NCBI GenBank assembly: GCA_902592265.1
Contig: CACJDV010000002.1
Location: forward strand, 24,622 to 88,621
DNA: 64,000 bases
Source of the DNA: an uncultured Pelagibacteraceae bacterium
GTDB taxonomy: Bacteria > Pseudomonadota > Alphaproteobacteria > Pelagibacterales > Pelagibacteraceae
Direction of reading: 5' to 3'
Made by a program: the position numbers and the translations under genes. Within the stretch, counting starts at the first letter, position 1. Each line of letters opens with the position of its first letter. This document shows positions 1 to 64,000 of the stretch, one piece after another. The notes beneath the pieces are model-generated. The model was not told the DNA's origin. It made no database searches and was given only the letters and a program-made list of their open reading frames with translations.

Positions 1-294
1 TCTACCAATAATCTTTAACTTTATTTTTTGTTTATTTAAATCTTCAATTTTTTCTTTAAGAAAATTTTCCAAAAGATTAAACAGAAAATTGATTTCTTTT
101 TTTGGCCTCTTCCAGTTTTCTGTTGAAAAAGCATACAAGGTAAGAAATTTTATATTATTTTTAATTGTTTCTTTAATAATTTTTTCAACCGTATTTAAAC
201 CAGCTTTATGACCAGCATTTCTTGAATTTTTATACTTCAACCCCCACCTACCATTACCATCCATGATAATGGCTACATGTTTTAATGGGTTCAT
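1..294 (-). CDS. uppS: Isoprenyl transferase / undecaprenyl diphosphate synthase, partial (runs off window start)
   Basis: Minus-strand translation MNPLKHVAIIMDGNGRWGLKYKNSRNAGHKAG... contains the UppS signature HVAIIMDGNGRW; lies directly downstream of frr with ATGA overlap. Confidence 0.9.
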   Translation of the reverse strand, partial: MNPLKHVAIIMDGNGRWGLKYKNSRNAGHKAGLNTVEKIIKETIKNNIKFLTLYAFSTENWKRPKKEINFLFNLLENFLKEKIEDLNKQKIKLKIIGR

Positions 295-842
295 ATCGTC
301 ATTATTTCTTTTTCTTTTGTTGAAACTTTTTCATCAACTGTTGCAATATGTTTGTCTGTAATTAATTGAACGTTTTTTTCAAAAGATTTTTCTTCATCCT
401 CACCTATTTCTTTAGATTTTAAAAGTTTTTTTAATTCTTCATTAGCATCTCTCCTTATATTTCGAATTGCAACTTTACATTTTTCACCCATTGCTTTTAT
501 TAATTTTTTTAGTTCTATTCTTCTCTCTTCATTCAATCCAGGAATAGGAAGTCTAATTAATTGTCCATCTACTTGAGGATTAAGTCCTAACTCAGATTTT
601 TTTATAGCTGCATCTACTAAAGGCACATTATTTTGGTCCCATACTTGGATATTAATCATTCTAGGCTCTGGTGTTGTAATACTTCCAATTTGATTAATTG
701 GCATTTGTTGTCCATAAACATCTACTTTTACAAGATCCAGCATCGCTGAATTAGCTCTTCCAGTTCTTAGTGAGGATAGCTCTTTAGAAAATACCTCAAT
801 CGCTTTATCCATTTTGAGGCTATGTGATTTTTCATCGAACAT
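291..842 (-). CDS. frr: Ribosome recycling factor
   Basis: 183 aa, SLRTGRANSAMLDLVKVDVYG, RRDANEELKK; adjacent to tsf. Confidence 0.97.
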   Translation of the reverse strand: MFDEKSHSLKMDKAIEVFSKELSSLRTGRANSAMLDLVKVDVYGQQMPINQIGSITTPEPRMINIQVWDQNNVPLVDAAIKKSELGLNPQVDGQLIRLPIPGLNEERRIELKKLIKAMGEKCKVAIRNIRRDANEELKKLLKSKEIGEDEEKSFEKNVQLITDKHIATVDEKVSTKEKEIMTI

Positions 843-1694
843 TTATTCGCCTATTTTAATTCTGCTGAATTCCTTTATTTTCAAATCGTTTACAGCAAGT
901 TCTTTTAAAACATCTTGAACTTTCTTTTTAGGCTCCATCACCCAAGCCTGAGTCATAAGAGCATTTTCTTCTTTAAATTTATTCATTTTTCCTAAGCTAA
1001 TCTTTTTAGCTATGTCCTCTGGTTTACCAGAATTTTTAAGCTCTTCTGTTATTAATTCTTGCTCTTTATCAATAATTGCTTTGTCAATTAATGTTGACTC
1101 TAAAGCTAAAGGATTTGAAGCTGCAATATGCATTGATAATTGTTTACCAAATGTTTTTACATTTTCAGAATTTTCTTTAGTTTCCAACGAAACAATCACT
1201 GCTAGTTTTGCCAGGTTGTCCTTAACCACTGTATGTAAATATTGATAATTAGTCGAAGAAGAGTTTGAGATAGTTTTTGTTTGTCCAATAGTTATTTTTT
1301 CTCCAATTTTAGCAATCAAAGCAACCAAATTATCCTCAACTGAGGAACCATTTTTCATTTTAGCTTTATTAAGATTTTCAAGATTAGAATCATTTTGGTT
1401 ATTTAATTCACTTAGCTCTTTCACAAAATTTATAAAATCATCATTTTTTGCTACAAAATCTGTTTCACAATTAACTTCGATTATTGAAGTCTTTTTTTCA
1501 TCACCACTAATTGCAACAACACCTTCTTTTGCCTCTCTTGACATTTTTTTTGATGCTTTTGAAATTCCTTTTACCCTTAAAATTTCTACAGCTTTATCTA
1601 GATCACCATTAGCCTCTTTTATTGCTAAGTTACAGTCTTTAAAACCAGCTCCTGTAGCAATTCTTAACTTTTTTACTTTTTCGACATCACTCAT
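843..1694 (-). CDS. tsf: Translation elongation factor Ts
   Basis: [46 protein letters not shown] signatures. Confidence 0.97.
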
Positions 1695-1695
1695 A

Positions 1696-2505
1696 CTAAT
1701 TTATCATTTCTTTCTTTTTTTTACTAAATTTTTCCTCTAATTTTTCTCTATCTTTTTCTTGTACAGTCTTAGATGATTTTGTCTCTTTTTTTATATTCTC
1801 TTTTTTCTCAACTACAGGAATTGAACTTTTTGCAGAAATAATTGTCTCTTTAATTAAATTACAATATAAATCTATTGCTCTTCTGGCATCATCATTACCT
1901 GGGATTGGATAATCAATACCATCAGGATTTGAATTACTATCTAATATTGCAACAATTGGGATTCCCAATTTAACTGACTCCTGAATGGCAAGTGACTCGT
2001 AATTTGTATCTATAATAAATACTAAATCAGGAACTTTTTTCATTTCTGCTATGCCACCCAATGATCTTTGTAGCTTATCTTTTTTAACACTCATTTTAAG
2101 AAGTTCTTTTTTTGTAAAACCTCTATTTTCTGACACTAGATTTAATTCTAATTGTTTTAACTTTTTGATTGAATTTGATATAGTTCCCCAATTAGTTAGC
2201 ATTCCTCCTAACCATCTATAGTTTACAAAATATTGATCAGTCTCTTTAGCAACCTCAGCTATAGCCTCTGATGCTTGTTTTTTTGTTGAGACAAATAATA
2301 TTTTTCCATTATTAGATATAACTTCGTGAACTTTTTCTAGCGCAATTTTTGTAAGTTCTAAAGTTTGAGTTAGGTCTATTATATGAATGGAGTCTCTTTT
2401 GCCAAAAATATATTTTTTCATTTTTGGGTTCCATCTAAGTGTTTTGTGTCCTAAATGAACACCCGCCTCTAATAATTGTTGGATTGTAACGTTAGGTATT
2501 TTCAT
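1696..2505 (-). CDS. rpsB: 30S ribosomal protein S2
   Basis: [35 protein letters not shown]; rpsB-tsf order. Confidence 0.97.
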
Positions 2506-2507
2506 AT

Positions 2508-2580
2508 TTATTCCCGGTTAAGCCACCACAGTAATTTCCAATTAAGGACCGGAGGTATAAAACCAAAAACTGTGTGCGTT
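2508..2580 (-). promoter_or_regulatory. Candidate structured 5' leader of rpsB (ribosomal protein autoregulatory leader)
   Basis: Complementary arms CCGGT (2514-2518) and ACCGG (2548-2552), plus inner TAA/TTA pairing, immediately upstream of the rpsB start on the minus strand. Structured rpsB leaders have been described in SAR11. Confidence 0.45.
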
Positions 2581-2635
2581 TTTGTTAATTTTAGAGACTA
2601 TTTACAAAGATTTTTTTTATTTAACAAGCTTAAAA

Positions 2636-5600
2636 TTATCGAATAATTGCAGAAATCTCTTTATTTCTAATTATATTTAACATTTTTCTATCGATATTTC
2701 TCTTATTCTTAAGTGTAAAATCTAATTCATTATTTTGGTCTCGTATCTTAATTTTAACAACTGTATTTCCATCATTAGGGATAATTTTTGAAATTTCGCT
2801 CAATTCCTCTAATGATTTTAAGTTAAAAAGTACCTCTTCGATTGGTTTATTTATCAACTCTGAAAGTGAGGCTATTTTCTGAACATTTATTCTCTTAAAA
2901 CGATTTTCTTCATCTGAAACAGATTTTGCTAAAGTTAATATTATCGATGATCCCTCTTTTAATATATCTCGATTTTTTTCCAAAACTTCGGAAAAAATAA
3001 ATAATTCAAAAACACTTGTTAGATCAGTTAATTTTAAAACAGCGTAAGAATTACCTTTAGCTGTTTTTCTCTCTACTATTTTTAATAAAGTTGCAGCAAT
3101 ATTTGAATTAATTATCTCATGATCATTATTAAAACTTAAATAGTCTTTTATATTATAGTCTGCAAATATTTCTTTAAATTGATTTAAGGGATGATCAGAT
3201 ATAAAAAAGCCAATTGACTCAAATTCTTTAGATAATCTTTCCTCAAACTTCCAATCATCAATCTTTTTTATTACTTCATTATCCTGCATGTTATTTTCAC
3301 CAAATAAATCAATCTGATTAGTAGATTTATTTTCATAAATATTTTTAGATTTTGTAATAAAATTTGGTATTGAATCGAATAACGAGTGTCTGTTCAAGTT
3401 TATATTATCAAAAGCACCTGCTTTAACTAAACCTTCTAATTGTAACTTATTTATATCTTTTGGATTTACTCTATTTAAAAAATCATTTATCGAGCTAAAT
3501 TTTCCATTTTTCAGTCTTTCTTCAACAATATTTGAAATTGCTTCATATCCAACAGCTTTGATGGCTCCCAATGCATAAAAGAATTTTTCTCCATCTGTTC
3601 TAAAATCGGCATAACATTCATTTATGTCTGGTCTTACTATTTGTATATTTAATCTTTTTAATTCCTCATAAAACTCATTTAATTTGTTTTGATTAGAAAT
3701 GTCCATTGTCATTGATGCAGCAATAAATTCTTTTGGATAATATGTTTTTAAATAAGCAGTTTGATATGAAATAATTGCATATGCAGCTGCATGACTTTTA
3801 TTAAATCCATATTCCGCAAAAGGCTCTATTTTCAAAAATATTCCTGCTGCAACATCCTTACTTATTCCATTATTTACAGCACCAGAAATAAAACTTTGTT
3901 TTTGCTTTTCTAATTCTGCCCTTTTCTTTTTACCCATTGCCCTTCTCAAAATATCTGCTTGACCAGCTGTGAAGCCAGAAAGTTTTTGTGCAATTTGCAT
4001 AACTTGTTCTTGATAAATTATTACCCCATAGGTAGGTCTTAAAATATCTTCAAGTAAAGGATGTAAATAATCAGGTGTTTTTTTTCCATGTTTGCAATCA
4101 TTATAAATTGGTATATTACTCATTGGACCTGGTCTATAAAGTGCTACTAAAGCAATAATATCCTCTATGTGATTTGGTTTCATTTGCATTAATGCTTCAC
4201 GCATTCCAGCACTCTCAATTTGAAATAAACCAACAGTTTTTCCAGATGATAATAAATCAAAAACTTTTTGATCTTCAAAATTTATATTTTCAATATTAAA
4301 TTTTTTATCTTTTTTTCTTAATAGTTTTTGAGTGTTATTTATAACTGTCAAAGTTTTTAGTCCCAAAAAATCAAACTTGATTAATCCAGCATTTTCAGCT
4401 GAGTACATGTCAAATTGTGTTGAAGGTAATAATAAGTTAGATGTTGCGTCCTTATATAGTGGAACAGTCTCGGTTAAATCTTTATCAGCTATGACAACAC
4501 CAGCAGCATGAGTTGCAACATTTCTATTTAATCCTTCTAATTTTAATGAAAGATCTGTAAGTTTCTTTACTCTACTATCCTCATTTATCAGTTTTTGAAG
4601 TCTAGGTTCTCCAGCTATACACTCAGTTAGATTTTGTGGCCTTGATGGATCAAACGGTATCATTTTCGATATACTATCAACAAACCCATAAGCCAGTCCT
4701 AAAACACGTCCAACGTCTCTTATAACCATTCTAGCCTTTAATTTTCCAAATGTAATTATATGAGCTACACTATTTTCATATTTTTTTGTCAAATATTCAA
4801 AAACTAAATCTCTTTTTTCTTCGCAAAAATCTATATCAAAATCTGGCATTGAGATTCTGTCTGGATTCAAAAATCTCTCAAAAATTAAGTTAAATTTTAT
4901 TGGATCAACATCAGTTATTGAAAGACACCAAGCGACCAGAGAACCAGCACCAGATCCTCTACCAGGTCCAACTGGTATATCATTTTCTTTCGCCCATTTT
5001 ATATAATCAGATACAATTAAAAAATAACTTGCATAATTCATTTTAATTATGATTTCTAATTCATGATCTAATCTATCTTTGTATTTTAAATAATTCTTGT
5101 CAGATAAAAAATCTTTATCATTTAAGTTAAATAAGTTTATAAATTTTTTATTGAGACCATCTATTGAGTTTTTCTTCAAAATTTCATCAGCGCTAATACC
5201 TTTGTCAGAACTGATATTGGGTAATATAGGTTTAGACGATAAGGGTCTAAAATTACATCGAAATGGAAAATTATAATTATTTTCTAATGCCTCTGGTAAA
5301 TCGGCAAACAAATCAACCATTTCTGAACTACTTTTAAGGTAATGATTGTTACTAAATCTAACTCTATTTTTTTCATTAACATAAGTCTTATTTTTTATAC
5401 ATATCAATGCGTCATGCGCTTCGTGCATATCTTTATTGATATAGAACACTTCATTAGTTGCGATTATAGGAATATCTAATTTTTTTGAACTGATTAAATT
5501 AAATTTTTCAAACTCTTTTTCATTTTGGTCACCATGACGTTGTATTTCAATATAAAATCTATCTCCATAATTAGATTTCAGTTTTGAAAAAATTTCACTA

Positions 5601-6073
5601 ATTTCCGAAAATTTACCTTTATTAAATAACTGTCCAAATAAGCCATTAATTGTTCCAGAGAATATTGCTACACCCTCATTGTTATTTAATAATTCATTTA
5701 AATCTAAATGAGGGTCAGAAAGTTCATCATTTTTTAAGTAAGATAAAGAAGACAAATTTATTATTGTTTTGTAACCGTTCTCATTCAAAGCAAATAAAGG
5801 TATTAGACCAGTTGTATCATTAAATTTAAAATTGATTTGTGTTCCAATTATTGGTTGAGACCCAGATTTAGATAATTTTTCAGCAAACTCTAATGCACCA
5901 CATAAATTAGAGGTATCACATAAACCCACTGCTTTTAACTTACTGTCTTTTGTAATATCTTTTAAATCATCTATCTTAACAGCTCCCTCACATATAGAAA
6001 ATTGAGAGTGTATTTTTAGATGATTGAAATTTGAGGAATTAGACTCTTGCATTAATGGTTTTAATATTACCAT
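2636..6073 (-). CDS. dnaE: DNA polymerase III subunit alpha
   Basis: PHP domain at N-terminus; VGPGRGSGAGSLVAW, SMPDFDIDFCEEKRDLVFEY motifs. Confidence 0.97.
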   Translation of the reverse strand: MVILKPLMQESNSSNFNHLKIHSQFSICEGAVKIDDLKDITKDSKLKAVGLCDTSNLCGALEFAEKLSKSGSQPIIGTQINFKFNDTTGLIPLFALNENGYKTIINLSSLSYLKNDELSDPHLDLNELLNNNEGVAIFSGTINGLFGQLFNKGKFSEISEIFSKLKSNYGDRFYIEIQRHGDQNEKEFEKFNLISSKKLDIPIIATNEVFYINKDMHEAHDALICIKNKTYVNEKNRVRFSNNHYLKSSSEMVDLFADLPEALENNYNFPFRCNFRPLSSKPILPNISSDKGISADEILKKNSIDGLNKKFINLFNLNDKDFLSDKNYLKYKDRLDHELEIIIKMNYASYFLIVSDYIKWAKENDIPVGPGRGSGAGSLVAWCLSITDVDPIKFNLIFERFLNPDRISMPDFDIDFCEEKRDLVFEYLTKKYENSVAHIITFGKLKARMVIRDVGRVLGLAYGFVDSISKMIPFDPSRPQNLTECIAGEPRLQKLINEDSRVKKLTDLSLKLEGLNRNVATHAAGVVIADKDLTETVPLYKDATSNLLLPSTQFDMYSAENAGLIKFDFLGLKTLTVINNTQKLLRKKDKKFNIENINFEDQKVFDLLSSGKTVGLFQIESAGMREALMQMKPNHIEDIIALVALYRPGPMSNIPIYNDCKHGKKTPDYLHPLLEDILRPTYGVIIYQEQVMQIAQKLSGFTAGQADILRRAMGKKKRAELEKQKQSFISGAVNNGISKDVAAGIFLKIEPFAEYGFNKSHAAAYAIISYQTAYLKTYYPKEFIAASMTMDISNQNKLNEFYEELKRLNIQIVRPDINECYADFRTDGEKFFYALGAIKAVGYEAISNIVEERLKNGKFSSINDFLNRVNPKDINKLQLEGLVKAGAFDNINLNRHSLFDSIPNFITKSKNIYENKSTNQIDLFGENNMQDNEVIKKIDDWKFEERLSKEFESIGFFISDHPLNQFKEIFADYNIKDYLSFNNDHEIINSNIAATLLKIVERKTAKGNSYAVLKLTDLTSVFELFIFSEVLEKNRDILKEGSSIILTLAKSVSDEENRFKRINVQKIASLSELINKPIEEVLFNLKSLEELSEISKIIPNDGNTVVKIKIRDQNNELDFTLKNKRNIDRKMLNIIRNKEISAIIR

Positions 6074-6722
6074 TAACTATTTCCAACATGCAATCTGACT
6101 TTTTAGCAAAAAATCTATTATGAGTTGCAAATATAATCATTCTGTTAGCATTTATTTGTTTTTTTAAAAGATCAAAAACATTTTTTGCTGTTACTAGATC
6201 TAAACTTCCAGTTGGTTCATCGGCTAAAATAATTTGGGGATCGTTTATTAAAGCTCTAGCTATTGATACTCTTTGTTTTTCACCTCCAGAAAGCTCAGCA
6301 GGATAGTGGTAGATTCGATTTGATAAACCAACTTTTTTTAATAATTGTTTTGATTTCATTACAGATATATCTTTATTCTTCTCTATTGTAAGATTTGCTA
6401 AGTATACGTTTTCTAAAGCTGTAAAATCTGGAAGTAAATTATCTTGTTGGTATATAATTCCAATTTTATTAGCTCTTAAAATGTCATTATAGTTGGAATT
6501 TTTGAAATCAATTTGTTTATTTCCATATTTCATTATACCACCTGATGGTCTATCAATTAATGATAACAAGTTTAGTAATGTTGATTTTCCTGAACCAGAA
6601 GGTCCCATTAAAGAATAAATTTTTCCAAGTTTAAAATTATAAGTAAGTTTTTTCAAAACCCTCAAATTTTTTTGGTGTGTAAAAGACTTTGAAATATTTG
6701 ATAGTTTAATAAAATTACTCAT
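6039..6722 (-). CDS. lolD: Lipoprotein-releasing ABC transporter ATP-binding protein LolD
   Basis: Walker A GPSGSGKST, signature LSGGEKQRVSIARAL; adjacent LolC/E permease. Confidence 0.9.
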   Translation of the reverse strand: MSNFIKLSNISKSFTHQKNLRVLKKLTYNFKLGKIYSLMGPSGSGKSTLLNLLSLIDRPSGGIMKYGNKQIDFKNSNYNDILRANKIGIIYQQDNLLPDFTALENVYLANLTIEKNKDISVMKSKQLLKKVGLSNRIYHYPAELSGGEKQRVSIARALINDPQIILADEPTGSLDLVTAKNVFDLLKKQINANRMIIFATHNRFFAKKSDCMLEIVNGNIKTINARV

Positions 6723-7947
6723 ATTTTAATGCTTTAACTGGATCTAGTTTTGCTGCTTTCAAGGCAGGGAAAATTGAAACAATAATTGTAATAATTATTG
6801 AGCATAGTGAGATTAATAAAATTGATGGTGGATTTATCTCCGAAGGCATAGTACTTAAAAAATATATTTCCTCTGGAAACAAGCTTATATTAAATAATGT
6901 ACTTAAAAATTGTCTTAAATTTTCAACATAGATTGAAAATGTTACGCCAAGGATAATTCCAAAAATTGTAGCAGTGGTTCCTATTATTACTCCAACTAGA
7001 AAAAATATTTTTATAATTGATTTATTAAGTACACCGATAGATTTTAATATTGCAATATCTTTTGTTTTATTTTTGACTAATATTGTTAAACCAGAAATTA
7101 TATTGAAAGCAGCTACAATAATAATTAAAGACAATATTATAAACATTACATTTCTTTCAACTTTAAGAGCTGAAAAAAGTGCACTATTCATATCTGACCA
7201 AGAATAAACAAATTCATTTTTAAAAATTTTCTGTACTATTTCTTTTTGGTCTTCAATTTTTTGTGGATTTTTAAGGTAAATTTCTAAATTTCTATCATCT
7301 TTATCAAAATTAAAAAATTCTTCTAGAGTTGATAAATTAATAAAAGCTATATTGTTATCAAAATCTATAAGTCCACTCTCAAAAATTGATACGACCGTAA
7401 AAGTTTTTTGTTTAGGAATATTCCCTATTATTGTCTCAATTCCACTTGAGGACATTATTGTAATATCATCTCCTATATCAAGATTAAGAGTAAAACTAAG
7501 CTCTTTTCCAATTGATATGAAATTTTTACTTAAATTATCTCTATTTCCTAAAAAATTTTTATTTTTTACTAATTCTAGTTTAGAGAAATCACCACTTGTA
7601 TAACCTCGCAGCATTATTCCCTTTGAAGTCTCACTTTTAATCATTATAGCCTCACCTGAGTTGCTTAAAATCAATTCATTAGAAATAAGTTTTAGATTAT
7701 TTTGTTTTAATTTTTCAATTTCGATTATATTTTCATATGGTTTGACAGTTATATGGGCATTGAAACCAACTATCTTATTAATTAGTTCTGTCCGAAAACC
7801 ATTCATAACAGACATAACAATGATTAAGACAGCAACACCAAGACTGATACCTATAAATGAAAAAATTGAAATAACATTAAGAAAGCCGTCTTTTTTTCTA
7901 GCTTTCAAAAACCTAAAGGTAATTTCTTTTTCTAAAGTAGAAATCAA
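6715..7947 (-). CDS. Lipoprotein-releasing system transmembrane protein LolC/E family
   Basis: 410 aa permease, FLKARKKDGFLNVISIFSFIGISLGVAVLIIVMSVMNGF typical of LolC/LolE. Confidence 0.9.
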   Translation of the reverse strand: MISTLEKEITFRFLKARKKDGFLNVISIFSFIGISLGVAVLIIVMSVMNGFRTELINKIVGFNAHITVKPYENIIEIEKLKQNNLKLISNELILSNSGEAIMIKSETSKGIMLRGYTSGDFSKLELVKNKNFLGNRDNLSKNFISIGKELSFTLNLDIGDDITIMSSSGIETIIGNIPKQKTFTVVSIFESGLIDFDNNIAFINLSTLEEFFNFDKDDRNLEIYLKNPQKIEDQKEIVQKIFKNEFVYSWSDMNSALFSALKVERNVMFIILSLIIIVAAFNIISGLTILVKNKTKDIAILKSIGVLNKSIIKIFFLVGVIIGTTATIFGIILGVTFSIYVENLRQFLSTLFNISLFPEEIYFLSTMPSEINPPSILLISLCSIIITIIVSIFPALKAAKLDPVKALKYE

Positions 7948-9278
7948 TTTTTTTCTTTTTGTTTTTTAATTATTTTTATTATTTCAGCTATTTCTAATTT
8001 TTGAGTTTCTTTTCCAACTTCTTTAAATTCTATAGAGTCACCATCGGTTTGTTTACCTATTATTATTTGGTAAGGAGCGCCTATTAAGTTCATCTTTTTT
8101 ATTTTTGATGAAAAATTTTCATCTGTATCATCAATTATTGCATCAATGTTATTTTTTTCTAATTGAGAATTAATCTTGTTTGCTTTTTCTAAAGTTGAAT
8201 TATCATTTTTGTTTATCATTGGTATTATTCCAATATCGTATGGTGCAACAGATATTGGCCATTTCATGATTTCATTTTTCTCATCATATTTTGCCTCTAT
8301 TATTGCACCCACTAATCTTGAAACTCCTATGCCGTAAGAGCCCATTTTAACAAAATCTTTTTTACCACCAGGAAGATCTACAGATGCTCCCATTGGTTTT
8401 GAATATTTGTCACCAAAATAAAATATATGACCAACCTCAATACCTTTGGTTTTCAATCTATTAGTTTCTGAGACTTTTTTTTCAAACTCATCCTTATTAA
8501 ATTTTTCGTCAGTAACTGAATAAAAATCTTCATATTTTTTTCTTAATTCTTCTAGAGATTTTTTCTCTAATACTGTACCTTCGCTTTTTAAATCAAAAAT
8601 TCTTTTATCCGTATAAATTTTACTTTCACCAGTTTCGGCTAAAATAATAAACTCATGAGAAAGATTACCTCCTATGGGACCGGTGTCAGCAGCCATTGGG
8701 ATGGCTGTAAGATCTAATCTTTTAAAAGTTTTTAAATAAGACAAGAAAAATTTATTATAAGAGAACAAAGCTTCCTCATCAGAGATATCAAATGAATAAG
8801 CATCTTTCATATAAAACTCCCTGCACCTCATTATTCCAAATCTTGGTCTAATTTCATCTCTAAATTTCCATTGAATATGATATAAAAGTTGCGGAACAGA
8901 TTTGTAAGATTTGACTGAAGCTCTAAATATGTCTGTTATAAGTTCCTCGTTGGTTGGACCATAAAGCATTTCACGATCTTGACGATCTTTTATTCTAAGC
9001 ATTTCTTCACCATAGTCCTCGTAACGCCCACTCTCTTTCCATATTTCACTTGATTGTATAGTTGGCATCAAAATTTCTTGAGCTCCAATTTTGTTTTGTT
9101 CTTCTCTAACAATTTGTTCAATTTTTTTCATTACTTTGAAACCTAATGGTAACCAAGAGTAAATTCCGGCTGATGATTGTTTAATCATTCCCACACGTAA
9201 CATTAATTGATGCGATTTTATTTTAGCTTCTGAGGGATTGTTTTTTAAGATCGGAATAAATGACTGCGAAATATACAT
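7944..9278 (-). CDS. proS: Prolyl-tRNA synthetase
   Basis: QSSAGIYSWLPLGFKVMKKIEQIVREE, PTNEE, short alphaproteobacterial type. Confidence 0.96.
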   Translation of the reverse strand: MYISQSFIPILKNNPSEAKIKSHQLMLRVGMIKQSSAGIYSWLPLGFKVMKKIEQIVREEQNKIGAQEILMPTIQSSEIWKESGRYEDYGEEMLRIKDRQDREMLYGPTNEELITDIFRASVKSYKSVPQLLYHIQWKFRDEIRPRFGIMRCREFYMKDAYSFDISDEEALFSYNKFFLSYLKTFKRLDLTAIPMAADTGPIGGNLSHEFIILAETGESKIYTDKRIFDLKSEGTVLEKKSLEELRKKYEDFYSVTDEKFNKDEFEKKVSETNRLKTKGIEVGHIFYFGDKYSKPMGASVDLPGGKKDFVKMGSYGIGVSRLVGAIIEAKYDEKNEIMKWPISVAPYDIGIIPMINKNDNSTLEKANKINSQLEKNNIDAIIDDTDENFSSKIKKMNLIGAPYQIIIGKQTDGDSIEFKEVGKETQKLEIAEIIKIIKKQKEKN

Positions 9279-9279
9279 T

Positions 9280-9525
9280 CTAGGTGATTATATTTCTTAT
9301 ATTTAAATATTCAAATTTCATAAGTAAGTAAATGATTATAAACAAAACTGTTGTAATTCCAGTACAATAAACAAATTTCTTTAACATTTTTGGATTTTCT
9401 GGAGAACCTGGATCCTCTCCTTCAATTTTAATCACTTTATTTCTCTCTACATCTATTGGTAGAATTGCAAAGAAAATAATCCACCAAATGATTATGTAGA
9501 TTATTGCTAATCCTGTGGGGCTCAT
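9280..9525 (-). CDS. DUF1467-family small membrane protein
   Basis: GLAIIYIIIWWIIFFAILPIDVERN...EDPGSPENPKMLKKF resembles the alphaproteobacterial DUF1467 family; next to RNase J gene. Confidence 0.75.
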   Translation of the reverse strand: MSPTGLAIIYIIIWWIIFFAILPIDVERNKVIKIEGEDPGSPENPKMLKKFVYCTGITTVLFIIIYLLMKFEYLNIRNIIT

Positions 9526-11183
9526 TAGATCTTCACCAAATTAATATTAGCAAAAGGTTTTTTCCCAGTTTTTTCTTTACTAAACTTACGGCATGCAATT
9601 TTAAGTGCATCTATTAAATTATGTTCTTGTTGTTTATTGCCGAGTTTAAATGTTCTTGTTGTTTTTTCAATTTCATCCTCTAATCCGTATAAAAACTCCT
9701 CTTTTTCATAAACAGGTAATCCTCTAAAAGTAATTATAGGATTGTTATGAATATTTCCCTTTGGAGTAATTAGAATTGTCACTTCCAAATAACCATTACT
9801 ACTTAAATTTCTTCTATCCTTTATAGATTGGGAATCCTCTTCAACACTAATACTTCCATCTAGATATAATCTTCCACTTGGTGCTTTGTCGTAAACTTCT
9901 GGTTTATCTCCAGGATATAATTTTACAATATCTCCATTTTCTACTTGAACAGGATGAGGAACCTGCATTTCTTTAGCAAAATTGATATGCTCTATCATGT
10001 GTCTATGTTCTCCATGAACTGGAATAACACATTGTGGTTTAACCCATTGGTACATATCTCTAAGATCCTCTCGATTTGGATGCCCTGATACGTGAATAAA
10101 CTCTGTTTCTTCAGAGATCACCTCAATACCATCTTTCACTAATTGATTATGAAGTTTATAAAGTTTTTTTTCATTGCCTGGAATGATTTTTGATGAAAAA
10201 ATAACAGCATCATCTTTTTCAACAAATACATCTGGATGAATATAATTAGCAATTCTCATCATTGCACCCATTGGTTCACCTTGACTTCCTGTGCATAAAT
10301 AAAGAATTTTTTCTCTAGGGAAATTTTTTGCATCTCTAGGATCAATAGGTTCAATTGTATTTTTTAAATATCCACATTGTTTTGCAGCCTTATAAATTCT
10401 ATGCATTGATCTTCCAACTAAAGATATTTGTCTTCCAGATTTTTCAGCACAGTAAAAAGCTGTCTCCATTCTTGCAACATTTGATGCGAATGAAGTAATG
10501 ATAACCTTTTTTTTTAATCGACTAACTATATTTATCAAATTTTTTCTTACATCTAACTCTGATCCTGATCTTCCAGCACTGAAAACATTTGTAGAGTCAC
10601 AAATCATAGCTAAAACACCTTCATCGCCTATTTCCTTTAATCTTTTAGAATTAATCTCATCACCAATTAATGGATTAGGATCAACTTTCCAATCTCCAGT
10701 ATGTAAAATTACTCCAGCTGGGGTTTTAATTCTCAAACCATTGGGCTCTAATATTGAATGTGTTAAAGTAATGTATTCAATTTCAAAATTTTCTAATGAG
10801 ATATTTCCATTTAATTCAACGATTTTCAGATCTTTAGTTATATCAATATGCTTCTCTTTAAATTTTTCCTTTATTAAAACTGCAGTAAAAGGTGTTGCGT
10901 ATATCTTGCATTTAAGTTTTGGCCATAAATGAGCGATTGCACCAATGTGATCCTCGTGGGCATGGGTGAGAACTATACCTAGTAGATTATCTTTCTTTTC
11001 AACAATAAAACCTGGGTCTGGATAAATTAAGTCTATACCAGGAAGCGTATCGTCTGCGAAAGTAACACCGATATCAACCATAATCCATTTATGATCACCT
11101 GGTAAACCGTAGCCGAACAAATTCATGTTCATACCAATTTCACCAGATCCCCCAAGTGGACAAAATAATAGTTCTTCTTTCAT
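9525..11183 (-). CDS. rnj: Ribonuclease J (beta-CASP metallo-beta-lactamase)
   Basis: LTHAHEDHIGAI, LPLGGSGEIGMN-like start, TGSQGEPMGAMMR, SGHPNREDLRDMYQWVKPQCVIPVHGE. Confidence 0.93.
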   Translation of the reverse strand: MKEELLFCPLGGSGEIGMNMNLFGYGLPGDHKWIMVDIGVTFADDTLPGIDLIYPDPGFIVEKKDNLLGIVLTHAHEDHIGAIAHLWPKLKCKIYATPFTAVLIKEKFKEKHIDITKDLKIVELNGNISLENFEIEYITLTHSILEPNGLRIKTPAGVILHTGDWKVDPNPLIGDEINSKRLKEIGDEGVLAMICDSTNVFSAGRSGSELDVRKNLINIVSRLKKKVIITSFASNVARMETAFYCAEKSGRQISLVGRSMHRIYKAAKQCGYLKNTIEPIDPRDAKNFPREKILYLCTGSQGEPMGAMMRIANYIHPDVFVEKDDAVIFSSKIIPGNEKKLYKLHNQLVKDGIEVISEETEFIHVSGHPNREDLRDMYQWVKPQCVIPVHGEHRHMIEHINFAKEMQVPHPVQVENGDIVKLYPGDKPEVYDKAPSGRLYLDGSISVEEDSQSIKDRRNLSSNGYLEVTILITPKGNIHNNPIITFRGLPVYEKEEFLYGLEDEIEKTTRTFKLGNKQQEHNLIDALKIACRKFSKEKTGKKPFANINLVKI

Positions 11184-11930
11184 TTATTTAATTAGTTTAG
11201 AAATTTTTATAAGACCATTAACAGTGATATTTTTGTTTTCAATAACTTTTGTTTTTATTGAATTCTTAAATAAATCAGAAAAGCCACCCGTAATAACAAC
11301 CTTATAAGATTTTCTTGTTTCTTTCTTAATCAAATTAATAATATTGTCAATTAAACCTGCATAGCCCCAAAAAAAACCTGATCTCACAGCTGAATAAGTA
11401 TCTATTCCAATAACCTTTTTTATTTTTTTAAGATTAATTTTTGGAATTAAAGAGGCCTTATCAGCTAAAGTATTTAATGAAATACTTATACCAGGAGCAA
11501 TAACACCTCCTCTATAAGTGTTACCCACTAATACATCAAATGTTGTAGCTGTACCAAAATCTAAAATAATAAAATTCTTATTAGGTTTCATTAAACTTGT
11601 TGCATTGGCTAATCTATCAGAACCGACTTGTTTAAAATTTGCTTTAATGTTCAAGATAGATTTTAAATTGAGATCTTTTATTTCATAACATCTAACTTTT
11701 GTTTTTTTTGATATAAATTTTTTTATGAATTTAAAATTTTTTGGAACAACGCTACAAAATAATATTTTTTTTATATGCTTAAAATCTTTTGTTAAAATCT
11801 TAAATTTTCTATCTAAAATTGAGTTTGTCACCAAGCTTGATGAAAAACTTATTCTTTTTTTTACCTTATTTTTTGAGTCTATTAAAAAAAACTTAGTTTC
11901 TGAATTTCCAATATCACCTAGAATAAGCAT
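11184..11930 (-). CDS. coaX: Type III pantothenate kinase
   Basis: GDIGNSETKFFLID, GSDRLANA, DFGTATTFDVL, GGVIAPGI motifs. Confidence 0.9.
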   Translation of the reverse strand: MLILGDIGNSETKFFLIDSKNKVKKRISFSSSLVTNSILDRKFKILTKDFKHIKKILFCSVVPKNFKFIKKFISKKTKVRCYEIKDLNLKSILNIKANFKQVGSDRLANATSLMKPNKNFIILDFGTATTFDVLVGNTYRGGVIAPGISISLNTLADKASLIPKINLKKIKKVIGIDTYSAVRSGFFWGYAGLIDNIINLIKKETRKSYKVVITGGFSDLFKNSIKTKVIENKNITVNGLIKISKLIK

Positions 11931-11938
11931 ATCTATGT

Positions 11939-12478
11939 TTATACTCTTTTTTTAATTAATTTCTTTAGATTGTTTTCAAAAATCTTCTTTAATTTTAATT
12001 CAAATTTTTTTTTTGAAATATTTTTATTAACTAGTTCATTAAGATGAGTTGTTGGATAATTCTTTATAAATGGACTTTTTATCAAGTTTATTCCAATACC
12101 TACAATTAAATAAGTATTATTAAATTTATTTACTTTTTCTTGCAATATTCCACATATCTTTTTTTTTTGAATTAAAAGATCGTTAGGTTTTTTAAAATAA
12201 ATTTTTTTTTTATAATATTGTGAAATACATTTTTTAACCATCAAACTATTAATTTTAGTCAACTTATTTAAAGATATTTTAAAGTTTTTAAGATTATAAA
12301 AAAAACTAACGAACAAATTTCCTTTGTAGGAAATCCATTTTTTTCCATACTGTCCTCTACCATTGATTTGTAAATTAGATAAAATCATTCCAAAGTCATG
12401 GTTATATCTTTTAATTATTCTTATTGCAGTATTGTTGGTACTTCTTACTTTGTTAAATCTAAATACTTTAAATCTCAT
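11939..12478 (-). CDS. birA: Biotin--[acetyl-CoA-carboxylase] ligase
   Basis: GRGQYGKKWISYKGNLFVSFFYNL, KKPNDLLIQKKKICGILQE, IVGIGIN signatures. Confidence 0.88.
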   Translation of the reverse strand: MRFKVFRFNKVRSTNNTAIRIIKRYNHDFGMILSNLQINGRGQYGKKWISYKGNLFVSFFYNLKNFKISLNKLTKINSLMVKKCISQYYKKKIYFKKPNDLLIQKKKICGILQEKVNKFNNTYLIVGIGINLIKSPFIKNYPTTHLNELVNKNISKKKFELKLKKIFENNLKKLIKKRV

Positions 12479-13899
12479 TAAATTATATTAATTTTTGAAA
12501 CTGCATCAATTAATTCGCTTGGAAAAATAAAATACATTAAAATTAATATCGTAGAAACTGTTAAAGAGAACTTTAACCAAACACTTTGATCATTGTCATA
12601 ACTCTCCTTTTCTTCGTCGAAATACATTATCTTAATAATACGCAAGTAATAAAATGCTGCAACTACAGTTGATAATAACCCAACAATGGCTAGAAAATAC
12701 ATTGACTGTTCAATTACAGACTTAAAAATATAAAATTTTGCAAAAAAACCAGCTAGTGGTGGAATTCCAGCAAGAGAAAATAAAATTATCAACAAAGAAA
12801 TTGATAACAACGGATGATTTTTTGACAATCCTGATAAATCATCTATCTGTTCATAATAAACATTATTTCTTTTCATCATCAACAGACATGAAAAAAAACC
12901 TAAGTTCATTATAATATAAATGGTCATATAAATAACTGAACTTTGTATTCCTTCATTTGATCCAGTTGCTAATCCAGCTAAAGCGTATCCAATGTGACTT
13001 ATCGAGCTATAAGCTATTAGCCGCTTAAGATTTTTTTGTCCGATTGCTGCAATCGCACCAAAAAGCATAGATGCGATTGATAGAAAAATTAAAATCATTT
13101 GCCACTGATCTATAAGATTTAAAAAAGGAATATACAGAAATCTTATAAAAACTGTTAATGCCGCAATTTTAGGAACCATTGTAAAAAATAAAGTCACAGA
13201 TGTTGGTGAACCTTCATATACATCTGGAGCCCACATGTGAAAAGGTACTGCAGAAATTTTGAACGCTAAACCTACTAAAATAAATACTATTCCAAAAGTA
13301 AGGGCGTATTCATTAGCATTAAATTGAGTTGAAATAACACTAAAATTTGTTGATCCTGTAAAACCATATATCAAAGAACAACCATATAATAACAAACCTG
13401 AAGACAATGCGCTTAAAACAAAATATTTTAATCCTGCTTCAGATGATTTTAATTGATCTCGGTCAAAAGTTGCCAATACGTATAAGGCTAATGATTGAAG
13501 CTCTAGACCCATATAGAAAACAATTAGGTCATTTGAGCTGATCATAATCATCATTCCCAACACAGAACTTAGAATTAAAATTGGATATTCAATTTTAAAA
13601 ATTTTAAAAGTCCTTAAATAGTTTGATGAGATGAGCAAAACTACAAAAGCTGCAATTAAAGTGATAATTTTCATAAATGAAGCCAAATAATCTATGACAA
13701 TACTTTTATTAAAGATGACTGTTGGATTTACGCTGATTGTTTCATTAAATGTAATTACCGCAGTAATCAATAAAACTAGCAATGAAATATTATGAATAAT
13801 TTTTGAACTATTTTTTTTAAAAACGCCTAAAATAAGCAAAAACATTATCGATAAAGATATAAAAATTTCTGGAAATATTAATTCAATATTATCCATCAT
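12478..13899 (-). CDS. nuoN: NADH-quinone oxidoreductase subunit N
   Basis: Proton-channel subunit family; operon position. Confidence 0.95.
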   Translation of the reverse strand: MMDNIELIFPEIFISLSIMFLLILGVFKKNSSKIIHNISLLVLLITAVITFNETISVNPTVIFNKSIVIDYLASFMKIITLIAAFVVLLISSNYLRTFKIFKIEYPILILSSVLGMMIMISSNDLIVFYMGLELQSLALYVLATFDRDQLKSSEAGLKYFVLSALSSGLLLYGCSLIYGFTGSTNFSVISTQFNANEYALTFGIVFILVGLAFKISAVPFHMWAPDVYEGSPTSVTLFFTMVPKIAALTVFIRFLYIPFLNLIDQWQMILIFLSIASMLFGAIAAIGQKNLKRLIAYSSISHIGYALAGLATGSNEGIQSSVIYMTIYIIMNLGFFSCLLMMKRNNVYYEQIDDLSGLSKNHPLLSISLLIILFSLAGIPPLAGFFAKFYIFKSVIEQSMYFLAIVGLLSTVVAAFYYLRIIKIMYFDEEKESYDNDQSVWLKFSLTVSTILILMYFIFPSELIDAVSKINII

Positions 13900-15377
13900 T
13901 TGCTTGCTACACTATAGTTATAGGTATTGATTAAATCACTTATTGAAACCTCAATAGTGTTTATCAATGGTTCTGGATAAAAACCAAAGTATAAAGTTGG
14001 AATAGCTAAACAAGTAAGGGTAAATGCTTCTGATTTATTTAAATCAATCATCTTTTTTAATTCTGAGTTAATTAACTTTCCAAAAATTACTCTCTTGTAT
14101 AACCAAAGCATATATGCTGCTCCAATAATTACTCCTAAACTTGCTAATACTGCTACTAAAAAATTATCTTTAAAAGCAGCCATTAAAATTAAAAACTCAC
14201 CAACAAAGCCACTTGTACCAGGTAACCCAAGAGCAGCCAAAGTAAATACCATAAATAAAACTGCATATTTAGGTATAATTGTAACGATACCTCCATAAGT
14301 AGTGATTAATCTTGAATGCATACGATCATAAACAACACCAACACATAAGAATAAAGCAGCAGATACTAGACCATGGCTAATCATTTGAATTATACTTCCT
14401 TCTATTCCTTGCTGTTGGATTGTAAAAATTCCTAAAGTAACAAATCCCATATGAGCTACTGAAGAATACGCAATTAATTTTTTCATATCTTCTTGCATTA
14501 AAGCAATTAATGAAGTGAAAATAATTGCAATGACACTTAATGTGTAAATCAAAGGAGTAAACACTTCTGATGCAGATGGAAAAAGACCTAAAGAAAATCT
14601 TATAAATCCATATCCAGCCATTTTAAGTAAAATTGCTGCTAATAAAACTGATCCTGCTGTTGGAGCTTCAACGTGAGCATCTGGAAGCCAAGTATGAACT
14701 GGCCACATAGGAGTTTTCACAGCAAATGAGCTAAAAAAAGCTAGCCACAATAAATTTTGATATTTAGTGTCTATGCCTAATTCGTAAAGCTGAACTACGT
14801 CTGTAGTACCTGTGATCCAATAAATCGAAATTATTGCTACTAACATAAGAACGGAACCTAAAAGAGTGAATAAAAAAAACTTAAAAGCAGAATAAACTCT
14901 TCTAGTACCACCCCAAATCCCGATAATTAAAAACATTGGAATTAGTCCAGCCTCAAAAAATAAGTAAAACACCACAAGATCAAGAGAGCAAAAAACTCCA
15001 ATCATGAAAGTTTCCATGATAAGAATAGCTATTAAAAATTCATTTAATCTTTTTGTAATTGAATTATTTACTGAAATTATACATAGAGGTGTAATAAATG
15101 TTGTAAGAATTATAAATAGTATTGAAATCCCATCAACTCCTACTTTGTAATTAATTAAACCTTCAATCCAAATTCTATCTTCAACAAATTGAAAGGCAGA
15201 TGTCGTTTGGTCAAATAAAAACCATAAATAAATGGATAAAAAAAAATTTACTAAAGATGTAAATAAGGCAACATATTTTACAGTGATTTTATTCTCACTT
15301 TTACTTCTTGTGAAAAACAAAAAGAGTGCTCCAATAGAGGGTAAAAGTATTAATGAAGAAAGAATAGGAAAGTTCAT
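13896..15377 (-). CDS. nuoM: NADH-quinone oxidoreductase subunit M
   Basis: PVHTWLPDAHVEAPTAGSVLLAAILLKMAGYG; operon position. Confidence 0.96.
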   Translation of the reverse strand: MNFPILSSLILLPSIGALFLFFTRSKSENKITVKYVALFTSLVNFFLSIYLWFLFDQTTSAFQFVEDRIWIEGLINYKVGVDGISILFIILTTFITPLCIISVNNSITKRLNEFLIAILIMETFMIGVFCSLDLVVFYLFFEAGLIPMFLIIGIWGGTRRVYSAFKFFLFTLLGSVLMLVAIISIYWITGTTDVVQLYELGIDTKYQNLLWLAFFSSFAVKTPMWPVHTWLPDAHVEAPTAGSVLLAAILLKMAGYGFIRFSLGLFPSASEVFTPLIYTLSVIAIIFTSLIALMQEDMKKLIAYSSVAHMGFVTLGIFTIQQQGIEGSIIQMISHGLVSAALFLCVGVVYDRMHSRLITTYGGIVTIIPKYAVLFMVFTLAALGLPGTSGFVGEFLILMAAFKDNFLVAVLASLGVIIGAAYMLWLYKRVIFGKLINSELKKMIDLNKSEAFTLTCLAIPTLYFGFYPEPLINTIEVSISDLINTYNYSVASK

Positions 15378-17290
15378 TATTTAACAATTAAAAAAGTTAA
15401 AAAAGCAGAAAAACCAAGTAACATTATAAATGCATATTGGTATATATAACCGCTTTGAAATTTATTGGCTTTAATAGAAAACTTTTTAATTAACCAGGAG
15501 ATGCCATCAGGTCCAAAGCCGTCAATAACTTTAATATCAAAAAATTTCCACAAAAATAATCCAAATTTTTTTGAGGATTTTATAAATAAGATGTCATAAA
15601 TTTCATCAAAATACCATTTATTAAATAAAAATTCATATAATGGTTTATTTATATTTACTAGTTGACTTGGAAAATTCTTATTTTTAACAAATAAATAATA
15701 AGCAAATGGTATTGATAAAGTTACAAAAGTCGGAGTTAAAATTAAAAACCATAATGGTGGATGATCAGTGCTTAGAGGTTCTAAAAAGAGGATTGATTCT
15801 TTCCAAAAATTATTTATTCCCTCATAGCCTATAAATAAGTCTTTAAAAATGAACCCAGCAAAAATTGCTCCTATAGATAATATTATTAGAGGTATTAACA
15901 TAACTAATGGTGACTCATGCGTCTCTTCAATCTTAATTTCCTTGTTGTTATATTGCCCGTGGAAAGTTTTAAAAATTAGTCTCCATGAATAGATGGATGT
16001 TAAACAAGCTGTAAATATTCCTATACCAGCTGCATAGTACCCAGTGGTAGTACCACTCAAAAATGCAAATTCTATAATCGCGTCCTTAGAATAAAAACCA
16101 GATAACAAAGGAAAGCCAGTTAATGCTAAAGTTCCTATTATCATTAGAGTATAAGTGTAAGGCAATTTTTTCCATACTCCTCCCATATTATTTATATTTT
16201 GCTCATCTTTAAATGCGTGAATAACCGACCCTGATCCTAAAAAAAGTAATGCTTTAAAAAATGCATGGGTAAATAAATGAAACATTGCAACATTATATGC
16301 CCCTACTCCAGCTGCAAAAAACATGTAACCTAGTTGACTACATGTGGAATAAGCAATGATTTTTTTAATATCTGTTTGAACTAAAGCTACAGTCGCTGCA
16401 AAAAAAGCGGTGCTCATACCAATTATAGTAACGATGTTTAAAGCTAACTCTGAATATTCAAATATCGGAGAGCATCTTACAACTAAAAAAACTCCAGCTG
16501 TAACCATTGTGGCTGCATGAATTAATGCTGAAACAGGTGTCGGACCCTCCATTGCATCTGGTAACCAGGTGTGTAAAAAGATCTGAGCCGATTTACCCAT
16601 AGCACCAATGAACAAAAGCATACAAATTAAATCTATGGCATTAATTGGTATACCTAAAAAATTAAGTTTTTTATCTACAATTGTTGGGATTTGGTCAAAA
16701 ACTTCAGTGTAGTTAACTGTACCAAATAAATAAAAGATCAAAAATATACCTAGAGCAAAGCCGAAATCGCCAACTCTATTTACAACAAATGCTTTAATTG
16801 CAGCTGCATTGGCAGTCTCTTTCTTAAACCAAAAACCAATCAAAAAGTATGAGCAAAGACCTACACCTTCCCAACCAAAAAATAATTGAATAAAATTATC
16901 AGCCGTTACTAGCATTAACATAGCAAATGTAAAAAGCGATAGGTATGCCATAAATCTTGGTTTATGTGGATCATGCGACATGTATCCTATTGAATAAATA
17001 TGAACTAATGCAGAAACAAAAGTTACGACTACTAACATTATCGATGACAATGCATCAATTTTCATTGACCAATTTACTTCTAATGATCCAGAATTAATCC
17101 ATGTAGCAATTTTAATATTTTCCTCGTATTGATTAAAAATTACTTCATAGAATATCATTGCTGAAAGAACAGCTGAAATAGATACTAATAAACTTGTAAC
17201 AATTTCTGAATTTCTGTCCCCAATCAATTTTCCAAAAAATCCAGATATAATTGAGGCAATTAATGGTAATGCTATAATTGAAATTTCCAT
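15377..17290 (-). CDS. nuoL: NADH-quinone oxidoreductase subunit L
   Basis: FLHTWLPDAMEGPTPVSALIHAATMVTAGVFL. Confidence 0.97.
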   Translation of the reverse strand: MEISIIALPLIASIISGFFGKLIGDRNSEIVTSLLVSISAVLSAMIFYEVIFNQYEENIKIATWINSGSLEVNWSMKIDALSSIMLVVVTFVSALVHIYSIGYMSHDPHKPRFMAYLSLFTFAMLMLVTADNFIQLFFGWEGVGLCSYFLIGFWFKKETANAAAIKAFVVNRVGDFGFALGIFLIFYLFGTVNYTEVFDQIPTIVDKKLNFLGIPINAIDLICMLLFIGAMGKSAQIFLHTWLPDAMEGPTPVSALIHAATMVTAGVFLVVRCSPIFEYSELALNIVTIIGMSTAFFAATVALVQTDIKKIIAYSTCSQLGYMFFAAGVGAYNVAMFHLFTHAFFKALLFLGSGSVIHAFKDEQNINNMGGVWKKLPYTYTLMIIGTLALTGFPLLSGFYSKDAIIEFAFLSGTTTGYYAAGIGIFTACLTSIYSWRLIFKTFHGQYNNKEIKIEETHESPLVMLIPLIILSIGAIFAGFIFKDLFIGYEGINNFWKESILFLEPLSTDHPPLWFLILTPTFVTLSIPFAYYLFVKNKNFPSQLVNINKPLYEFLFNKWYFDEIYDILFIKSSKKFGLFLWKFFDIKVIDGFGPDGISWLIKKFSIKANKFQSGYIYQYAFIMLLGFSAFLTFLIVK

Positions 17291-17291
17291 T

Positions 17292-17603
17292 TTATCCTTT
17301 TAATTTATCTATTTCTTCAACCCTTATAGTTCCTGCGTTTCTGTAATAGACAACTATTATAGCGAGGCCAATCGCAGCTTCAGCAGCAGCAACAGTCAAA
17401 ATAAATAATGTAAAAACTTGTCCTGTTAAATCACCAAGATAAATAGAAAACGATACTAAGTTAATGTTTACAGCTAATAATATCAACTCAATACTCATCA
17501 AAATCACTATAATATTTTTTCTATTAAGAAAAATACCGATGACTCCAATACTAAAGATAACTGCGCCTAAAGTAAGATAGTGTCCTAAACCTATTTCAGT
17601 CAT
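17292..17603 (-). CDS. nuoK: NADH-quinone oxidoreductase subunit K
   Basis: 103 aa, [29 protein letters not shown]. Confidence 0.96.
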
Positions 17604-18231
17604 CTATCTTAACTCCTTTATTTGACGGGACCTCTAAAACTTCAATACCCTCAGATCGTTCTCTGGAAATTTGTTTTAAATAACTTTGTGTTTTAACACC
17701 TTCTCTTTGTCTAAAAGTAAGAACGATTGCACCTATCATTGCAATTAATAATATCATTCCACTTATTTGAAAAACGTGAATATAATCTGTGTATAGAACT
17801 TGACCTAATGAATGTGTATTACTTATTTCATTAGAAATTTGGTTAGTATTTGGATTTAAAAGTTCAGGTTTATATTTCCAACCTCCTACAACAATAATTA
17901 ATTCGAAAAAAATAATTGTACTTATAATTAAACCAACTGGAATGTGACCTGAAGAAGATGTTTCAGAATTAAACCATTGATTTTTTTGTTGAGCAACATT
18001 TAACATCATTACAACGAATAAGAACAAAACAGCTACTGCACCAACATATACAATTAGCATTATCATCCCCAAAAATTCTGCTCCGATCATTATAAAAAGA
18101 CATGAAATACTAATAAAATCTAATATTAAAAAAAAAACGGAGTGTACAGTATTTTTTGAAACTGTAACCATGATAGCTGAAATGATTGCAATTATTGAAA
18201 AGATATAAAAAAATATTGCATGAGCTAACAT
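17596..18231 (-). CDS. nuoJ: NADH-quinone oxidoreductase subunit J
   Basis: [26 protein letters not shown]. Confidence 0.95.
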
Positions 18232-18235
18232 AAAT

Positions 18236-18721
18236 TCACCTATAAGGATTATCTGATTTTATATTTGCCGCTAAAATATTTTCCCATCTATCACCATTAT
18301 CTAATAGTTTTTCTTTAGTATAATAAAGTTCTTCTCTCGTTTCTGTCGAAAATTCAAAATTTGGACCTTGTACTATTGCATCTACAGGACATGACTCTTC
18401 ACACAAACCACAATAAATACATTTCATCATATCAATATCGTAACGAGTAGTTTTTCTACTCCCGTCAGATCTTTCAGCTGACTCGATTGTAATTGCCTGT
18501 GCTGGACAAACAGCTTCACATAACTTACATGCGATACATCTTTCTTCACCATTTGGATATCTTCTAAGTGCATGCTCTCCTCTAAATCTTGGACTTATTT
18601 TTCCTTTTTCAAAAGGATAATTTATTGTTTTTTTTGATTTAAAAATTTCTCTTATAGCAATTAATAAGCCAGTTATAAAATCGACCATAAATATTGTTTT
18701 AAATAATCTTGAAATTTTCAT
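18236..18721 (-). CDS. nuoI: NADH-quinone oxidoreductase subunit I
   Basis: Two 4Fe-4S motifs [12 protein letters not shown] and [12 protein letters not shown]. Confidence 0.97.
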
Positions 18722-19720
18722 CTAAATTGTAGGTAAAAGGTTAAAATAAAACAAATAACTCGCAGTCAAAACTACATATGTTAGAGATAGAGGAAGAAAT
18801 ATTTTCCAGCCTAATCGCATTAACTGATCATATCTGTATCTCGGTACAACAGCTTTAACCAAAGCAAATAGAACAAATAAAAGTAATATCTTTAAAATTA
18901 GCCAAATCACACCTGGAATCAAATTAAATGGATATAAATCAATAGGTGAAAGCCACCCTCCTAAAAATAAAATGGAACCTAAAGCGCACATTAACAAAAT
19001 ATTCGCATATTCACCTAACCAGAACATTGCATACATCATGCCAGAATATTCGGTTTGATATCCAGCAACTAATTCCGCTTCGGCTTCAGGCAAATCAAAT
19101 GGTGGTCGATTAGTCTCAGCTAAAGCAGAGATAAAAAATATCACAAACATTGGAAATAAAGGAATTATAAACCATATGTTTTGTTGAGCTAAAACAATAT
19201 CACTTAAATTTAATGATCCTACACATAAAAGTACATTAATAATAATTATACCAATTGAAACTTCATAGGAAACCATCTGTGCAGCAGATCTTATTGAACC
19301 TAAAAAAGGATATTTTGAATTGGAAGCCCAACCTCCCATGATAATACCATAGACCCCAAGAGATGAGACAGCGAAGATGTAAAGAATTCCAACATTTATA
19401 TTAGCTAAAACCTGACCCTCTCCGAAAGGTATAACTGCCCATGCTATTAAAGCTAGAGTCATTGTAATTATTGGAGCTAAAATAAAAATAACCTTATTAG
19501 AACTAGCTGGAATAATAATTTCTTTAAAAATATACTTTAGTGCGTCAGCTAACGATTGCAACAACCCAAAAGGACCAACAACATTAGGGCCTTGTCTCTT
19601 TTGAACAAAAGCCCAAACTCTTCTATCTAACCAAACAATCATGGCTACAGATACAAGAACCGGTATAAGAAGAAAAAGGATCTTATAGACCTCCTCAAAA
19701 ACTAAATTTATATATTCCAT
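18722..19720 (-). CDS. nuoH: NADH-quinone oxidoreductase subunit H
   Basis: [56 protein letters not shown]. Confidence 0.97.
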
Positions 19721-19723
19721 TAT

Positions 19724-21757
19724 CTATCCTTCGGTGCCTGTTCGTTTAACCTCAAATTTAGCGTTATTACAATTCAACATTGTTTTTGATGAACGTGCAA
19801 TTACATTGGAAAAATAATAATCCTTATAAGTTATATCAAGGATTTCATCCTCAAAATATCTTGCAGTTACCTTTGTATCAGATGGGATTTCTTGTTTTTC
19901 TTTTTTTAAGTTTATATAATTAAACATACTGCTCACTAATTCATCTTTATCATTAAAAAGTCCTCTATTATTTATAAATTCAGCAAGATCATTAATAATT
20001 TTCCAATCTTCCTTGGCTTCGCCTGGCGGATATGATGCTTTGTATGCTTTTTGTATTTTACCTTCTAAATTAGTATAATGTCCTGATTGTTCTGTGTAAG
20101 CCGCTCCTGGTAAAATAATATCTGCTAGTTCTGCACCATTGTCCCCGTGGCTTCCTAAATATACAACAAACTCATTTTTTTTATTAAATCTAAGATTATC
20201 TTGTCCCATTAAAAAAACTAAATCGAATTTATTTTCATTTAAATTTTTTATTAATTCGTTACTTTGATCAATTATATCAAGATCTAAACTTCCAACTGTA
20301 GCTGCGTCTGAAGGTAAAAAGTTTAAAGGATTCCAATCATCGGTGAATTTATTGTTTGTTAATAAAAAATTTTTAAAAGAACTGTATAAGAATTCCGCTG
20401 ACTTAGATTTTAAAAATGATTCACCAAATATTATTATTGGTTTTTGAGCTTTAATGATGTCTTTGGAAAAATCATTTTTATTTTCAATAATATTTCTAAT
20501 TGTTTGAGTTTTTCCATCGAGGCTTTGATAAGGATATGTTAAGTCGCCTACATCATTTAAAGATACAATTTTGACTTTATTATTTAAATAAGCTTTGCGG
20601 ATTCTTGCATTTAACATGGTGGCTTCAAATCTAGGATTTGTTCCAATTAATAAAATCAAATCAGATTCTTCAATGCCATTAATTTTTGAATTAAATAAAT
20701 AATTTTCCCTTTTAGAGCTGTCAATAAACATATTGGATGACCTAGATTCGTAGTTTTTTGTATCAATAGTTCTCTCAAAAAATTCTTTAAATATGTAGCT
20801 TGCTTCCATATTTGCCAAGTCACCAACAAATCCAGCTATTCTATCTTTATCAGTATTTTTGATTTTTGATTTTATAATCTTAAAAACTTCGTCCCAAGAA
20901 GCTTTTTCAAACTTATTATTGTATTTGACATATGGTGTATCGAGCCTTTGATTTAGCAAACCATCACAAGCATATCTGGTTTTATCTGATATCCATTCTT
21001 CATTTATATCTTCATTTATTATTGGTAAAATTCTTTTTACTTCCCAGTCATATGTATCTACCCTAATGTTAGATCCAACAGCATCCATTACATCTATAGT
21101 TTCTGTTTTTTTTAACTCCCAAGGTCTTGCTTCAAACACATAAGGTTTTGAAGTAAGTGCTCCCACTGGACAAAGATCTATTACATTCCCTGACAATTCA
21201 GATTTAATTGATTTTTCCAAATATGTTGTAATTTGCATGTCCTCACCTCTTCCGATTGCACCAAGTTCAGGTACACCTGCGATTTCTGTGGCAAATCTTA
21301 CACATCTTGTACAATGAATACATCTTGTCATTTGTGTTTTGATTAAAGGCCCCATATTTTTATCAGGTACTGCTCTTTTGTTTTCTTTAAATCTTGATTT
21401 ATCAATTCCATAATACATAGATTGATCTTGAAGATCACATTCTCCACCTTGGTCACAAACCGGACAATCTAGAGGATGATTTGCTAACAAAAATTCCATA
21501 ACACCTTTTCTAGATTTTTCTATTTTGGGTGTATTTGTTTTTATTACCATTCCTTCAGTAGCTGGCATCGCACATGAGGCAATTGGTTTTGGAGATTTTT
21601 CCATTTCAACAAGACACATTCTACAGTTTCCTGCAATAGATAATTTTTCGTGATAACAAAATCTTGGAATTTCTACACCAGCCTTTTCACAAGCTTGTAA
21701 AACAGTTAAGCCTTCTTCAACTTCAACCTCTGTATCGTTTATTTTTAATTTAAGCAT
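19724..21757 (-). CDS. nuoG: NADH-quinone oxidoreductase subunit G
   Basis: [38 protein letters not shown]. Confidence 0.96.
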
Positions 21758-23078
21758 TTTTATCTAATAAATGTTGATCTACTAAGTAAGGAATATTCTG
21801 GGTTTCTTTTACAATTGGATCAAAATTATTTCTTTTTTTTATTTCATCTTTAAAGTGTCTTAGTAAACCTTGAACTGGCCAAGAGGACCCTTCCCCGAAA
21901 GCACAAATAGTATGACCTTCAATCTGCTTAGTAACATCTCCCAACATATCTACTTCATCTTTTGACGCCTCACCTTTTGCCATTCTTTCTAACATTCTCC
22001 ACATCCAACCTGAACCTTCTCTACAAGGTGTACATTGACCACAACTCTCATGTTTATAAAATCGAGCAATTCTCGCCATACATTTAATTATGTCTTGATC
22101 TTTATTTATTACAACTACTCCTGCCGTACCCAACCCACTTTTTTCAGCAACCAATGAGTCGAAATCCATAGTTAATGTCTCACATTTTTCTTTAGGGATT
22201 AATGGCATTGAGGATCCGCCAGGTATCACTGCTTGTAAATTATCCCAACCTCCTATTACACCCCCTGCATGAATATCAATTAATTCTCTTAGTGGTATAT
22301 TCATTTCCTCCTCAACATTGCATGGATTATTTACATTTCCAGATATGCAAAATATTTTAGTACCAGTATTTTTTTCTCTACCCAGAGAAGCAAACCACTT
22401 ACCACCTCTTCTTAAAATTGTCGGAACAACAGCAATAGTCTCAACATTGTTAATTATTGTAGGACATCCATACAAGCCCACTAATGCTGGGAAAGGAGGT
22501 TTTAATCTTGGTTGACCTTTGTTTCCCTCAATACTTTCAAGTAAAGCTGTTTCTTCGCCACAAATATATGCTCCTGCACCATAATGTATATAAATATCTA
22601 AGTCCCATCCCGTTCCAGCTGCATTTTTTCCAATTAATTTTTTTTCATAAGCTTCATCAATTGCAGCTTGAAGTTTTTGTCCATCAACAAAATATTCACC
22701 TCTTATATAAATATAACAAACATGAGCTTGAATTGCATATGAAGCTATTAAACATCCCTCTATTAACTTGTGAGGCTCGAATCTTAATATATCTCTATCT
22801 TTACAAGTTCCAGGCTCTGACTCATCACCATTAATAACTAAATAGTGAGGTCTAGATCCCACTTCTTTTGGGGCAAATGACCATTTAAGACCAGTGGGAA
22901 AACCAGCTCCACCTCTTCCTCTAAGTTGTGAATCTTTAATCTCATTTATAATCCAATCCCTACCTTTATTAGTAATTTCTTTTGTATTTATCCAATCGCC
23001 TCTTTTTTGGGATGAAGTTAAATCTGAACCCAAATCATTATATAAATTTTGAAAAATTCTATCTTGATCTTTAAGCAT
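21750..23078 (-). CDS. nuoF: NADH-quinone oxidoreductase subunit F
   Basis: [46 protein letters not shown]. Confidence 0.97.
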
Positions 23079-23679
23079 TTTTTAATTCCATTAGTGTTTT
23101 TCTTCCATTTTCAGGTTGGTTGTTTACTCTCCCTCTATAGGAACCTGGTTTAGGAGTTTCATCTTTTAAAATTTTATCTAAAATTTCTAAAGTTTTTTCT
23201 TTATCTAAATCTTCATAGTAATCATCATTGATTTGCATCATTGGAGCAGTAACACAAGCACCCAAACACTCTACTTCCATCCATGAACAATTTTTATCAG
23301 GTAATAATTCAGATTCATTTTCAGAAATTTTTTCCTTACAGGCCTCAACTAATTTGCCAGCTCCTCTAATCATACACGGCGTTGTAGTGCAAACTTGTAT
23401 GAAATATTTCCCAACAGGCGATAAATTAAACATGCTATAAAAAGTTGCTACTTCGTAAACTTTTATATAAGGCATATCTAAAAGTTTAGCTATATACTTC
23501 ATTGCTACTAAAGGGATCCAATTATTATTTTGTCTTTGAGCAATGTATAATAATGCCATAACTGCACTTTTTTGTTTTCCTTCAGGATATTTTGAAATAA
23601 TTTTATTTGCTGCTTCTAAAGAAGATGAATTAAATTCAAAATTCTCTGGTTGATCTTTGGCTGGTCTTTTTAAACTCAT
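23071..23679 (-). CDS. nuoE: NADH-quinone oxidoreductase subunit E
   Basis: [28 protein letters not shown]. Confidence 0.96.
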
Positions 23680-24851
23680 CTATCAACCTCACCAAAAACT
23701 ATATCTAATGAACCAAGAACTGCGGGAACATCAGCCAACATATGACCTTTAATTAAATAATCCATCGATTGTAAATGAGAAAATCCCGGAGCTCTTATTT
23801 TACATTTATAGGGTTTATTTGATCCGTCTGATATTAAATAAACCCCAAATTCTCCCTTAGGTGCCTCAACAGCAGTATAAATTTCGTCTTCGGGAACCCT
23901 ATATCCCTCGGTAAATAATTTAAAGTGGTGTATTAAAGCTTCCATTGATTGTTTAATCTCTTTTTTAGAAGGAGGGGTTATTTTTCCATCAAAAGTTTTT
24001 ACAGGACCTTTTTCCATTTTTGCTAAGCACTGCTTTATTATAGATACACTTTCTTTCATTTCCTCAATTCTACATAAATATCGGTCATAACAATCACCGT
24101 TTTTACCAACTGGTACTTTAAATTCTAATTGTTCATAACAATCATAGGGTTGAGATTTTCTTAGATCCCAAGGAACACCAGATCCTCTTATCATAACACC
24201 ACTAAAAGAATAATCGAGAGCATCTTGTTTTGTAACAATTCCAATATCTACATTTCTTTGTTTAAATATTCTATTATCAGTCAATAAATTTTCTAAATCA
24301 TTTATAATTTTTGGGAAAGATTCACAGAATTTTAAAATATCCGTTTCTAATCCCGCTGGTAAATCCTGATGGACGCCGCCTGCTCTAAAGTAATTTGCAT
24401 GTAGTCTAGAACCAGATGCTCTTTCATAAAAAGTCATTAGAGTTTCTCTTTCCTCAAATCCCCATAAAGAGGGTGTTAAAGCTCCTACATCTAATGCTTG
24501 TGTTGTTACATTCAAAATATGGCTTAAAATTCTTCCGATTTCACAAAACATTACCCTAATAAACTGCGCTCTTATCGGAACATCAATATCTAAAATCTTT
24601 TCAATAGCTAATGCAAACGCATGTTCTTGGTTCATCGGAGCGACATAATCAAGACGATCAAAATATGGAACTGCTTGCATATAAGTTTTATTTTCTATGA
24701 GCTTCTCTGTGCCACGATGTAATAAACCAATGTGTGGATCTGCTTTCTCTACAACCTCTCCATCTAACTCTAAAATAAGTCTTAGCACTCCATGTGCTGC
24801 TGGATGTTGTGGACCAAAATTTAAATTTAGGTTTTTAATTTTTTTTGTCAT
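23676..24851 (-). CDS. nuoD: NADH-quinone oxidoreductase subunit D
   Basis: [35 protein letters not shown]. Confidence 0.97.
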
Positions 24852-25440
24852 TATTTTCTTTTAGTTCTTTGATATATTTTGTGCCTTCCCATGGACTTTC
24901 ATAGTCGAAATTTCTGTAATTCTGTTCTAATTTTACAGGCTCACTAATTACTTTCTTTTGATCTTCATTATATCTAACCTCAGTATGACCAGTTAAAGGA
25001 AAATCTTTTCTTAAAGGATGTCCTTCAAAACCATAGTCTGTAAGAATTCTTCTTAAATCTGGATGATCCTTAAAATTTACTCCATACATATCAAATACTT
25101 CTCTTTCCATCCAATTAGCAGATGGAAATATAGATGTAAGAGATGGAATAACTTCATTTTCACTTATACAATAAGTTAGAATCATTCTTTGATTAAACTC
25201 ATGGCTCAAAAACAAATATACAATTTTAAACCTTAAAGGTTTTTCAGGATAATCAACAACTGTTATGTCAATTAATTGTTTAAATTTTGTATTTTTATTT
25301 GTTTTTAAAAATAAAGTTACATCAATTAAATCCTCCTTATCTATTTCTGCATAGATTTGATTATGTTTAATTTTGGTACTATTAATTTTAGTTCCCAACT
25401 CAGAATTAATTTTTTTTTCCAAATCAATTAAATTATTCAT
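24835..25440 (-). CDS. nuoC: NADH-quinone oxidoreductase subunit C
   Basis: [42 protein letters not shown]. Confidence 0.97.
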
Positions 25441-25441
25441 T

Positions 25442-25957
25442 TTATCTAGTAAACGAACCTTTGTTTCTTATTTTTTTTTGTAATTGCATTATTCCATACA
25501 ATAAAGATTCAGCCGATGGCGGACAACCTGGCACATACACATCGACTGGTACAATTCGATCACATCCTCTTACAACAGAGTAAGAGTAATGATAATAGCC
25601 ACCACCATTAGCACAACTTCCCATTGATATCACGTATCTTGGCTCGGGCATTTGATCATAAACTTTTCTTAAAGCAGGGGCCATTTTATTTGTTAATGTA
25701 CCCGCTACAATCATAACATCTGATTGCCTTGGTGAACCTCTGGGTGCAGCCCCAAACCTTTCAACATCATACCTTGGCATTGCAGTTTGCATCATTTCAA
25801 CTGCACAACAAGCAAGACCAAAAGTCATCCAATGCAACGAGCCAGATCTAGACCAATTTATTAAATTATCTAATGAAGTTGTTATAAAACCATTTTCACT
25901 AAAATCTTTAGCAAGTTGTTTAAATTCTTCGGGTACTTGATCTAATTTATTATTCAT
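25442..25957 (-). CDS. nuoB: NADH-quinone oxidoreductase subunit B
   Basis: [44 protein letters not shown]. Confidence 0.98.
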
Positions 25958-25967
25958 TTAAGCAATT

Positions 25968-26336
25968 TTATTCCCAGTCTAACGCACCTTTTTTCCACTC
26001 ATAAATAAATCCAATCGTAAGTATGAATAAGAAAATCATCATTGAGGAAAAACCTAAAATTCCAATATTTCCTAAGGAAATTGCCCACGGAAATAAAAAA
26101 GCTATTTCAAGATCAAAAATTATAAAAAGTATTGCTACTAAATAAAAACGAACATCAAATTCCATTCTTGAGTCTTGAAATGGTTCAAATCCACATTCAT
26201 AAGCCGATAACTTCTCTGGATCTGGATTTTTTGGAGACAAAATAAAATTAATTACTATGAACGCGCAACTCAATCCTAATGCAATAATTAGGAACAATAT
26301 TATTGGTAAATAATCTTTTAAAAATTCCGCTGTCAT
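25968..26336 (-). CDS. nuoA: NADH-quinone oxidoreductase subunit A
   Basis: [44 protein letters not shown]. Confidence 0.97.
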
Positions 26337-26442
26337 GGTGGAATATATATCATTTTTTATAGCTAGATGAAGTGGTGTTAGGTCACATTATTCAAAATAT
26401 ACAGTGTATTTGATAATGATTATCAGGTTTAAACTTGTAAAG

Positions 26443-26519
26443 TGGCGGGAGTGAAGGGACTCGAACCCTCGACCTATCGCGTGACAGGCGATCGCTCTAA
26501 CCAACTGAGCTACACCCCC
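26443..26519 (-). tRNA. tRNA-Asp (GTC)
   Basis: Reverse complement GGGGGTGTAGCTCAGTTGGTTAGAGCGATCGCCTGTCACGCGATAGGTCGAGGGTTCGAGTCCCTTCACTCCCGCCA folds as a cloverleaf; anticodon loop CTGTCAC; CCA encoded. Confidence 0.95.
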
Positions 26520-26533
26520 ACTTTTGATTCTTT

Positions 26534-26609
26534 TGGTGGGCAGTAAAGGACTCGAACCTTTGACCCCCTCGGTGTAAACGAGATGCTCTACCAACTGAGC
26601 TAACCGCCC
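26534..26609 (-). tRNA. tRNA-Val (TAC); its 5' half lies within the element's attachment core
   Basis: Reverse complement GGGCGGTTAGCTCAGTTGGTAGAGCATCTCGTTTACACCGAGGGGGTCAAAGGTTCGAGTCCTTTACTGCCCACCA; anticodon loop TTTACAC; acceptor GGGCGGT/ACTGCCC. Confidence 0.95.
26571..26609. repeat. Left attachment core (direct repeat copy 1)
   Basis: ggtgtaaacgagatgctctaccaactgagctaaccgccc, identical to 35399-35437. Confidence 0.93.
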
Positions 26610-26696
26610 AAAACCAAATAACGCAAGTGTTTACAACATTTTTATTAAGAAAGCAATAAATGGATTGTGGAGTTTTGAGTACATCTGTGAACATTT

Positions 26697-26760
26697 TGCG
26701 TAGACAATGCGTAGATGGTTTTGTCATTCAAAATTTGTTTTTGCGTAGACGATGCGTAGA
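26697..26760 (+). repeat. Two TGCGTAGA-N3-TGCGTAGA doublets (candidate integrase arm-type sites, left end)
   Basis: TGCGTAGA at 26697, 26708, 26742 and 26753, with 11-bp spacing within each pair. Confidence 0.75.
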
Positions 26761-26776
26761 TCAAAACGAATTAATT

Positions 26777-26796
26777 ACCCGCAATTCATTACGGGC
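26777..26796 (+). repeat. CCCG-N10-CGGG palindrome upstream of integrase gene
   Basis: acccgcaattcattacgggc. Confidence 0.5.
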
Positions 26797-26848
26797 ATTT
26801 TCTTAAAAAAATAAAAAAAGTAAAACAACAAAAAAAGGAAATATTATT

Positions 26849-28252
26849 ATGACTAAAATCGGACACAACGAACCGCCTAAAACTTTAGATGATTTTTTAA
26901 TTAAAGATCAAAATGAAAAAAGTACAGGGCGAATTAAATTAACAAACACAATCATTAAAAAATATTTAATAAAAAAATATGATGCAGCTAACGATAAGTA
27001 TTTGCCGCAAACTGCAAATGATAGTGAAAAAATTGGATTAAAAGTTAGAGCTAATATCGGTGGTTCTAAATCTTTTTATTATAAGCATGATCCAAAAGGA
27101 AAAACTATAAATGGTAAAAGACATAATTCAGTTTTTTATCATTTAGGAAATTTTCCTGAAATGTCAGTAGATAGTGCAAGATCATTAGTAGATGATTTAA
27201 AGCACGCAATTAAACTTGGTCAAGATCCAAGATCAGTGCTGGAAGAAAGAAGAAAAGCGAAAACATTGTCAGAGGTTATAGATCTATGGAAAGAAAAAGA
27301 TTTATATAAATCAACTAGGTTCGCTGCATCTACAATCAAAGATACTGAACAAAGATTAATGAATTGGATTGATTTAAAAGCATATAAACCAAGTACAAAT
27401 AAAATTATTGCTGCCAATTACAATGATCTAAAAATTGGATCTAAAAGGATGATTGAAATAACTAAATCTGATTTAATCGCATGGCACGCAGCTATAACAA
27501 AGGCTGGTTCATACCAGGCCAATAGATGTATGGATGATATGTCAATTATCTTTAATTGGGCTTTAGAAGAAAAGATAATCAAAGAAAATATTTGTAAGTT
27601 CAAGAAAAGCGAATTGAATGAGGAAAGCGATAGATTAGACGATGTTGATCCTTATTCACTTGTTGAATGGCGATTGATTAGAAAAGCTACAATGAAAATA
27701 ATTAAAAAAGAACCAAGAGTATTTTTAGCAGCAATGGCGATCCTATTGTATTTATATTGTGGTCGTAGATATAAATCAGAGATCTTAAACCTTAAATGGA
27801 ACCAGGTTGATTGGGATGCAAATATAATTAGATTACCAAAAACTAAAACGGGTAAATCTCAATTCTCAATTAACAAAATGTCTAGATGGGTATTGCGTCA
27901 GCTTTGGAAATATAACAAAGAAAATTTCAAAGGTAAGAAAGCTAAAACAATAAAAGCTGCGTATTTATTTCCAGCAACAAGAAAATCTAAAAAACCATAC
28001 ATCCAAGATATTAGAAAAACTTGGGTTAAAGTTTGTAAGTTAGCAAATGTAAGAATAGAGGAATTAGTTTTGTTAAGACATACTTGGGCCTGTCTTGCAT
28101 TAATAGCATCAAACGGAAATATTAAACTTGTTAAAGATGAGGGCGGTTGGAAAACTTATAAGATGGTTGAACGATATGCCAAGTATAACGAGAGATATTT
28201 ACAAAAAGGATCGGAAGTTATTGGAAATTACTTTGCCCGTGCAAAAGCATAA
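26849..28252 (+). CDS. int: Tyrosine recombinase / phage integrase
   Basis: C-terminal catalytic signature LVLLRHTWACLALIASNGNIKLVKDEGGWKTYKMVERYAKY (R-H-x-x-W...Y); upstream YLYCGRRYKSEILNLKWNQVDWDANIIRLPKTKTGK box; next to the tRNA att site. Confidence 0.95.
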   Translation: MTKIGHNEPPKTLDDFLIKDQNEKSTGRIKLTNTIIKKYLIKKYDAANDKYLPQTANDSEKIGLKVRANIGGSKSFYYKHDPKGKTINGKRHNSVFYHLGNFPEMSVDSARSLVDDLKHAIKLGQDPRSVLEERRKAKTLSEVIDLWKEKDLYKSTRFAASTIKDTEQRLMNWIDLKAYKPSTNKIIAANYNDLKIGSKRMIEITKSDLIAWHAAITKAGSYQANRCMDDMSIIFNWALEEKIIKENICKFKKSELNEESDRLDDVDPYSLVEWRLIRKATMKIIKKEPRVFLAAMAILLYLYCGRRYKSEILNLKWNQVDWDANIIRLPKTKTGKSQFSINKMSRWVLRQLWKYNKENFKGKKAKTIKAAYLFPATRKSKKPYIQDIRKTWVKVCKLANVRIEELVLLRHTWACLALIASNGNIKLVKDEGGWKTYKMVERYAKYNERYLQKGSEVIGNYFARAKA

Positions 28253-28321
28253 ATTAGTAGGTATTGGCTATTGATCCCCGCTGCTTAATTTAATACTACT
28301 CATTCCAGGAGTTATTATTAA

Positions 28322-28840
28322 ATGAGCAGCATACTTGGTAAAGGTATCGGATCGCTAATTTTAAAAGATTATGTTGATTGGAAAAAGATACAAAACATTG
28401 CTAGACGAAACGGGATTTATACTGCTGCTGGAGTAGCAAAATTAATCATTGAACATTCCCCTATAAAATCTGTTGGCGAAATGAAATTACAATGGGCCAA
28501 AAGAATTTATTTAGCTCAACAAAAGAACAAAGATGCATCGCTATATTCAATCTTAAAAGATGATTTAGAAGTATTAGAATTCTTGCTCGGCCATGATCCG
28601 TTGTTAATTCATTGGGGTGCAGAGTGGGAAAAAGCATTAACCAAGAAAAAAGTAAAAATTACTCGGGCTAAATTAAAACCTTATTCTAAATGCATTGAAC
28701 ACCACAGAAAAAAATACAATGAGTTCTTGGCAAAAAATAAAAAATTTTTTACTGATTGGCTGCATGAGAATAAACGGGATGATGAGTTTGATACATTCAT
28801 AATTAAACTTGAAAGAGCTATTAAGAAAAAAAGATATTAA
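28322..28840 (+). CDS. Hypothetical protein of integrated element
   Basis: 172 aa intact ORF with strong RBS aggag upstream; no family recognised. Confidence 0.75.
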   Translation: MSSILGKGIGSLILKDYVDWKKIQNIARRNGIYTAAGVAKLIIEHSPIKSVGEMKLQWAKRIYLAQQKNKDASLYSILKDDLEVLEFLLGHDPLLIHWGAEWEKALTKKKVKITRAKLKPYSKCIEHHRKKYNEFLAKNKKFFTDWLHENKRDDEFDTFIIKLERAIKKKRY

Positions 28841-28848
28841 TTTTATTT

Positions 28849-28870
28849 TACCCGCAGCTGCTCACGGGTA
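28849..28870 (+). repeat. TACCCG-N10-CGGGTA palindrome between 28322 ORF and the Xis-like gene
   Basis: tacccgcagctgctcacgggta. Confidence 0.55.
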
Positions 28871-28915
28871 GGCAATCAAATAGATTTAGATCCAAAAAAG
28901 TATATTGCTGCTGCT

Positions 28916-29122
28916 ATGAGCAGTGAAACAAATAACAATTCAGTTTGGACAGATACCAAAGGGATCGCCAAACATTTTAATCTTAAACCAGCAACAATCC
29001 GTAAGCAAAGATCTAAACAAGTAAAAAATCAGCTGCCGTTTCATAAGATCGGTGGCCAGGTTAGATACAATGTAATCGAATGTGAAAAGGAAGTAGAGGC
29101 AAATAAATATGCGTACAAGTAA
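28916..29122 (+). CDS. Excisionase/AlpA-like helix-turn-helix DNA-binding protein
   Basis: 68 aa; WTDTKGIAKHFNLKPATIRKQRSKQVKNQLPFHKIGGQVRYNVIECEKEVEANK matches the excisionase/MerR-like HTH layout. Confidence 0.75.
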   Translation: MSSETNNNSVWTDTKGIAKHFNLKPATIRKQRSKQVKNQLPFHKIGGQVRYNVIECEKEVEANKYAYK

Positions 29123-29558
29123 AACTATCAAGGATCCAACATTCAATATCTATCGTAGAGGTGGCAGTGTTGAAAAAGCAATGGAAAGCAAAGGCGATGG
29201 AAAAGCTAAAGAAGAATTAATGCAATTAGCAAAGGATGAAAAAGATATTTTATTCGATGTTGAAAGTGAGATTACAGATATTCTTTTAGACAATTACAAC
29301 AAAGAGAAAAAACCAGGTCAAAGTTTTTTAGATTGGCTTGGTACCAAAGACAGAGAATATTTAATCAAGATACCTTTAGGCTTGGCCAGCGGTGGAAAAG
29401 TAATTTCTATTTCTGAATATTTAAAACAAAAAGAAAAACCTAGAATTAAAAAATTAAATCTTGATGCAGTTGCACCAGGAAAAGCATTATCAGAATTAAC
29501 AGATGCAGAAAGGGAAGTTGTTAGAAATCTATTGCGGATGACTTTTGGCCAAGATTAA
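29109..29558 (+). CDS. Hypothetical element protein
   Basis: 149 aa intact ORF; overlaps upstream gene end and abuts the next gene at a stop/start overlap (taatg). Confidence 0.75.
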   Translation: MRTSKTIKDPTFNIYRRGGSVEKAMESKGDGKAKEELMQLAKDEKDILFDVESEITDILLDNYNKEKKPGQSFLDWLGTKDREYLIKIPLGLASGGKVISISEYLKQKEKPRIKKLNLDAVAPGKALSELTDAEREVVRNLLRMTFGQD

Positions 29559-30229
29559 TGAAACCAAGTGAATACAAACAAATGATGGAATATTTAACTA
29601 GGCCCAAACAAAAACCAAGAGAATTTGAAAAAGCAGATAATTCGCCAGTGATGGTTAGCAACGGGGAAATTATGACAGAAAATCAATTTAAAAAATCTTT
29701 ACCATTAGAAGATCAGCCTGGATATGATCCTGATAAAGATCCAAATTTATTAAGAAGAATTAAATATTATCAGGGCGAAGAATTAGGGGCTGAATTTGAT
29801 AGAGCTATCGCAGAAGAAGATAAAGCATTAAAAAAACTTGGCAGAGATCCCGCAAACATCTTACAGAGAAATAGAAAAGTTCAGCCGTTAGTTCCTAAAA
29901 GAGCAACAACAAAACAGATGGTTGAGCTGAAAGGTAAAATAGATAAATATAAAAAAGTTCATTTTCCAAAAGAAGAAAAACCATTTACAAAAATTGCAAA
30001 GAACCTGGGTAAGAACAAAGAGTTTAAAAAAGAAAGTTTTAAATTAGATCCTTTACCTCAAATAGATTTTAGCACTATTGCACCACCAAAGACTAGAACA
30101 CCTGAAGAAATTGCAATGGAGCAAAGGTTCAATGAGCTTTTAAGAAAACAGAATGAGGAAAAAGTTAGAAACGCAACAACGGGATTAGCTGGTCTTGTTG
30201 GCGGCGATCCTTTTACAAAATTAAAATGA
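29558..30229 (+). CDS. Hypothetical element protein (charged, proline-containing; C-terminal GLAGLVGGDPF)
   Basis: 223 aa intact ORF; start overlaps previous stop, end overlaps next ATG. Confidence 0.75.
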   Translation: MKPSEYKQMMEYLTRPKQKPREFEKADNSPVMVSNGEIMTENQFKKSLPLEDQPGYDPDKDPNLLRRIKYYQGEELGAEFDRAIAEEDKALKKLGRDPANILQRNRKVQPLVPKRATTKQMVELKGKIDKYKKVHFPKEEKPFTKIAKNLGKNKEFKKESFKLDPLPQIDFSTIAPPKTRTPEEIAMEQRFNELLRKQNEEKVRNATTGLAGLVGGDPFTKLK

Positions 30230-30462
30230 ATAAATATGAATTGAAATATATGCTGGAACAGATGAGCAGCTCCGTTGATAGATTAACGGATGTAGCTGGA
30301 AAGCAGCAGCATCATATATCAGAGTTGTGGGAAGAAATAGGCCATAAGAATACAAAGATCCAAAAGCTAACAGAAAAAAATTATGAATTAGCGAGTGTCA
30401 TTCGAGGGCAAAGAGAAAAAGATTTAGCTGAAAAATATTGGGATGAAAGGATTGATAACTGA
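30226..30462 (+). CDS. Small predicted coiled-coil protein
   Basis: 78 aa; heptad-like pattern; ATGA overlap with upstream gene and TGATG with downstream gene. Confidence 0.65.
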   Translation: MNKYELKYMLEQMSSSVDRLTDVAGKQQHHISELWEEIGHKNTKIQKLTEKNYELASVIRGQREKDLAEKYWDERIDN

Positions 30463-30629
30463 TGACTAAAAAAGATTGGCTGCCCGATGTTAAAAAATTA
30501 ATGAAAATAGTTGAGCATCAAAAGCAAAGATTACATGACCAGGATTGGTTGATCCATAACCTGATTACAACAATAGACAAAATTCGTAGCGATGAGCTGC
30601 CGAATAAAAAGGAAAATAATTTGAATTAA
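30462..30629 (+). CDS. Small hypothetical protein (55 aa; below ORF-track cutoff)
   Basis: Read directly: MTKKDWLPDVKKLMKIVEHQKQRLHDQDWLIHNLITTIDKIRSDELPNKKENNLN*, start overlaps stop of the upstream ORF. Confidence 0.6.
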   Translation: MTKKDWLPDVKKLMKIVEHQKQRLHDQDWLIHNLITTIDKIRSDELPNKKENNLN

Positions 30630-30654
30630 ACCATTTAACAAAGGAGTTATTATT

Positions 30655-31305
30655 ATGTCGAATATTTTCAAACTTAATCAAGTCGTATCTAAAAATAAAT
30701 ACAACAAAGGAATAGCAGCAACACAAAGATTTGATGTTGTTGATCTTGGTAAGCCTGGGCCTGATGATTGGTTCAAGTTATATACATTCGATCAGCAAGG
30801 ATTAGATAATTTTCAGCCTTGTATGATTAGCAGAGTTAAAGATCCCGAGGGTAAGTTAAACCCCTATTTAATTGGTGGTTCAGAGGATTTTAAGGCTGCT
30901 TGTGCAGAGAAACTACCAAGAATTCAAGATGTTCATCTAGCATACGGAATAACAACGCATAAGAGATTATTTATTTGGCCCGTTGTTTATTTAGAAGATC
31001 TTAACGAGGGGATTGGTTGGCATATATCCGCTTGTGAAATTGCTAATGCAGCATTTACAAGATGGACACAGATAAGATCAGATAAACCAAATAGCAGATA
31101 TATTCATTTGGATTTAGACGATCAAGATCAGGTTCCAAAAGAAAAAGTTTTTGAAACACCACCTATTGATTATGAAACTGCCGTAAACAAAGCATTTAAA
31201 AATAGATACATAGGCAGCGAAGATCATCCTGTTTTTAAAAATGCTGGTTCAGTTTTAGAAACTAACTTTCAGAAAAAAACAATGAAAGGAATTATTAAAT
31301 CATGA
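30655..31305 (+). CDS. Hypothetical protein upstream of polymerase (candidate replication accessory)
   Basis: 216 aa, strong RBS aaggag; ATGA overlap with the next ORF. Confidence 0.75.
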   Translation: MSNIFKLNQVVSKNKYNKGIAATQRFDVVDLGKPGPDDWFKLYTFDQQGLDNFQPCMISRVKDPEGKLNPYLIGGSEDFKAACAEKLPRIQDVHLAYGITTHKRLFIWPVVYLEDLNEGIGWHISACEIANAAFTRWTQIRSDKPNSRYIHLDLDDQDQVPKEKVFETPPIDYETAVNKAFKNRYIGSEDHPVFKNAGSVLETNFQKKTMKGIIKS

Positions 31306-31547
31306 GTAGAGATCATATTAGAGTTATTGACGATTATAGACACTGCCATGAGAATGAATTCTTTTTTACATACGATCCAAGAAAAACTTCAGGAACAAAG
31401 CAGCTAATGGAATATTTAGAAAATAATTTTGATATTGAATTTCAAGATATTCCAGGTTGGCAAATTAAATCAGTGGTCGTTAATACTTATGGCAATTACG
31501 AAGATAGGGAAAAGTTTGGGATAAGAGTAATTAGAAATGATTGTTGA
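31302..31547 (+). CDS. Hypothetical protein
   Basis: 81 aa; overlaps both neighbours in a tight operon. Confidence 0.65.
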   Translation: MSRDHIRVIDDYRHCHENEFFFTYDPRKTSGTKQLMEYLENNFDIEFQDIPGWQIKSVVVNTYGNYEDREKFGIRVIRNDC

Positions 31548-33390
31548 TACTCTTAAAGAAAATTTTGATTATCTTTGTGTCGTAGATACTGAATTCAAAG
31601 GCCAGCAAGATGAGGGCCAACTCAATGATCCTGTTTGCGTTGTTATCAAAGAATTAAAATCAGGTCAGTATCATAAGTTCCACGGCCCGAAATTAAAGCT
31701 GCCCTATCCACCCAACAAAACATTATGGATTGCTCACAATGTAATTGCAGAGGCCCATACATTTTTAAGTTATGGATTAAAGCTGCCGAAATATTGGTGG
31801 GATACTTTCATTGAAGATAAGAAATTAAATTTTGGCAAAGTCGCTAGACACTCGTTGCTAGCGGCTTGTGGCAGATACGGAATACAAACTATTTCAGAGG
31901 ATCTAAAAAAGTATTTCATTAATAAAATAATTTTACCTAATGAAACTTATACCCAGGATCAAATGTCCAAGATCCTTGAATATTGTACCAGCGATGTTGA
32001 TGCTGGAGCTGCACTATTCCTGGAGCAATGCAAAGAAATTGAAAAAGTAAAAAAATTTGATGGCCCTGAAATGATAATTAGTCAGGCCCTATTCAGTGGA
32101 GCTGCGGTTGCTTGCACGGCCAAGGTTGAGTTCAACGGGAACCATGTAAACAATGAGCTGCTAAAAAAGATTGATGATGCTTTTCCTTATGTGAAAAGAA
32201 AAATAATTGATGAATTAAATGCTGAATTAGATGTTTACGAAAACGATGTTTTAAAACAAGATAAGTTTGATACCTGGATCGAGCATATTGGTTTAGCTGA
32301 TGTATGGCCTCTAACAATTACAGGACAATATAAAACAGATGAAAAAACTTTAGAAACTTACAAAGATGCTCATCCTGATGTTAGAAAATTTAAACTAGCC
32401 CAGGAGTTTATAGGTTCTAGAAAATTAAAAGGTTTTATTGTTGGGCCTGATAAGAAAGCAAGATGCAGTTATAGGATGTATGGATTAAAAACGGGAAGAA
32501 CAAATCCATCAACAGCAAAGCATCCTTTCAATGCTCCAAAGGCAATGAGAAATTTAATCAAAGCTCCTGATAAAAATAAAATCAGTGTTAATTTTGATTA
32601 CAGATCGCAAGAGGTTGCAATAGCAGCTTATCTTTCCCAAGATCCAAATATGATGGCAGCGGTTCAAAAGACAGATCCGTATATTTACATTGCACAAATA
32701 AACAAAGCAGCTCCCGATGGTGCAACAAAGAAAACGCATAAGGTAATTAGAAATCTTTATAAGACCACAACACTTGCAGCTCTATATGGTCAGGGTGCCG
32801 TGAATATGTCTAAACGAATGAATTTAATAATTGATTATGGCCAAGAGTTATTTGTAAAAATTAAAAATACTTTTCCAACTTATTTTGCCTGGGCCAAGAC
32901 TATGTTTGATAAAGCAATAGTTAATGGTTATGCCGAAACAAAATATGGATGGCGATATTATTTTAAACCTGGCGAATTATATAATCCAAGAACCTTTTAT
33001 AATTTTCCTATTCAGGCCCATGGTTCAGAGATGCTGCGTAGAGCTTTAATTGATTTAACTTTTGCTGGTATTGAAGTTAATGCACTAATTCACGATGGAA
33101 TTGTAATTACACTAAATAAGAAAAATTTTAGAAAAGAATTTATTCAGGCTAAAGAAATATTAATCAATGCATCAAAAGCAATCCTGAATGAAGATAGCAG
33201 CACTGATTATTATTGCGATGTAGATTTCCAAATTATTAGATCAGGAATGATACAAGAGCCTGCGGATCAAAATAAATTTAATAGGATCATTGAATTAACG
33301 AATGAGTTTAACCTAGGGAATAATTCCAGGGGTACCCAAGGAACAAAGTCAGCCCCGTGGATAGATATTAATATTAATAAATATAATTAG
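31537..33390 (+). CDS. Phage-type family A DNA polymerase with N-terminal 3'-5' exonuclease-like domain
   Basis: Exo motifs CVVDTEFKG and YCTSDVDA; polymerase motif A VNFDYRSQEVAIAAYLSQD, motif B KVIRNLYKTTTLAALYGQG, motif C ALIHDGIVIT. Confidence 0.92.
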   Translation: MIVDTLKENFDYLCVVDTEFKGQQDEGQLNDPVCVVIKELKSGQYHKFHGPKLKLPYPPNKTLWIAHNVIAEAHTFLSYGLKLPKYWWDTFIEDKKLNFGKVARHSLLAACGRYGIQTISEDLKKYFINKIILPNETYTQDQMSKILEYCTSDVDAGAALFLEQCKEIEKVKKFDGPEMIISQALFSGAAVACTAKVEFNGNHVNNELLKKIDDAFPYVKRKIIDELNAELDVYENDVLKQDKFDTWIEHIGLADVWPLTITGQYKTDEKTLETYKDAHPDVRKFKLAQEFIGSRKLKGFIVGPDKKARCSYRMYGLKTGRTNPSTAKHPFNAPKAMRNLIKAPDKNKISVNFDYRSQEVAIAAYLSQDPNMMAAVQKTDPYIYIAQINKAAPDGATKKTHKVIRNLYKTTTLAALYGQGAVNMSKRMNLIIDYGQELFVKIKNTFPTYFAWAKTMFDKAIVNGYAETKYGWRYYFKPGELYNPRTFYNFPIQAHGSEMLRRALIDLTFAGIEVNALIHDGIVITLNKKNFRKEFIQAKEILINASKAILNEDSSTDYYCDVDFQIIRSGMIQEPADQNKFNRIIELTNEFNLGNNSRGTQGTKSAPWIDININKYN

Positions 33391-33396
33391 GTATGT

Positions 33397-33726
33397 ATGC
33401 AGATAGACAAAACCAAAGTGAAAGAATTATTTATAGCTGGCAGTTTAAATCCCGCTATTGCAATGTTGTTCAGGGCCAAAGCTGGTATGCCTGGTCTATT
33501 AATTTATTTGTATGTGAAATGGCGATTAGGATTTCCGCATTACATGACAAAGCAAAAAAGAACCTGGATAAAATTAGACAATGTATCAATGGAAAAATAC
33601 GGGTTCGGTATGGATCCAAAAACCAAGAACAAAGCACTGCGAAAATTGGACAGAGAAAAATTAATTCAACTGCACTTGCTAGAAAATTCAGGCAAGGCTC
33701 CACAAGTGAGGTTATTAACTAAATGA
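33397..33726 (+). CDS. Small protein, possible winged-helix regulator, directly upstream of terS
   Basis: 109 aa; WIKLDNVSMEKYGFGMDPKTKNKALRKLDREKLIQLHLLENSGKAPQVRLL looks wHTH-like; ATGA overlap with the next gene. Confidence 0.6.
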   Translation: MQIDKTKVKELFIAGSLNPAIAMLFRAKAGMPGLLIYLYVKWRLGFPHYMTKQKRTWIKLDNVSMEKYGFGMDPKTKNKALRKLDREKLIQLHLLENSGKAPQVRLLTK

Positions 33727-34286
33727 CAAAAGAAATAGATAAGCAGCTAGATGACAAAGAAAAAAAGCTGCGTAAGAAAATTGAAAAGCAAGTAGAGAAT
33801 AAAAAATACCAAGATAAGATAACACCTATTCAGCAAAAGTTTATTGAGAATTACACTAGCAAATATGGTCAATGGTCAGCGACGCAATGTGCGATAGCAG
33901 CTGGCTATTCGCCGTCATCGGCCCATACAAGAGCTGCTGAATTATTAGATTGGCGAAAGCATCCTGATATTGCAATCGAGATCCAAGATCGGTTGGCTGC
34001 GTTGCGTGAGGCTTGGGATGTGAACAGAGATAAACATTTAGCAATGCTGGTTAAGATCCGTGATGCGTCAATGGAAAAAGGTATGTATGGAGTGGCTAAC
34101 AAAGCAGAGGAGCTGCGGGGCAAAGTAGCTGGATTATATGTTGAAAGAAATCTTACACTTACAAAAGAATTATCAAACGAGGACTTGCACGATAAGATGA
34201 AAGAAATATTTCCAACGAAAGAGGCTTTTCTAGCGGGCCAACGGGATATTATGAAAGATCTATTTCCTGATGATGACGAGGAGTAA
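33723..34286 (+). CDS. terS: Phage terminase small subunit-like protein
   Basis: 187 aa; TPIQQKFIENYTSKYGQWSATQCAIAAGYSPSSAHTRAAELLDWRKHPDIAIEIQ matches the Terminase_2/XtmA N-terminal HTH pattern. Confidence 0.88.
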   Translation: MTKEIDKQLDDKEKKLRKKIEKQVENKKYQDKITPIQQKFIENYTSKYGQWSATQCAIAAGYSPSSAHTRAAELLDWRKHPDIAIEIQDRLAALREAWDVNRDKHLAMLVKIRDASMEKGMYGVANKAEELRGKVAGLYVERNLTLTKELSNEDLHDKMKEIFPTKEAFLAGQRDIMKDLFPDDDEE

Positions 34287-34435
34287 AAGTTTTTGGAGCT
34301 GGTCAAGAGGCGGTTAAAACTATGATCCAAGATCCCTGAATAATAGGTTGTTGCACTAGATTTAACTATATTTGAAATCCAGCCTTGAACCATGAATAAG
34401 GATCTGTTATTGAAATTTTATTAATAATAATTCCA

Positions 34436-34482
34436 CCTTTAGCTGCTGTTTTCCATTATTCAGTGGCTAAAGGTTTTTTTTA
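34436..34482 (+). terminator. Rho-independent terminator downstream of terS
   Basis: Stem CCTTTAGCTGCTG / CAGTGGCTAAAGG (13 pairs including two G-U) followed by TTTTTTTT. Confidence 0.85.
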
Positions 34483-34489
34483 TTTTAGG

Positions 34490-34622
34490 GCTGGACATAG
34501 CTGGACTGAATGTAGGCAAATGTAGGCCTGAAAGTAACCCAATGTTACCCACCCCGTTTCTCGATTATTTAATTATAGCAACACTAATTTGAAATTTTTG
34601 ACAAGGTAACCTGGTTGCCTAC
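34490..34622. repeat. Cluster of 10-bp-phased 7-mer doublets and inverted copies (candidate ori/pac region)
   Basis: GCTGGAC at 34490/34500; TGTAGGC at 34511/34521; GTAACCC/GTTACCC at 34534/34544; inverted GGTAAC at 34605 and TTGCCTAC at 34615. Confidence 0.6.
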
Positions 34623-34828
34623 TTGGCGATAACTTGTTTTGCGTTTGCGTGATAGCAGCTCTTGCAAATAGAACCTTTAGAATATTCAAACTCACTAAAC
34701 ATTAAAACGAAATCTGTCCGTGCAATCTCTGTACGATCCCCGCCGCAAAAGATACATCTATCAATTTCAACATTCTCAAATAATGATTGGTGGTTCTCTT
34801 TTCCTGATGCGTTTTGCCAAGATGACAT
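34619..34828 (-). CDS. Small zinc-binding (CxxC...CxxC) protein
   Basis: 69 aa; CIFCGGDRTEIARTDFVLMFSEFEYSKGSICKSCYHANAK; only plausible minus-strand gene in the element. Confidence 0.6.
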   Translation of the reverse strand: MSSWQNASGKENHQSLFENVEIDRCIFCGGDRTEIARTDFVLMFSEFEYSKGSICKSCYHANAKQVIAK

Positions 34829-34981
34829 ATAGGATTTTATAGGAGCAAATGTTCTGAATGTAAAATAATTTTTTAGAATTCAGCTTAACAACTTAAAAAT
34901 TTTTTGAGGTCTATAAATGTCTAGATCTTGCTATATAGGTCTAACTATTAGGATCCCTTTTGTATAAAAGGGGTATTGGGG

Positions 34982-35000
34982 GTTGGACTTTGTTGGACTT
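34982..35000 (+). repeat. GTTGGACTT doublet with 10-bp spacing
   Basis: gttggactttgttggactt. Confidence 0.55.
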
Positions 35001-35091
35001 TAAGATTGGTTTAGGATCCCTCTAAAAGTATTCGTTAAAGCTCCATACATGCACCAGGATTGCTTATACCCGTGAGATTGAACATATTTGA

Positions 35092-35155
35092 GGGCATCGC
35101 AACAGCGATGCTCTTTTAAGCATTTATTAATTCTTTTATGGCCGCAACAGCGGCC
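35092..35155 (+). repeat. Twin hairpins sharing CGCAACAGCG core
   Basis: gggcatcgc-aaca-gcgatgctc (35092-35113) then ggccgc-aaca-gcggcc (35140-35155); the first is followed by TTTT. Confidence 0.65.
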
Positions 35156-35214
35156 CAAAATACAACTCCAGCGAGTCAAAATTACAGATAAAAAAGCTAA
35201 TAAAACAAAGGCTT

Positions 35215-35248
35215 TTTACCCGTGAATTTGGCTGCATCTGCGGGTAAA
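35215..35248 (+). repeat. TTTACCCG-N18-CGGGTAAA palindrome near right end
   Basis: tttacccgtgaatttggctgcatctgcgggtaaa. Confidence 0.55.
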
Positions 35249-35292
35249 TAAGATAAGGAAAATAAGGAATAATTGATCCTAGAACGATCCGT

Positions 35293-35312
35293 TGCGTAGA
35301 TAATGCGTAGAT
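35293..35312 (+). repeat. TGCGTAGA-N3-TGCGTAGA doublet (candidate integrase arm-type site, right end)
   Basis: TGCGTAGA at 35293 and 35304; same orientation and 11-bp spacing as the left-end pairs. Confidence 0.75.
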
Positions 35313-35398
35313 GGCTTGATTTACTATTCCATCATTGATAGTCTATTAGTGTTGTGATTGCTTGTGTAAATGAAGATTTAATTTATTTGAGCTAGGTG

Positions 35399-35437
35399 GG
35401 TGTAAACGAGATGCTCTACCAACTGAGCTAACCGCCC
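35399..35437. repeat. Right attachment core (direct repeat copy 2; orphan 5' half of tRNA-Val)
   Basis: ggtgtaaacgagatgctctaccaactgagctaaccgccc, identical to 26571-26609. Confidence 0.93.
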
Positions 35438-35557
35438 TTAACCAAAATTAGTGATTTTTATATCTTTTATGATAATTACGCAAGATATTTTAAATCATTT
35501 AATCTAGCAAAAATTAATAATTATTTTATTATAATCAAATATACAAACTAGTAGAAT

Positions 35558-36880
35558 TTAATTATCCCTCATAGCTTCATATATTTTTTCTGAAACTTTT
35601 TTATAACCAAAAATATTAAAATGTCCTGGTAAATTAAAAGGAAACATTTTTTTAGGATCATTTTCTAATGAAAGTAAACTTTGTTCTATATCAATTAAGT
35701 TAATATCTAATTTTCTTACTATATCTTTAACATCTTTAAAATAATTTTTTTTATAATCTTCTTTATTATTTTTATAACCTGTTAAATAAATAAAATAAAA
35801 ATTAGACTCATTTTTTTTCGTCAAAACTTTAGCCATATTTAATATTTCTTCTAATTTATCTTTTGAGATATCATTTTCATATTTATTGACATCTTTAAAT
35901 ATACTTTTGATATTAACTCTTACTTTGTATAATTTTAAGAATCGTAAAATTTCATTATAATCTTTTTTAATTTCCTCTTTATTTTTTTTGTGGATAAAAT
36001 TATTTAACAACTCATCAATATTATTTTGTTGATTCATTAAATTTTGAGAATAGTCGGTATCAAAAAAATATTTTTTTAAATTATCAGATTTGAGTTCATT
36101 AATTAATTCTTCAAGGTCGTTGTCATAAAATATCCATAAAACGTTTTTCACTTTTGGTGATATATATTCTCTTAAAGTAGCGTATTCAACTAAAGGGCCA
36201 TTTCCAGAATAGCCAAGATTTAGGACGCTTTTGTTACTAAGCTTTCTTAAGTTAGATCCTATATCATTGGGCCTATTCACACAGGCGCCATGAGTAAAAG
36301 AATCTCCTATCAACATGAATTCAATTTCATCTTCATCCCATTCAGAGTCTGGATTATTGAATCCATAACGATCACTTATGTAAGATGAAAAATAACCATT
36401 TTCATTGCAGTGGATTGTTTTTGAGTTTGAAATACCTCCAAGAGGAAAAATATTAGATGATTCAAATAAAAAGTTTTCTGGAGATATGCTTATAACAATT
36501 TTTTCATCAATTATTTTACTATCATTGTATATTTCTTTTAAAGATCTGCGGTCATAATTTTTAGAATTATTTTTCTCAAATATCTTAATTTTTTTTGATA
36601 AATTTTTTTTATCGTTCTTATTAGATACTTTCACTAGATAGTAAAACTCTGTGAGATATAAAGAAAAAACAACAGAAAAAAAAATAATAATTGTATATAA
36701 ACCAATCGATCTAAAATAAAAAATTAATAAGGAGAGTATAAAAAAGAAAATTGATACTATATAGTAAATAAGATAATAATCTCTTCTTTCACCATCCCAT
36801 ATAATTTCAGATCTATAAAAAGTATATATGAATAAAACTATAGAAATTATGAAATACAAGATTTGAATTTTAAATTTCAT
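35558..36880 (-). CDS. Membrane-anchored SGNH-hydrolase-like protein
   Basis: N-terminal TM segments, EFMLIGDSFTHGACV (GDS block), LPGHFNIFGYKKVSEKI (C-terminal H block). Confidence 0.7.
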   Translation of the reverse strand: MKFKIQILYFIISIVLFIYTFYRSEIIWDGERRDYYLIYYIVSIFFFILSLLIFYFRSIGLYTIIIFFSVVFSLYLTEFYYLVKVSNKNDKKNLSKKIKIFEKNNSKNYDRRSLKEIYNDSKIIDEKIVISISPENFLFESSNIFPLGGISNSKTIHCNENGYFSSYISDRYGFNNPDSEWDEDEIEFMLIGDSFTHGACVNRPNDIGSNLRKLSNKSVLNLGYSGNGPLVEYATLREYISPKVKNVLWIFYDNDLEELINELKSDNLKKYFFDTDYSQNLMNQQNNIDELLNNFIHKKNKEEIKKDYNEILRFLKLYKVRVNIKSIFKDVNKYENDISKDKLEEILNMAKVLTKKNESNFYFIYLTGYKNNKEDYKKNYFKDVKDIVRKLDINLIDIEQSLLSLENDPKKMFPFNLPGHFNIFGYKKVSEKIYEAMRDN

Positions 36881-36988
36881 TATTTTAAAATATGTTCAAA
36901 TTTCTTATAAAGATTTTAATAAAAAATAAAATTGAAATAACAAATGAAAACTTATCTATTATTAACTTCGGTTAGATTTTTTTGCAAT

Positions 36989-38161
36989 TTAACAAAGATA
37001 ATCAAGCGCTTTGAGAATTCCACCTTTTTGATATGGTATCTTTGATTTCATCAATCCCATTTCAACACCAGCTAAAGTTCCAGCTAGCATCAATTCGTTA
37101 AAATCACCTAAATGTCCAATTCTAAAAATTTTTCCCGCAACTTTTGCTAAACCAGTTCCTAAAGACATGTTATAATGATCTAAAATTATTTTTCTCAAAG
37201 AGTCTGCATCATGTCCATCTGGGACCATCACGGCTGTTAAAGAGTCAGAATATTCTTCTGGATTTTTACAAAGTATCTCTAGGCCCCAAGCTTTAACTGC
37301 AACCCTAGTAGCTTCTGCAAATCTTTTATGTCTTGTGAAAACATTTTCTAAGCCCTCTTCAGTTAACATATTAATTGCTTCATCTAATCCATACAATAAG
37401 TTTGTTGCTGGTGTATATGGAAAATAACCTTTTTTGTTGTTTTCTAACATTGGTTTCCAGTCCCAATATGATTTCGGTAAATCGGAGCTTTCATAAGCTT
37501 TTAGTGCTTTTGAACTAATTGCATTAAAGGAAAGTCCTGGTGGTAATAATAACCCTTTTTGAGATCCACCTACTGTTACGTCAACTTTCCATTCTTCATG
37601 TCTATAATCTATAGAACCAAGAGAGGAAATTGTATCAACAAAGAGTAAGGCCGGATGTTCTGCATTGTCCATCGCTTTTCTTATTTTTCCTATTCTGCTT
37701 GTAACTCCTGTAGATGTTTCGTTGTGAACTGCACAAACTGCTTTAATTTTTTTTTCTTTATCTTCCTTCAATTTTTGTTCAACAATATTTGGGTCAACTC
37801 CTGTTCTCCAATCACCTTTTACAAAGTCAATTTCTAATTTAAATTTATCCGCAATATCGTACCAAAGAGTAGAAAAATGTCCTGTTTCAAACATTAGAAT
37901 TTTATCACCTGCACTTAAAGTATTTACTATTGCAGCTTCCCAGGCACCTGTGCCTGAAGCAGGAAATATAATTACAGGTTCTGAAGTTTTAAAAATTAAC
38001 TTTATTCTATCTAAAACTCTTAAACCAAGTTCTGCAAAATCTGGACCTCTATGGTCTATTGTCGGATAATCCATTGCTCTTAAAACTCTGTCAGGAACGT
38101 TAGTTGGACCTGGTATTTGCAAAAAATGTCGACCTGGTCTTATATTGTTTGAAATTGCCAT
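36989..38161 (-). CDS. Serine--glyoxylate aminotransferase family (class V aminotransferase)
   Basis: GRHFLQIPGPTNVPDRVLRAMDYPTIDHRGPDFAEL, TVGGSQKGLLLPPGLSF (PLP lysine). Confidence 0.92.
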   Translation of the reverse strand: MAISNNIRPGRHFLQIPGPTNVPDRVLRAMDYPTIDHRGPDFAELGLRVLDRIKLIFKTSEPVIIFPASGTGAWEAAIVNTLSAGDKILMFETGHFSTLWYDIADKFKLEIDFVKGDWRTGVDPNIVEQKLKEDKEKKIKAVCAVHNETSTGVTSRIGKIRKAMDNAEHPALLFVDTISSLGSIDYRHEEWKVDVTVGGSQKGLLLPPGLSFNAISSKALKAYESSDLPKSYWDWKPMLENNKKGYFPYTPATNLLYGLDEAINMLTEEGLENVFTRHKRFAEATRVAVKAWGLEILCKNPEEYSDSLTAVMVPDGHDADSLRKIILDHYNMSLGTGLAKVAGKIFRIGHLGDFNELMLAGTLAGVEMGLMKSKIPYQKGGILKALDYLC

Positions 38162-38206
38162 TCTGCTGTATATGCTAAAGAAATTATATAATCAAACTTA
38201 TAATAT

Positions 38207-39361
38207 ATGACAAATAGTAGTAATACAATCGAGACCTTAGAAGTTTATGTTTTAAATAACCCTGATGAAGTTAATCCTCACTGGGTAAGCCATTTTATAG
38301 TTCCAACAGCAAATGAACTATTAATTAAGATCAAAACTAAAGATGGTAATTCTGGTTTCGGTCTGGCAACTAGCTATACGGATATCAAACCAATTATCAA
38401 GCCTTTCTCCAATGGTTTGCAAGATTTAATAATTGGGGAAGATCCTTTTTGCCCTGAAAAGTTGTATGAAAAAATTTTTGAATTAACAGACACTCGCCTA
38501 AGCAATGAAAAAGGTTGGAGTAGAGAAGCTTTAATTAGGATTTCTGCTGCTTTAGATATTGCATGCTGGGATTTGATAGGTAAAGCCTCTAAAATTCCAC
38601 TATATAAATTGTTTGGAGGTTACAGAAATAAAATCCCTGTATATGTAACTTGTGCTTATTACAGAGACGGTAAAACTGAAAAAGAACTTAGAGAGGAATT
38701 ACAAAAGCTAATTAAAATTGGCCATAAAAGTTTTAAAGTTAAAGTAGGTGGATTAAGTATAAAAGAAGATGCCAAAAGACTAGAAATAATTCGACAAGAA
38801 ATTGGTGACAATAAAGATCTAATGATTGATGTTAATAGAGCATGGGACCTAAAAACGGCTATTGAGGGAGTAAAAGAATTTGAGAGATTTAATCCAACTT
38901 GGATAGAAGAGCCTGTGAGATGGGAAGATGATAGAAGAAATTTAAAACTTTTATCACAACAAACAAAAATTCCTTTATCAGGTGGAGAAAGTGAAATTAC
39001 GATTTATGGATGTAGATCCATGGTGGAAGAAAATGCAATTCAAATTTTGCAATTTGATTGCACAATGTTTGGTGGTTTTACTAATGGTAAAAAACTATCT
39101 GCTTTATGTGAATTAAATCATTTAGATATAGCACCACATCATGATTGTTATATTCATGCTCCTTTAGTTGCGTCTTCTCCATCAGGAAGAATAGTCGAGT
39201 CATTTGATGATGAAAGAGATCCTCTACAAGCTCAATTATTTGAAAATCACCATAAAATGAGTGATGGTTGGATACATCTAAATGAAAATCCAGGTTTAGG
39301 ATTAGAAATTTCAGAAACCGCGTTAAAAAAGTTCGGTAAAATAGTTTACAAAAATAAATAA
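38207..39361 (+). CDS. Mandelate racemase/muconate lactonizing enzyme family (enolase superfamily)
   Basis: KSFKVKVGG, DVNRAWD, WIEEPVRWEDD, IAPHHDCYIHAPLVAS. Confidence 0.88.
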   Translation: MTNSSNTIETLEVYVLNNPDEVNPHWVSHFIVPTANELLIKIKTKDGNSGFGLATSYTDIKPIIKPFSNGLQDLIIGEDPFCPEKLYEKIFELTDTRLSNEKGWSREALIRISAALDIACWDLIGKASKIPLYKLFGGYRNKIPVYVTCAYYRDGKTEKELREELQKLIKIGHKSFKVKVGGLSIKEDAKRLEIIRQEIGDNKDLMIDVNRAWDLKTAIEGVKEFERFNPTWIEEPVRWEDDRRNLKLLSQQTKIPLSGGESEITIYGCRSMVEENAIQILQFDCTMFGGFTNGKKLSALCELNHLDIAPHHDCYIHAPLVASSPSGRIVESFDDERDPLQAQLFENHHKMSDGWIHLNENPGLGLEISETALKKFGKIVYKNK

Positions 39362-39378
39362 ACCTTTAATTAAGTTTT

Positions 39379-42282
39379 ATGCGGTTTAGTTCAGATCAAA
39401 TACAAAGAATAGGAAAAGAAATAAGTAATAAAGTTGATGGGAAAACTTTATTTGATGAATTTTCTCGAGGTCGATACAGTACAGATGCATCAGTTTATCA
39501 AATCAAGCCTCTTGGTGTAGTTCTTCCAAAAGATACAAATGATGTTTTAAACCTAATGGAATATTCTCAAAAAAATTCCATTCCTCTTCTAGCTAGAGGC
39601 GGTGGAAGTTCTCAATGTGGTCAAACTGTAGGTGAAAGTGTAGTTCTCGATTATTCAAAACATCAAAACAAAATATTAGAACTTAATATAGAAGAAAAAT
39701 ATGTATGGGTTCAGCCAGGTGTTGTCTTGGATCATTTAAATTCATTTCTAAGACCGCATGGTCTATGGTTTCCTGTAGATGTATCTACAAGTAGTAGAGC
39801 AACTATTGGGGGGATGTCAGCAAATAATTCATGTGGATCAAGATCTTTATATTATGGGAATATGGTTCACAACGTGCTAGCTATCGAAGCAATTCTAGAT
39901 GATGGTTCATTACATACTTTCGATCAAATTAATAAAAACTATTTAACAACAACTAATAACCAAGATCGTTTTTATAAAATAATTGATAAATTTTTACATT
40001 TAAGACAGAAAGTTAGTAAGGATATTGATGAAAACTGGCCAACTACTCAAAGAAGAGTTGGTGGATATAACATTGATTTAATAGATCCAAACGGGTTTAA
40101 TTCATCAAATCTATTAGTTGGTTCTGAGGGAACATTGTCTCTTTTTAATAGAATAAAATTAAAGTTATCTGAGATTCCTAAAAACAAAATTTTAGGCGTC
40201 TGTTATTTTGATAACTTTCATCAAGCTATGGAATTAACAAAAGAGATCGTAAAATTAAAACCTACTTGTGTCGAATTAATGGATCAAAACTTATTAAATC
40301 TTGCAAAAGAAATTCCAATGTATGCTGGTGGTATTAAGAAATATATAAAAGGTAATCCAGAGGCAGTTTTGATGGTTGAATTTATAGATACAGACCAAAA
40401 TATTTATGAGAAAAAAATAAAAGATCTTGAGTATTTAGTTCTTAATCAAAATAAAAAAAATCAATTTTCTTTTTTTACAGACTTATCAGAGCAAAAAGAA
40501 GTTTTTGAGATTAGAAAAGCTGGATTAAATATTTTGATGTCGATGAAGGGAGATAAGAAGCCGGTTGCATTTATAGAGGATTGTGCAGTTTCTTTAGATC
40601 ATTTGGCAGAATACACTGCAAGATTAAATGAAATATTTAAAAGATATAACACAAGTGGAATGTTTTACGCTCATGCATCGGTTGGAACCCTTCACGTAAG
40701 ACCAGTTTTGAATATGAAATCTGACCAAGATATTAAAAACATGAGATCTATATCTGAGGAAGCTTTTGAAATGGTTAAAGATTATAAAGGTTCTCATTCA
40801 GGTGAACACGGAGATGGGATTGTTAGATCAGAATTCCACGAAATGATGTTTGGAAAAAATATCACAAATGCATTCGAAGAAATTAAAGATACATTCGATA
40901 ATAAGAATTTATTAAATCCAGGTAAAATTGTAAGACCTTTTAAATCAAATGATAGATCGTTGATGAGATATAAATTAGATTATCAAACAGAGAATATAAG
41001 TACTCATTATGATTGGTCTAATTGGGGTCAATTTTCAGATGCAATTGAAATGTGTAATAACAACGGCGCATGCAGAAAATTAGATTCAGGAGTAATGTGT
41101 CCTTCATACAGGGTAACGAAAGAAGAGAAAGATTTAGTTAGAGGAAGAGCAAATACATTAAGACTCGCTCTTTCTAATCAATTACCAGAGGGGTCTTTTG
41201 CATCTAAAGAAATGTATGAAACAATGGAGCTTTGTGTGAGCTGTAAAGCTTGTCAAAGAGAATGTCCAATGTCTGTAGATATGGCTAAGATGAAAAGTGA
41301 ATTTCTCTCTCATTATTACAAAAAATATAGTATGAGAATTAAAGATAAAATTATCTCTGATATGCCTAGGCTGATTTGGTTATATAAAATCATAAACCCA
41401 ATAATTAATAAGATTAAAAATTTTCCAGTTATTTCAAACATTATTAAAAAATTTGGTTTTGCAACTGAAAGAAGCTTGCCTGAGGTCCAAAATCAAAAGG
41501 CTTTAAAAGACATATATAACAATCAAGAAATTTCAGAAAATAAAGTGATTTTATTTGCAGATACATTTAATATTAACTTTGAGAATGAAAATTTGGTCTA
41601 CACAATTAAAGTATTAAATAAATTTGGTTATCAAGCAGTAATCCCAAGTTTTGATAGTGATAAACTTGATAGACCACTCTGTTGTGGAAGAACCTATATA
41701 TCATATGGTCAACTAGATAAGGCTGCAGATGAATTGAATAGATTTAATGACTATATTATTAAAAATAACTACTTTGAATTACCCATAGTAGGTATCGAAC
41801 CGTCTTGTTTGCTTACTTTTAGTGACGAGTATCAATCACTTAAAGGCATAAAAAATAGAGATAAAATAAAAAATAGATTTTATTTATTAGAAGAGTTTAT
41901 TTTAGAACAAATTAAAAAAGATAAAAATGTTAAATCAAATAGTTTTAGTCAAAATGTTTTAATTCATGGACATTGTCACCAAAAGTCTCAAGATAGAATG
42001 AAAGGACTTAAAGATCTTTTATCTGAGCTAAATATAAATAATAAGATGATAGATTCTAGTTGTTGTGGGATGGCCGGTTCTTTTGGATATGATAGTAAAA
42101 CTTATGAAACTTCAAAAAAGATGGCTAATCTATCTTTAATACCTGCAATTAATAGTAGTGACGAAAATGATTTTATAGTTGCAAATGGTACAAGCTGTAG
42201 ACACCAAATATCAGATTTATCAGAAAAAAAAGGAAAGCACGTTTCAGAATTGTTATTTAAGATTTTTGAAACTGTAAATTAA
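39379..42282 (+). CDS. Fused FAD-linked oxidase / Fe-S (CCG domain) dehydrogenase, D-lactate/2-hydroxyacid type
   Basis: LARGGGSSQCGQTVG FAD-binding region, GEHGDGI, CVSCKACQRECP, HGHCHQKS, SSCCGMAGSFGY. Confidence 0.92.
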   Translation: MRFSSDQIQRIGKEISNKVDGKTLFDEFSRGRYSTDASVYQIKPLGVVLPKDTNDVLNLMEYSQKNSIPLLARGGGSSQCGQTVGESVVLDYSKHQNKILELNIEEKYVWVQPGVVLDHLNSFLRPHGLWFPVDVSTSSRATIGGMSANNSCGSRSLYYGNMVHNVLAIEAILDDGSLHTFDQINKNYLTTTNNQDRFYKIIDKFLHLRQKVSKDIDENWPTTQRRVGGYNIDLIDPNGFNSSNLLVGSEGTLSLFNRIKLKLSEIPKNKILGVCYFDNFHQAMELTKEIVKLKPTCVELMDQNLLNLAKEIPMYAGGIKKYIKGNPEAVLMVEFIDTDQNIYEKKIKDLEYLVLNQNKKNQFSFFTDLSEQKEVFEIRKAGLNILMSMKGDKKPVAFIEDCAVSLDHLAEYTARLNEIFKRYNTSGMFYAHASVGTLHVRPVLNMKSDQDIKNMRSISEEAFEMVKDYKGSHSGEHGDGIVRSEFHEMMFGKNITNAFEEIKDTFDNKNLLNPGKIVRPFKSNDRSLMRYKLDYQTENISTHYDWSNWGQFSDAIEMCNNNGACRKLDSGVMCPSYRVTKEEKDLVRGRANTLRLALSNQLPEGSFASKEMYETMELCVSCKACQRECPMSVDMAKMKSEFLSHYYKKYSMRIKDKIISDMPRLIWLYKIINPIINKIKNFPVISNIIKKFGFATERSLPEVQNQKALKDIYNNQEISENKVILFADTFNINFENENLVYTIKVLNKFGYQAVIPSFDSDKLDRPLCCGRTYISYGQLDKAADELNRFNDYIIKNNYFELPIVGIEPSCLLTFSDEYQSLKGIKNRDKIKNRFYLLEEFILEQIKKDKNVKSNSFSQNVLIHGHCHQKSQDRMKGLKDLLSELNINNKMIDSSCCGMAGSFGYDSKTYETSKKMANLSLIPAINSSDENDFIVANGTSCRHQISDLSEKKGKHVSELLFKIFETVN

Positions 42283-43469
42283 AGAATTATTTTTTTGTTA
42301 TAAAAATCATCTATCTCTTCATCTTTATAACCAAAATTTTGCATTATTTCCCTTGTGTGCTCACCTAAATCTGGTGCACCTTTAGATTTTTCTGTTTTGC
42401 TTTTTGAAAATTTAATTGGCATTCCAACAGCTTTGCTTGGACCAGCTTTTTTATTACTTACCTCAATAATCATCTCTCTTTCAATAGTTTGAGGGTCTTT
42501 AAACATGTCGGTTATCGAATTTATAGGACCACATGGTAAACCATTTTCATCAAATATTCTTAACCATTCTTGAGAAGGTTTTTTGATGAATTCATTATTA
42601 AGAATTTCTACAAGTTCATTTAAATTTTCTTTTCTACTCGAATTAGTTGAAAATTTTTCATCCTCATTAAGATCTTGACGATTGATTGCCTTTAGCAACA
42701 TAAGCCATGTATTTTGATTTGATGCACCAATAGTAATCCATTTATCTTTAGTTTTAAAAGCTTGATAAGGTGCAGTTAAAGGATGAGCTGATCCAAGAGG
42801 ACCTGGAGATACACCGGTTGCACCAGCGATTGCAGATTGCCAGTATGTATGAACTATTCCTGCTTCATATAAAGATGTATCAACTTTTTGTCCTTCGCCA
42901 GTTTTATTCCTATGAATTAAAGCAGCTAAAATACCACTTGCAGCAAGTAATCCTGCAGTGATATCTGTAAGTGGCGCTCCTACTTTCATTGGAGGTTTAT
43001 TCTTATCTTCACCAGTTATACTCATTAAACCACTCATGCCTTGTGCTACTAAATCAAATCCTCCTTTATTCGCATAAGGACCTGTTCTTCCATAACCAGA
43101 AATTTCACATAAAATAATTTTAGGATTAATCTTTGATATTGTATCATAACCAATACCCAGTTTTTCTAATGTCCCTTTTCTAAAATTTTCTAAAACTACA
43201 TCAGAATTTTTTATCATTGTCTTAAAAATCTCAATTCCCTTTTTATCTTTCAAATTTAAAGCAATACCTTTTTTATTTCTATTCATCATTAAATAAGCTG
43301 CTGACACTCCATTGACGTCGGGAGGAAGGAAATTTCTAGTATCATCACCTCCTGGGGTTTTTTCTATTTTAATAACTTCAGCCCCTAGATCTGCCAAAAG
43401 TAATCCACAAGTGGGACCAGCCATTATTTGAGCCATCTCTAACACTCGAATACCTTTTAATGATGCCAT
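42279..43469 (-). CDS. CoA transferase family III (CaiB/BaiF)
   Basis: LKGIRVLEMAQIMAGPTCGLLLADLGAEVIKIEKTPGGDDTR. Confidence 0.94.
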   Translation of the reverse strand: MASLKGIRVLEMAQIMAGPTCGLLLADLGAEVIKIEKTPGGDDTRNFLPPDVNGVSAAYLMMNRNKKGIALNLKDKKGIEIFKTMIKNSDVVLENFRKGTLEKLGIGYDTISKINPKIILCEISGYGRTGPYANKGGFDLVAQGMSGLMSITGEDKNKPPMKVGAPLTDITAGLLAASGILAALIHRNKTGEGQKVDTSLYEAGIVHTYWQSAIAGATGVSPGPLGSAHPLTAPYQAFKTKDKWITIGASNQNTWLMLLKAINRQDLNEDEKFSTNSSRKENLNELVEILNNEFIKKPSQEWLRIFDENGLPCGPINSITDMFKDPQTIEREMIIEVSNKKAGPSKAVGMPIKFSKSKTEKSKGAPDLGEHTREIMQNFGYKDEEIDDFYNKKIIL

Positions 43470-43475
43470 TTATTT

Positions 43476-44258
43476 TTATTTATTTTTAAATTTTGGCTTT
43501 GTTTTTTTTAGGAAGGATTGATATCCAATTTTAAAATCCTCGGTATCATAACATTTGTAACCAAGATTATTTATTTTTTCTGTTACTTTACCTTTCTTTA
43601 AAATATTTCTTGCAAACTCTTTGTGCCATCTGGCAACTTTAGGAGCACCTTCACATATAAGTTCAGCTGACTTATATGCTTCTTTCTTAACGTCTTCATC
43701 GTTAACTACTCTGTTAACCAATCTTTTTTCTAAAGCCTCCTGAGAGTCAAATACTCTTCCCTCAAACAAAATTTCCATAGCAGTTGAATAGGTAGTTGCT
43801 TTTAAAAGAACCTCTAGTTCTTTTGCAGCCATTGTTAAACCAAGTCTTTTTATTGGTATACCAAACCTTGAACTTTTCCCACAGATTCTAATGTCACAAC
43901 AAGCAGCTATTTCCAAACCACCACCCACACAAATTCCTTCAATCATAGCTATTGTAGGTACTGGACAATTAAATATTGTTCCTAAGGTTCCATGTAAAAA
44001 CTTTCCATAAGATTTTGCTAATTTTGATGATGATCTTTCTTTTTTAAATTCTCCAATATCATTTCCAGGTGAAAACGATTTTCCCCCTTCACCTCTTATG
44101 ATCACGCATCTAAGGTTTTTTTCTTTTGAAATTTTTTTAAAAATTTTACCAAGTTCTATCCACATTGGTTTAGTCATTGCATTTAATTTTTCTGGTCTAT
44201 TAATAACAACTTCAAATAAATGACTATTTATTTTATTTAGCTTAACTAAACTGCTCAT
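43476..44258 (-). CDS. Enoyl-CoA hydratase/isomerase family
   Basis: RPEKLNAMTKPMW, GEGGKSFSPGNDIGEF, PTIAMIEGICVGGGLEIAACCDIRI. Confidence 0.93.
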   Translation of the reverse strand: MSSLVKLNKINSHLFEVVINRPEKLNAMTKPMWIELGKIFKKISKEKNLRCVIIRGEGGKSFSPGNDIGEFKKERSSSKLAKSYGKFLHGTLGTIFNCPVPTIAMIEGICVGGGLEIAACCDIRICGKSSRFGIPIKRLGLTMAAKELEVLLKATTYSTAMEILFEGRVFDSQEALEKRLVNRVVNDEDVKKEAYKSAELICEGAPKVARWHKEFARNILKKGKVTEKINNLGYKCYDTEDFKIGYQSFLKKTKPKFKNK

Positions 44259-45545
44259 CTAACTCCTATAAAAATACTCTACTAATGTCATTGGTATTGC
44301 TGGTACATACGTTACTAAAAGTAATAAAATTAACAACACACATATAAATGATATATTTGATCTTGTTACATCCCAGATATCTGCTTTTGCAACTGAACAG
44401 GCTGTTACTAATACACTTGCTACAGGAGGTGTTTGCTGTCCTATGGCTAGGTTTAAAGTTACAATTATTCCAAAATGAACAGGATCAATACCAACTGCAT
44501 TAACCAATGGCATAACTATTGGTACGGTTAAAATTATTGCTGCAACTGAGTGTAAAAAGAAACCTATAATTAATAAAAATATATTTAAAATTCCTAAAAC
44601 TGCATATTTATTATTAGTAAATTCAATAATTGACTCAGCAACCTTTTGAGGAATTTGTTCAATGGTTAAAAACTCTCCTAATAAAACAGATGCTGCAACT
44701 AATAACATTACTGATGCGGTCTGTATCGCTCCCTCGCAGGCTGACTCATATAGTCTTTTAAAGTCTATTTCTTTATAGATAAAACCAATGACCAAAGATG
44801 CTACAACTGCTAAACCAGCTCCCTCTGTAGCTGTTACAACGCCTCCAAAAATCCCTCCTAAAATAATTATTGGTAGTAAAAAGGCTAAAGCTGCATCTTT
44901 TGCTGTTTTTTTTACGTTTGGTATATTGAATGTCTCCTCAACAGGGAAATTTTTCCTTCTTGCTGTAACATAAGCTGCCAACATAAGAAAAAATCCACCT
45001 ATTACTCCAGGAATAATTCCGGCAACAAATAATTGAACAACTGAACTTTGAGACATAACTGCATAAACAATCATTGGTATTGATGGTGGAATAATAATTG
45101 CTAAAGATGCTGAAGATGAAGTCACTGCAGCAGCAAATGCGCCTGGGTATCCTTTCTTTTTCATTGCAGGAATTAAAATAGAACCTAATGCAGCAACATC
45201 AGCAACTGCAGATCCAGAAATTTCAGCAAAAAACATTGAGGTTGCAATATTAATCATACTCAACCCACCTTTAATAAATCCAACTAGAGCAGAGGCAAAA
45301 GCTATAAGTCTTCTAGAAATACCAGCACTATTCATAATTGAACCAGCTAAAATAAATAGTGGGATTGCAATCAATGGAAACTTCATTGATCCATCAAACA
45401 TTACGATCGCAGTATCAATTAGAAAACTTGTGCCAGTTTTCATAACCATTGCAATAATAGTTGTTACTGCAAGGCCAATCGCAATAGGCACATTTATAGA
45501 CAACAAAAGTAACAAGACCATAAACATTGTCAGAATTATCATCAA
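44259..45545 (-). CDS. dctM: TRAP transporter large permease (DctM)
   Basis: 12-TM permease, IPLFILAGSIMNSAGIS, SSASLAIIIPPSIPMIVY. Confidence 0.95.
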   Translation of the reverse strand: MMIILTMFMVLLLLLSINVPIAIGLAVTTIIAMVMKTGTSFLIDTAIVMFDGSMKFPLIAIPLFILAGSIMNSAGISRRLIAFASALVGFIKGGLSMINIATSMFFAEISGSAVADVAALGSILIPAMKKKGYPGAFAAAVTSSSASLAIIIPPSIPMIVYAVMSQSSVVQLFVAGIIPGVIGGFFLMLAAYVTARRKNFPVEETFNIPNVKKTAKDAALAFLLPIIILGGIFGGVVTATEGAGLAVVASLVIGFIYKEIDFKRLYESACEGAIQTASVMLLVAASVLLGEFLTIEQIPQKVAESIIEFTNNKYAVLGILNIFLLIIGFFLHSVAAIILTVPIVMPLVNAVGIDPVHFGIIVTLNLAIGQQTPPVASVLVTACSVAKADIWDVTRSNISFICVLLILLLLVTYVPAIPMTLVEYFYRS

Positions 45546-46051
45546 ATATCTCCTGTTTGCTCGTCGCCCGTATTTTGTAAAACTAAATTTTTATAATCTT
45601 CTGGAATTCTTAAAGTCTCAGATAGAATAAAAAGACATGATGCAATTGGAATTACTGATTGAACAAATGGTTGAGGAACCCATTCTAATGTCACCAGCGT
45701 TTCGCCTGTTATTAAGGTTAAAACTAAATAACCGTAATATGCTAATAATATTAAAAAACCATAAACCACTAGCTTAGATACAACAAAAAAAATTTTTCTT
45801 AATGGTAGCGGAAAAGCTTTAAAAATACTTGGTACACTTATGTGAGAACCTTTTAATGCGGCATAGGCGGAACCATAATATGTTATCCATGCAAGTTGGA
45901 CAGCAGCAACTTCATCGTACCAAACCAAAGCACTGCCGGCAAAACGAAAGGTAACTCCAAGTAAAACTGTTACTGCTAATGCTACCATCATTATAAACAG
46001 TATAATTTTTAGAATTTTTTCGTACGAATTTATAAAATTTTGTAATTTCAT
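45542..46051 (-). CDS. dctQ: TRAP transporter small permease (DctQ)
   Basis: 169 aa 4-TM, WYDEVAAVQLAWITYYGSAYAALKGSHISV. Confidence 0.92.
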   Translation of the reverse strand: MKLQNFINSYEKILKIILFIMMVALAVTVLLGVTFRFAGSALVWYDEVAAVQLAWITYYGSAYAALKGSHISVPSIFKAFPLPLRKIFFVVSKLVVYGFLILLAYYGYLVLTLITGETLVTLEWVPQPFVQSVIPIASCLFILSETLRIPEDYKNLVLQNTGDEQTGDI

Positions 46052-46059
46052 ATAATATT

Positions 46060-46082
46060 CAGGCCCTCTGAATGAGGGCCTG
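46060..46082. other. Intergenic hairpin between dctP and dctQ (operon 1)
   Basis: caggccctc-tgaat-gagggcctg perfect inverted repeat. Confidence 0.85.
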
Positions 46083-46102
46083 ATAAGATCTATTTAATTA
46101 TA

Positions 46103-47077
46103 TTACTTTGCTAAAGATGATACTTTTTTTACTAAAGCACCACCAGTAGGAACTTCTGATCCAAATTGATCGTAAATTCCTTTACTAGCTGCAATAAAAG
46201 CACCTTTGTCCGCTTCGTTTACTTGGACACCAGCATCTTTAATTACTTTTAATAAAGATTTTTCAAGTTTAGCAGCTTCTTTGTACACAAATTTTTGTGT
46301 ATCTTGAGCAGCTTTCTCTAAAATATCTTGAACATCTGCAGGTAGTTTGCTCCAGTGATCCTTATGAACAGTTACATAAGCAGGAGTATAAACGTGACCT
46401 GTGATTGATAAATATTTTTGAACTTCTTGAAATTTAGCACTAGCTATTTGAGCATATGGGTTTTCTTGTCCATCCATTGTACCTGTTTTCAAAGCAGTGA
46501 ATACTTCAGAAAAAGACATTGGAGTTGGGTTTGCACCATATGATTGGAACATTTTAACTCTCCATTTTGATTTAGGAGTTCTTAATTTAATTCCTTTTAA
46601 ATCACCTGGAGTATTAATTGGTCTAGTATTATTTGTTATATGTCTAAAACCATTTTCCCATACAGCAATAACTTTGTAACCTGTTTTATCTTCAAGGTTT
46701 TTAAACATACCTGGTAAAACATTTTTTTCTACTTTAGCCATGTGCTTTCTGTCTTTAATAATAAAAGGCATATCAAAAACACCAAACTCATCATGAATAG
46801 AAGCCATTACTGATGAAGGTAACCACATATTAACTGTACCTAATTTTAGTTTCTGCATTCCTTGTTTGTCTTTTCCAAGTTGTGAAGAACCAAATACAGT
46901 TACTTTACCTTTATTGCCTAATCTCTTATTAGCAAGTTTAGCAAAATGATCAACTGAAGCTGAAAATAGAGAACCTGGTTTACCCACGTGTCCAAATTTT
47001 ACTTCAACTGAGTTTGCTGCAAAACTTAAGAATAAAGATGAGAACAATACAACGATTATTTTACTTAATTTATTCAT
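46103..47077 (-). CDS. dctP: TRAP transporter substrate-binding protein (DctP)
   Basis: Signal peptide, EVKFGHVGKPGSLF, LKGIKLRTPKSKWRVKMFQSYGANPTPMSFSEVFTALKTGTMDGQENP. Confidence 0.95.
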   Translation of the reverse strand: MNKLSKIIVVLFSSLFLSFAANSVEVKFGHVGKPGSLFSASVDHFAKLANKRLGNKGKVTVFGSSQLGKDKQGMQKLKLGTVNMWLPSSVMASIHDEFGVFDMPFIIKDRKHMAKVEKNVLPGMFKNLEDKTGYKVIAVWENGFRHITNNTRPINTPGDLKGIKLRTPKSKWRVKMFQSYGANPTPMSFSEVFTALKTGTMDGQENPYAQIASAKFQEVQKYLSITGHVYTPAYVTVHKDHWSKLPADVQDILEKAAQDTQKFVYKEAAKLEKSLLKVIKDAGVQVNEADKGAFIAASKGIYDQFGSEVPTGGALVKKVSSLAK

Positions 47078-47199
47078 ATTTATTTCCCTTAGTTATTATT
47101 TATTTAAAATAGGTTACCTAAAATATTAATATAGATCTAGTGAATAAATCAGCTTAGATTAAAAAATTTATTTAAGAAAATATCTGGAAAAATTTAAGA

Positions 47200-49578
47200 T
47201 TATTGTATGCTCGCTTGAGATTTATCGTCTTTTTTAGACATATCAACCTCAACCCACTCTGTCTTCTTAAGCTCTTTAGTTAAGGCAATTTTTAAAACCT
47301 CATCAGCAAACTCAACTGGAGTAATTTTTATCTCATCAATAATCTTTTTTGGCATGTCTACAAGGTCTTTTTCATTTTCTTTTGGAATTAAAACCTCTTT
47401 TATGCCTGCTCTATGGGCTGCTAATAGCTTTTCTTTCAGCCCACCAATAGGCAATACTTGGCCAGTCAATGTTACTTCACCTGTCATAGCCACATCTCTT
47501 TTTACTGGAATGTTTGTAATTGATGAAACTATTGATGTAACCATTCCTATTCCAGCAGATGGGCCATCTTTTGGTGTTGCTCCCTCAGGAACATGAATAT
47601 GAAAATCTTTTTTCTCAAATAATGGAGGAATAATTCCATATTCTAAGCATTTTGATCTTACAAATGATTTTGCAGCTTTAACCGACTCTTGCATAACATC
47701 ACCAAGCTTTCCAGTAATTTGCATACGGCCTTTACCTGGCATTGTTACTGTCTCTATTTTCAAAATTTCTCCACCATATTCAGTCCAAGCTAATCCTGTT
47801 ACTATACCCACCCTATTTTCACTCTCCAACTCACCTGATTTAAATTTAGGTACCCCTAAAAAGTCTGGTAGATTTTTTGAGTTGATATTGACTTCTTTTT
47901 CTTCTCCAGAGACAACCTTTTTAACTACTTTTCTCGCAATTTTAGAAATTTCTCTCTCGAGATTTCTTACTCCAGATTCCTTTGTGTAACTTCTAATAAC
48001 TTCTTTAATAATATCATCACCTAAATTCATTTCTTTTTCCTTCACACCATTATCTTTTATTTGTTTTGGAAGAAGATATTTGTTTGCAATATTTATTTTT
48101 TCATCTTCTGTGTAGCCTGCCAATCTAATTACTTCCATTCGATCTAATAGTGGAGGTAAAATGTTTAATGTATTAGCTGTAGTCACAAACATCACATCAG
48201 ATAAATCATAATCAACTTCTAGATAGTGATCATTAAAAGTCGTATTTTGCTCTGGATCTAAAGCCTCCAACAAAGCTGAAGAAGGATCTCCTCTATAATC
48301 ATTTCCAACTTTATCAATCTCGTCTAAAAGTATTAGTGGATTTTTAGTTCCAGCTTTTTTCATCATTTGAATAATTTTACCTGGTAAAGAACCTATATAA
48401 GTTCTTCTGTGACCTCTAATTTCTGCCTCGTCTCTCATTCCACCTACCGACATTCTTACAAATTCTCTATTTGTTGCTTTCGCAATTGATTTTCCTAAAG
48501 ACGTTTTTCCAACACCAGGCGGTCCTACTAAGCATAAAATAGGGCCTTTAATCTTATCCATTCTTTTTTGGACTGCTAGAAATTCAATAATTCTCTCTTT
48601 AACTTTTTCTAAACCAAAATGATCTTTATCTAAAACTTCAAGAGCTTTTTTTAAATCTATAACAACATCACTTTTTTTATGCCAAGGAAGATCTATCATC
48701 CAATCTAAGTAATTTCTCACCACAGTTGCTTCTGCTGACATTGGGCTCATATTTTTTAATTTTTTTAATTCTTGAAGACATTTTTTCTCAACATCTTTTG
48801 GCATTTTAGATTTAAGAATTGCTTTATTTAAACTTGTATTTTCATCTTTGCCGTCCTCAATTTCACCTAACTCTTTTTGGATAGCTTTCAATTGTTCATT
48901 TAAATAATACTCTCTTTGAGTTTTTTCCATTTGGGTTTTAACCCTTCCTCTAATTCTTTTTTCCACTCCAATAATGCTTGTTTCATTTTCCATTATTTTT
49001 ATGATTGCATTTAATCTTTTCTTTACATCAATAGTCTCAAAAATTTGTTGTTTCTCTGAAATTGTTGCAGTGATGTGTGAAGCAATGTTATCTGCAATCT
49101 GAGAAGGATCTTTTAATTTTTTAATTGTATTAATAGTCTCACTAGAAACTTTTTTATTTATAGAAGTTAATTTTTCCATTCGTCTGATTGCTGTAACGGC
49201 TAATGGATACAAATCTTCATCACCATCAATCACATCATTGTGAGGTGTAAAATCACAAGTTATAAACTTTTCATTATCCTTAAAATCAATAATTTTTACT
49301 CTACGAACACCTTCAACCAAAACTTTCACTGTTCCATCTGGGAGTTTTAAAAGTTGTAAGATACTACCTTCACATCCATACATAAATATGTCTGTTTTCT
49401 TAGGATCATCGATTTCAGAATTTTTTTGAGTTACTAAAATTATTTTTTTCTCTTTTTTCATCACCTCATTTAACGCAGAGATCGATTTATCTCTTCCAAC
49501 AAAAAGCGGGATTACCATGCTTGGAAAAACCACAATGTCTCTAAGTGGTAATAATGGTGAAGAAGTTTTTACGTCCAT
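47200..49578 (-). CDS. lon: ATP-dependent protease Lon
   Basis: CLVGPPGVGKTSLGKSIA, PKDGPSAGIGM catalytic Ser region. Confidence 0.98.
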   Translation of the reverse strand: MDVKTSSPLLPLRDIVVFPSMVIPLFVGRDKSISALNEVMKKEKKIILVTQKNSEIDDPKKTDIFMYGCEGSILQLLKLPDGTVKVLVEGVRRVKIIDFKDNEKFITCDFTPHNDVIDGDEDLYPLAVTAIRRMEKLTSINKKVSSETINTIKKLKDPSQIADNIASHITATISEKQQIFETIDVKKRLNAIIKIMENETSIIGVEKRIRGRVKTQMEKTQREYYLNEQLKAIQKELGEIEDGKDENTSLNKAILKSKMPKDVEKKCLQELKKLKNMSPMSAEATVVRNYLDWMIDLPWHKKSDVVIDLKKALEVLDKDHFGLEKVKERIIEFLAVQKRMDKIKGPILCLVGPPGVGKTSLGKSIAKATNREFVRMSVGGMRDEAEIRGHRRTYIGSLPGKIIQMMKKAGTKNPLILLDEIDKVGNDYRGDPSSALLEALDPEQNTTFNDHYLEVDYDLSDVMFVTTANTLNILPPLLDRMEVIRLAGYTEDEKINIANKYLLPKQIKDNGVKEKEMNLGDDIIKEVIRSYTKESGVRNLEREISKIARKVVKKVVSGEEKEVNINSKNLPDFLGVPKFKSGELESENRVGIVTGLAWTEYGGEILKIETVTMPGKGRMQITGKLGDVMQESVKAAKSFVRSKCLEYGIIPPLFEKKDFHIHVPEGATPKDGPSAGIGMVTSIVSSITNIPVKRDVAMTGEVTLTGQVLPIGGLKEKLLAAHRAGIKEVLIPKENEKDLVDMPKKIIDEIKITPVEFADEVLKIALTKELKKTEWVEVDMSKKDDKSQASIQ

Positions 49579-49638
49579 GAAATCAATATGGATATTAAAA
49601 TTATTTTTGCAATACCTTTTTACAAGTTATTAGGGTTA

Positions 49639-50907
49639 TTAAGCCGCTGTTGTCTTAGTTGTTTTGGATTTACTATCCTTTTTTGAATGAACAATAATGG
49701 GTTGCGACAGACCTTTAGCCGCTGATGAGTCGACTATTACCTCTTCAATATTTTCTTGACTCGGTAAATCATACATAGTCTTAAGAAGTATATTTTCTAA
49801 AATAGATCTTAAACCTCTTGCACCTGTTTTTTTGCTAATTGCTTTAATTGCAATTTCTTTAAGTGCAGAGTCTTTAAATATTAATTTAGCTCCATCTAGT
49901 TTAAATAACTCTTGATATTGTTTTGTTAAAGAATTTTTTGGTTCTTGCAGTATCTTAATTAAAGATTTTTCATCTAAATCTTCTAGAGTGGCAATCATAG
50001 GTAATCTTCCAATAAACTCAGGTATTAATCCATATTTAAGTAAATCCTCAGGCTCTAAGTTCTTCATCCACTCACCAGTCTTTTTATCTTGTATATTCTT
50101 AACATCTGCTCCAAAACCAATAGATGTTCCTTTATCTCTCTGAGAAATAATCTTATCAAGTCCCGCAAATGCTCCGCCACAAATGAATAAAATATTTGTA
50201 GTATCAACTTGTAAGAATTCTTGTTGGGGGTGTTTTCTACCACCTTGAGGAGGTACACTTGCAATTGTCCCTTCCATTATTTTTAATAAAGCTTGTTGAA
50301 CACCTTCACCTGAAACGTCTCTTGTAATAGATGGATTTTCAGATTTTCTGCTAATCTTATCGACCTCATCAATGTACACAATTCCCCTTTGGGCTTTTTC
50401 AACATTATAATCTGCTGCTTGTAACAATTTTAAAATAATATTTTCTACATCCTCTCCTACGTAACCTGCCTCAGTTAAAGTTGTTGCATCAGCCATTGTA
50501 AATGGAACATCTAAAATTCTAGCCAGCGTTTGTGCTAATAATGTTTTTCCACATCCAGTTGGACCAACTAAGAGTATATTAGATTTTGCAAGCTCTACAT
50601 TTTTACTCGTTTTATTTTCATAATTTAGTCTTTTGTAATGATTGTGAACAGCTACTGATAAAACTTTTTTTGCATGAGATTGTCCGATTACATAATCATC
50701 TAGGACTGTACAAATTTCTTTTGGTGATGGTAAACCATCTTGATGTTTTACAAATGTATCTTTACTTTCCTCTTTTATAATGTCCATGCAAAGTTCAACA
50801 CACTCATCACAAATAAATACAGTTGGACCTGCAATTAATTTTCTTACCTCGTGTTGGCTTTTGCCGCAGAAGGAGCAATAAAGAATATTTTTATTATTTG
50901 TGTTCAT
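49639..50907 (-). CDS. clpX: ATP-dependent Clp protease ATP-binding subunit ClpX
   Basis: N-terminal zinc finger [18 protein letters not shown]...[23 protein letters not shown]. Confidence 0.98.
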
Positions 50908-50994
50908 AAAATTTTAAACGAATCAATAGAACTACTTTATTATAAATGACTCCTATTAATCAAGTTTTGGATTTTGTGAACTATATGTGGTGTT

Positions 50995-51606
50995 CTAAGA
51001 TCTTTTCTCTACTACAGAATCTATTAGTCCAAAAGATTTGGCCGCGTCTGCTGTCATAAAATTATCTCTTTCTAAAGCAGTTTTAATTTCATCCACAGAT
51101 TTGCCAGTATGTTTGGAATATATTTCATTCAATCTTTTTTTTAATGATAATACTTCATTCGCATGAATTTCGATATCAGTAGCCTGTCCTTGAAAGCCAG
51201 CAGATGGTTGGTGAACCATAATTCTTGAATTTGGAAGTGAAAATCTTTTTCCTTTTGTTCCTGCTGATAATAAAAAAGATCCCATTGAAGCTGCTTGTCC
51301 AATGCATAAAGTTGAGATATCGGGTTTTACATATTGCATTGTATCGTAAATACCTAAACCTGCTGTAACAAGTCCACCTGGACTATTAATATATAAAAAA
51401 ATTTCTTTTTTAGGATCCTCTGCTTCTAGAAATAATAATTGAGCTGTAATTAATGAAGCTACATTGTCATTTATTTGACCTGTCAAAAAAATAATTCTTT
51501 CTTTTAACAGTCTTGAATAAATATCGTAGGCTCTTTCCCCTTTGTTTGATTGCTCAACAACCATAGGTATTAAGCTACTCATATGCTCTGATAATTTATT
51601 ATTCAT
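50995..51606 (-). CDS. clpP: ATP-dependent Clp protease proteolytic subunit
   Basis: [35 protein letters not shown]. Confidence 0.98.
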
Positions 51607-51639
51607 AAAACTGATTCGTATTACTTATACAACTTGAGA

Positions 51640-53052
51640 TTACTTTTTGCTAACTTTTTTTGTTTTTTTGGCAGGAGACTTAGTTTTTGGGGTGGTTTTT
51701 TTTACCTCTTTTTTTTTAGTTTCAATTTTATTATTTGAAGCTTGTTTTGTTTCGTCATCTTGATTTTGAGATTGTTTTAATATTTTTTCTGCTTCTTCTT
51801 TTGAAACCTCTTTTTTATTAGATTTAGCTTTTTGTTTAACAAGATTCAAAATTTTTTCTTCATATACCGTTCCTCTTAAGCTAGCGAGAGCTGATTGATT
51901 TTTTTGATAAAAATCCATTACCATTTTTTCCTGACCAGGCATCATTCTTATTTGTTTTTGAACCTCAGCTTGCAATTCTTGTTCTGATACTTTTATCTGA
52001 TTTTGTTCACCAAATTCGTTTAAAATTAAACCAACTTTAATTCTTTTTTTTGCTATCTCTTCAAAATTATCTTTACTTTTTTTTTTATCTTCGTCTGTCA
52101 TTCCTTGAGAGAGAACTTTCACTTCTTCATCAACTAAATTTTGTGGGATTTCGTCTACTTTAAATTTCTCTAATTCTTTAAGAATTTGATTTTTTGACAA
52201 TCTATCTAGTGAATTTTTATATTCATCATTAATTTGTTTTGAAATAAGAGTTTTCAAATCTTTTAAGTCTTTTGCCCCAAGATTTTTTGCAAATTGATCA
52301 TCAATTTTTACTTCATCCGAAATTTTTACCGACAATATCTTACAATTAAATTTTGCTTTTTTATTTACTAAGTCTTTTTCAGGAAAGTTTTCAGGCAAAG
52401 TAGCTTCAACAATTTTTTGATCATCTTTTTTAACTCCAATTAATTGTTTATCAAAACCTTTTAAAAATAAATCTTTACCTAAAGTTAATTGTGTATTTTT
52501 CCCTTCCCCTCCTTTAAATGATTTTTCATCAACAGTTGCAGTATAATCAAATGTTACAAGATCTCCCTCTTTTGCTTTGGTTTCGGGTGGAGCATCTTTG
52601 AAGCTGGGTGTGTTTTTAGCTATCTCTTTAATTCTTTTTTCGGTTTCACTCTCGTCAATTTTAACTGTGTATTCATCAAATTTAATATTTTCTATAGATT
52701 TTAATTCAACTTTAGGAAACTCTGTGACGGAAATTATATATTCTAGATCTTTATCTTCACCATACGTTTTGAGATCCAATTTTGGTTGTCCTGCTGGTTT
52801 TATTTTGTTTTCCTCTAAAGCCTTTGTAGTTGTGTCTTTTAAAACTTTGTCTAAAACTTCGCTAAATACTGCTTTACCAAACTGTCTTTTTAAAACTTCT
52901 ACTGGAACTTTTCCTGGTCTAAACCCTTTTAAATTTACAGTACCTTTAATTTCTTCATACTTTTCATCCATATAAGAATTCATTGTTTTTTTATCAATGA
53001 AAACTTTTATATCTTTATTAAGACCTTTTTTATTTTCTACAGTAACTTTCAT
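51640..53052 (-). CDS. tig: Trigger factor
   Basis: GFRPGKVPVEVLKRQFGKAVFSEVLD; upstream of clpP. Confidence 0.96.
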   Translation of the reverse strand: MKVTVENKKGLNKDIKVFIDKKTMNSYMDEKYEEIKGTVNLKGFRPGKVPVEVLKRQFGKAVFSEVLDKVLKDTTTKALEENKIKPAGQPKLDLKTYGEDKDLEYIISVTEFPKVELKSIENIKFDEYTVKIDESETEKRIKEIAKNTPSFKDAPPETKAKEGDLVTFDYTATVDEKSFKGGEGKNTQLTLGKDLFLKGFDKQLIGVKKDDQKIVEATLPENFPEKDLVNKKAKFNCKILSVKISDEVKIDDQFAKNLGAKDLKDLKTLISKQINDEYKNSLDRLSKNQILKELEKFKVDEIPQNLVDEEVKVLSQGMTDEDKKKSKDNFEEIAKKRIKVGLILNEFGEQNQIKVSEQELQAEVQKQIRMMPGQEKMVMDFYQKNQSALASLRGTVYEEKILNLVKQKAKSNKKEVSKEEAEKILKQSQNQDDETKQASNNKIETKKKEVKKTTPKTKSPAKKTKKVSKK

Positions 53053-53062
53053 AATAAATTAG

Positions 53063-53147
53063 TGGTAGGGCGAAAAGGACTCGAACCTTCACAGATTGCT
53101 CTATCGGTTCCTAAGACCGACGCGTCTACCAATTCCGCCATCGCCCC
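53063..53147 (-). tRNA. tRNA-Leu (TAG)
   Basis: Reverse complement GGGGCGATGGCGGAATTGGTAGACGCGTCGGTCTTAGGAACCGATAGAGCAATCTGTGAAGGTTCGAGTCCTTTTCGCCCTACCA; class II with variable arm. Confidence 0.95.
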
Positions 53148-53236
53148 ACAAATTTAAGAGGTTTTATATATGATTGAAACTATTTGTCCAACGACAATTA
53201 TTGTAAATTATATAATTTTTACTCTATAATATTATT

Positions 53237-53488
53237 ATGATTGTTTCTCCATGTATAAGTATTTGCAAAACTGATCCAAAAACTGGCTATTGCTATGGGT
53301 GTGGAAGAAATAATGAAGAAAAAAAAATCTGGAAACTTGAAGATACAACTGATGAGTGGAAAAAAGAAAATCTTGAAGTTATCCAAAAAAGATTAACTGG
53401 CTGGCAACTAGAAAGTTTTAAAGAATCCTATACTTATAAAATTGAAAATGGTATCTCTCTTTTTAAAAAAAAATTATTAGATGAGTAA
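53237..53488 (+). CDS. DUF1289-family protein
   Basis: SPCISICKTDPKTGYCYGCGRN...W cysteine pattern. Confidence 0.85.
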   Translation: MIVSPCISICKTDPKTGYCYGCGRNNEEKKIWKLEDTTDEWKKENLEVIQKRLTGWQLESFKESYTYKIENGISLFKKKLLDE

Positions 53489-53654
53489 AACTACGATTAT
53501 AATTATTGTTTATGTTCTGGGTCTTATTTTTGGGGCTCTTTTTCTTGATTTATGGAGTGCCGACACCAACATCATCAAAGGATTAGTAGGACTCGGTTGG
53601 ACAGCTTTACTTTTAATTGGTTTATTTTTTGCCGAAAAAAATGAAAGAAATTAG
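53481..53654 (+). CDS. Small membrane protein (57 aa, not in ORF track)
   Basis: Read directly: MSKTTIIIIVYVLGLIFGALFLDLWSADTNIIKGLVGLGWTALLLIGLFFAEKNERN*; overlaps neighbours. Confidence 0.65.
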   Translation: MSKTTIIIIVYVLGLIFGALFLDLWSADTNIIKGLVGLGWTALLLIGLFFAEKNERN

Positions 53655-54063
53655 ATTTTTAATTTTTCTTTTATTAATAATTCTACCTTTCCAACACCTT
53701 AAATCAGAAATAATCATTATGAGTAAATGTGATGATAAACAGGATGAATTTTTAAAAAATGAATACATATTAAATCTAGACGAATTAATCATGACTAGAA
53801 ATTATGTTTACAAGGAAAAAACATATCAAAAATATCGATTAACTGATTTAAGTACTAAAAAATCTAACTCTTATGTTCGAAATATTTATGAAGAAAATGG
53901 TAAAATACTCACTCATAAGCACGGATATCCTCAATTTTATACTCAAATTCTTTTTGAAAAAGACAAACAAGAAATTTTCATGAAAACTGTTCTTAATGAT
54001 GAAGAAGGAATATCTAAAATTTCTTCTTGTAAAAAAATTGAGAAATTTAAAAAAGAAAGTTAA
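53641..54063 (+). CDS. Hypothetical secreted protein (start revised from 53617 to ATG at 53641)
   Basis: MKEIRFLIFLLLIILPFQHLKSE resembles a signal peptide. Confidence 0.6.
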   Translation: MKEIRFLIFLLLIILPFQHLKSEIIIMSKCDDKQDEFLKNEYILNLDELIMTRNYVYKEKTYQKYRLTDLSTKKSNSYVRNIYEENGKILTHKHGYPQFYTQILFEKDKQEIFMKTVLNDEEGISKISSCKKIEKFKKES

Positions 54064-54185
54064 CTTTTTTTATTTTTCTTGGAGAAATTTTTTTTTCTAT
54101 TTCCAAATCTATTGTTAGTAATGTTACTTCTATGTTTTGCGTAAGCTTGTTTTTGGGCTTGTTTCATTGCTCGCTTTGATGACAT
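54060..54185 (-). CDS. Very basic 41-aa small protein
   Basis: Read directly: MSSKRAMKQAQKQAYAKHRSNITNNRFGNRKKNFSRKIKKS*. Confidence 0.4.
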   Translation of the reverse strand: MSSKRAMKQAQKQAYAKHRSNITNNRFGNRKKNFSKKNKKS

Positions 54186-54189
54186 AATT

Positions 54190-54747
54190 TTAAAAATCTA
54201 TTTCTATACTACCAATTTTATTAAAATTCTTATCTGCAATAACTATTTCACCCGATGAAGGAGCATAATCTAAAGCCTCAGATATTACCACATAATGTGT
54301 CACAAAAATTAAATTTTCATTACTTTTGAATTTTTTAACATAATTTTTCAAATCCAACATTTGTCTTTTTTTATTGTTAGCAAACTTTGCGCTAAAAAAG
54401 GAATTTAAAAAATCTTTTGTTTCAAAATTTATAAAGGCTAATTTAGCAGTCTCTTTACAACGACACCATTCACTTGAAAAAACTTTAAAAATTGGAACAT
54501 TGTTTTCTATAAAAAAATTTCCAATCTTTTTTGCTTGGTTTCTTCCTTCTACACTCAAATTTCTTTGAGTATCACAGTTATTAATATCAAAATTTTCAGG
54601 ATCTCCACCACCTGGTGCATATGCGTGCCTAATAAATATAAGTTTACCACCTTTTTTGAGCTTTAAGGATAATTCTTGATTTAAATCTGCTTTAACCGTT
54701 GCAGGTAAAGTTATAAAAATAATGAGAAAAAATTTTATAAGTTTCAT
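54190..54747 (-). CDS. Histidine phosphatase family protein (secreted)
   Basis: LIFIRHAYAPGGGDPENFDINNCDTQRNLSVEGRNQAKKIG (RH..), FVTHYVVISE. Confidence 0.85.
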   Translation of the reverse strand: MKLIKFFLIIFITLPATVKADLNQELSLKLKKGGKLIFIRHAYAPGGGDPENFDINNCDTQRNLSVEGRNQAKKIGNFFIENNVPIFKVFSSEWCRCKETAKLAFINFETKDFLNSFFSAKFANNKKRQMLDLKNYVKKFKSNENLIFVTHYVVISEALDYAPSSGEIVIADKNFNKIGSIEIDF

Positions 54748-54749
54748 TA

Positions 54750-55430
54750 ATGACTATTAAATTAAAAAAAATAAATAATACAATTATTAAATGCAAAAAA
54801 TGTCCAAGGCTTGTTAGTTTTATTAAAAAAATTTCAACACAAAAAAGAAAACAAAATAAGAATGAAAAATACTGGGGAAAACCAGTCCCGGGCTTTGGTG
54901 ATAAAAAAGCAAAATTGATGATCTTAGGTCTTGCTCCTGCGGCTCATGGTGGAACAAGAACTGGAAGGGCATTCACAGGAGATAAATCAGGGAATTTTTT
55001 ATTTAAAAGTTTATTTTTAACAGGAATTTCTAATCAAGATTTTTCAGAAAAAGCAAATGATAATTTAAAATTACATAATACTTACATAACTAATATTCTT
55101 AAATGTGTTCCTCCAGGTGATAAACCAGAAGGTAATGAATTAAATCGCTGTTCAAATCATTTTGAAAATGAAATTGAAAATTTAAAAAATCTTAAAGTGA
55201 TCATAACTCTTGGAAAGGTTGCATTTGATAATTGTTTAAAAATTTATAAAAAAAAGTTTACGCTTAGCAAAAAATATGAATTCAGACACGGAAACAAATA
55301 TTTATTACCAGATAATAAAGTTTTAATTGCTTGTTATCATCCAAGTCCAAGAAATGTAAATACAAAATTAGTTACGACTACCATGATTAACAAATTACTT
55401 ATTAAAGCAAAGAAAATAGCTATGATTTAA
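54750..55430 (+). CDS. Uracil-DNA glycosylase, family 4/5 (UDGb-like)
   Basis: MILGLAPAAHGGTRTGRAFTGDKSG, HPSPRN. Confidence 0.85.
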   Translation: MTIKLKKINNTIIKCKKCPRLVSFIKKISTQKRKQNKNEKYWGKPVPGFGDKKAKLMILGLAPAAHGGTRTGRAFTGDKSGNFLFKSLFLTGISNQDFSEKANDNLKLHNTYITNILKCVPPGDKPEGNELNRCSNHFENEIENLKNLKVIITLGKVAFDNCLKIYKKKFTLSKKYEFRHGNKYLLPDNKVLIACYHPSPRNVNTKLVTTTMINKLLIKAKKIAMI

Positions 55431-55842
55431 TAGTATCACAAAAATAAGGTTTAAATTTTGAGTAAATTTCATCGGGTATTTTTACTGGTTTACCTAAAAC
55501 ATTAACAAAAACTAAATGAACCTGTGCCTCAACTATAGTGTCATCACCTTTGGTTATTATTTGATTCATAAAAAAAGATGTTTTGGTTATAGATTTGACA
55601 AAAGATCTTATAGTTAGTTGATCCTCAAGACTTGCTGGTTTTTTATATTCAATGTTGCAAGCTTTTACTATGATTAATGAACCAAAATCTTTTTTTACTT
55701 TCTGATTACTGTACCCAATTAAGTGTAGAGCTTCTGTTCTAGCCCTCTCTAAAAACTTTAAATAATTAGCATAATATACGACACCTCCAGCATCAGTATC
55801 CTCATAATAAACTTTTAAAGTGTAAAAAAAGTTTTCATGCAT
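55420..55842 (-). CDS. ybgC: YbgC/4-hydroxybenzoyl-CoA thioesterase family
   Basis: VYYEDTDAGGVVYYANYLKFLERARTEALH. Confidence 0.92.
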   Translation of the reverse strand: MHENFFYTLKVYYEDTDAGGVVYYANYLKFLERARTEALHLIGYSNQKVKKDFGSLIIVKACNIEYKKPASLEDQLTIRSFVKSITKTSFFMNQIITKGDDTIVEAQVHLVFVNVLGKPVKIPDEIYSKFKPYFCDTIKS

Positions 55843-55899
55843 AGTGTAATTATACCAAAAAAATAAACTATTTAATAGAAACTAAGGTATAAGAAGTTA

Positions 55900-56040
55900 A
55901 TGAATATATTTGTAATTTGGCTAGTAATGGTTACTGCCTGGAACTTTGGATATCCACAAGCTAGTCCTTTGGAAGATGTAATTGTAGCTGTTGTTCTATC
56001 TTTATTTAATATTTATTTAAAAAAATATCTTAAATTTTAA
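55900..56040 (+). CDS. Small hypothetical protein (46 aa)
   Basis: MNIFVIWLVMVTAWNFGYPQASPLEDVIVAVVLSLFNIYLKKYLKF*. Confidence 0.45.
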   Translation: MNIFVIWLVMVTAWNFGYPQASPLEDVIVAVVLSLFNIYLKKYLKF

Positions 56041-56691
56041 TTATTCAGATGAAAAATATATATTTTGAAAATAAGCTACAGATTTCATTTTAGAATTATC
56101 AGTATCAGACATAATAGCAAGCCCATCAAGCTCATTGACTTCTAGATCGTGCAACCTTTTAAAATCCTCCTTAACATTAGCTTTAACTGTTACCCATTTA
56201 TTCAAATTAACTTTTGTACTAGCTAAAACATTATCTATCGATTTTTTTGTATATGGGCTTGAAAAATTAGACCCAACATCATTATTACTTGAGAAAACAT
56301 AATTAATAGCTCTATTTGACAATGGTGTGGCTCCAGTTTTTTTAATAACAAAAACTCTTGCAGCAAAATCATGCCCTTTTTTAGTATTTTCTTTGATACC
56401 TGAAAGATCTTTCTCAATTTTCCACGTTATATTTATGAATGGGGTCTTATCTAAGTCTATCTTGATCTCTTTTCCGAGACCAGAGGCAGCATTATCAGCA
56501 ACCGCTTTTAAATAATTTCCTTTATCATTCGTTCCAACTGTATAAAGTGTTTTATTTTTGGCCCCTCTTACCTTTCTAACCTGAAGTTCTGTAAGCTCTG
56601 TTTCAGTAAAATCAAAGACTTGCAGTTCTTCTGCTGAAGACAATTTAATAGAAAAAATTGCGATAATTAAAATGTTTAATATAATTTTCAT
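56041..56691 (-). CDS. DUF3047-family protein
   Basis: Signal peptide; ITWKIEKDL...DFAARVFV...NRAINYVFSSN pattern. Confidence 0.75.
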   Translation of the reverse strand: MKIILNILIIAIFSIKLSSAEELQVFDFTETELTELQVRKVRGAKNKTLYTVGTNDKGNYLKAVADNAASGLGKEIKIDLDKTPFINITWKIEKDLSGIKENTKKGHDFAARVFVIKKTGATPLSNRAINYVFSSNNDVGSNFSSPYTKKSIDNVLASTKVNLNKWVTVKANVKEDFKRLHDLEVNELDGLAIMSDTDNSKMKSVAYFQNIYFSSE

Positions 56692-56773
56692 AAAAATTTA
56701 AAAAAATTCTTAATACATTATTTAGACAAAATTTAAACATCCAATATTCAACATTTAAAACTATATCTAAAAT

Positions 56774-56911
56774 ATGAAGACAATTTCATTTTTTATACTC
56801 CTTATTTACTGGTCTATAATGATTTTTGCACCAGTTATGTCTAAAGATATCAAGTTTAGTAGAGCTAAAATTAATAATATTAAAATAGTTGAGCAAAAAC
56901 CAGAAAGTTAA
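56774..56911 (+). CDS. Small hypothetical protein (45 aa)
   Basis: MKTISFFILLIYWSIMIFAPVMSKDIKFSRAKINNIKIVEQKPES*. Confidence 0.4.
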   Translation: MKTISFFILLIYWSIMIFAPVMSKDIKFSRAKINNIKIVEQKPES

Positions 56912-57660
56912 TAAGTAGAACGGCCGCCACTAATATCAAAGACTGCAGCTGTTGAGAAAGTATTTTCCTCAGAAGAAAGCCAACAAATTAATGATGTAAA
57001 CTCTTCAACCTCTAAAAATCTTCCTCTAGGCACTTTTGATAGCATTCTTTGGACATGTTCTTTAGTCATTTGATCTAAAATTCTGGTTTTTGCTCCCGCT
57101 GGAGTTACTGCATTTACAGCTATATTTTTATCTGCAAGCTCTTTACCTAATGATTTAGTTAAACCTATCGCACCCGCTTTTCCAACACTATATGCACTTG
57201 CATTGGCATTTCCATCTTTTCCAGCTACTGAGGCCACATTTACAATCCTCCCATAATTGTTCTTAATCATATTTGGCACTATCGACCTGCAACAATTAAA
57301 AGTTCCCATTAAATTAATCTCTACAACCTTTTTCCACATTTCTATGTCATACTCCCATAATGTGGCTGTAGGGCCAGTTATTCCTGCATTATTAATTAAA
57401 ATGTCAATATTTGAGTTTTTTGTAATTTCTTTAACAATTTTATCAACTTCCTCATATTTAGACACATCTACAACATGAGAACTTAAATTAAGACTATCTA
57501 AATTTTTAACAGCAACCTCTGTAGCTTTAGGGTCGTTATCCCATATTATTACACTAGCACCAGACTCTAAAAGCCTTTTAGAAATATCAAATCCAAACCC
57601 TTGGGCGCCTCCAGTTACGACGGCAGTTCTATTTTTAAAATCATAACTAATTTTTTTCAT
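56908..57660 (-). CDS. SDR family oxidoreductase
   Basis: AVVTGGAQGFGFDISKRL, ILINNAGITGP, SAYSVGKAGAIGLTKSL. Confidence 0.93.
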   Translation of the reverse strand: MKKISYDFKNRTAVVTGGAQGFGFDISKRLLESGASVIIWDNDPKATEVAVKNLDSLNLSSHVVDVSKYEEVDKIVKEITKNSNIDILINNAGITGPTATLWEYDIEMWKKVVEINLMGTFNCCRSIVPNMIKNNYGRIVNVASVAGKDGNANASAYSVGKAGAIGLTKSLGKELADKNIAVNAVTPAGAKTRILDQMTKEHVQRMLSKVPRGRFLEVEEFTSLICWLSSEENTFSTAAVFDISGGRSTY

Positions 57661-57664
57661 TTTT

Positions 57665-59122
57665 TTATTCTCTTGCTAGTAAATAATATGTAAAAGCAGC
57701 GACAGTTGCTCCTATAATCCAAGAAAATGATTGAAGAAACATCAAATTAGCATTCCAAATTGTTGAAGCAGAAAAAATAAAACCTATAATTGCAGAATAA
57801 ACTGCTTTTATATGCCAGCCCCCACTATAATAGTAAATTCCGTTATTCTCTAAAGAATATATATCTTTATTATTTATTTTGCTCTTTTGAATAAAATAAA
57901 AGTCAGAAATCATAATTCCAAAGAGTGGTCCAAAAAAAGCTCCAAAAGTATCTATGAAAGATAAAGCTCCAACTTGACTTAAAAAAGTTAGCCAAAACAC
58001 TCCAATTATAAAACCTAGAATTGAAATTATTGCACCCGCACTCCTTGTAGATAAAGAGAAAGGTAAAAAATTTATTAAAGTGTATTGAGATGGAATAAAA
58101 TTAACTATTAAATTTGTCGAAGCAGAAGCAATAATTATAAAAATTAAAGCTAAGACAACCAGGAATAAATTATCTAGTTTTCCAATAATATCTGTTGGAT
58201 TCGTTAGTATTCTATTCAAATTTTCTGGATCTTGCTTCAAAAAAGCATCCATGCCAGAAACAATAAATAAAGCAAAGAAAGAGAAAATCAGTAAATTTAA
58301 AATTAAGCTTAAGTTTCCTTTTTTGAGCTGACTTTCATCTTTAACATACCTGGAAAAATCCCCAAAACTCAAAATAACAACTGAGAAATAAGCAAACACT
58401 GTACTAGTAACAGTTATTAATGGCCCAAAATTATTTTTATTAAGAAAATTCTCAGTATTTAAAATATTTAAAAAAGCTTGAGAAGTAAATTTAACATCAT
58501 TAAGCAAAACTGATAAAAAAAATAATAACATACCAAAATACACAGTAATAGCTGAAAAAATAATTATTCTTTTATTTACATTCATTCCAGCACTAAATAA
58601 AAACCCTTGCAAAATTAATGCAATGATAATTGCTGTCCAATCGATTAAATTCATTCCTAAAAAGAATGTTAGAAACATTTCTTTATCAAGGATTGCGGGC
58701 TCTGCTGAAAAAACTGCTATTCTTATTAAATAACTAAATGCTTTTGATAAAAAATATGTTTGAATACCAAATAAAAAAACACCAACAAAAAATCTTATCA
58801 ATCCAAAGTATTTCGCACCAGTAATTCCAAATGATGATCTTAGTAAAACTACAAAGGGTAATCCATTTTTTTGGGATGGTTTTCCTATCCAATTTGAAAA
58901 AATATATATTAATAGTGCTCCAAGTATTGTTCCAATGAATACAACGAAAGTATTAAGATCATAAATTAAATAAAGAGACACGATCAATGAAAAGCCAATA
59001 ACACTTTGTATGTTTACGCCCCAAAAGCAAAATAGAACTTTCCAATCCCAATTTTTATCAATTGGATTTACTGAAACCAAATCCCAATTAGTAAGATTTT
59101 TTTTTTTATTTTGAGGACTCAC
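57665..59122 (-). CDS. NCS1-family nucleobase/hydantoin-type permease
   Basis: 485 aa 12-TM; GINIQSVIGFSL-like, IGKPSQKNGLPFVVLLRSSFGITGAKY, GDFSRYVKDE. Confidence 0.85.
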   Translation of the reverse strand: MSPQNKKKNLTNWDLVSVNPIDKNWDWKVLFCFWGVNIQSVIGFSLIVSLYLIYDLNTFVVFIGTILGALLIYIFSNWIGKPSQKNGLPFVVLLRSSFGITGAKYFGLIRFFVGVFLFGIQTYFLSKAFSYLIRIAVFSAEPAILDKEMFLTFFLGMNLIDWTAIIIALILQGFLFSAGMNVNKRIIIFSAITVYFGMLLFFLSVLLNDVKFTSQAFLNILNTENFLNKNNFGPLITVTSTVFAYFSVVILSFGDFSRYVKDESQLKKGNLSLILNLLIFSFFALFIVSGMDAFLKQDPENLNRILTNPTDIIGKLDNLFLVVLALIFIIIASASTNLIVNFIPSQYTLINFLPFSLSTRSAGAIISILGFIIGVFWLTFLSQVGALSFIDTFGAFFGPLFGIMISDFYFIQKSKINNKDIYSLENNGIYYYSGGWHIKAVYSAIIGFIFSASTIWNANLMFLQSFSWIIGATVAAFTYYLLARE

Positions 59123-59147
59123 TTAAACAATATAAAACTTTAAATTT

Positions 59148-60482
59148 CTACTGTCCATATAAGAGAGTTGGTAACCATAAAGCGATTTTTGGAAATATGA
59201 TTATCAAAATTAACCCAAAAATTTGTAAGACCATAAACTGCATCATTCCATAGTAAATATCTTTTAAATCCCACTCTGGCACTACTCCTTTTAAAAAATA
59301 CGCAGATAATGCGACTGGAGGTGAAAGCCAGGCGGTTTGTAAATTTACAGCCACTAGGATAGCAAACCAAGTCAAATTAAATCCTAATGCTTCAATCAAT
59401 GGTAATATTATTGGAACGATAATCATTACTATAGGTACCCATTCTAGAGGCCATCCCAATAAAAATATCATTACCATAACCATTGCTAGAATTAAATATT
59501 TATTCATTTCAAGACCTAATAGAAATTCAGTTAATAAAGTTGGCGTTCCAAGTCTTGCGAAAACAGCACCAAAAAAATTTGAAGCTGCAACTAAAACCAT
59601 TATCAATGCTGTAATTTCAAGTGTTTTAACTAATGCTTCTTGTAACTTTGAAAGAGTTAATTTTTTATAGGCTAATGAAAGGAGCAAGGCACCCATCGCT
59701 CCACATCCTGCAGCTTCTGTCGGTGTTGCAAAACCGAATAAGATACTACCTAATGCTGCAAATACTAAAGCTGCTGGTGGCACTAGACCTAAAAAAAATT
59801 CAATCCAAACATCCTTCATGCTCGCAGCTCTCATGTCTTCAGGTATTACAGGTCCTAATTTTGGATTAATCATACATCTAATTGTTGTGTAACCTGCATA
59901 TAAACTTGCAAGAAGAATTCCTGGTATGATTGCGGCAGCAAATAAATCTATTACTGGGATTTCCATTATAGGTCCCATAACAACTAACATAATACTTGGA
60001 GGAATTAATATTCCTAAAGTTCCTCCGGCTGTAATAGTACCAGCTGCAAGTCTCACATCGTAACCAGATCTATTCATAGATTTTGCAGCCATAATTCCAA
60101 GTATTGTTACAGAAGCACCAACAATTCCTGTTGCAGCAGCAAATATTACAGAAACAAATAAAACTGCATAATATAAAGATCCTTTAACTTTTGCTAACAT
60201 CATTTGGAACGCTGAAAATAATCTTTCCATCAATCCAGCTTGTTCCATCATAATTCCCATAAAGACAAAAAGTGGGACGGCGGCAAGTGTCTGCTCCGTC
60301 ATTACCATAGAGAATTGGAGAGTCATTAAATAAAAAACTAGTTTTCCAAATCCTAAATAACCAAATACGAAACCTAAGAAAATTAATGTAAATGAAATTG
60401 GGAAACCTACAAATATTGCAAATAACATTACTCCAACAAGAATAAAACCTAATATGGCTGGGTCAATAAACTCAGCTATCAT
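59148..60482 (-). CDS. dctM: TRAP transporter large permease (DctM)
   Basis: AVPLFVFMGIMMEQAGLMERLF, AGGTLGILIPPSIMLVV. Confidence 0.95.
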   Translation of the reverse strand: MIAEFIDPAILGFILVGVMLFAIFVGFPISFTLIFLGFVFGYLGFGKLVFYLMTLQFSMVMTEQTLAAVPLFVFMGIMMEQAGLMERLFSAFQMMLAKVKGSLYYAVLFVSVIFAAATGIVGASVTILGIMAAKSMNRSGYDVRLAAGTITAGGTLGILIPPSIMLVVMGPIMEIPVIDLFAAAIIPGILLASLYAGYTTIRCMINPKLGPVIPEDMRAASMKDVWIEFFLGLVPPAALVFAALGSILFGFATPTEAAGCGAMGALLLSLAYKKLTLSKLQEALVKTLEITALIMVLVAASNFFGAVFARLGTPTLLTEFLLGLEMNKYLILAMVMVMIFLLGWPLEWVPIVMIIVPIILPLIEALGFNLTWFAILVAVNLQTAWLSPPVALSAYFLKGVVPEWDLKDIYYGMMQFMVLQIFGLILIIIFPKIALWLPTLLYGQ

Positions 60483-61093
60483 TTAGTCTCTCCAGGCCAC
60501 TCACCTTTTTTAGCTGCCCAATAACTTTTGAGAAGTTCTGAAACTCCTTGAACTAGTAAAAATACTATACCAATTAGTAAGCAGGTTTTTATTGGCCACA
60601 TGTAAGGCATCCATGTGGTATCCATACCTCTTTCACCTCTTTGAATTGACTCTCCAACAAATCCGATAGTCATATAAAGAAAAACAATTAAACCTGGAAA
60701 ATAGAATAATAGATATAACCAAAAATCTATTAAACCTTGATTTTTAGTTTTAAAATTTCTGTATAAAAAATCTGCTCTTATATGAACTCCTCTAGAAAGA
60801 GCATAACCAGCACCTAACATAAAAAGTGCTCCATATAAAAAACGACTTATATCATAAGCCCAAATTGTTGGTGCTAAAAATAATTTTCTTGCAAGAACTT
60901 CATAGGTCATTGCAAAAATTAATGGCATCAATATCCAGCAAACAATATTACCAATCCATTTACTGAATTTATCAATACTTGTAATAGATTTGGCCATCCA
61001 TAATGGCATGTCTTCAGGCATTTTTCCCAAACCGCCTCGCCTTTCGGCAATCATTTCATCTGATATATCTAGTTTATCTGGTTCTTCGGCCAT
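60479..61093 (-). CDS. dctQ: TRAP transporter small permease (DctQ)
   Basis: ARKLFLAPTIWAYDISRFLYGALFMLGAGYALSRGVHIRADF. Confidence 0.92.
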   Translation of the reverse strand: MAEEPDKLDISDEMIAERRGGLGKMPEDMPLWMAKSITSIDKFSKWIGNIVCWILMPLIFAMTYEVLARKLFLAPTIWAYDISRFLYGALFMLGAGYALSRGVHIRADFLYRNFKTKNQGLIDFWLYLLFYFPGLIVFLYMTIGFVGESIQRGERGMDTTWMPYMWPIKTCLLIGIVFLLVQGVSELLKSYWAAKKGEWPGETK

Positions 61094-61110
61094 AAAGTTT
61101 ATGTATAAAA

Positions 61111-61142
61111 AATTAGAGCGGACTGTAAAGTCCGCTCTAATT
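61111..61142. other. Intergenic hairpin between dctP and dctQ (operon 2)
   Basis: aattagagcggact-gtaa-agtccgctctaatt, 14-bp perfect inverted repeat. Confidence 0.9.
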
Positions 61143-61162
61143 AAATAAAGATTAATTACTGA

Positions 61163-62257
61163 TTACTTTAATGTTTCTGCGTGGGCCATTCCTAGCTTCG
61201 CATTAGACATTTGAGCACCACTCCAGAATGGAACTGCAATATCAGCAAATTCTTTCATCGAGTTATAAACTTCGTTAAAGAATTTATTTTCTTTTGCATT
61301 TTTATTTAAAGATGCTTTTGCTGCAGCCATATATTCTGTGAAATAATCTGAAGGTGTATCTTCTAGAATTACTCCATGTTTAGTAGTTAATTCTTGTAAT
61401 GCTTTACCATTCTCATAGATTCTGTAACTTAATGATTTAGCTAATGAAGCATTAGCTGCAACCTCAAGAGACTTTTTTTCATGATCACTCATAGCATTAT
61501 AAGTTTTTCCAGTAATATAAAAGTCAGCATTTACCACTACTTGGTGTAAACCTTGTAGATAATAGTGCTTTAACACTTTTTGGAAACCAAATGTTAAATC
61601 TGGTTTTGGACAACACCATTCAGCGGCATCAATAGTTCCTGCTTCAAGAGCTGGTAGAATATCTCCACCACCCATTGCAACAGATGCTATACCGATGTCT
61701 TTGTAAGTTTGTCCTGGAATTCCTGGAGGAGTTCTGAATTTATATTTTCTAAAATCAGCCATATCTTTAATTGGTTTTGGAAACCAACCTAAAGCTTCTG
61801 GGCCAACTGGTTGAATCATAAATCCTTTTATGTCTCTTCCCATTTCTTTCCAAAGTTGGTCGTATAATTCTTTACCACCACCATATTGGAACCATGATAG
61901 GAACGCTATATTGTCGATACCAACTCCACCACCAGCTACTGGAGATCCAAATAACATAGCAGCAGGATGATCACCTGACCAATAGTGTGTCCAAGCAAAT
62001 CCGCAATCAATTAGACCTTTATCTACAGCATCTAGAGTTTCTTTAACTCCAACCACTGCACCGGCAGGTAAAATTTCAAATTTCAAAGAACCACTTGTTA
62101 AAGTTGTTACTGTGTCAGTAAAATCTTTTAACATTTTAACTTCATCAGCCTTAGTGTTAAGAACAGTCTGACATTTTAGTGTCTTTGCAGCATTAGCACT
62201 AGATGCAAATCCAAGTACCAAAACAGTTGCAAACAACATTGAAATGATTTTTTTCAT
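61163..62257 (-). CDS. dctP: TRAP transporter substrate-binding protein (DctP)
   Basis: Signal peptide; KFEILPAGAVVGVKETLDAVDKGLIDCGF; GGGDILPALEAGTIDAAEWC. Confidence 0.94.
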   Translation of the reverse strand: MKKIISMLFATVLVLGFASSANAAKTLKCQTVLNTKADEVKMLKDFTDTVTTLTSGSLKFEILPAGAVVGVKETLDAVDKGLIDCGFAWTHYWSGDHPAAMLFGSPVAGGGVGIDNIAFLSWFQYGGGKELYDQLWKEMGRDIKGFMIQPVGPEALGWFPKPIKDMADFRKYKFRTPPGIPGQTYKDIGIASVAMGGGDILPALEAGTIDAAEWCCPKPDLTFGFQKVLKHYYLQGLHQVVVNADFYITGKTYNAMSDHEKKSLEVAANASLAKSLSYRIYENGKALQELTTKHGVILEDTPSDYFTEYMAAAKASLNKNAKENKFFNEVYNSMKEFADIAVPFWSGAQMSNAKLGMAHAETLK

Positions 62258-62390
62258 TATATTTCCTCTTGTTAGTTAAATTTAACGAATACATACAATC
62301 AGAAAAACAAAGGTCGTACAAGTGACAATTGATTAATATGAGTGTAAAGATGGACAAATGAGATTTATAAAAAAAACTTTTCAACTATAG

Positions 62391-63986
62391 ATGGAAAACT
62401 TTGATTTTATAATTTTAGGAGCTGGATCTGCTGGATGTGTTTTGGCAAATAGATTGTCTGAAAATCCAAAAAATAAAGTTCTCTTGATTGAGGCTGGCGG
62501 TAAAGATAATTATCCTTGGATACACATACCAGTTGGTTATTTCAAAACGATGCATAATCCTTCGGTTGATTGGTGTTATAAAACTGAGCCTGATGAAACA
62601 ATGAATAATCGATCAATTCGTTATCCTAGGGGAAAAACTTTAGGAGGAAGCTCAGCTATTAATGGTTTGTTATATATAAGAGGTCAAAGTAGAGATTATG
62701 ATGTTTGGCGTCAACTTGGTAATACTGGTTGGGGTTGGGATGATGTTCTGCCTTACTTTATAAAAGCTGAAGATCAAGAACGTGGTAAAAATGATTACCA
62801 TGGTGTTGGAGGGCCTTTGTCTGTTTCAGATCAAAGAATTCAATTACCGCTGTTAAATGAATTTCAAAATGCAGCAGAGGAATTTGGTATTCCAAAAACG
62901 AAAGATTTTAATACTGGTGATAATCATGGGTGTGGATACTTTCAAGTAACTGAGAAAGATGGATTTAGGTGTAGTACTGCAGTTGGATATTTAAACCCAA
63001 TTAAAAATAGAAAAAATTTAAAAATTATTACTCATGCTCATGTAAAAAAAATAAATTTCGAAAATAAAACTGCTAAAAATATTGAGTACTGGCAAGAAAA
63101 TGCTTTAAAAAAGGTTGCAGCTAACAAAGAAATAATACTCTCATCTGGGTCAATTGGATCACCTCAGATTTTGCAAACTTCTGGGATAGGTAATTCAGAA
63201 AAATTAAAAGACCTAGGTGTTACTATGGTGCATGAACTAAAGGGAGTTGGAGAAAATTTACAAGATCATTTAATGTTTAGACCAATTTACAAAGTTAATG
63301 GACTTAAGTCATTAAATAAAAAAGTAAATAGTTTATTTGGTAAATTAATGATTGGTCTAGAATATGTTTTTAATAGAAGTGGACCAATGACAATGGGCGC
63401 TAGCCAAATGTGTATGTTTGCTAAGAGTGATCCCTCTTTAGAATTGCCAGATCTTCAATGGCATGTGCAACCAATGAGTATGGACACTTTAGGTGCTACA
63501 AAAAACCACGACTTTCATGCATTCACACCTACTGTATCAAATATAAGACCAACAAGTAGAGGTCACGTAAATATTATTAATAAAGACTCAAGAATTTATG
63601 CAAAAGTAAAACTTAACTATCTTTCAACTGACCATGATCGTTTAGTTGCTGCAAAAGGTTTGAAACTTACAAGGAAAATAGTAATGGAGTCTGAAACTTT
63701 TAAAAAATATAAACCAGAGGAATATAGACCTGGTATTGATATTAATGACGATGAAGAACTTGTAAAAGCTGGATCCAATTATGCGCAAACTATTTTTCAT
63801 CCAGTTGGCACATGTAAAATGGGACAAGATGATATGGCAGTAGTTGATGAAAATCTTAAAGTAAAGGGATTAAATAATTTAAGAGTAATTGATGCATCAA
63901 TAATGCCTAATATAACTTCGGGTAATACTAATGCACCTACAATAATGATTGCCGAAAAAGGTGCTGATATGATACTTAGAAGTTAA
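62391..63986 (+). CDS. GMC family oxidoreductase (choline dehydrogenase-like)
   Basis: DFIILGAGSAGCVLANRLSENP, YPRGKTLGGSSAINGLLYIRG, HPVGTCKMG. Confidence 0.94.
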   Translation: MENFDFIILGAGSAGCVLANRLSENPKNKVLLIEAGGKDNYPWIHIPVGYFKTMHNPSVDWCYKTEPDETMNNRSIRYPRGKTLGGSSAINGLLYIRGQSRDYDVWRQLGNTGWGWDDVLPYFIKAEDQERGKNDYHGVGGPLSVSDQRIQLPLLNEFQNAAEEFGIPKTKDFNTGDNHGCGYFQVTEKDGFRCSTAVGYLNPIKNRKNLKIITHAHVKKINFENKTAKNIEYWQENALKKVAANKEIILSSGSIGSPQILQTSGIGNSEKLKDLGVTMVHELKGVGENLQDHLMFRPIYKVNGLKSLNKKVNSLFGKLMIGLEYVFNRSGPMTMGASQMCMFAKSDPSLELPDLQWHVQPMSMDTLGATKNHDFHAFTPTVSNIRPTSRGHVNIINKDSRIYAKVKLNYLSTDHDRLVAAKGLKLTRKIVMESETFKKYKPEEYRPGIDINDDEELVKAGSNYAQTIFHPVGTCKMGQDDMAVVDENLKVKGLNNLRVIDASIMPNITSGNTNAPTIMIAEKGADMILRS

Positions 63987-64000
63987 TGCTCTTTGATTTT

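Follow-up and report, generated by a model that had tools for sequence, protein, structure and literature searches.

We asked what kind of element occupies positions 26571–35437 of a 64,000-nucleotide stretch of DNA (hereafter, the window) from an uncultured Pelagibacteraceae bacterium. A sequence-only reading of this locus had described a compact phage satellite that is intact, rather than a decayed prophage, and that parasitizes a pelagiphage-like helper. Two questions follow – whether the block of genes is complete in itself, and which phage, if any, carries it between cells.

The unit lies between two exact 39-bp direct repeats and measures 8,828 bp from the start of one to the start of the other. 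A repeat search placed these repeats, attL and attR, at 26571..26609 and 35399..35437, and with up to three mismatches allowed the sequence matched the window twice, against zero matches expected by chance. The sequence-only reading had placed the repeats on a tRNA, and attL indeed corresponds to the 5′ half (nucleotides 1–39) of a tRNA-Val(TAC) gene on the minus strand (26534..26609; ARAGORN and Rfam), the first gene in a Val-Asp tRNA pair. Because this 5′ half is duplicated, the sequence that now precedes the intact tRNA is that of the element, and the map thus implies that the element must supply the tRNA promoter. Two putative integrase arm-type repeats of repeat family D2 (TTGCGTAGAYRATGCGTAGAT at 26696 and 26741, spanning 26696..26766) are found near attL and a third copy is found near attR (35292–35317).

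The G+C content of the element is 31–37% in most 1-kb steps, near the values of the flanks, so composition is no marker of its bounds; the repeats and an empty site mark them instead. The empty site is found in a relative (G407) that is 98% identical to the window over 610 bp comprising nuoA, tRNA-Asp and tRNA-Val. There, tRNA-Val continues directly into DNA that is 97% identical to the sequence after attR (window positions 35438–35509) – a match that is short, since the contig stops 73 bp beyond the tRNA, yet leaves no ambiguity. We inspected four other relatives (G414, G399, G408 and G026), and in these tRNA-Val adjoins lon and a satellite is absent. Integration of the unit at tRNA-Val is thus site-specific, and the corresponding empty site exists.

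Nearly all genes of the unit are on the plus strand with overlapping starts and stops, as the sequence-only reading had noted from the open reading frame list, but that account overlooked orfm (34619..34828), a genuine minus-strand gene. The tyrosine integrase that it named is a 467-amino acid plus-strand product (26849..28252; Pfam Phage_integrase, 2.9e-14; Arm-DNA-bind_3, 3.8e-9). Its activity is unsure, because valine replaces the usual histidine or lysine in the HxxR box. The claimed Xis-like helix-turn-helix protein (68 aa; 28916..29122, plus strand) is present, though the match is weak (HTH_17, 0.0055; phrog_66, 0.017). Between these two genes lies orf2 (172 aa; 28322..28840, plus strand), which has no assigned function and is recognized by position only.

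A run of plus-strand genes follows. The first two, orf4 (149 aa; 29109..29558) and orf5 (223 aa; 29558..30229), are satellite-specific, as judged from tblastn and homologue searches, respectively. They are followed by the coiled-coil-like orf6 (78 aa; 30226..30462), orf7 (55 aa; 30462..30629), orf8 (216 aa; 30655..31305; alignment A6) and orf9 (81 aa; 31302..31547), with orf7 and orf9 taken from the open reading frame list. An AlphaFold model of orf8 was dropped as a clue to its role since its pLDDT of 40 was too poor. The family A DNA polymerase (PolA) that the sequence-only reading reported is a 617-amino acid protein with a 3′-5′ exonuclease domain (31537..33390, plus strand; Pfam DNA_pol_A, 2.6e-21; PDB profile match to Pol I, 2e-36). 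Its catalytic motifs are present, and alignments A1 and A10, read by eye, show that relatives, too, have kept the motifs of both the exonuclease and the polymerase. Downstream, orf11 (109 aa; 33397..33726, plus strand) is a predicted winged-helix DNA-binding protein (AlphaFold pLDDT 74); its Foldseek matches are winged-helix proteins with probabilities up to 0.99, yet with a weak E value of 0.03.

The last plus-strand gene (33723..34286) encodes the TerS-like protein of the sequence-only reading, a 187-amino acid small terminase subunit (Terminase_2, 5.5e-10; phrog_51, 1.5e-14). The TerS family profile matches 3zqp (2.6e-7) and 2cmp (4e-5), which places it with the SPP1/SF6 small terminases. 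Small terminases of this type are pac, or headful, enzymes. A terminator-like hairpin followed by a T run (inverted repeat I4; 34435..34481, plus strand; absent from the terminator scan list) comes after TerS. Beyond it lies orfm, which encodes a 69-amino acid, zinc-finger-like protein with a CxxC...CxxC pattern.

Searches of Pfam, PHROGs and NCBIfam matched only the integrase, the weak Xis, PolA and TerS within the unit. No large terminase (TerL), portal, capsid, tail or lysis family was found with these databases, in agreement with the sequence-only reading. We also identified no primase, helicase or initiator in the element, and PADLOC reported no defence gene, returning only a weak mad1 HTH match.

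To place the unit among relatives, we searched 397 genomes of the order and found TerS in seven and PolA in six (the window's own genome counted in both). Single-sequence PolA scans of genome contigs and viral contigs yielded no useful relative; alignments and the genome search succeeded. Four more elements from SAR11-order genomes or viral contigs share the layout of the unit, which we call type A, and its size (8.83–9.08 kb with the unit included). L010 (genome G212; 8,950 bp) sits at the 3′ end of lpd, where its junctions encode alternative lpd C-termini; L011 (G225; 8,881 bp) is at tRNA-Met and contains tandem cargo units; L028 (G392; 8,930 bp) is at tRNA-Thr, with no TerS recognized; and L018 is a 9,177-bp IMG/VR contig with a closed unit of 9,078 bp. 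Two further type A loci are L026/L029, at tRNA-Arg (att copies about 9.9 kb apart, GT8 cargo, TerS not recognized), and L027, which is cut by a contig end. The five best-bounded type A sizes have a mean of 8,933 bp and a standard deviation of 94 bp.

Type A elements are similar in organization and distant in sequence, with PolA of the relatives only about 29–37% identical to that of the window. The family's most conserved gene is orfm, at 34–76% identity in five other elements; the highest value is to L010, in which PolA is 35% identical and orf6 63%. The Xis-like gene occupies the same place in L010, L011 and L018, and every type A element having the orf2 region carries a gene of 118–177 aa there, with weak alignment (16–27% identity). 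A second type, B, comprises four elements of 5,369–5,875 bp (L012, L014, L015 and L085) that encode an integrase, TerS and a roughly 595-amino acid protein; they keep TerS and have this AAA-ATPase/primase-like replication protein in place of PolA. Homologues of orf4 or orf5 were found in L014 and L085 – orf4 by tblastn in both, as well as in L010 – so these genes occur in both element types. Two other viral PolA matches (L024 and L025) were set aside because PolA was the only satellite gene present.

Across nine related elements, HMM searches of 83 open reading frames recovered no TerL, portal, capsid, tail or lysis gene. These proteins matched 11 Pfam families in all, none structural: the families were integrase, TerS, PolA, AAA/primase-type and HTH, plus single marginal unrelated matches.

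The two IMG/VR elements provide one complete closed molecule per type. L018 has identical 99-nt ends with TerS intact across the junction, and its region between orfm and the integrase matches what results when the two ends of L010 are put together, which is consistent with a 9,078-bp circle or concatemer in which attP has been joined. The type B element L085 has a 123-nt terminal overlap inside the integrase. Short overlaps of this kind typically arise when either a closed or a tandemly repeated template is assembled, and for both contigs a circle would thus look the same as a concatemer.

These findings bear on whether the unit is what deletions have left of a larger prophage, with the integration, replication and TerS genes retained. 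TerS is common to satellites and phages, and a TerS fragment at tRNA-Met in G308 (L013) is evidence that decay occurs in elements of this sort. On the other side, the open reading frames of the unit are intact, and four other elements share its layout and size (8,950, 8,881 and 8,930 bp and the 9,078-bp closed unit), with no larger co-linear version. Moreover, neither orfm nor homologues of orf8, nor the orf5 homologue of L011, had a match among 50,697 phage records; the two circular satellites, L018 and L085, match the searched part of Pelagibacter phage HTVC027P in TerS only; and HTVC027P is reported to be obligately lytic, without lysogeny genes (PMC12753301). We therefore regard a prophage remnant as very improbable, and the claim that the satellite is intact gains support.

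A different possibility is that the unit is an autonomous integrative PolA replicon, spread through vesicles, by transformation or by general transduction, with TerS as an acquired accessory and no dedicated helper. Across the family, orf8 lies a short way upstream of polA, and the orf8-PolA-winged-helix module, whole or in part, also occurs in other Alphaproteobacteria (L145, L146, L147 and L141, two of them on short contigs), with an integrase nearby in three of the four cases and no TerS recognized. The replication module, judging from its distribution, is thus wider than the satellite lifestyle and not packaging-specific – the main reason that the autonomous reading keeps some weight. L026, which has the module without a recognized TerS, and the tandem cargo of L011, as in tycheposons, fit it as well. 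It is harder to reconcile with a single phage gene, TerS, kept by two element types that differ in their replication modules, and with a size that is nearly fixed within each type. On balance, we judge an autonomous element unlikely, albeit less so than a remnant.

We looked to TerS for the identity of a helper. The window TerS has two matches among the 50,697 phage records, HTVC027P (MN698241) and phage 023Pt_psg01, and is 32–35% identical to the TerS of HTVC027P. In 2.9 million IMG/VR viral contigs, scanned from a seed alignment that included HTVC027P and is biased accordingly, 542 of 600 TerS pattern matches were relatives; 76 of the 79 new TerS loci kept carry additional HTVC027P-like genes, and TerL is on 26 of the contigs. 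In a TerS tree, 67 phage TerS fall on one side of a branch with support of 100/99, with the satellites outside and types A and B apart; the tree is unrooted and its long branches leave the finer order unsure, and we claim no direction of descent from it.

These comparisons show a specific relationship between the satellite TerS and that of HTVC023P-type pelagiphages such as HTVC027P. These phages differ from the unit in being lytic, with genomes of about 58 kb (58.8 kb on average), a full set of virion genes and none for lysogeny (PMC9599517, PMC12753301); the TerL, portal and capsid genes of an HTVC023P-type prophage are absent from the unit. They account for about 7.6% of viromic reads and are reported to be the most abundant known pelagiphages (PMC9599517, PMC12753301). 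HTVC023P-type phages as the likely helper are a well-supported guess with TerS ancestry as its single basis, and it agrees with the pelagiphage-like helper first proposed. We also considered the ratio of genome sizes and rejected it: about 58.8 kb divided by 8.93 kb gives no whole number, and headful packaging requires none.

A satellite with some other helper is a sub-question that overlaps with this explanation. The low identity between the window and HTVC027P TerS and the separate branches of the satellite TerS speak for it, whereas the placeable TerS relatives in the HTVC027P-seeded, and hence biased, scan are overwhelmingly from HTVC027P-like phages. We consider another helper a minority possibility that nonetheless deserves more weight than either rival above.

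Because the TerS of the satellites fall outside the clade of phage TerS and belong to a family of same-size elements, the most likely explanation is that the unit represents an intact, old satellite lineage that lytic HTVC023P-type phages would package by the headful route. We are accordingly quite confident, if short of certain, that a phage satellite with a helper of this type is integrated, intact, in the chromosome of this SAR11-type bacterium. It has a self-contained int/xis and PolA/winged-helix module. To the extent that sequence allows a judgement, the sequence-only reading was correct in what it observed and in how it interpreted the unit. Infection by a lytic, HTVC027P-like pelagiphage would lead to excision of the element by Int and Xis. 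PolA would then copy the excised circle into head-to-tail concatemers, possibly with the winged-helix protein as an origin or regulatory factor. Satellite TerS would join helper TerL so that helper particles are filled with satellite DNA by the headful route. The particles would carry this DNA into a new cell, and the integrase would there re-insert it at tRNA-Val.

More broadly, SAR11 may carry a standing guild of satellites that come in two fixed sizes, near 8.9 and 5.7 kb, and that have interchangeable replication modules but share one packaging strategy, based on TerS of long independent descent adapted to HTVC023P-type phages – a tentative reading to which we give slightly less than even weight. 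If it is true, units would be uniform in size because the helper constrains how they are packaged or replicated. Satellites borrowing HTVC023P-type phages would change counts of virus particles and of virus-caused death, and with HTCC1062/HTVC027P available as a cultured pair, the relation between satellite and helper could be tested in a streamlined bacterium.

Like phage satellites in general, the unit and its nine relatives lack a complete virion gene set. The unit shares an integrase, replication genes and TerS with phage-inducible chromosomal islands (PICIs) of the SaPI type, in which TerS redirects helper packaging. It differs in having PolA instead of the PICI primase-helicase, and Pfam, PHROGs and NCBIfam revealed none of the PICI set in the unit (stl/rpp regulators, cpm, ppi, primase-helicase, capsid redirection). 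Virion-encapsidated integrative mobile elements (VEIMEs), which Eppley et al. reportedly described in PNAS in 2022 (cited in PMC10803314 and PMC11389934), are said to be small integrative elements of marine bacterioplankton that lack virion genes and are presumed to travel in phage particles as concatemers. The unit, known here from sequence alone, is likewise small, integrative, free of virion genes and hosted by marine bacterioplankton, and its att repeats and empty site document site-specific integration in such a genome.

The PICMI of Vibrionaceae adjoins fis, has no terS and depends on a virulent phage, with headful concatemers inferred (PMC10803314). Both elements are marine and small with a core of int and replication genes; ours is found at tRNA-Val, and its relatives at other tRNAs or lpd, with TerS and with replication by PolA. 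Tycheposons of Prochlorococcus (Hackl et al. 2023), as described in PMC10872708, use a tyrosine recombinase at tRNA genes and have satellite and cargo forms; compared with that description, the unit also pairs a tyrosine recombinase with a tRNA gene, and its relative L011 has tandem cargo. This kind of element is already known in marine bacteria, as VEIMEs, tycheposons and PICMIs; judged for the first two by their descriptions, what our analysis adds is a PolA-type family in SAR11, the uniformity of its size and the assignment of a likely helper.

The window satellite duplicates the 5' half of its tRNA (26571-26609), as do the PolA-type satellite L011 (1737-1791) and the smaller AAA/primase-type element L012 (8546-8612), and the DNA upstream of the tRNA is therefore replaced by the element. 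L014 (AAA/primase-type) and L028 (PolA-type) use the 3' half of the tRNA instead.

Between tRNA-Val and lon, the window also carries a metabolic island (35558-47077) with genes that we read from their sequences as an aminotransferase, an enolase-superfamily protein, an FAD oxidase, a CoA transferase, and a TRAP transporter. In four relatives, lon directly adjoins tRNA-Val.

We observed a second unit of 7.0 kb in tandem with the L011 satellite (L011:10672-17700; genome G225, contig C9), delimited by a third copy of that satellite's tRNA-Met repeat. This unit encodes two Cys-loop receptor-like channels, an amine oxidase, a PrsW protease, and a CII-like regulator. Because no integrase was recognised within 10672-17700, the unit may be mobilised in trans. 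Close to a tRNA-Met in another genome (G308, contig C2), a TerS fragment with an internal stop (L013:9622-9903) marks a predicted decayed satellite.

Complete or partial versions of the window satellite's orf8-PolA-winged-helix replication module occur in other Alphaproteobacteria (L145:8746-13069, L141, L147, and L146) – with an integrase nearby in three of the four and TerS recognised with none. A 21.8-kb viral contig (L138; IMGVR_UViG_3300025425_002733) holds orfm-, orf5-, and L028-type genes and also encodes an 836-aa Toprim/DUF5906 primase-like protein; judged by gene content, it is a putative additional satellite type or relative.

Follow-up and report, generated by a model that had tools for sequence, protein, structure and literature searches.

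Integration at a tRNA gene, in its textbook form, leaves the host promoter alone. The 64,000-nucleotide stretch of DNA analysed here (the window) belongs to contig C2 of a SAR11-like genome (G000; assembly of 1.02 Mb in 31 contigs). In this window, the 5' end of an intact tRNA-Val(TAC) gene is turned towards an integrase gene and a copy of the 5' half of the same tRNA is found 8.8 kb away. This arrangement raises the question whether an element was inserted into the 5' half of the tRNA gene and, if so, which promoter now serves the tRNA.

Boundaries, gene content and empty site of the element

An earlier note on this DNA had read tRNA-Val as a minus-strand gene with its 5' end at 26609, facing the element, and the ARAGORN and Rfam calls agreed. 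The 39-bp duplication that it described, from the anticodon-loop region to the tRNA 5' end, was confirmed as an exact repeat of tRNA-Val nt 1-39, which comprises nt 1 through the entire anticodon loop. The two copies are spaced by 8828 bp. Since a genome search of G000 found just one intact copy of tRNA-Val(TAC) and a single half copy, the repeat far exceeds chance expectation. Between its copies lies an 8.8-kb element that encodes a tyrosine integrase, a family A DNA polymerase and a terminase small subunit. In the rebuilt tRNA-Val, the 3' part is host sequence and the 5' half lies at the junction. The features of the locus are as follows:

26443-26519, minus strand: tRNA-Asp, adjoining tRNA-Val (ARAGORN, Rfam)
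26534-26609, minus strand: tRNA-Val(TAC), intact, rebuilt at the integrase-side junction (ARAGORN, Rfam, sequence)
26571-26609, minus strand: att copy on the integrase side, tRNA-Val nt 1-39 (exact 39-bp repeat)
26849-28252, plus strand: tyrosine integrase, 467 aa (PF00589 and PF13356, phrog_1, alignment)
28322-31547, plus strand: proteins between integrase and polymerase, without PHROGs or Pfam match for those searched (ORFs)
31537-33390, plus strand: family A DNA polymerase, 617 aa (PF00476, phrog_17)
33723-34286, plus strand: terminase small subunit, 187 aa (PF03592, phrog_51)
35399-35437, minus strand: att copy on the far side, orphan tRNA-Val 5' half (nt 1-39), joined to the original upstream flank (repeat and empty-site comparison)

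All sizeable genes of the element are on the plus strand and point away from tRNA-Val. The terminase small subunit shares 35% identity with its counterpart in Pelagibacter phage HTVC027P. The ten element proteins searched showed no similarity in PHROGs or Pfam to large terminase, capsid or tail genes. In having an integrase and a terminase small subunit, with no structural gene recognized in this set, the element resembles a phage satellite. No free form was found in viral contigs, whether the query was the integrase, either end, an arm pair or one of the two left ends. Beside the orphan half, a 440-aa gene (35558-36880) with a weak GDSL-lipase match is absent at that place in mapped relatives and may be cargo of an older insertion.

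The orphan half had further been proposed to retain the original upstream flank, with the original promoter side now about 8.8 kb away. Both proposals were borne out by the repeat spacing and by genome G014, in which an intact tRNA-Val, tRNA-Asp and the nuo genes occur without the element. The flank before this intact tRNA-Val was identical to the outer flank of the window's orphan half (ttaaccaaaatt...) at 70/73 positions, versus 27/73 for the element-side flank. The G014 contig gave one continuous BLAST match over the predicted junction (91.8% over 12.9 kb) and stops 73 bp upstream of tRNA-Val, so the empty-site test is short but unambiguous. The contrary arrangement, with the element-side flank before an intact tRNA, was sought in this comparison and the opposite was found.

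These results support the conclusion that tRNA-Val was cut off from its original promoter. No second tRNA-Val with a UAC anticodon was found in the window genome, whose assembly is incomplete (85.7%), so that a second tRNA-Val could be missing from it. A tRNA-Val with this anticodon is required for GUA and GUG codons. As the only UAC copy found and one that is needed for these codons, tRNA-Val must be expressed, and given this need and the anatomy of the locus, its transcription would now have to come from element sequence.

Recurrence at tRNA-Val and two families of ends

Recurrence was examined in 399 genomes of the genus, plus AH-324-B10; many of these genomes were assembled only in part, from single cells or metagenomes. 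Two copies of the 39-bp core were present in the window genome and in eleven others among the 399, and likewise in AH-324-B10. Three of the eleven (G038, G280 and G402) were tandem duplications of the whole tRNA pair; their tandem tRNA-Val and tRNA-Asp genes (L048, L092 and L093, respectively) have a 248-bp period and an own upstream region for each copy. In the other eight and in AH-324-B10, an insert is flanked by an orphan 5' half on one side and by the intact tRNA on the other. Ten loci including the window thus have the tRNA-Val 5' half duplicated around an insert, with the orphan keeping the older promoter. Together with the empty-site comparison, the equal displacement at the nine further loci supports the earlier note's central claim of an integration into the tRNA-Val 5' half.

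At all ten loci, regardless of the insert, the repeats end at tRNA nt 1 and just past the anticodon loop (nt 38-41). These constant end points across differing inserts suggest that recombination was site-specific and that strands were exchanged in the anticodon loop. Each distinct orphan flank matched the closest upstream region of an intact tRNA in a relative at 59-70 of 70 positions (68/70 for G340 and the empty site of G410; 61/70 for AH-324-B10 and the empty sites of G032 and G035). A common insert-free order is lon - tRNA-Val - tRNA-Asp - nuoA, in which the upstream region is of type B (TTTACA..TGATGTAAT) and measures 47-49 bp. Counted over distinct loci, intact tRNA-Val genes are preceded by upstream regions of type A (33), B (23) and E (7); among orphans, type B occurs in 6 distinct cases, type A in 2 and type E never. 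At L046 (G053 C7, 4199-4270), the opposite strand carries a second, diverged tRNA-Val-like copy, which is about 1.6 kb away from the intact gene.

The element ends fall into two families, each with its own promoter-like sequence and arm repeats of 11-bp period. Family E consists of the window element and the inserts of G340 (AG-325-E08) and AH-324-B10, and loci with the same ends were found in named Pelagibacteraceae records. Its members have about 160 bp in common on the tRNA side and about 125 bp on the other side, with nothing shared further in; arm pairs TCTACGCAxxxTCTACGCA (11-bp period) lie within these shared ends. The interiors are wholly different: integrase, DNA polymerase and terminase small subunit in the window, a type I restriction-modification system in G340 (L072, C17, 3692-9550) and a type III system in AH-324-B10 (L098, CACONH010000002.1, 2519-6354). 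Neither of the latter two inserts contains an integrase gene; the genus search with the window integrase listed no relative for G340. Next to the orphan core of L072, about 36 bp of the element right end (CACCTAGCTCAAATAAATTAAATCTTCATTTACAC) are directly duplicated, a feature of G340 only.

Family A comprises seven inserts of 1.7-4.7 kb (L071, L073, L074, L088, L089, L090 and L091) with differing cargo and without an integrase. Their cargo includes trypsin-like proteases in two inserts and many unknown proteins. On the tRNA side, they carry arm pairs GCACACTxxxxGCACA (11-bp period), a TTTTTAGCCATTTTT block and a near-consensus promoter-like pair CTTGAC..TATAAA; on the other side, arm pairs and GAATCTCGTTAC. 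In each of the seven, the older promoter is on the orphan and a different conserved promoter is on the intact gene. About 110 bp past the orphan core, the GAATCTCGTTAC of their right ends resembles the tRNA core GCATCTCGTTTAC minus one base, and the right end of the window element carries the similar TTCATTTACAC.

Because type A upstream regions correspond to the left end of family A inserts, the type A region that was displaced in the window may itself be element-derived. No decayed orphan halves were found behind lon in type A genomes without a second copy, so that in these single-copy genomes we can only infer an element origin. Judging by the shared ends, the integrase-less inserts may have been mobilized in trans; loss of the integrase after insertion is an equally possible history.

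Promoter-like regions and the origin of the arrangement

Inspection of the sequences that adjoin the two core copies yielded the following features:

26630-26656, minus strand: candidate element-supplied promoter, TTGCTT (26651-26656), 15 bp, TGTAAA (26630-26635) (conservation)
26697-26715, minus strand: arm-type repeat pair TCTACGCATTGTCTACGCA, 11-bp period
26742-26760, minus strand: arm-type repeat pair TCTACGCATCGTCTACGCA
35293-35311, minus strand: arm-type repeat pair TCTACGCATTATCTACGCA, far end
35457-35483, minus strand: displaced host promoter-like region, TTGCGT (35478-35483), 15 bp, TATAAA (35457-35462) (match to relatives)

Arm-type sites thus occur on both sides of the core, as three TCTACGCA pairs, two on the left and one on the right. 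The candidate promoter lies in the 240-bp interval between integrase and tRNA-Val, with 20 bp between the end of TGTAAA and the tRNA; the corresponding distance from the displaced TATAAA to the tRNA start is 19 bp. Among the three family E elements, the 30 bp nearest the tRNA are 93-100% identical, versus about 45-59% in the interior, and TTGCTT-15-TGTAAA is a conserved pair, of which AH-324-B10 has the variant TTGCAT. Similar promoter-like sequences precede intact tRNA-Val in G422, G194 and G030 (four further loci counted). The displaced region matches a conserved TTGAC[CG]..TATAAA before intact tRNA-Val in about 30 relatives. Simple consensus promoter scans gave nothing above shuffles and picked out neither the element nor the host promoter; the element sequence is a weak match to the sigma-70 consensus. 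How well TTGCTT-15-TGTAAA is conserved, where it lies, which way the element genes point and the fact that the tRNA is needed all argue that it is the probable working promoter of the rebuilt tRNA-Val.

An acgcaag motif on both flanks had been suggested as a possible part of equivalent promoters. The motif is indeed present on both sides (26621-26627 and 35478-35484), but at 12 and 41 bp, respectively, from the tRNA 5' end, which rules it out as a shared promoter part. On the tRNA strand, the right-side copy forms the TTGCGT at the -35-like place where relatives have TTGACG or TTGACC, whereas the left-side copy lies downstream of the -10-like TGTAAA; the two are therefore not equivalent.

Separated from its old promoter, tRNA-Val could also be transcribed by readthrough or antisense transcription from the element interior, with no dedicated promoter in attP. 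The cargo genes of the G340 and AH-324-B10 inserts, which point towards the tRNA, are in line with such a source. In the window, however, the sizeable element genes point away from the tRNA, the 30 bp before it are the best conserved part of a left end whose interiors are unrelated, and the second family of ends has its near-consensus TTGAC-TATAAA pair at about the same distance. Readthrough is therefore an unlikely source of tRNA-Val. Still less probable is an origin of the inserts by homologous recombination between tRNA copies instead of site-specific insertion. SAR11 recombines often, upstream regions are of several kinds and tandem tRNA pairs exist in G038, G280 and G402, but the repeats stop at the same two fixed points at ten loci with differing inserts, arm-type repeats are present at both ends, and an integrase gene adjoins the rebuilt tRNA in three elements. 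That the intact tRNA and its present upstream region are the original, with the orphan brought by the element or derived from a partial duplication, is hardly credible although the intact gene keeps tRNA-Asp and the nuo genes as neighbours: already refuted by the empty sites, in every one of which it would need a misassembly, it conflicts with the orphan-side flank before intact tRNA-Val in G014 and with AH-324-B10 and the seven integrase-less family A inserts, in which the orphan adjoins lon and has the type B promoter, like intact tRNA-Val in 20-odd empty genomes.

With high confidence, we conclude that an 8.8-kb satellite-like element was inserted site-specifically into the 5' half of tRNA-Val(TAC), displaced its original promoter and supplied its own. 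In such an insertion, strand exchange would most likely have taken place in the anticodon loop, a crossover point that we infer. The attP would consist of tRNA nt 1-39, an immediately adjoining upstream promoter and, more distally, arm-type integrase sites, and a circular or concatemeric form is predicted to have the junction GAGCTAGGTGG-core-AAAACCAAATAACGCAAG. The element's own integrase presumably performed the insertion, which would join the host 3' half to the element-supplied 5' half and promoter and leave the original promoter with the orphan, 8.8 kb away. The element would thereby take control of the expression of an essential tRNA; its promoter would become part of the attachment site and would therefore be selected to work in the host.

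A wider scheme has, in our judgement, about even chances of being correct. In this scheme, the tRNA-Val 5' half would be a standing docking site, into which integrases of satellite-like elements insert integrase-less cargo, including restriction-modification systems, in trans. With a tRNA promoter built into the end of each module, the promoter of an essential single-copy tRNA would have been swapped many times, and many present genomes would run on an element-derived promoter. This would be a possible route for gain and loss of defence genes in the most abundant marine bacteria.

Related integrases and known systems

The window integrase ORF is intact, with att outside it, and the gene adjoins the att repeat that is part of the tRNA gene. 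In an alignment, residues R307, K333, R410, W434 and Y443 were present, with V407 at the usual H; in related integrases, this position of the HxxR motif is H, K or Y. In three related integrases, including that of the window, the tRNA 5' end faces the integrase start; the other two are at other tRNAs. One of them (G235 C17; 37-38% identical) faces the 5' end of tRNA-Pro(TGG), and a 5'-half tRNA-Pro orphan lies at the other end of the same contig. The other, in G439 (a complete genome from another genus of the family), is at tRNA-Arg(ACG); there, the 5'-half orphan measures 42 bp and lies about 10 kb away (across contig ends), and both ends carry CGACCTAC arm pairs. Another related integrase (G039; 29%) has the ordinary arrangement, in which the 3' part of tRNA-Thr (nt 31-76) is duplicated as a 46-bp repeat. 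An integrase clade specific for 5' halves was considered and rejected: pairwise identities of 23-37% do not separate the 5'-half users from G039, and no clade rule is therefore claimed. The 12-kb element at tRNA-Pro also contains an apparent sigma-70-like factor of 253 aa (L043, G235 C17, 2118-2879; translation read) and apparent glycosyltransferase and radical SAM genes.

PICI/SaPI-like satellites are considered here by their generally known features, and a CIME (cis-mobilizable element) is defined by two att ends and no integrase. The inserts of G340 and AH-324-B10 resemble the CIMEs of ICE families in that both att ends are retained and no integrase is present; they differ from CIMEs in that their ends are those of a satellite-like element and that each carries a single restriction-modification system as cargo. 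The window element resembles PICI/SaPI-like satellites and, as far as the accessible part of the source describes them, the PICMI of marine Vibrionaceae (PMC10803314) in being small, with an integrase and terS and no structural genes found. It differs from PICI-like satellites in its family A DNA polymerase, in showing no regulator and in its use of a tRNA 5' half; its gene content makes it a putative satellite.

As the earlier note had stated, most tRNA-targeting integrases leave the original promoter in place (PMC8371274), and a review calls the bacterial case of 5'-half promoter displacement rare. The closest parallel is provided by pTN3/TKV4-type elements of Thermococcus, whose IntpTN3 uses a 41-bp att in the 5' half of tRNA(Leu); there, too, the intact tRNA is rebuilt yet parted from its original promoter (PMC5495485, PMC8371274). 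The archaeal pTN3 has its att within the integrase gene; integration splits this gene, and the tRNA is then transcribed from the promoter of the integrase. In contrast, the window integrase is intact, and a promoter-like region between att and integrase points the opposite way. For the window element, as for mycobacteriophages with tRNA-dependent lysogeny, integration costs the host an essential tRNA, a loss that has to be made good; the phages compensate with a whole spare tRNA with its own promoter (PMC10865867), whereas in the window tRNA-Val itself is rebuilt and receives a new promoter. A prophage in tRNA-Val of SAR11 SAG-MED28 shares host group and target but belongs to another subclade, and the tRNA half used is not stated in the accessible part of its description (PMC7542561).

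The principle is thus already known, but its repeated use at one bacterial tRNA, by promoter-bearing ends with exchangeable cargo, was not found described in the searchable literature. With empty and filled sites, two promoter families and cargo modules with shared ends, the SAR11 series makes a rarely noted mode of integration directly testable. In Methylopumilus, the repeat of additive island fGI-2, ACCAGCTGAGCTAATCCCCC, was described as the last 20 bp of tRNA-Lys (PMC10872708). Its reverse complement reads like a tRNA 5' end, and fGI-2 islands may also use a 5' half.
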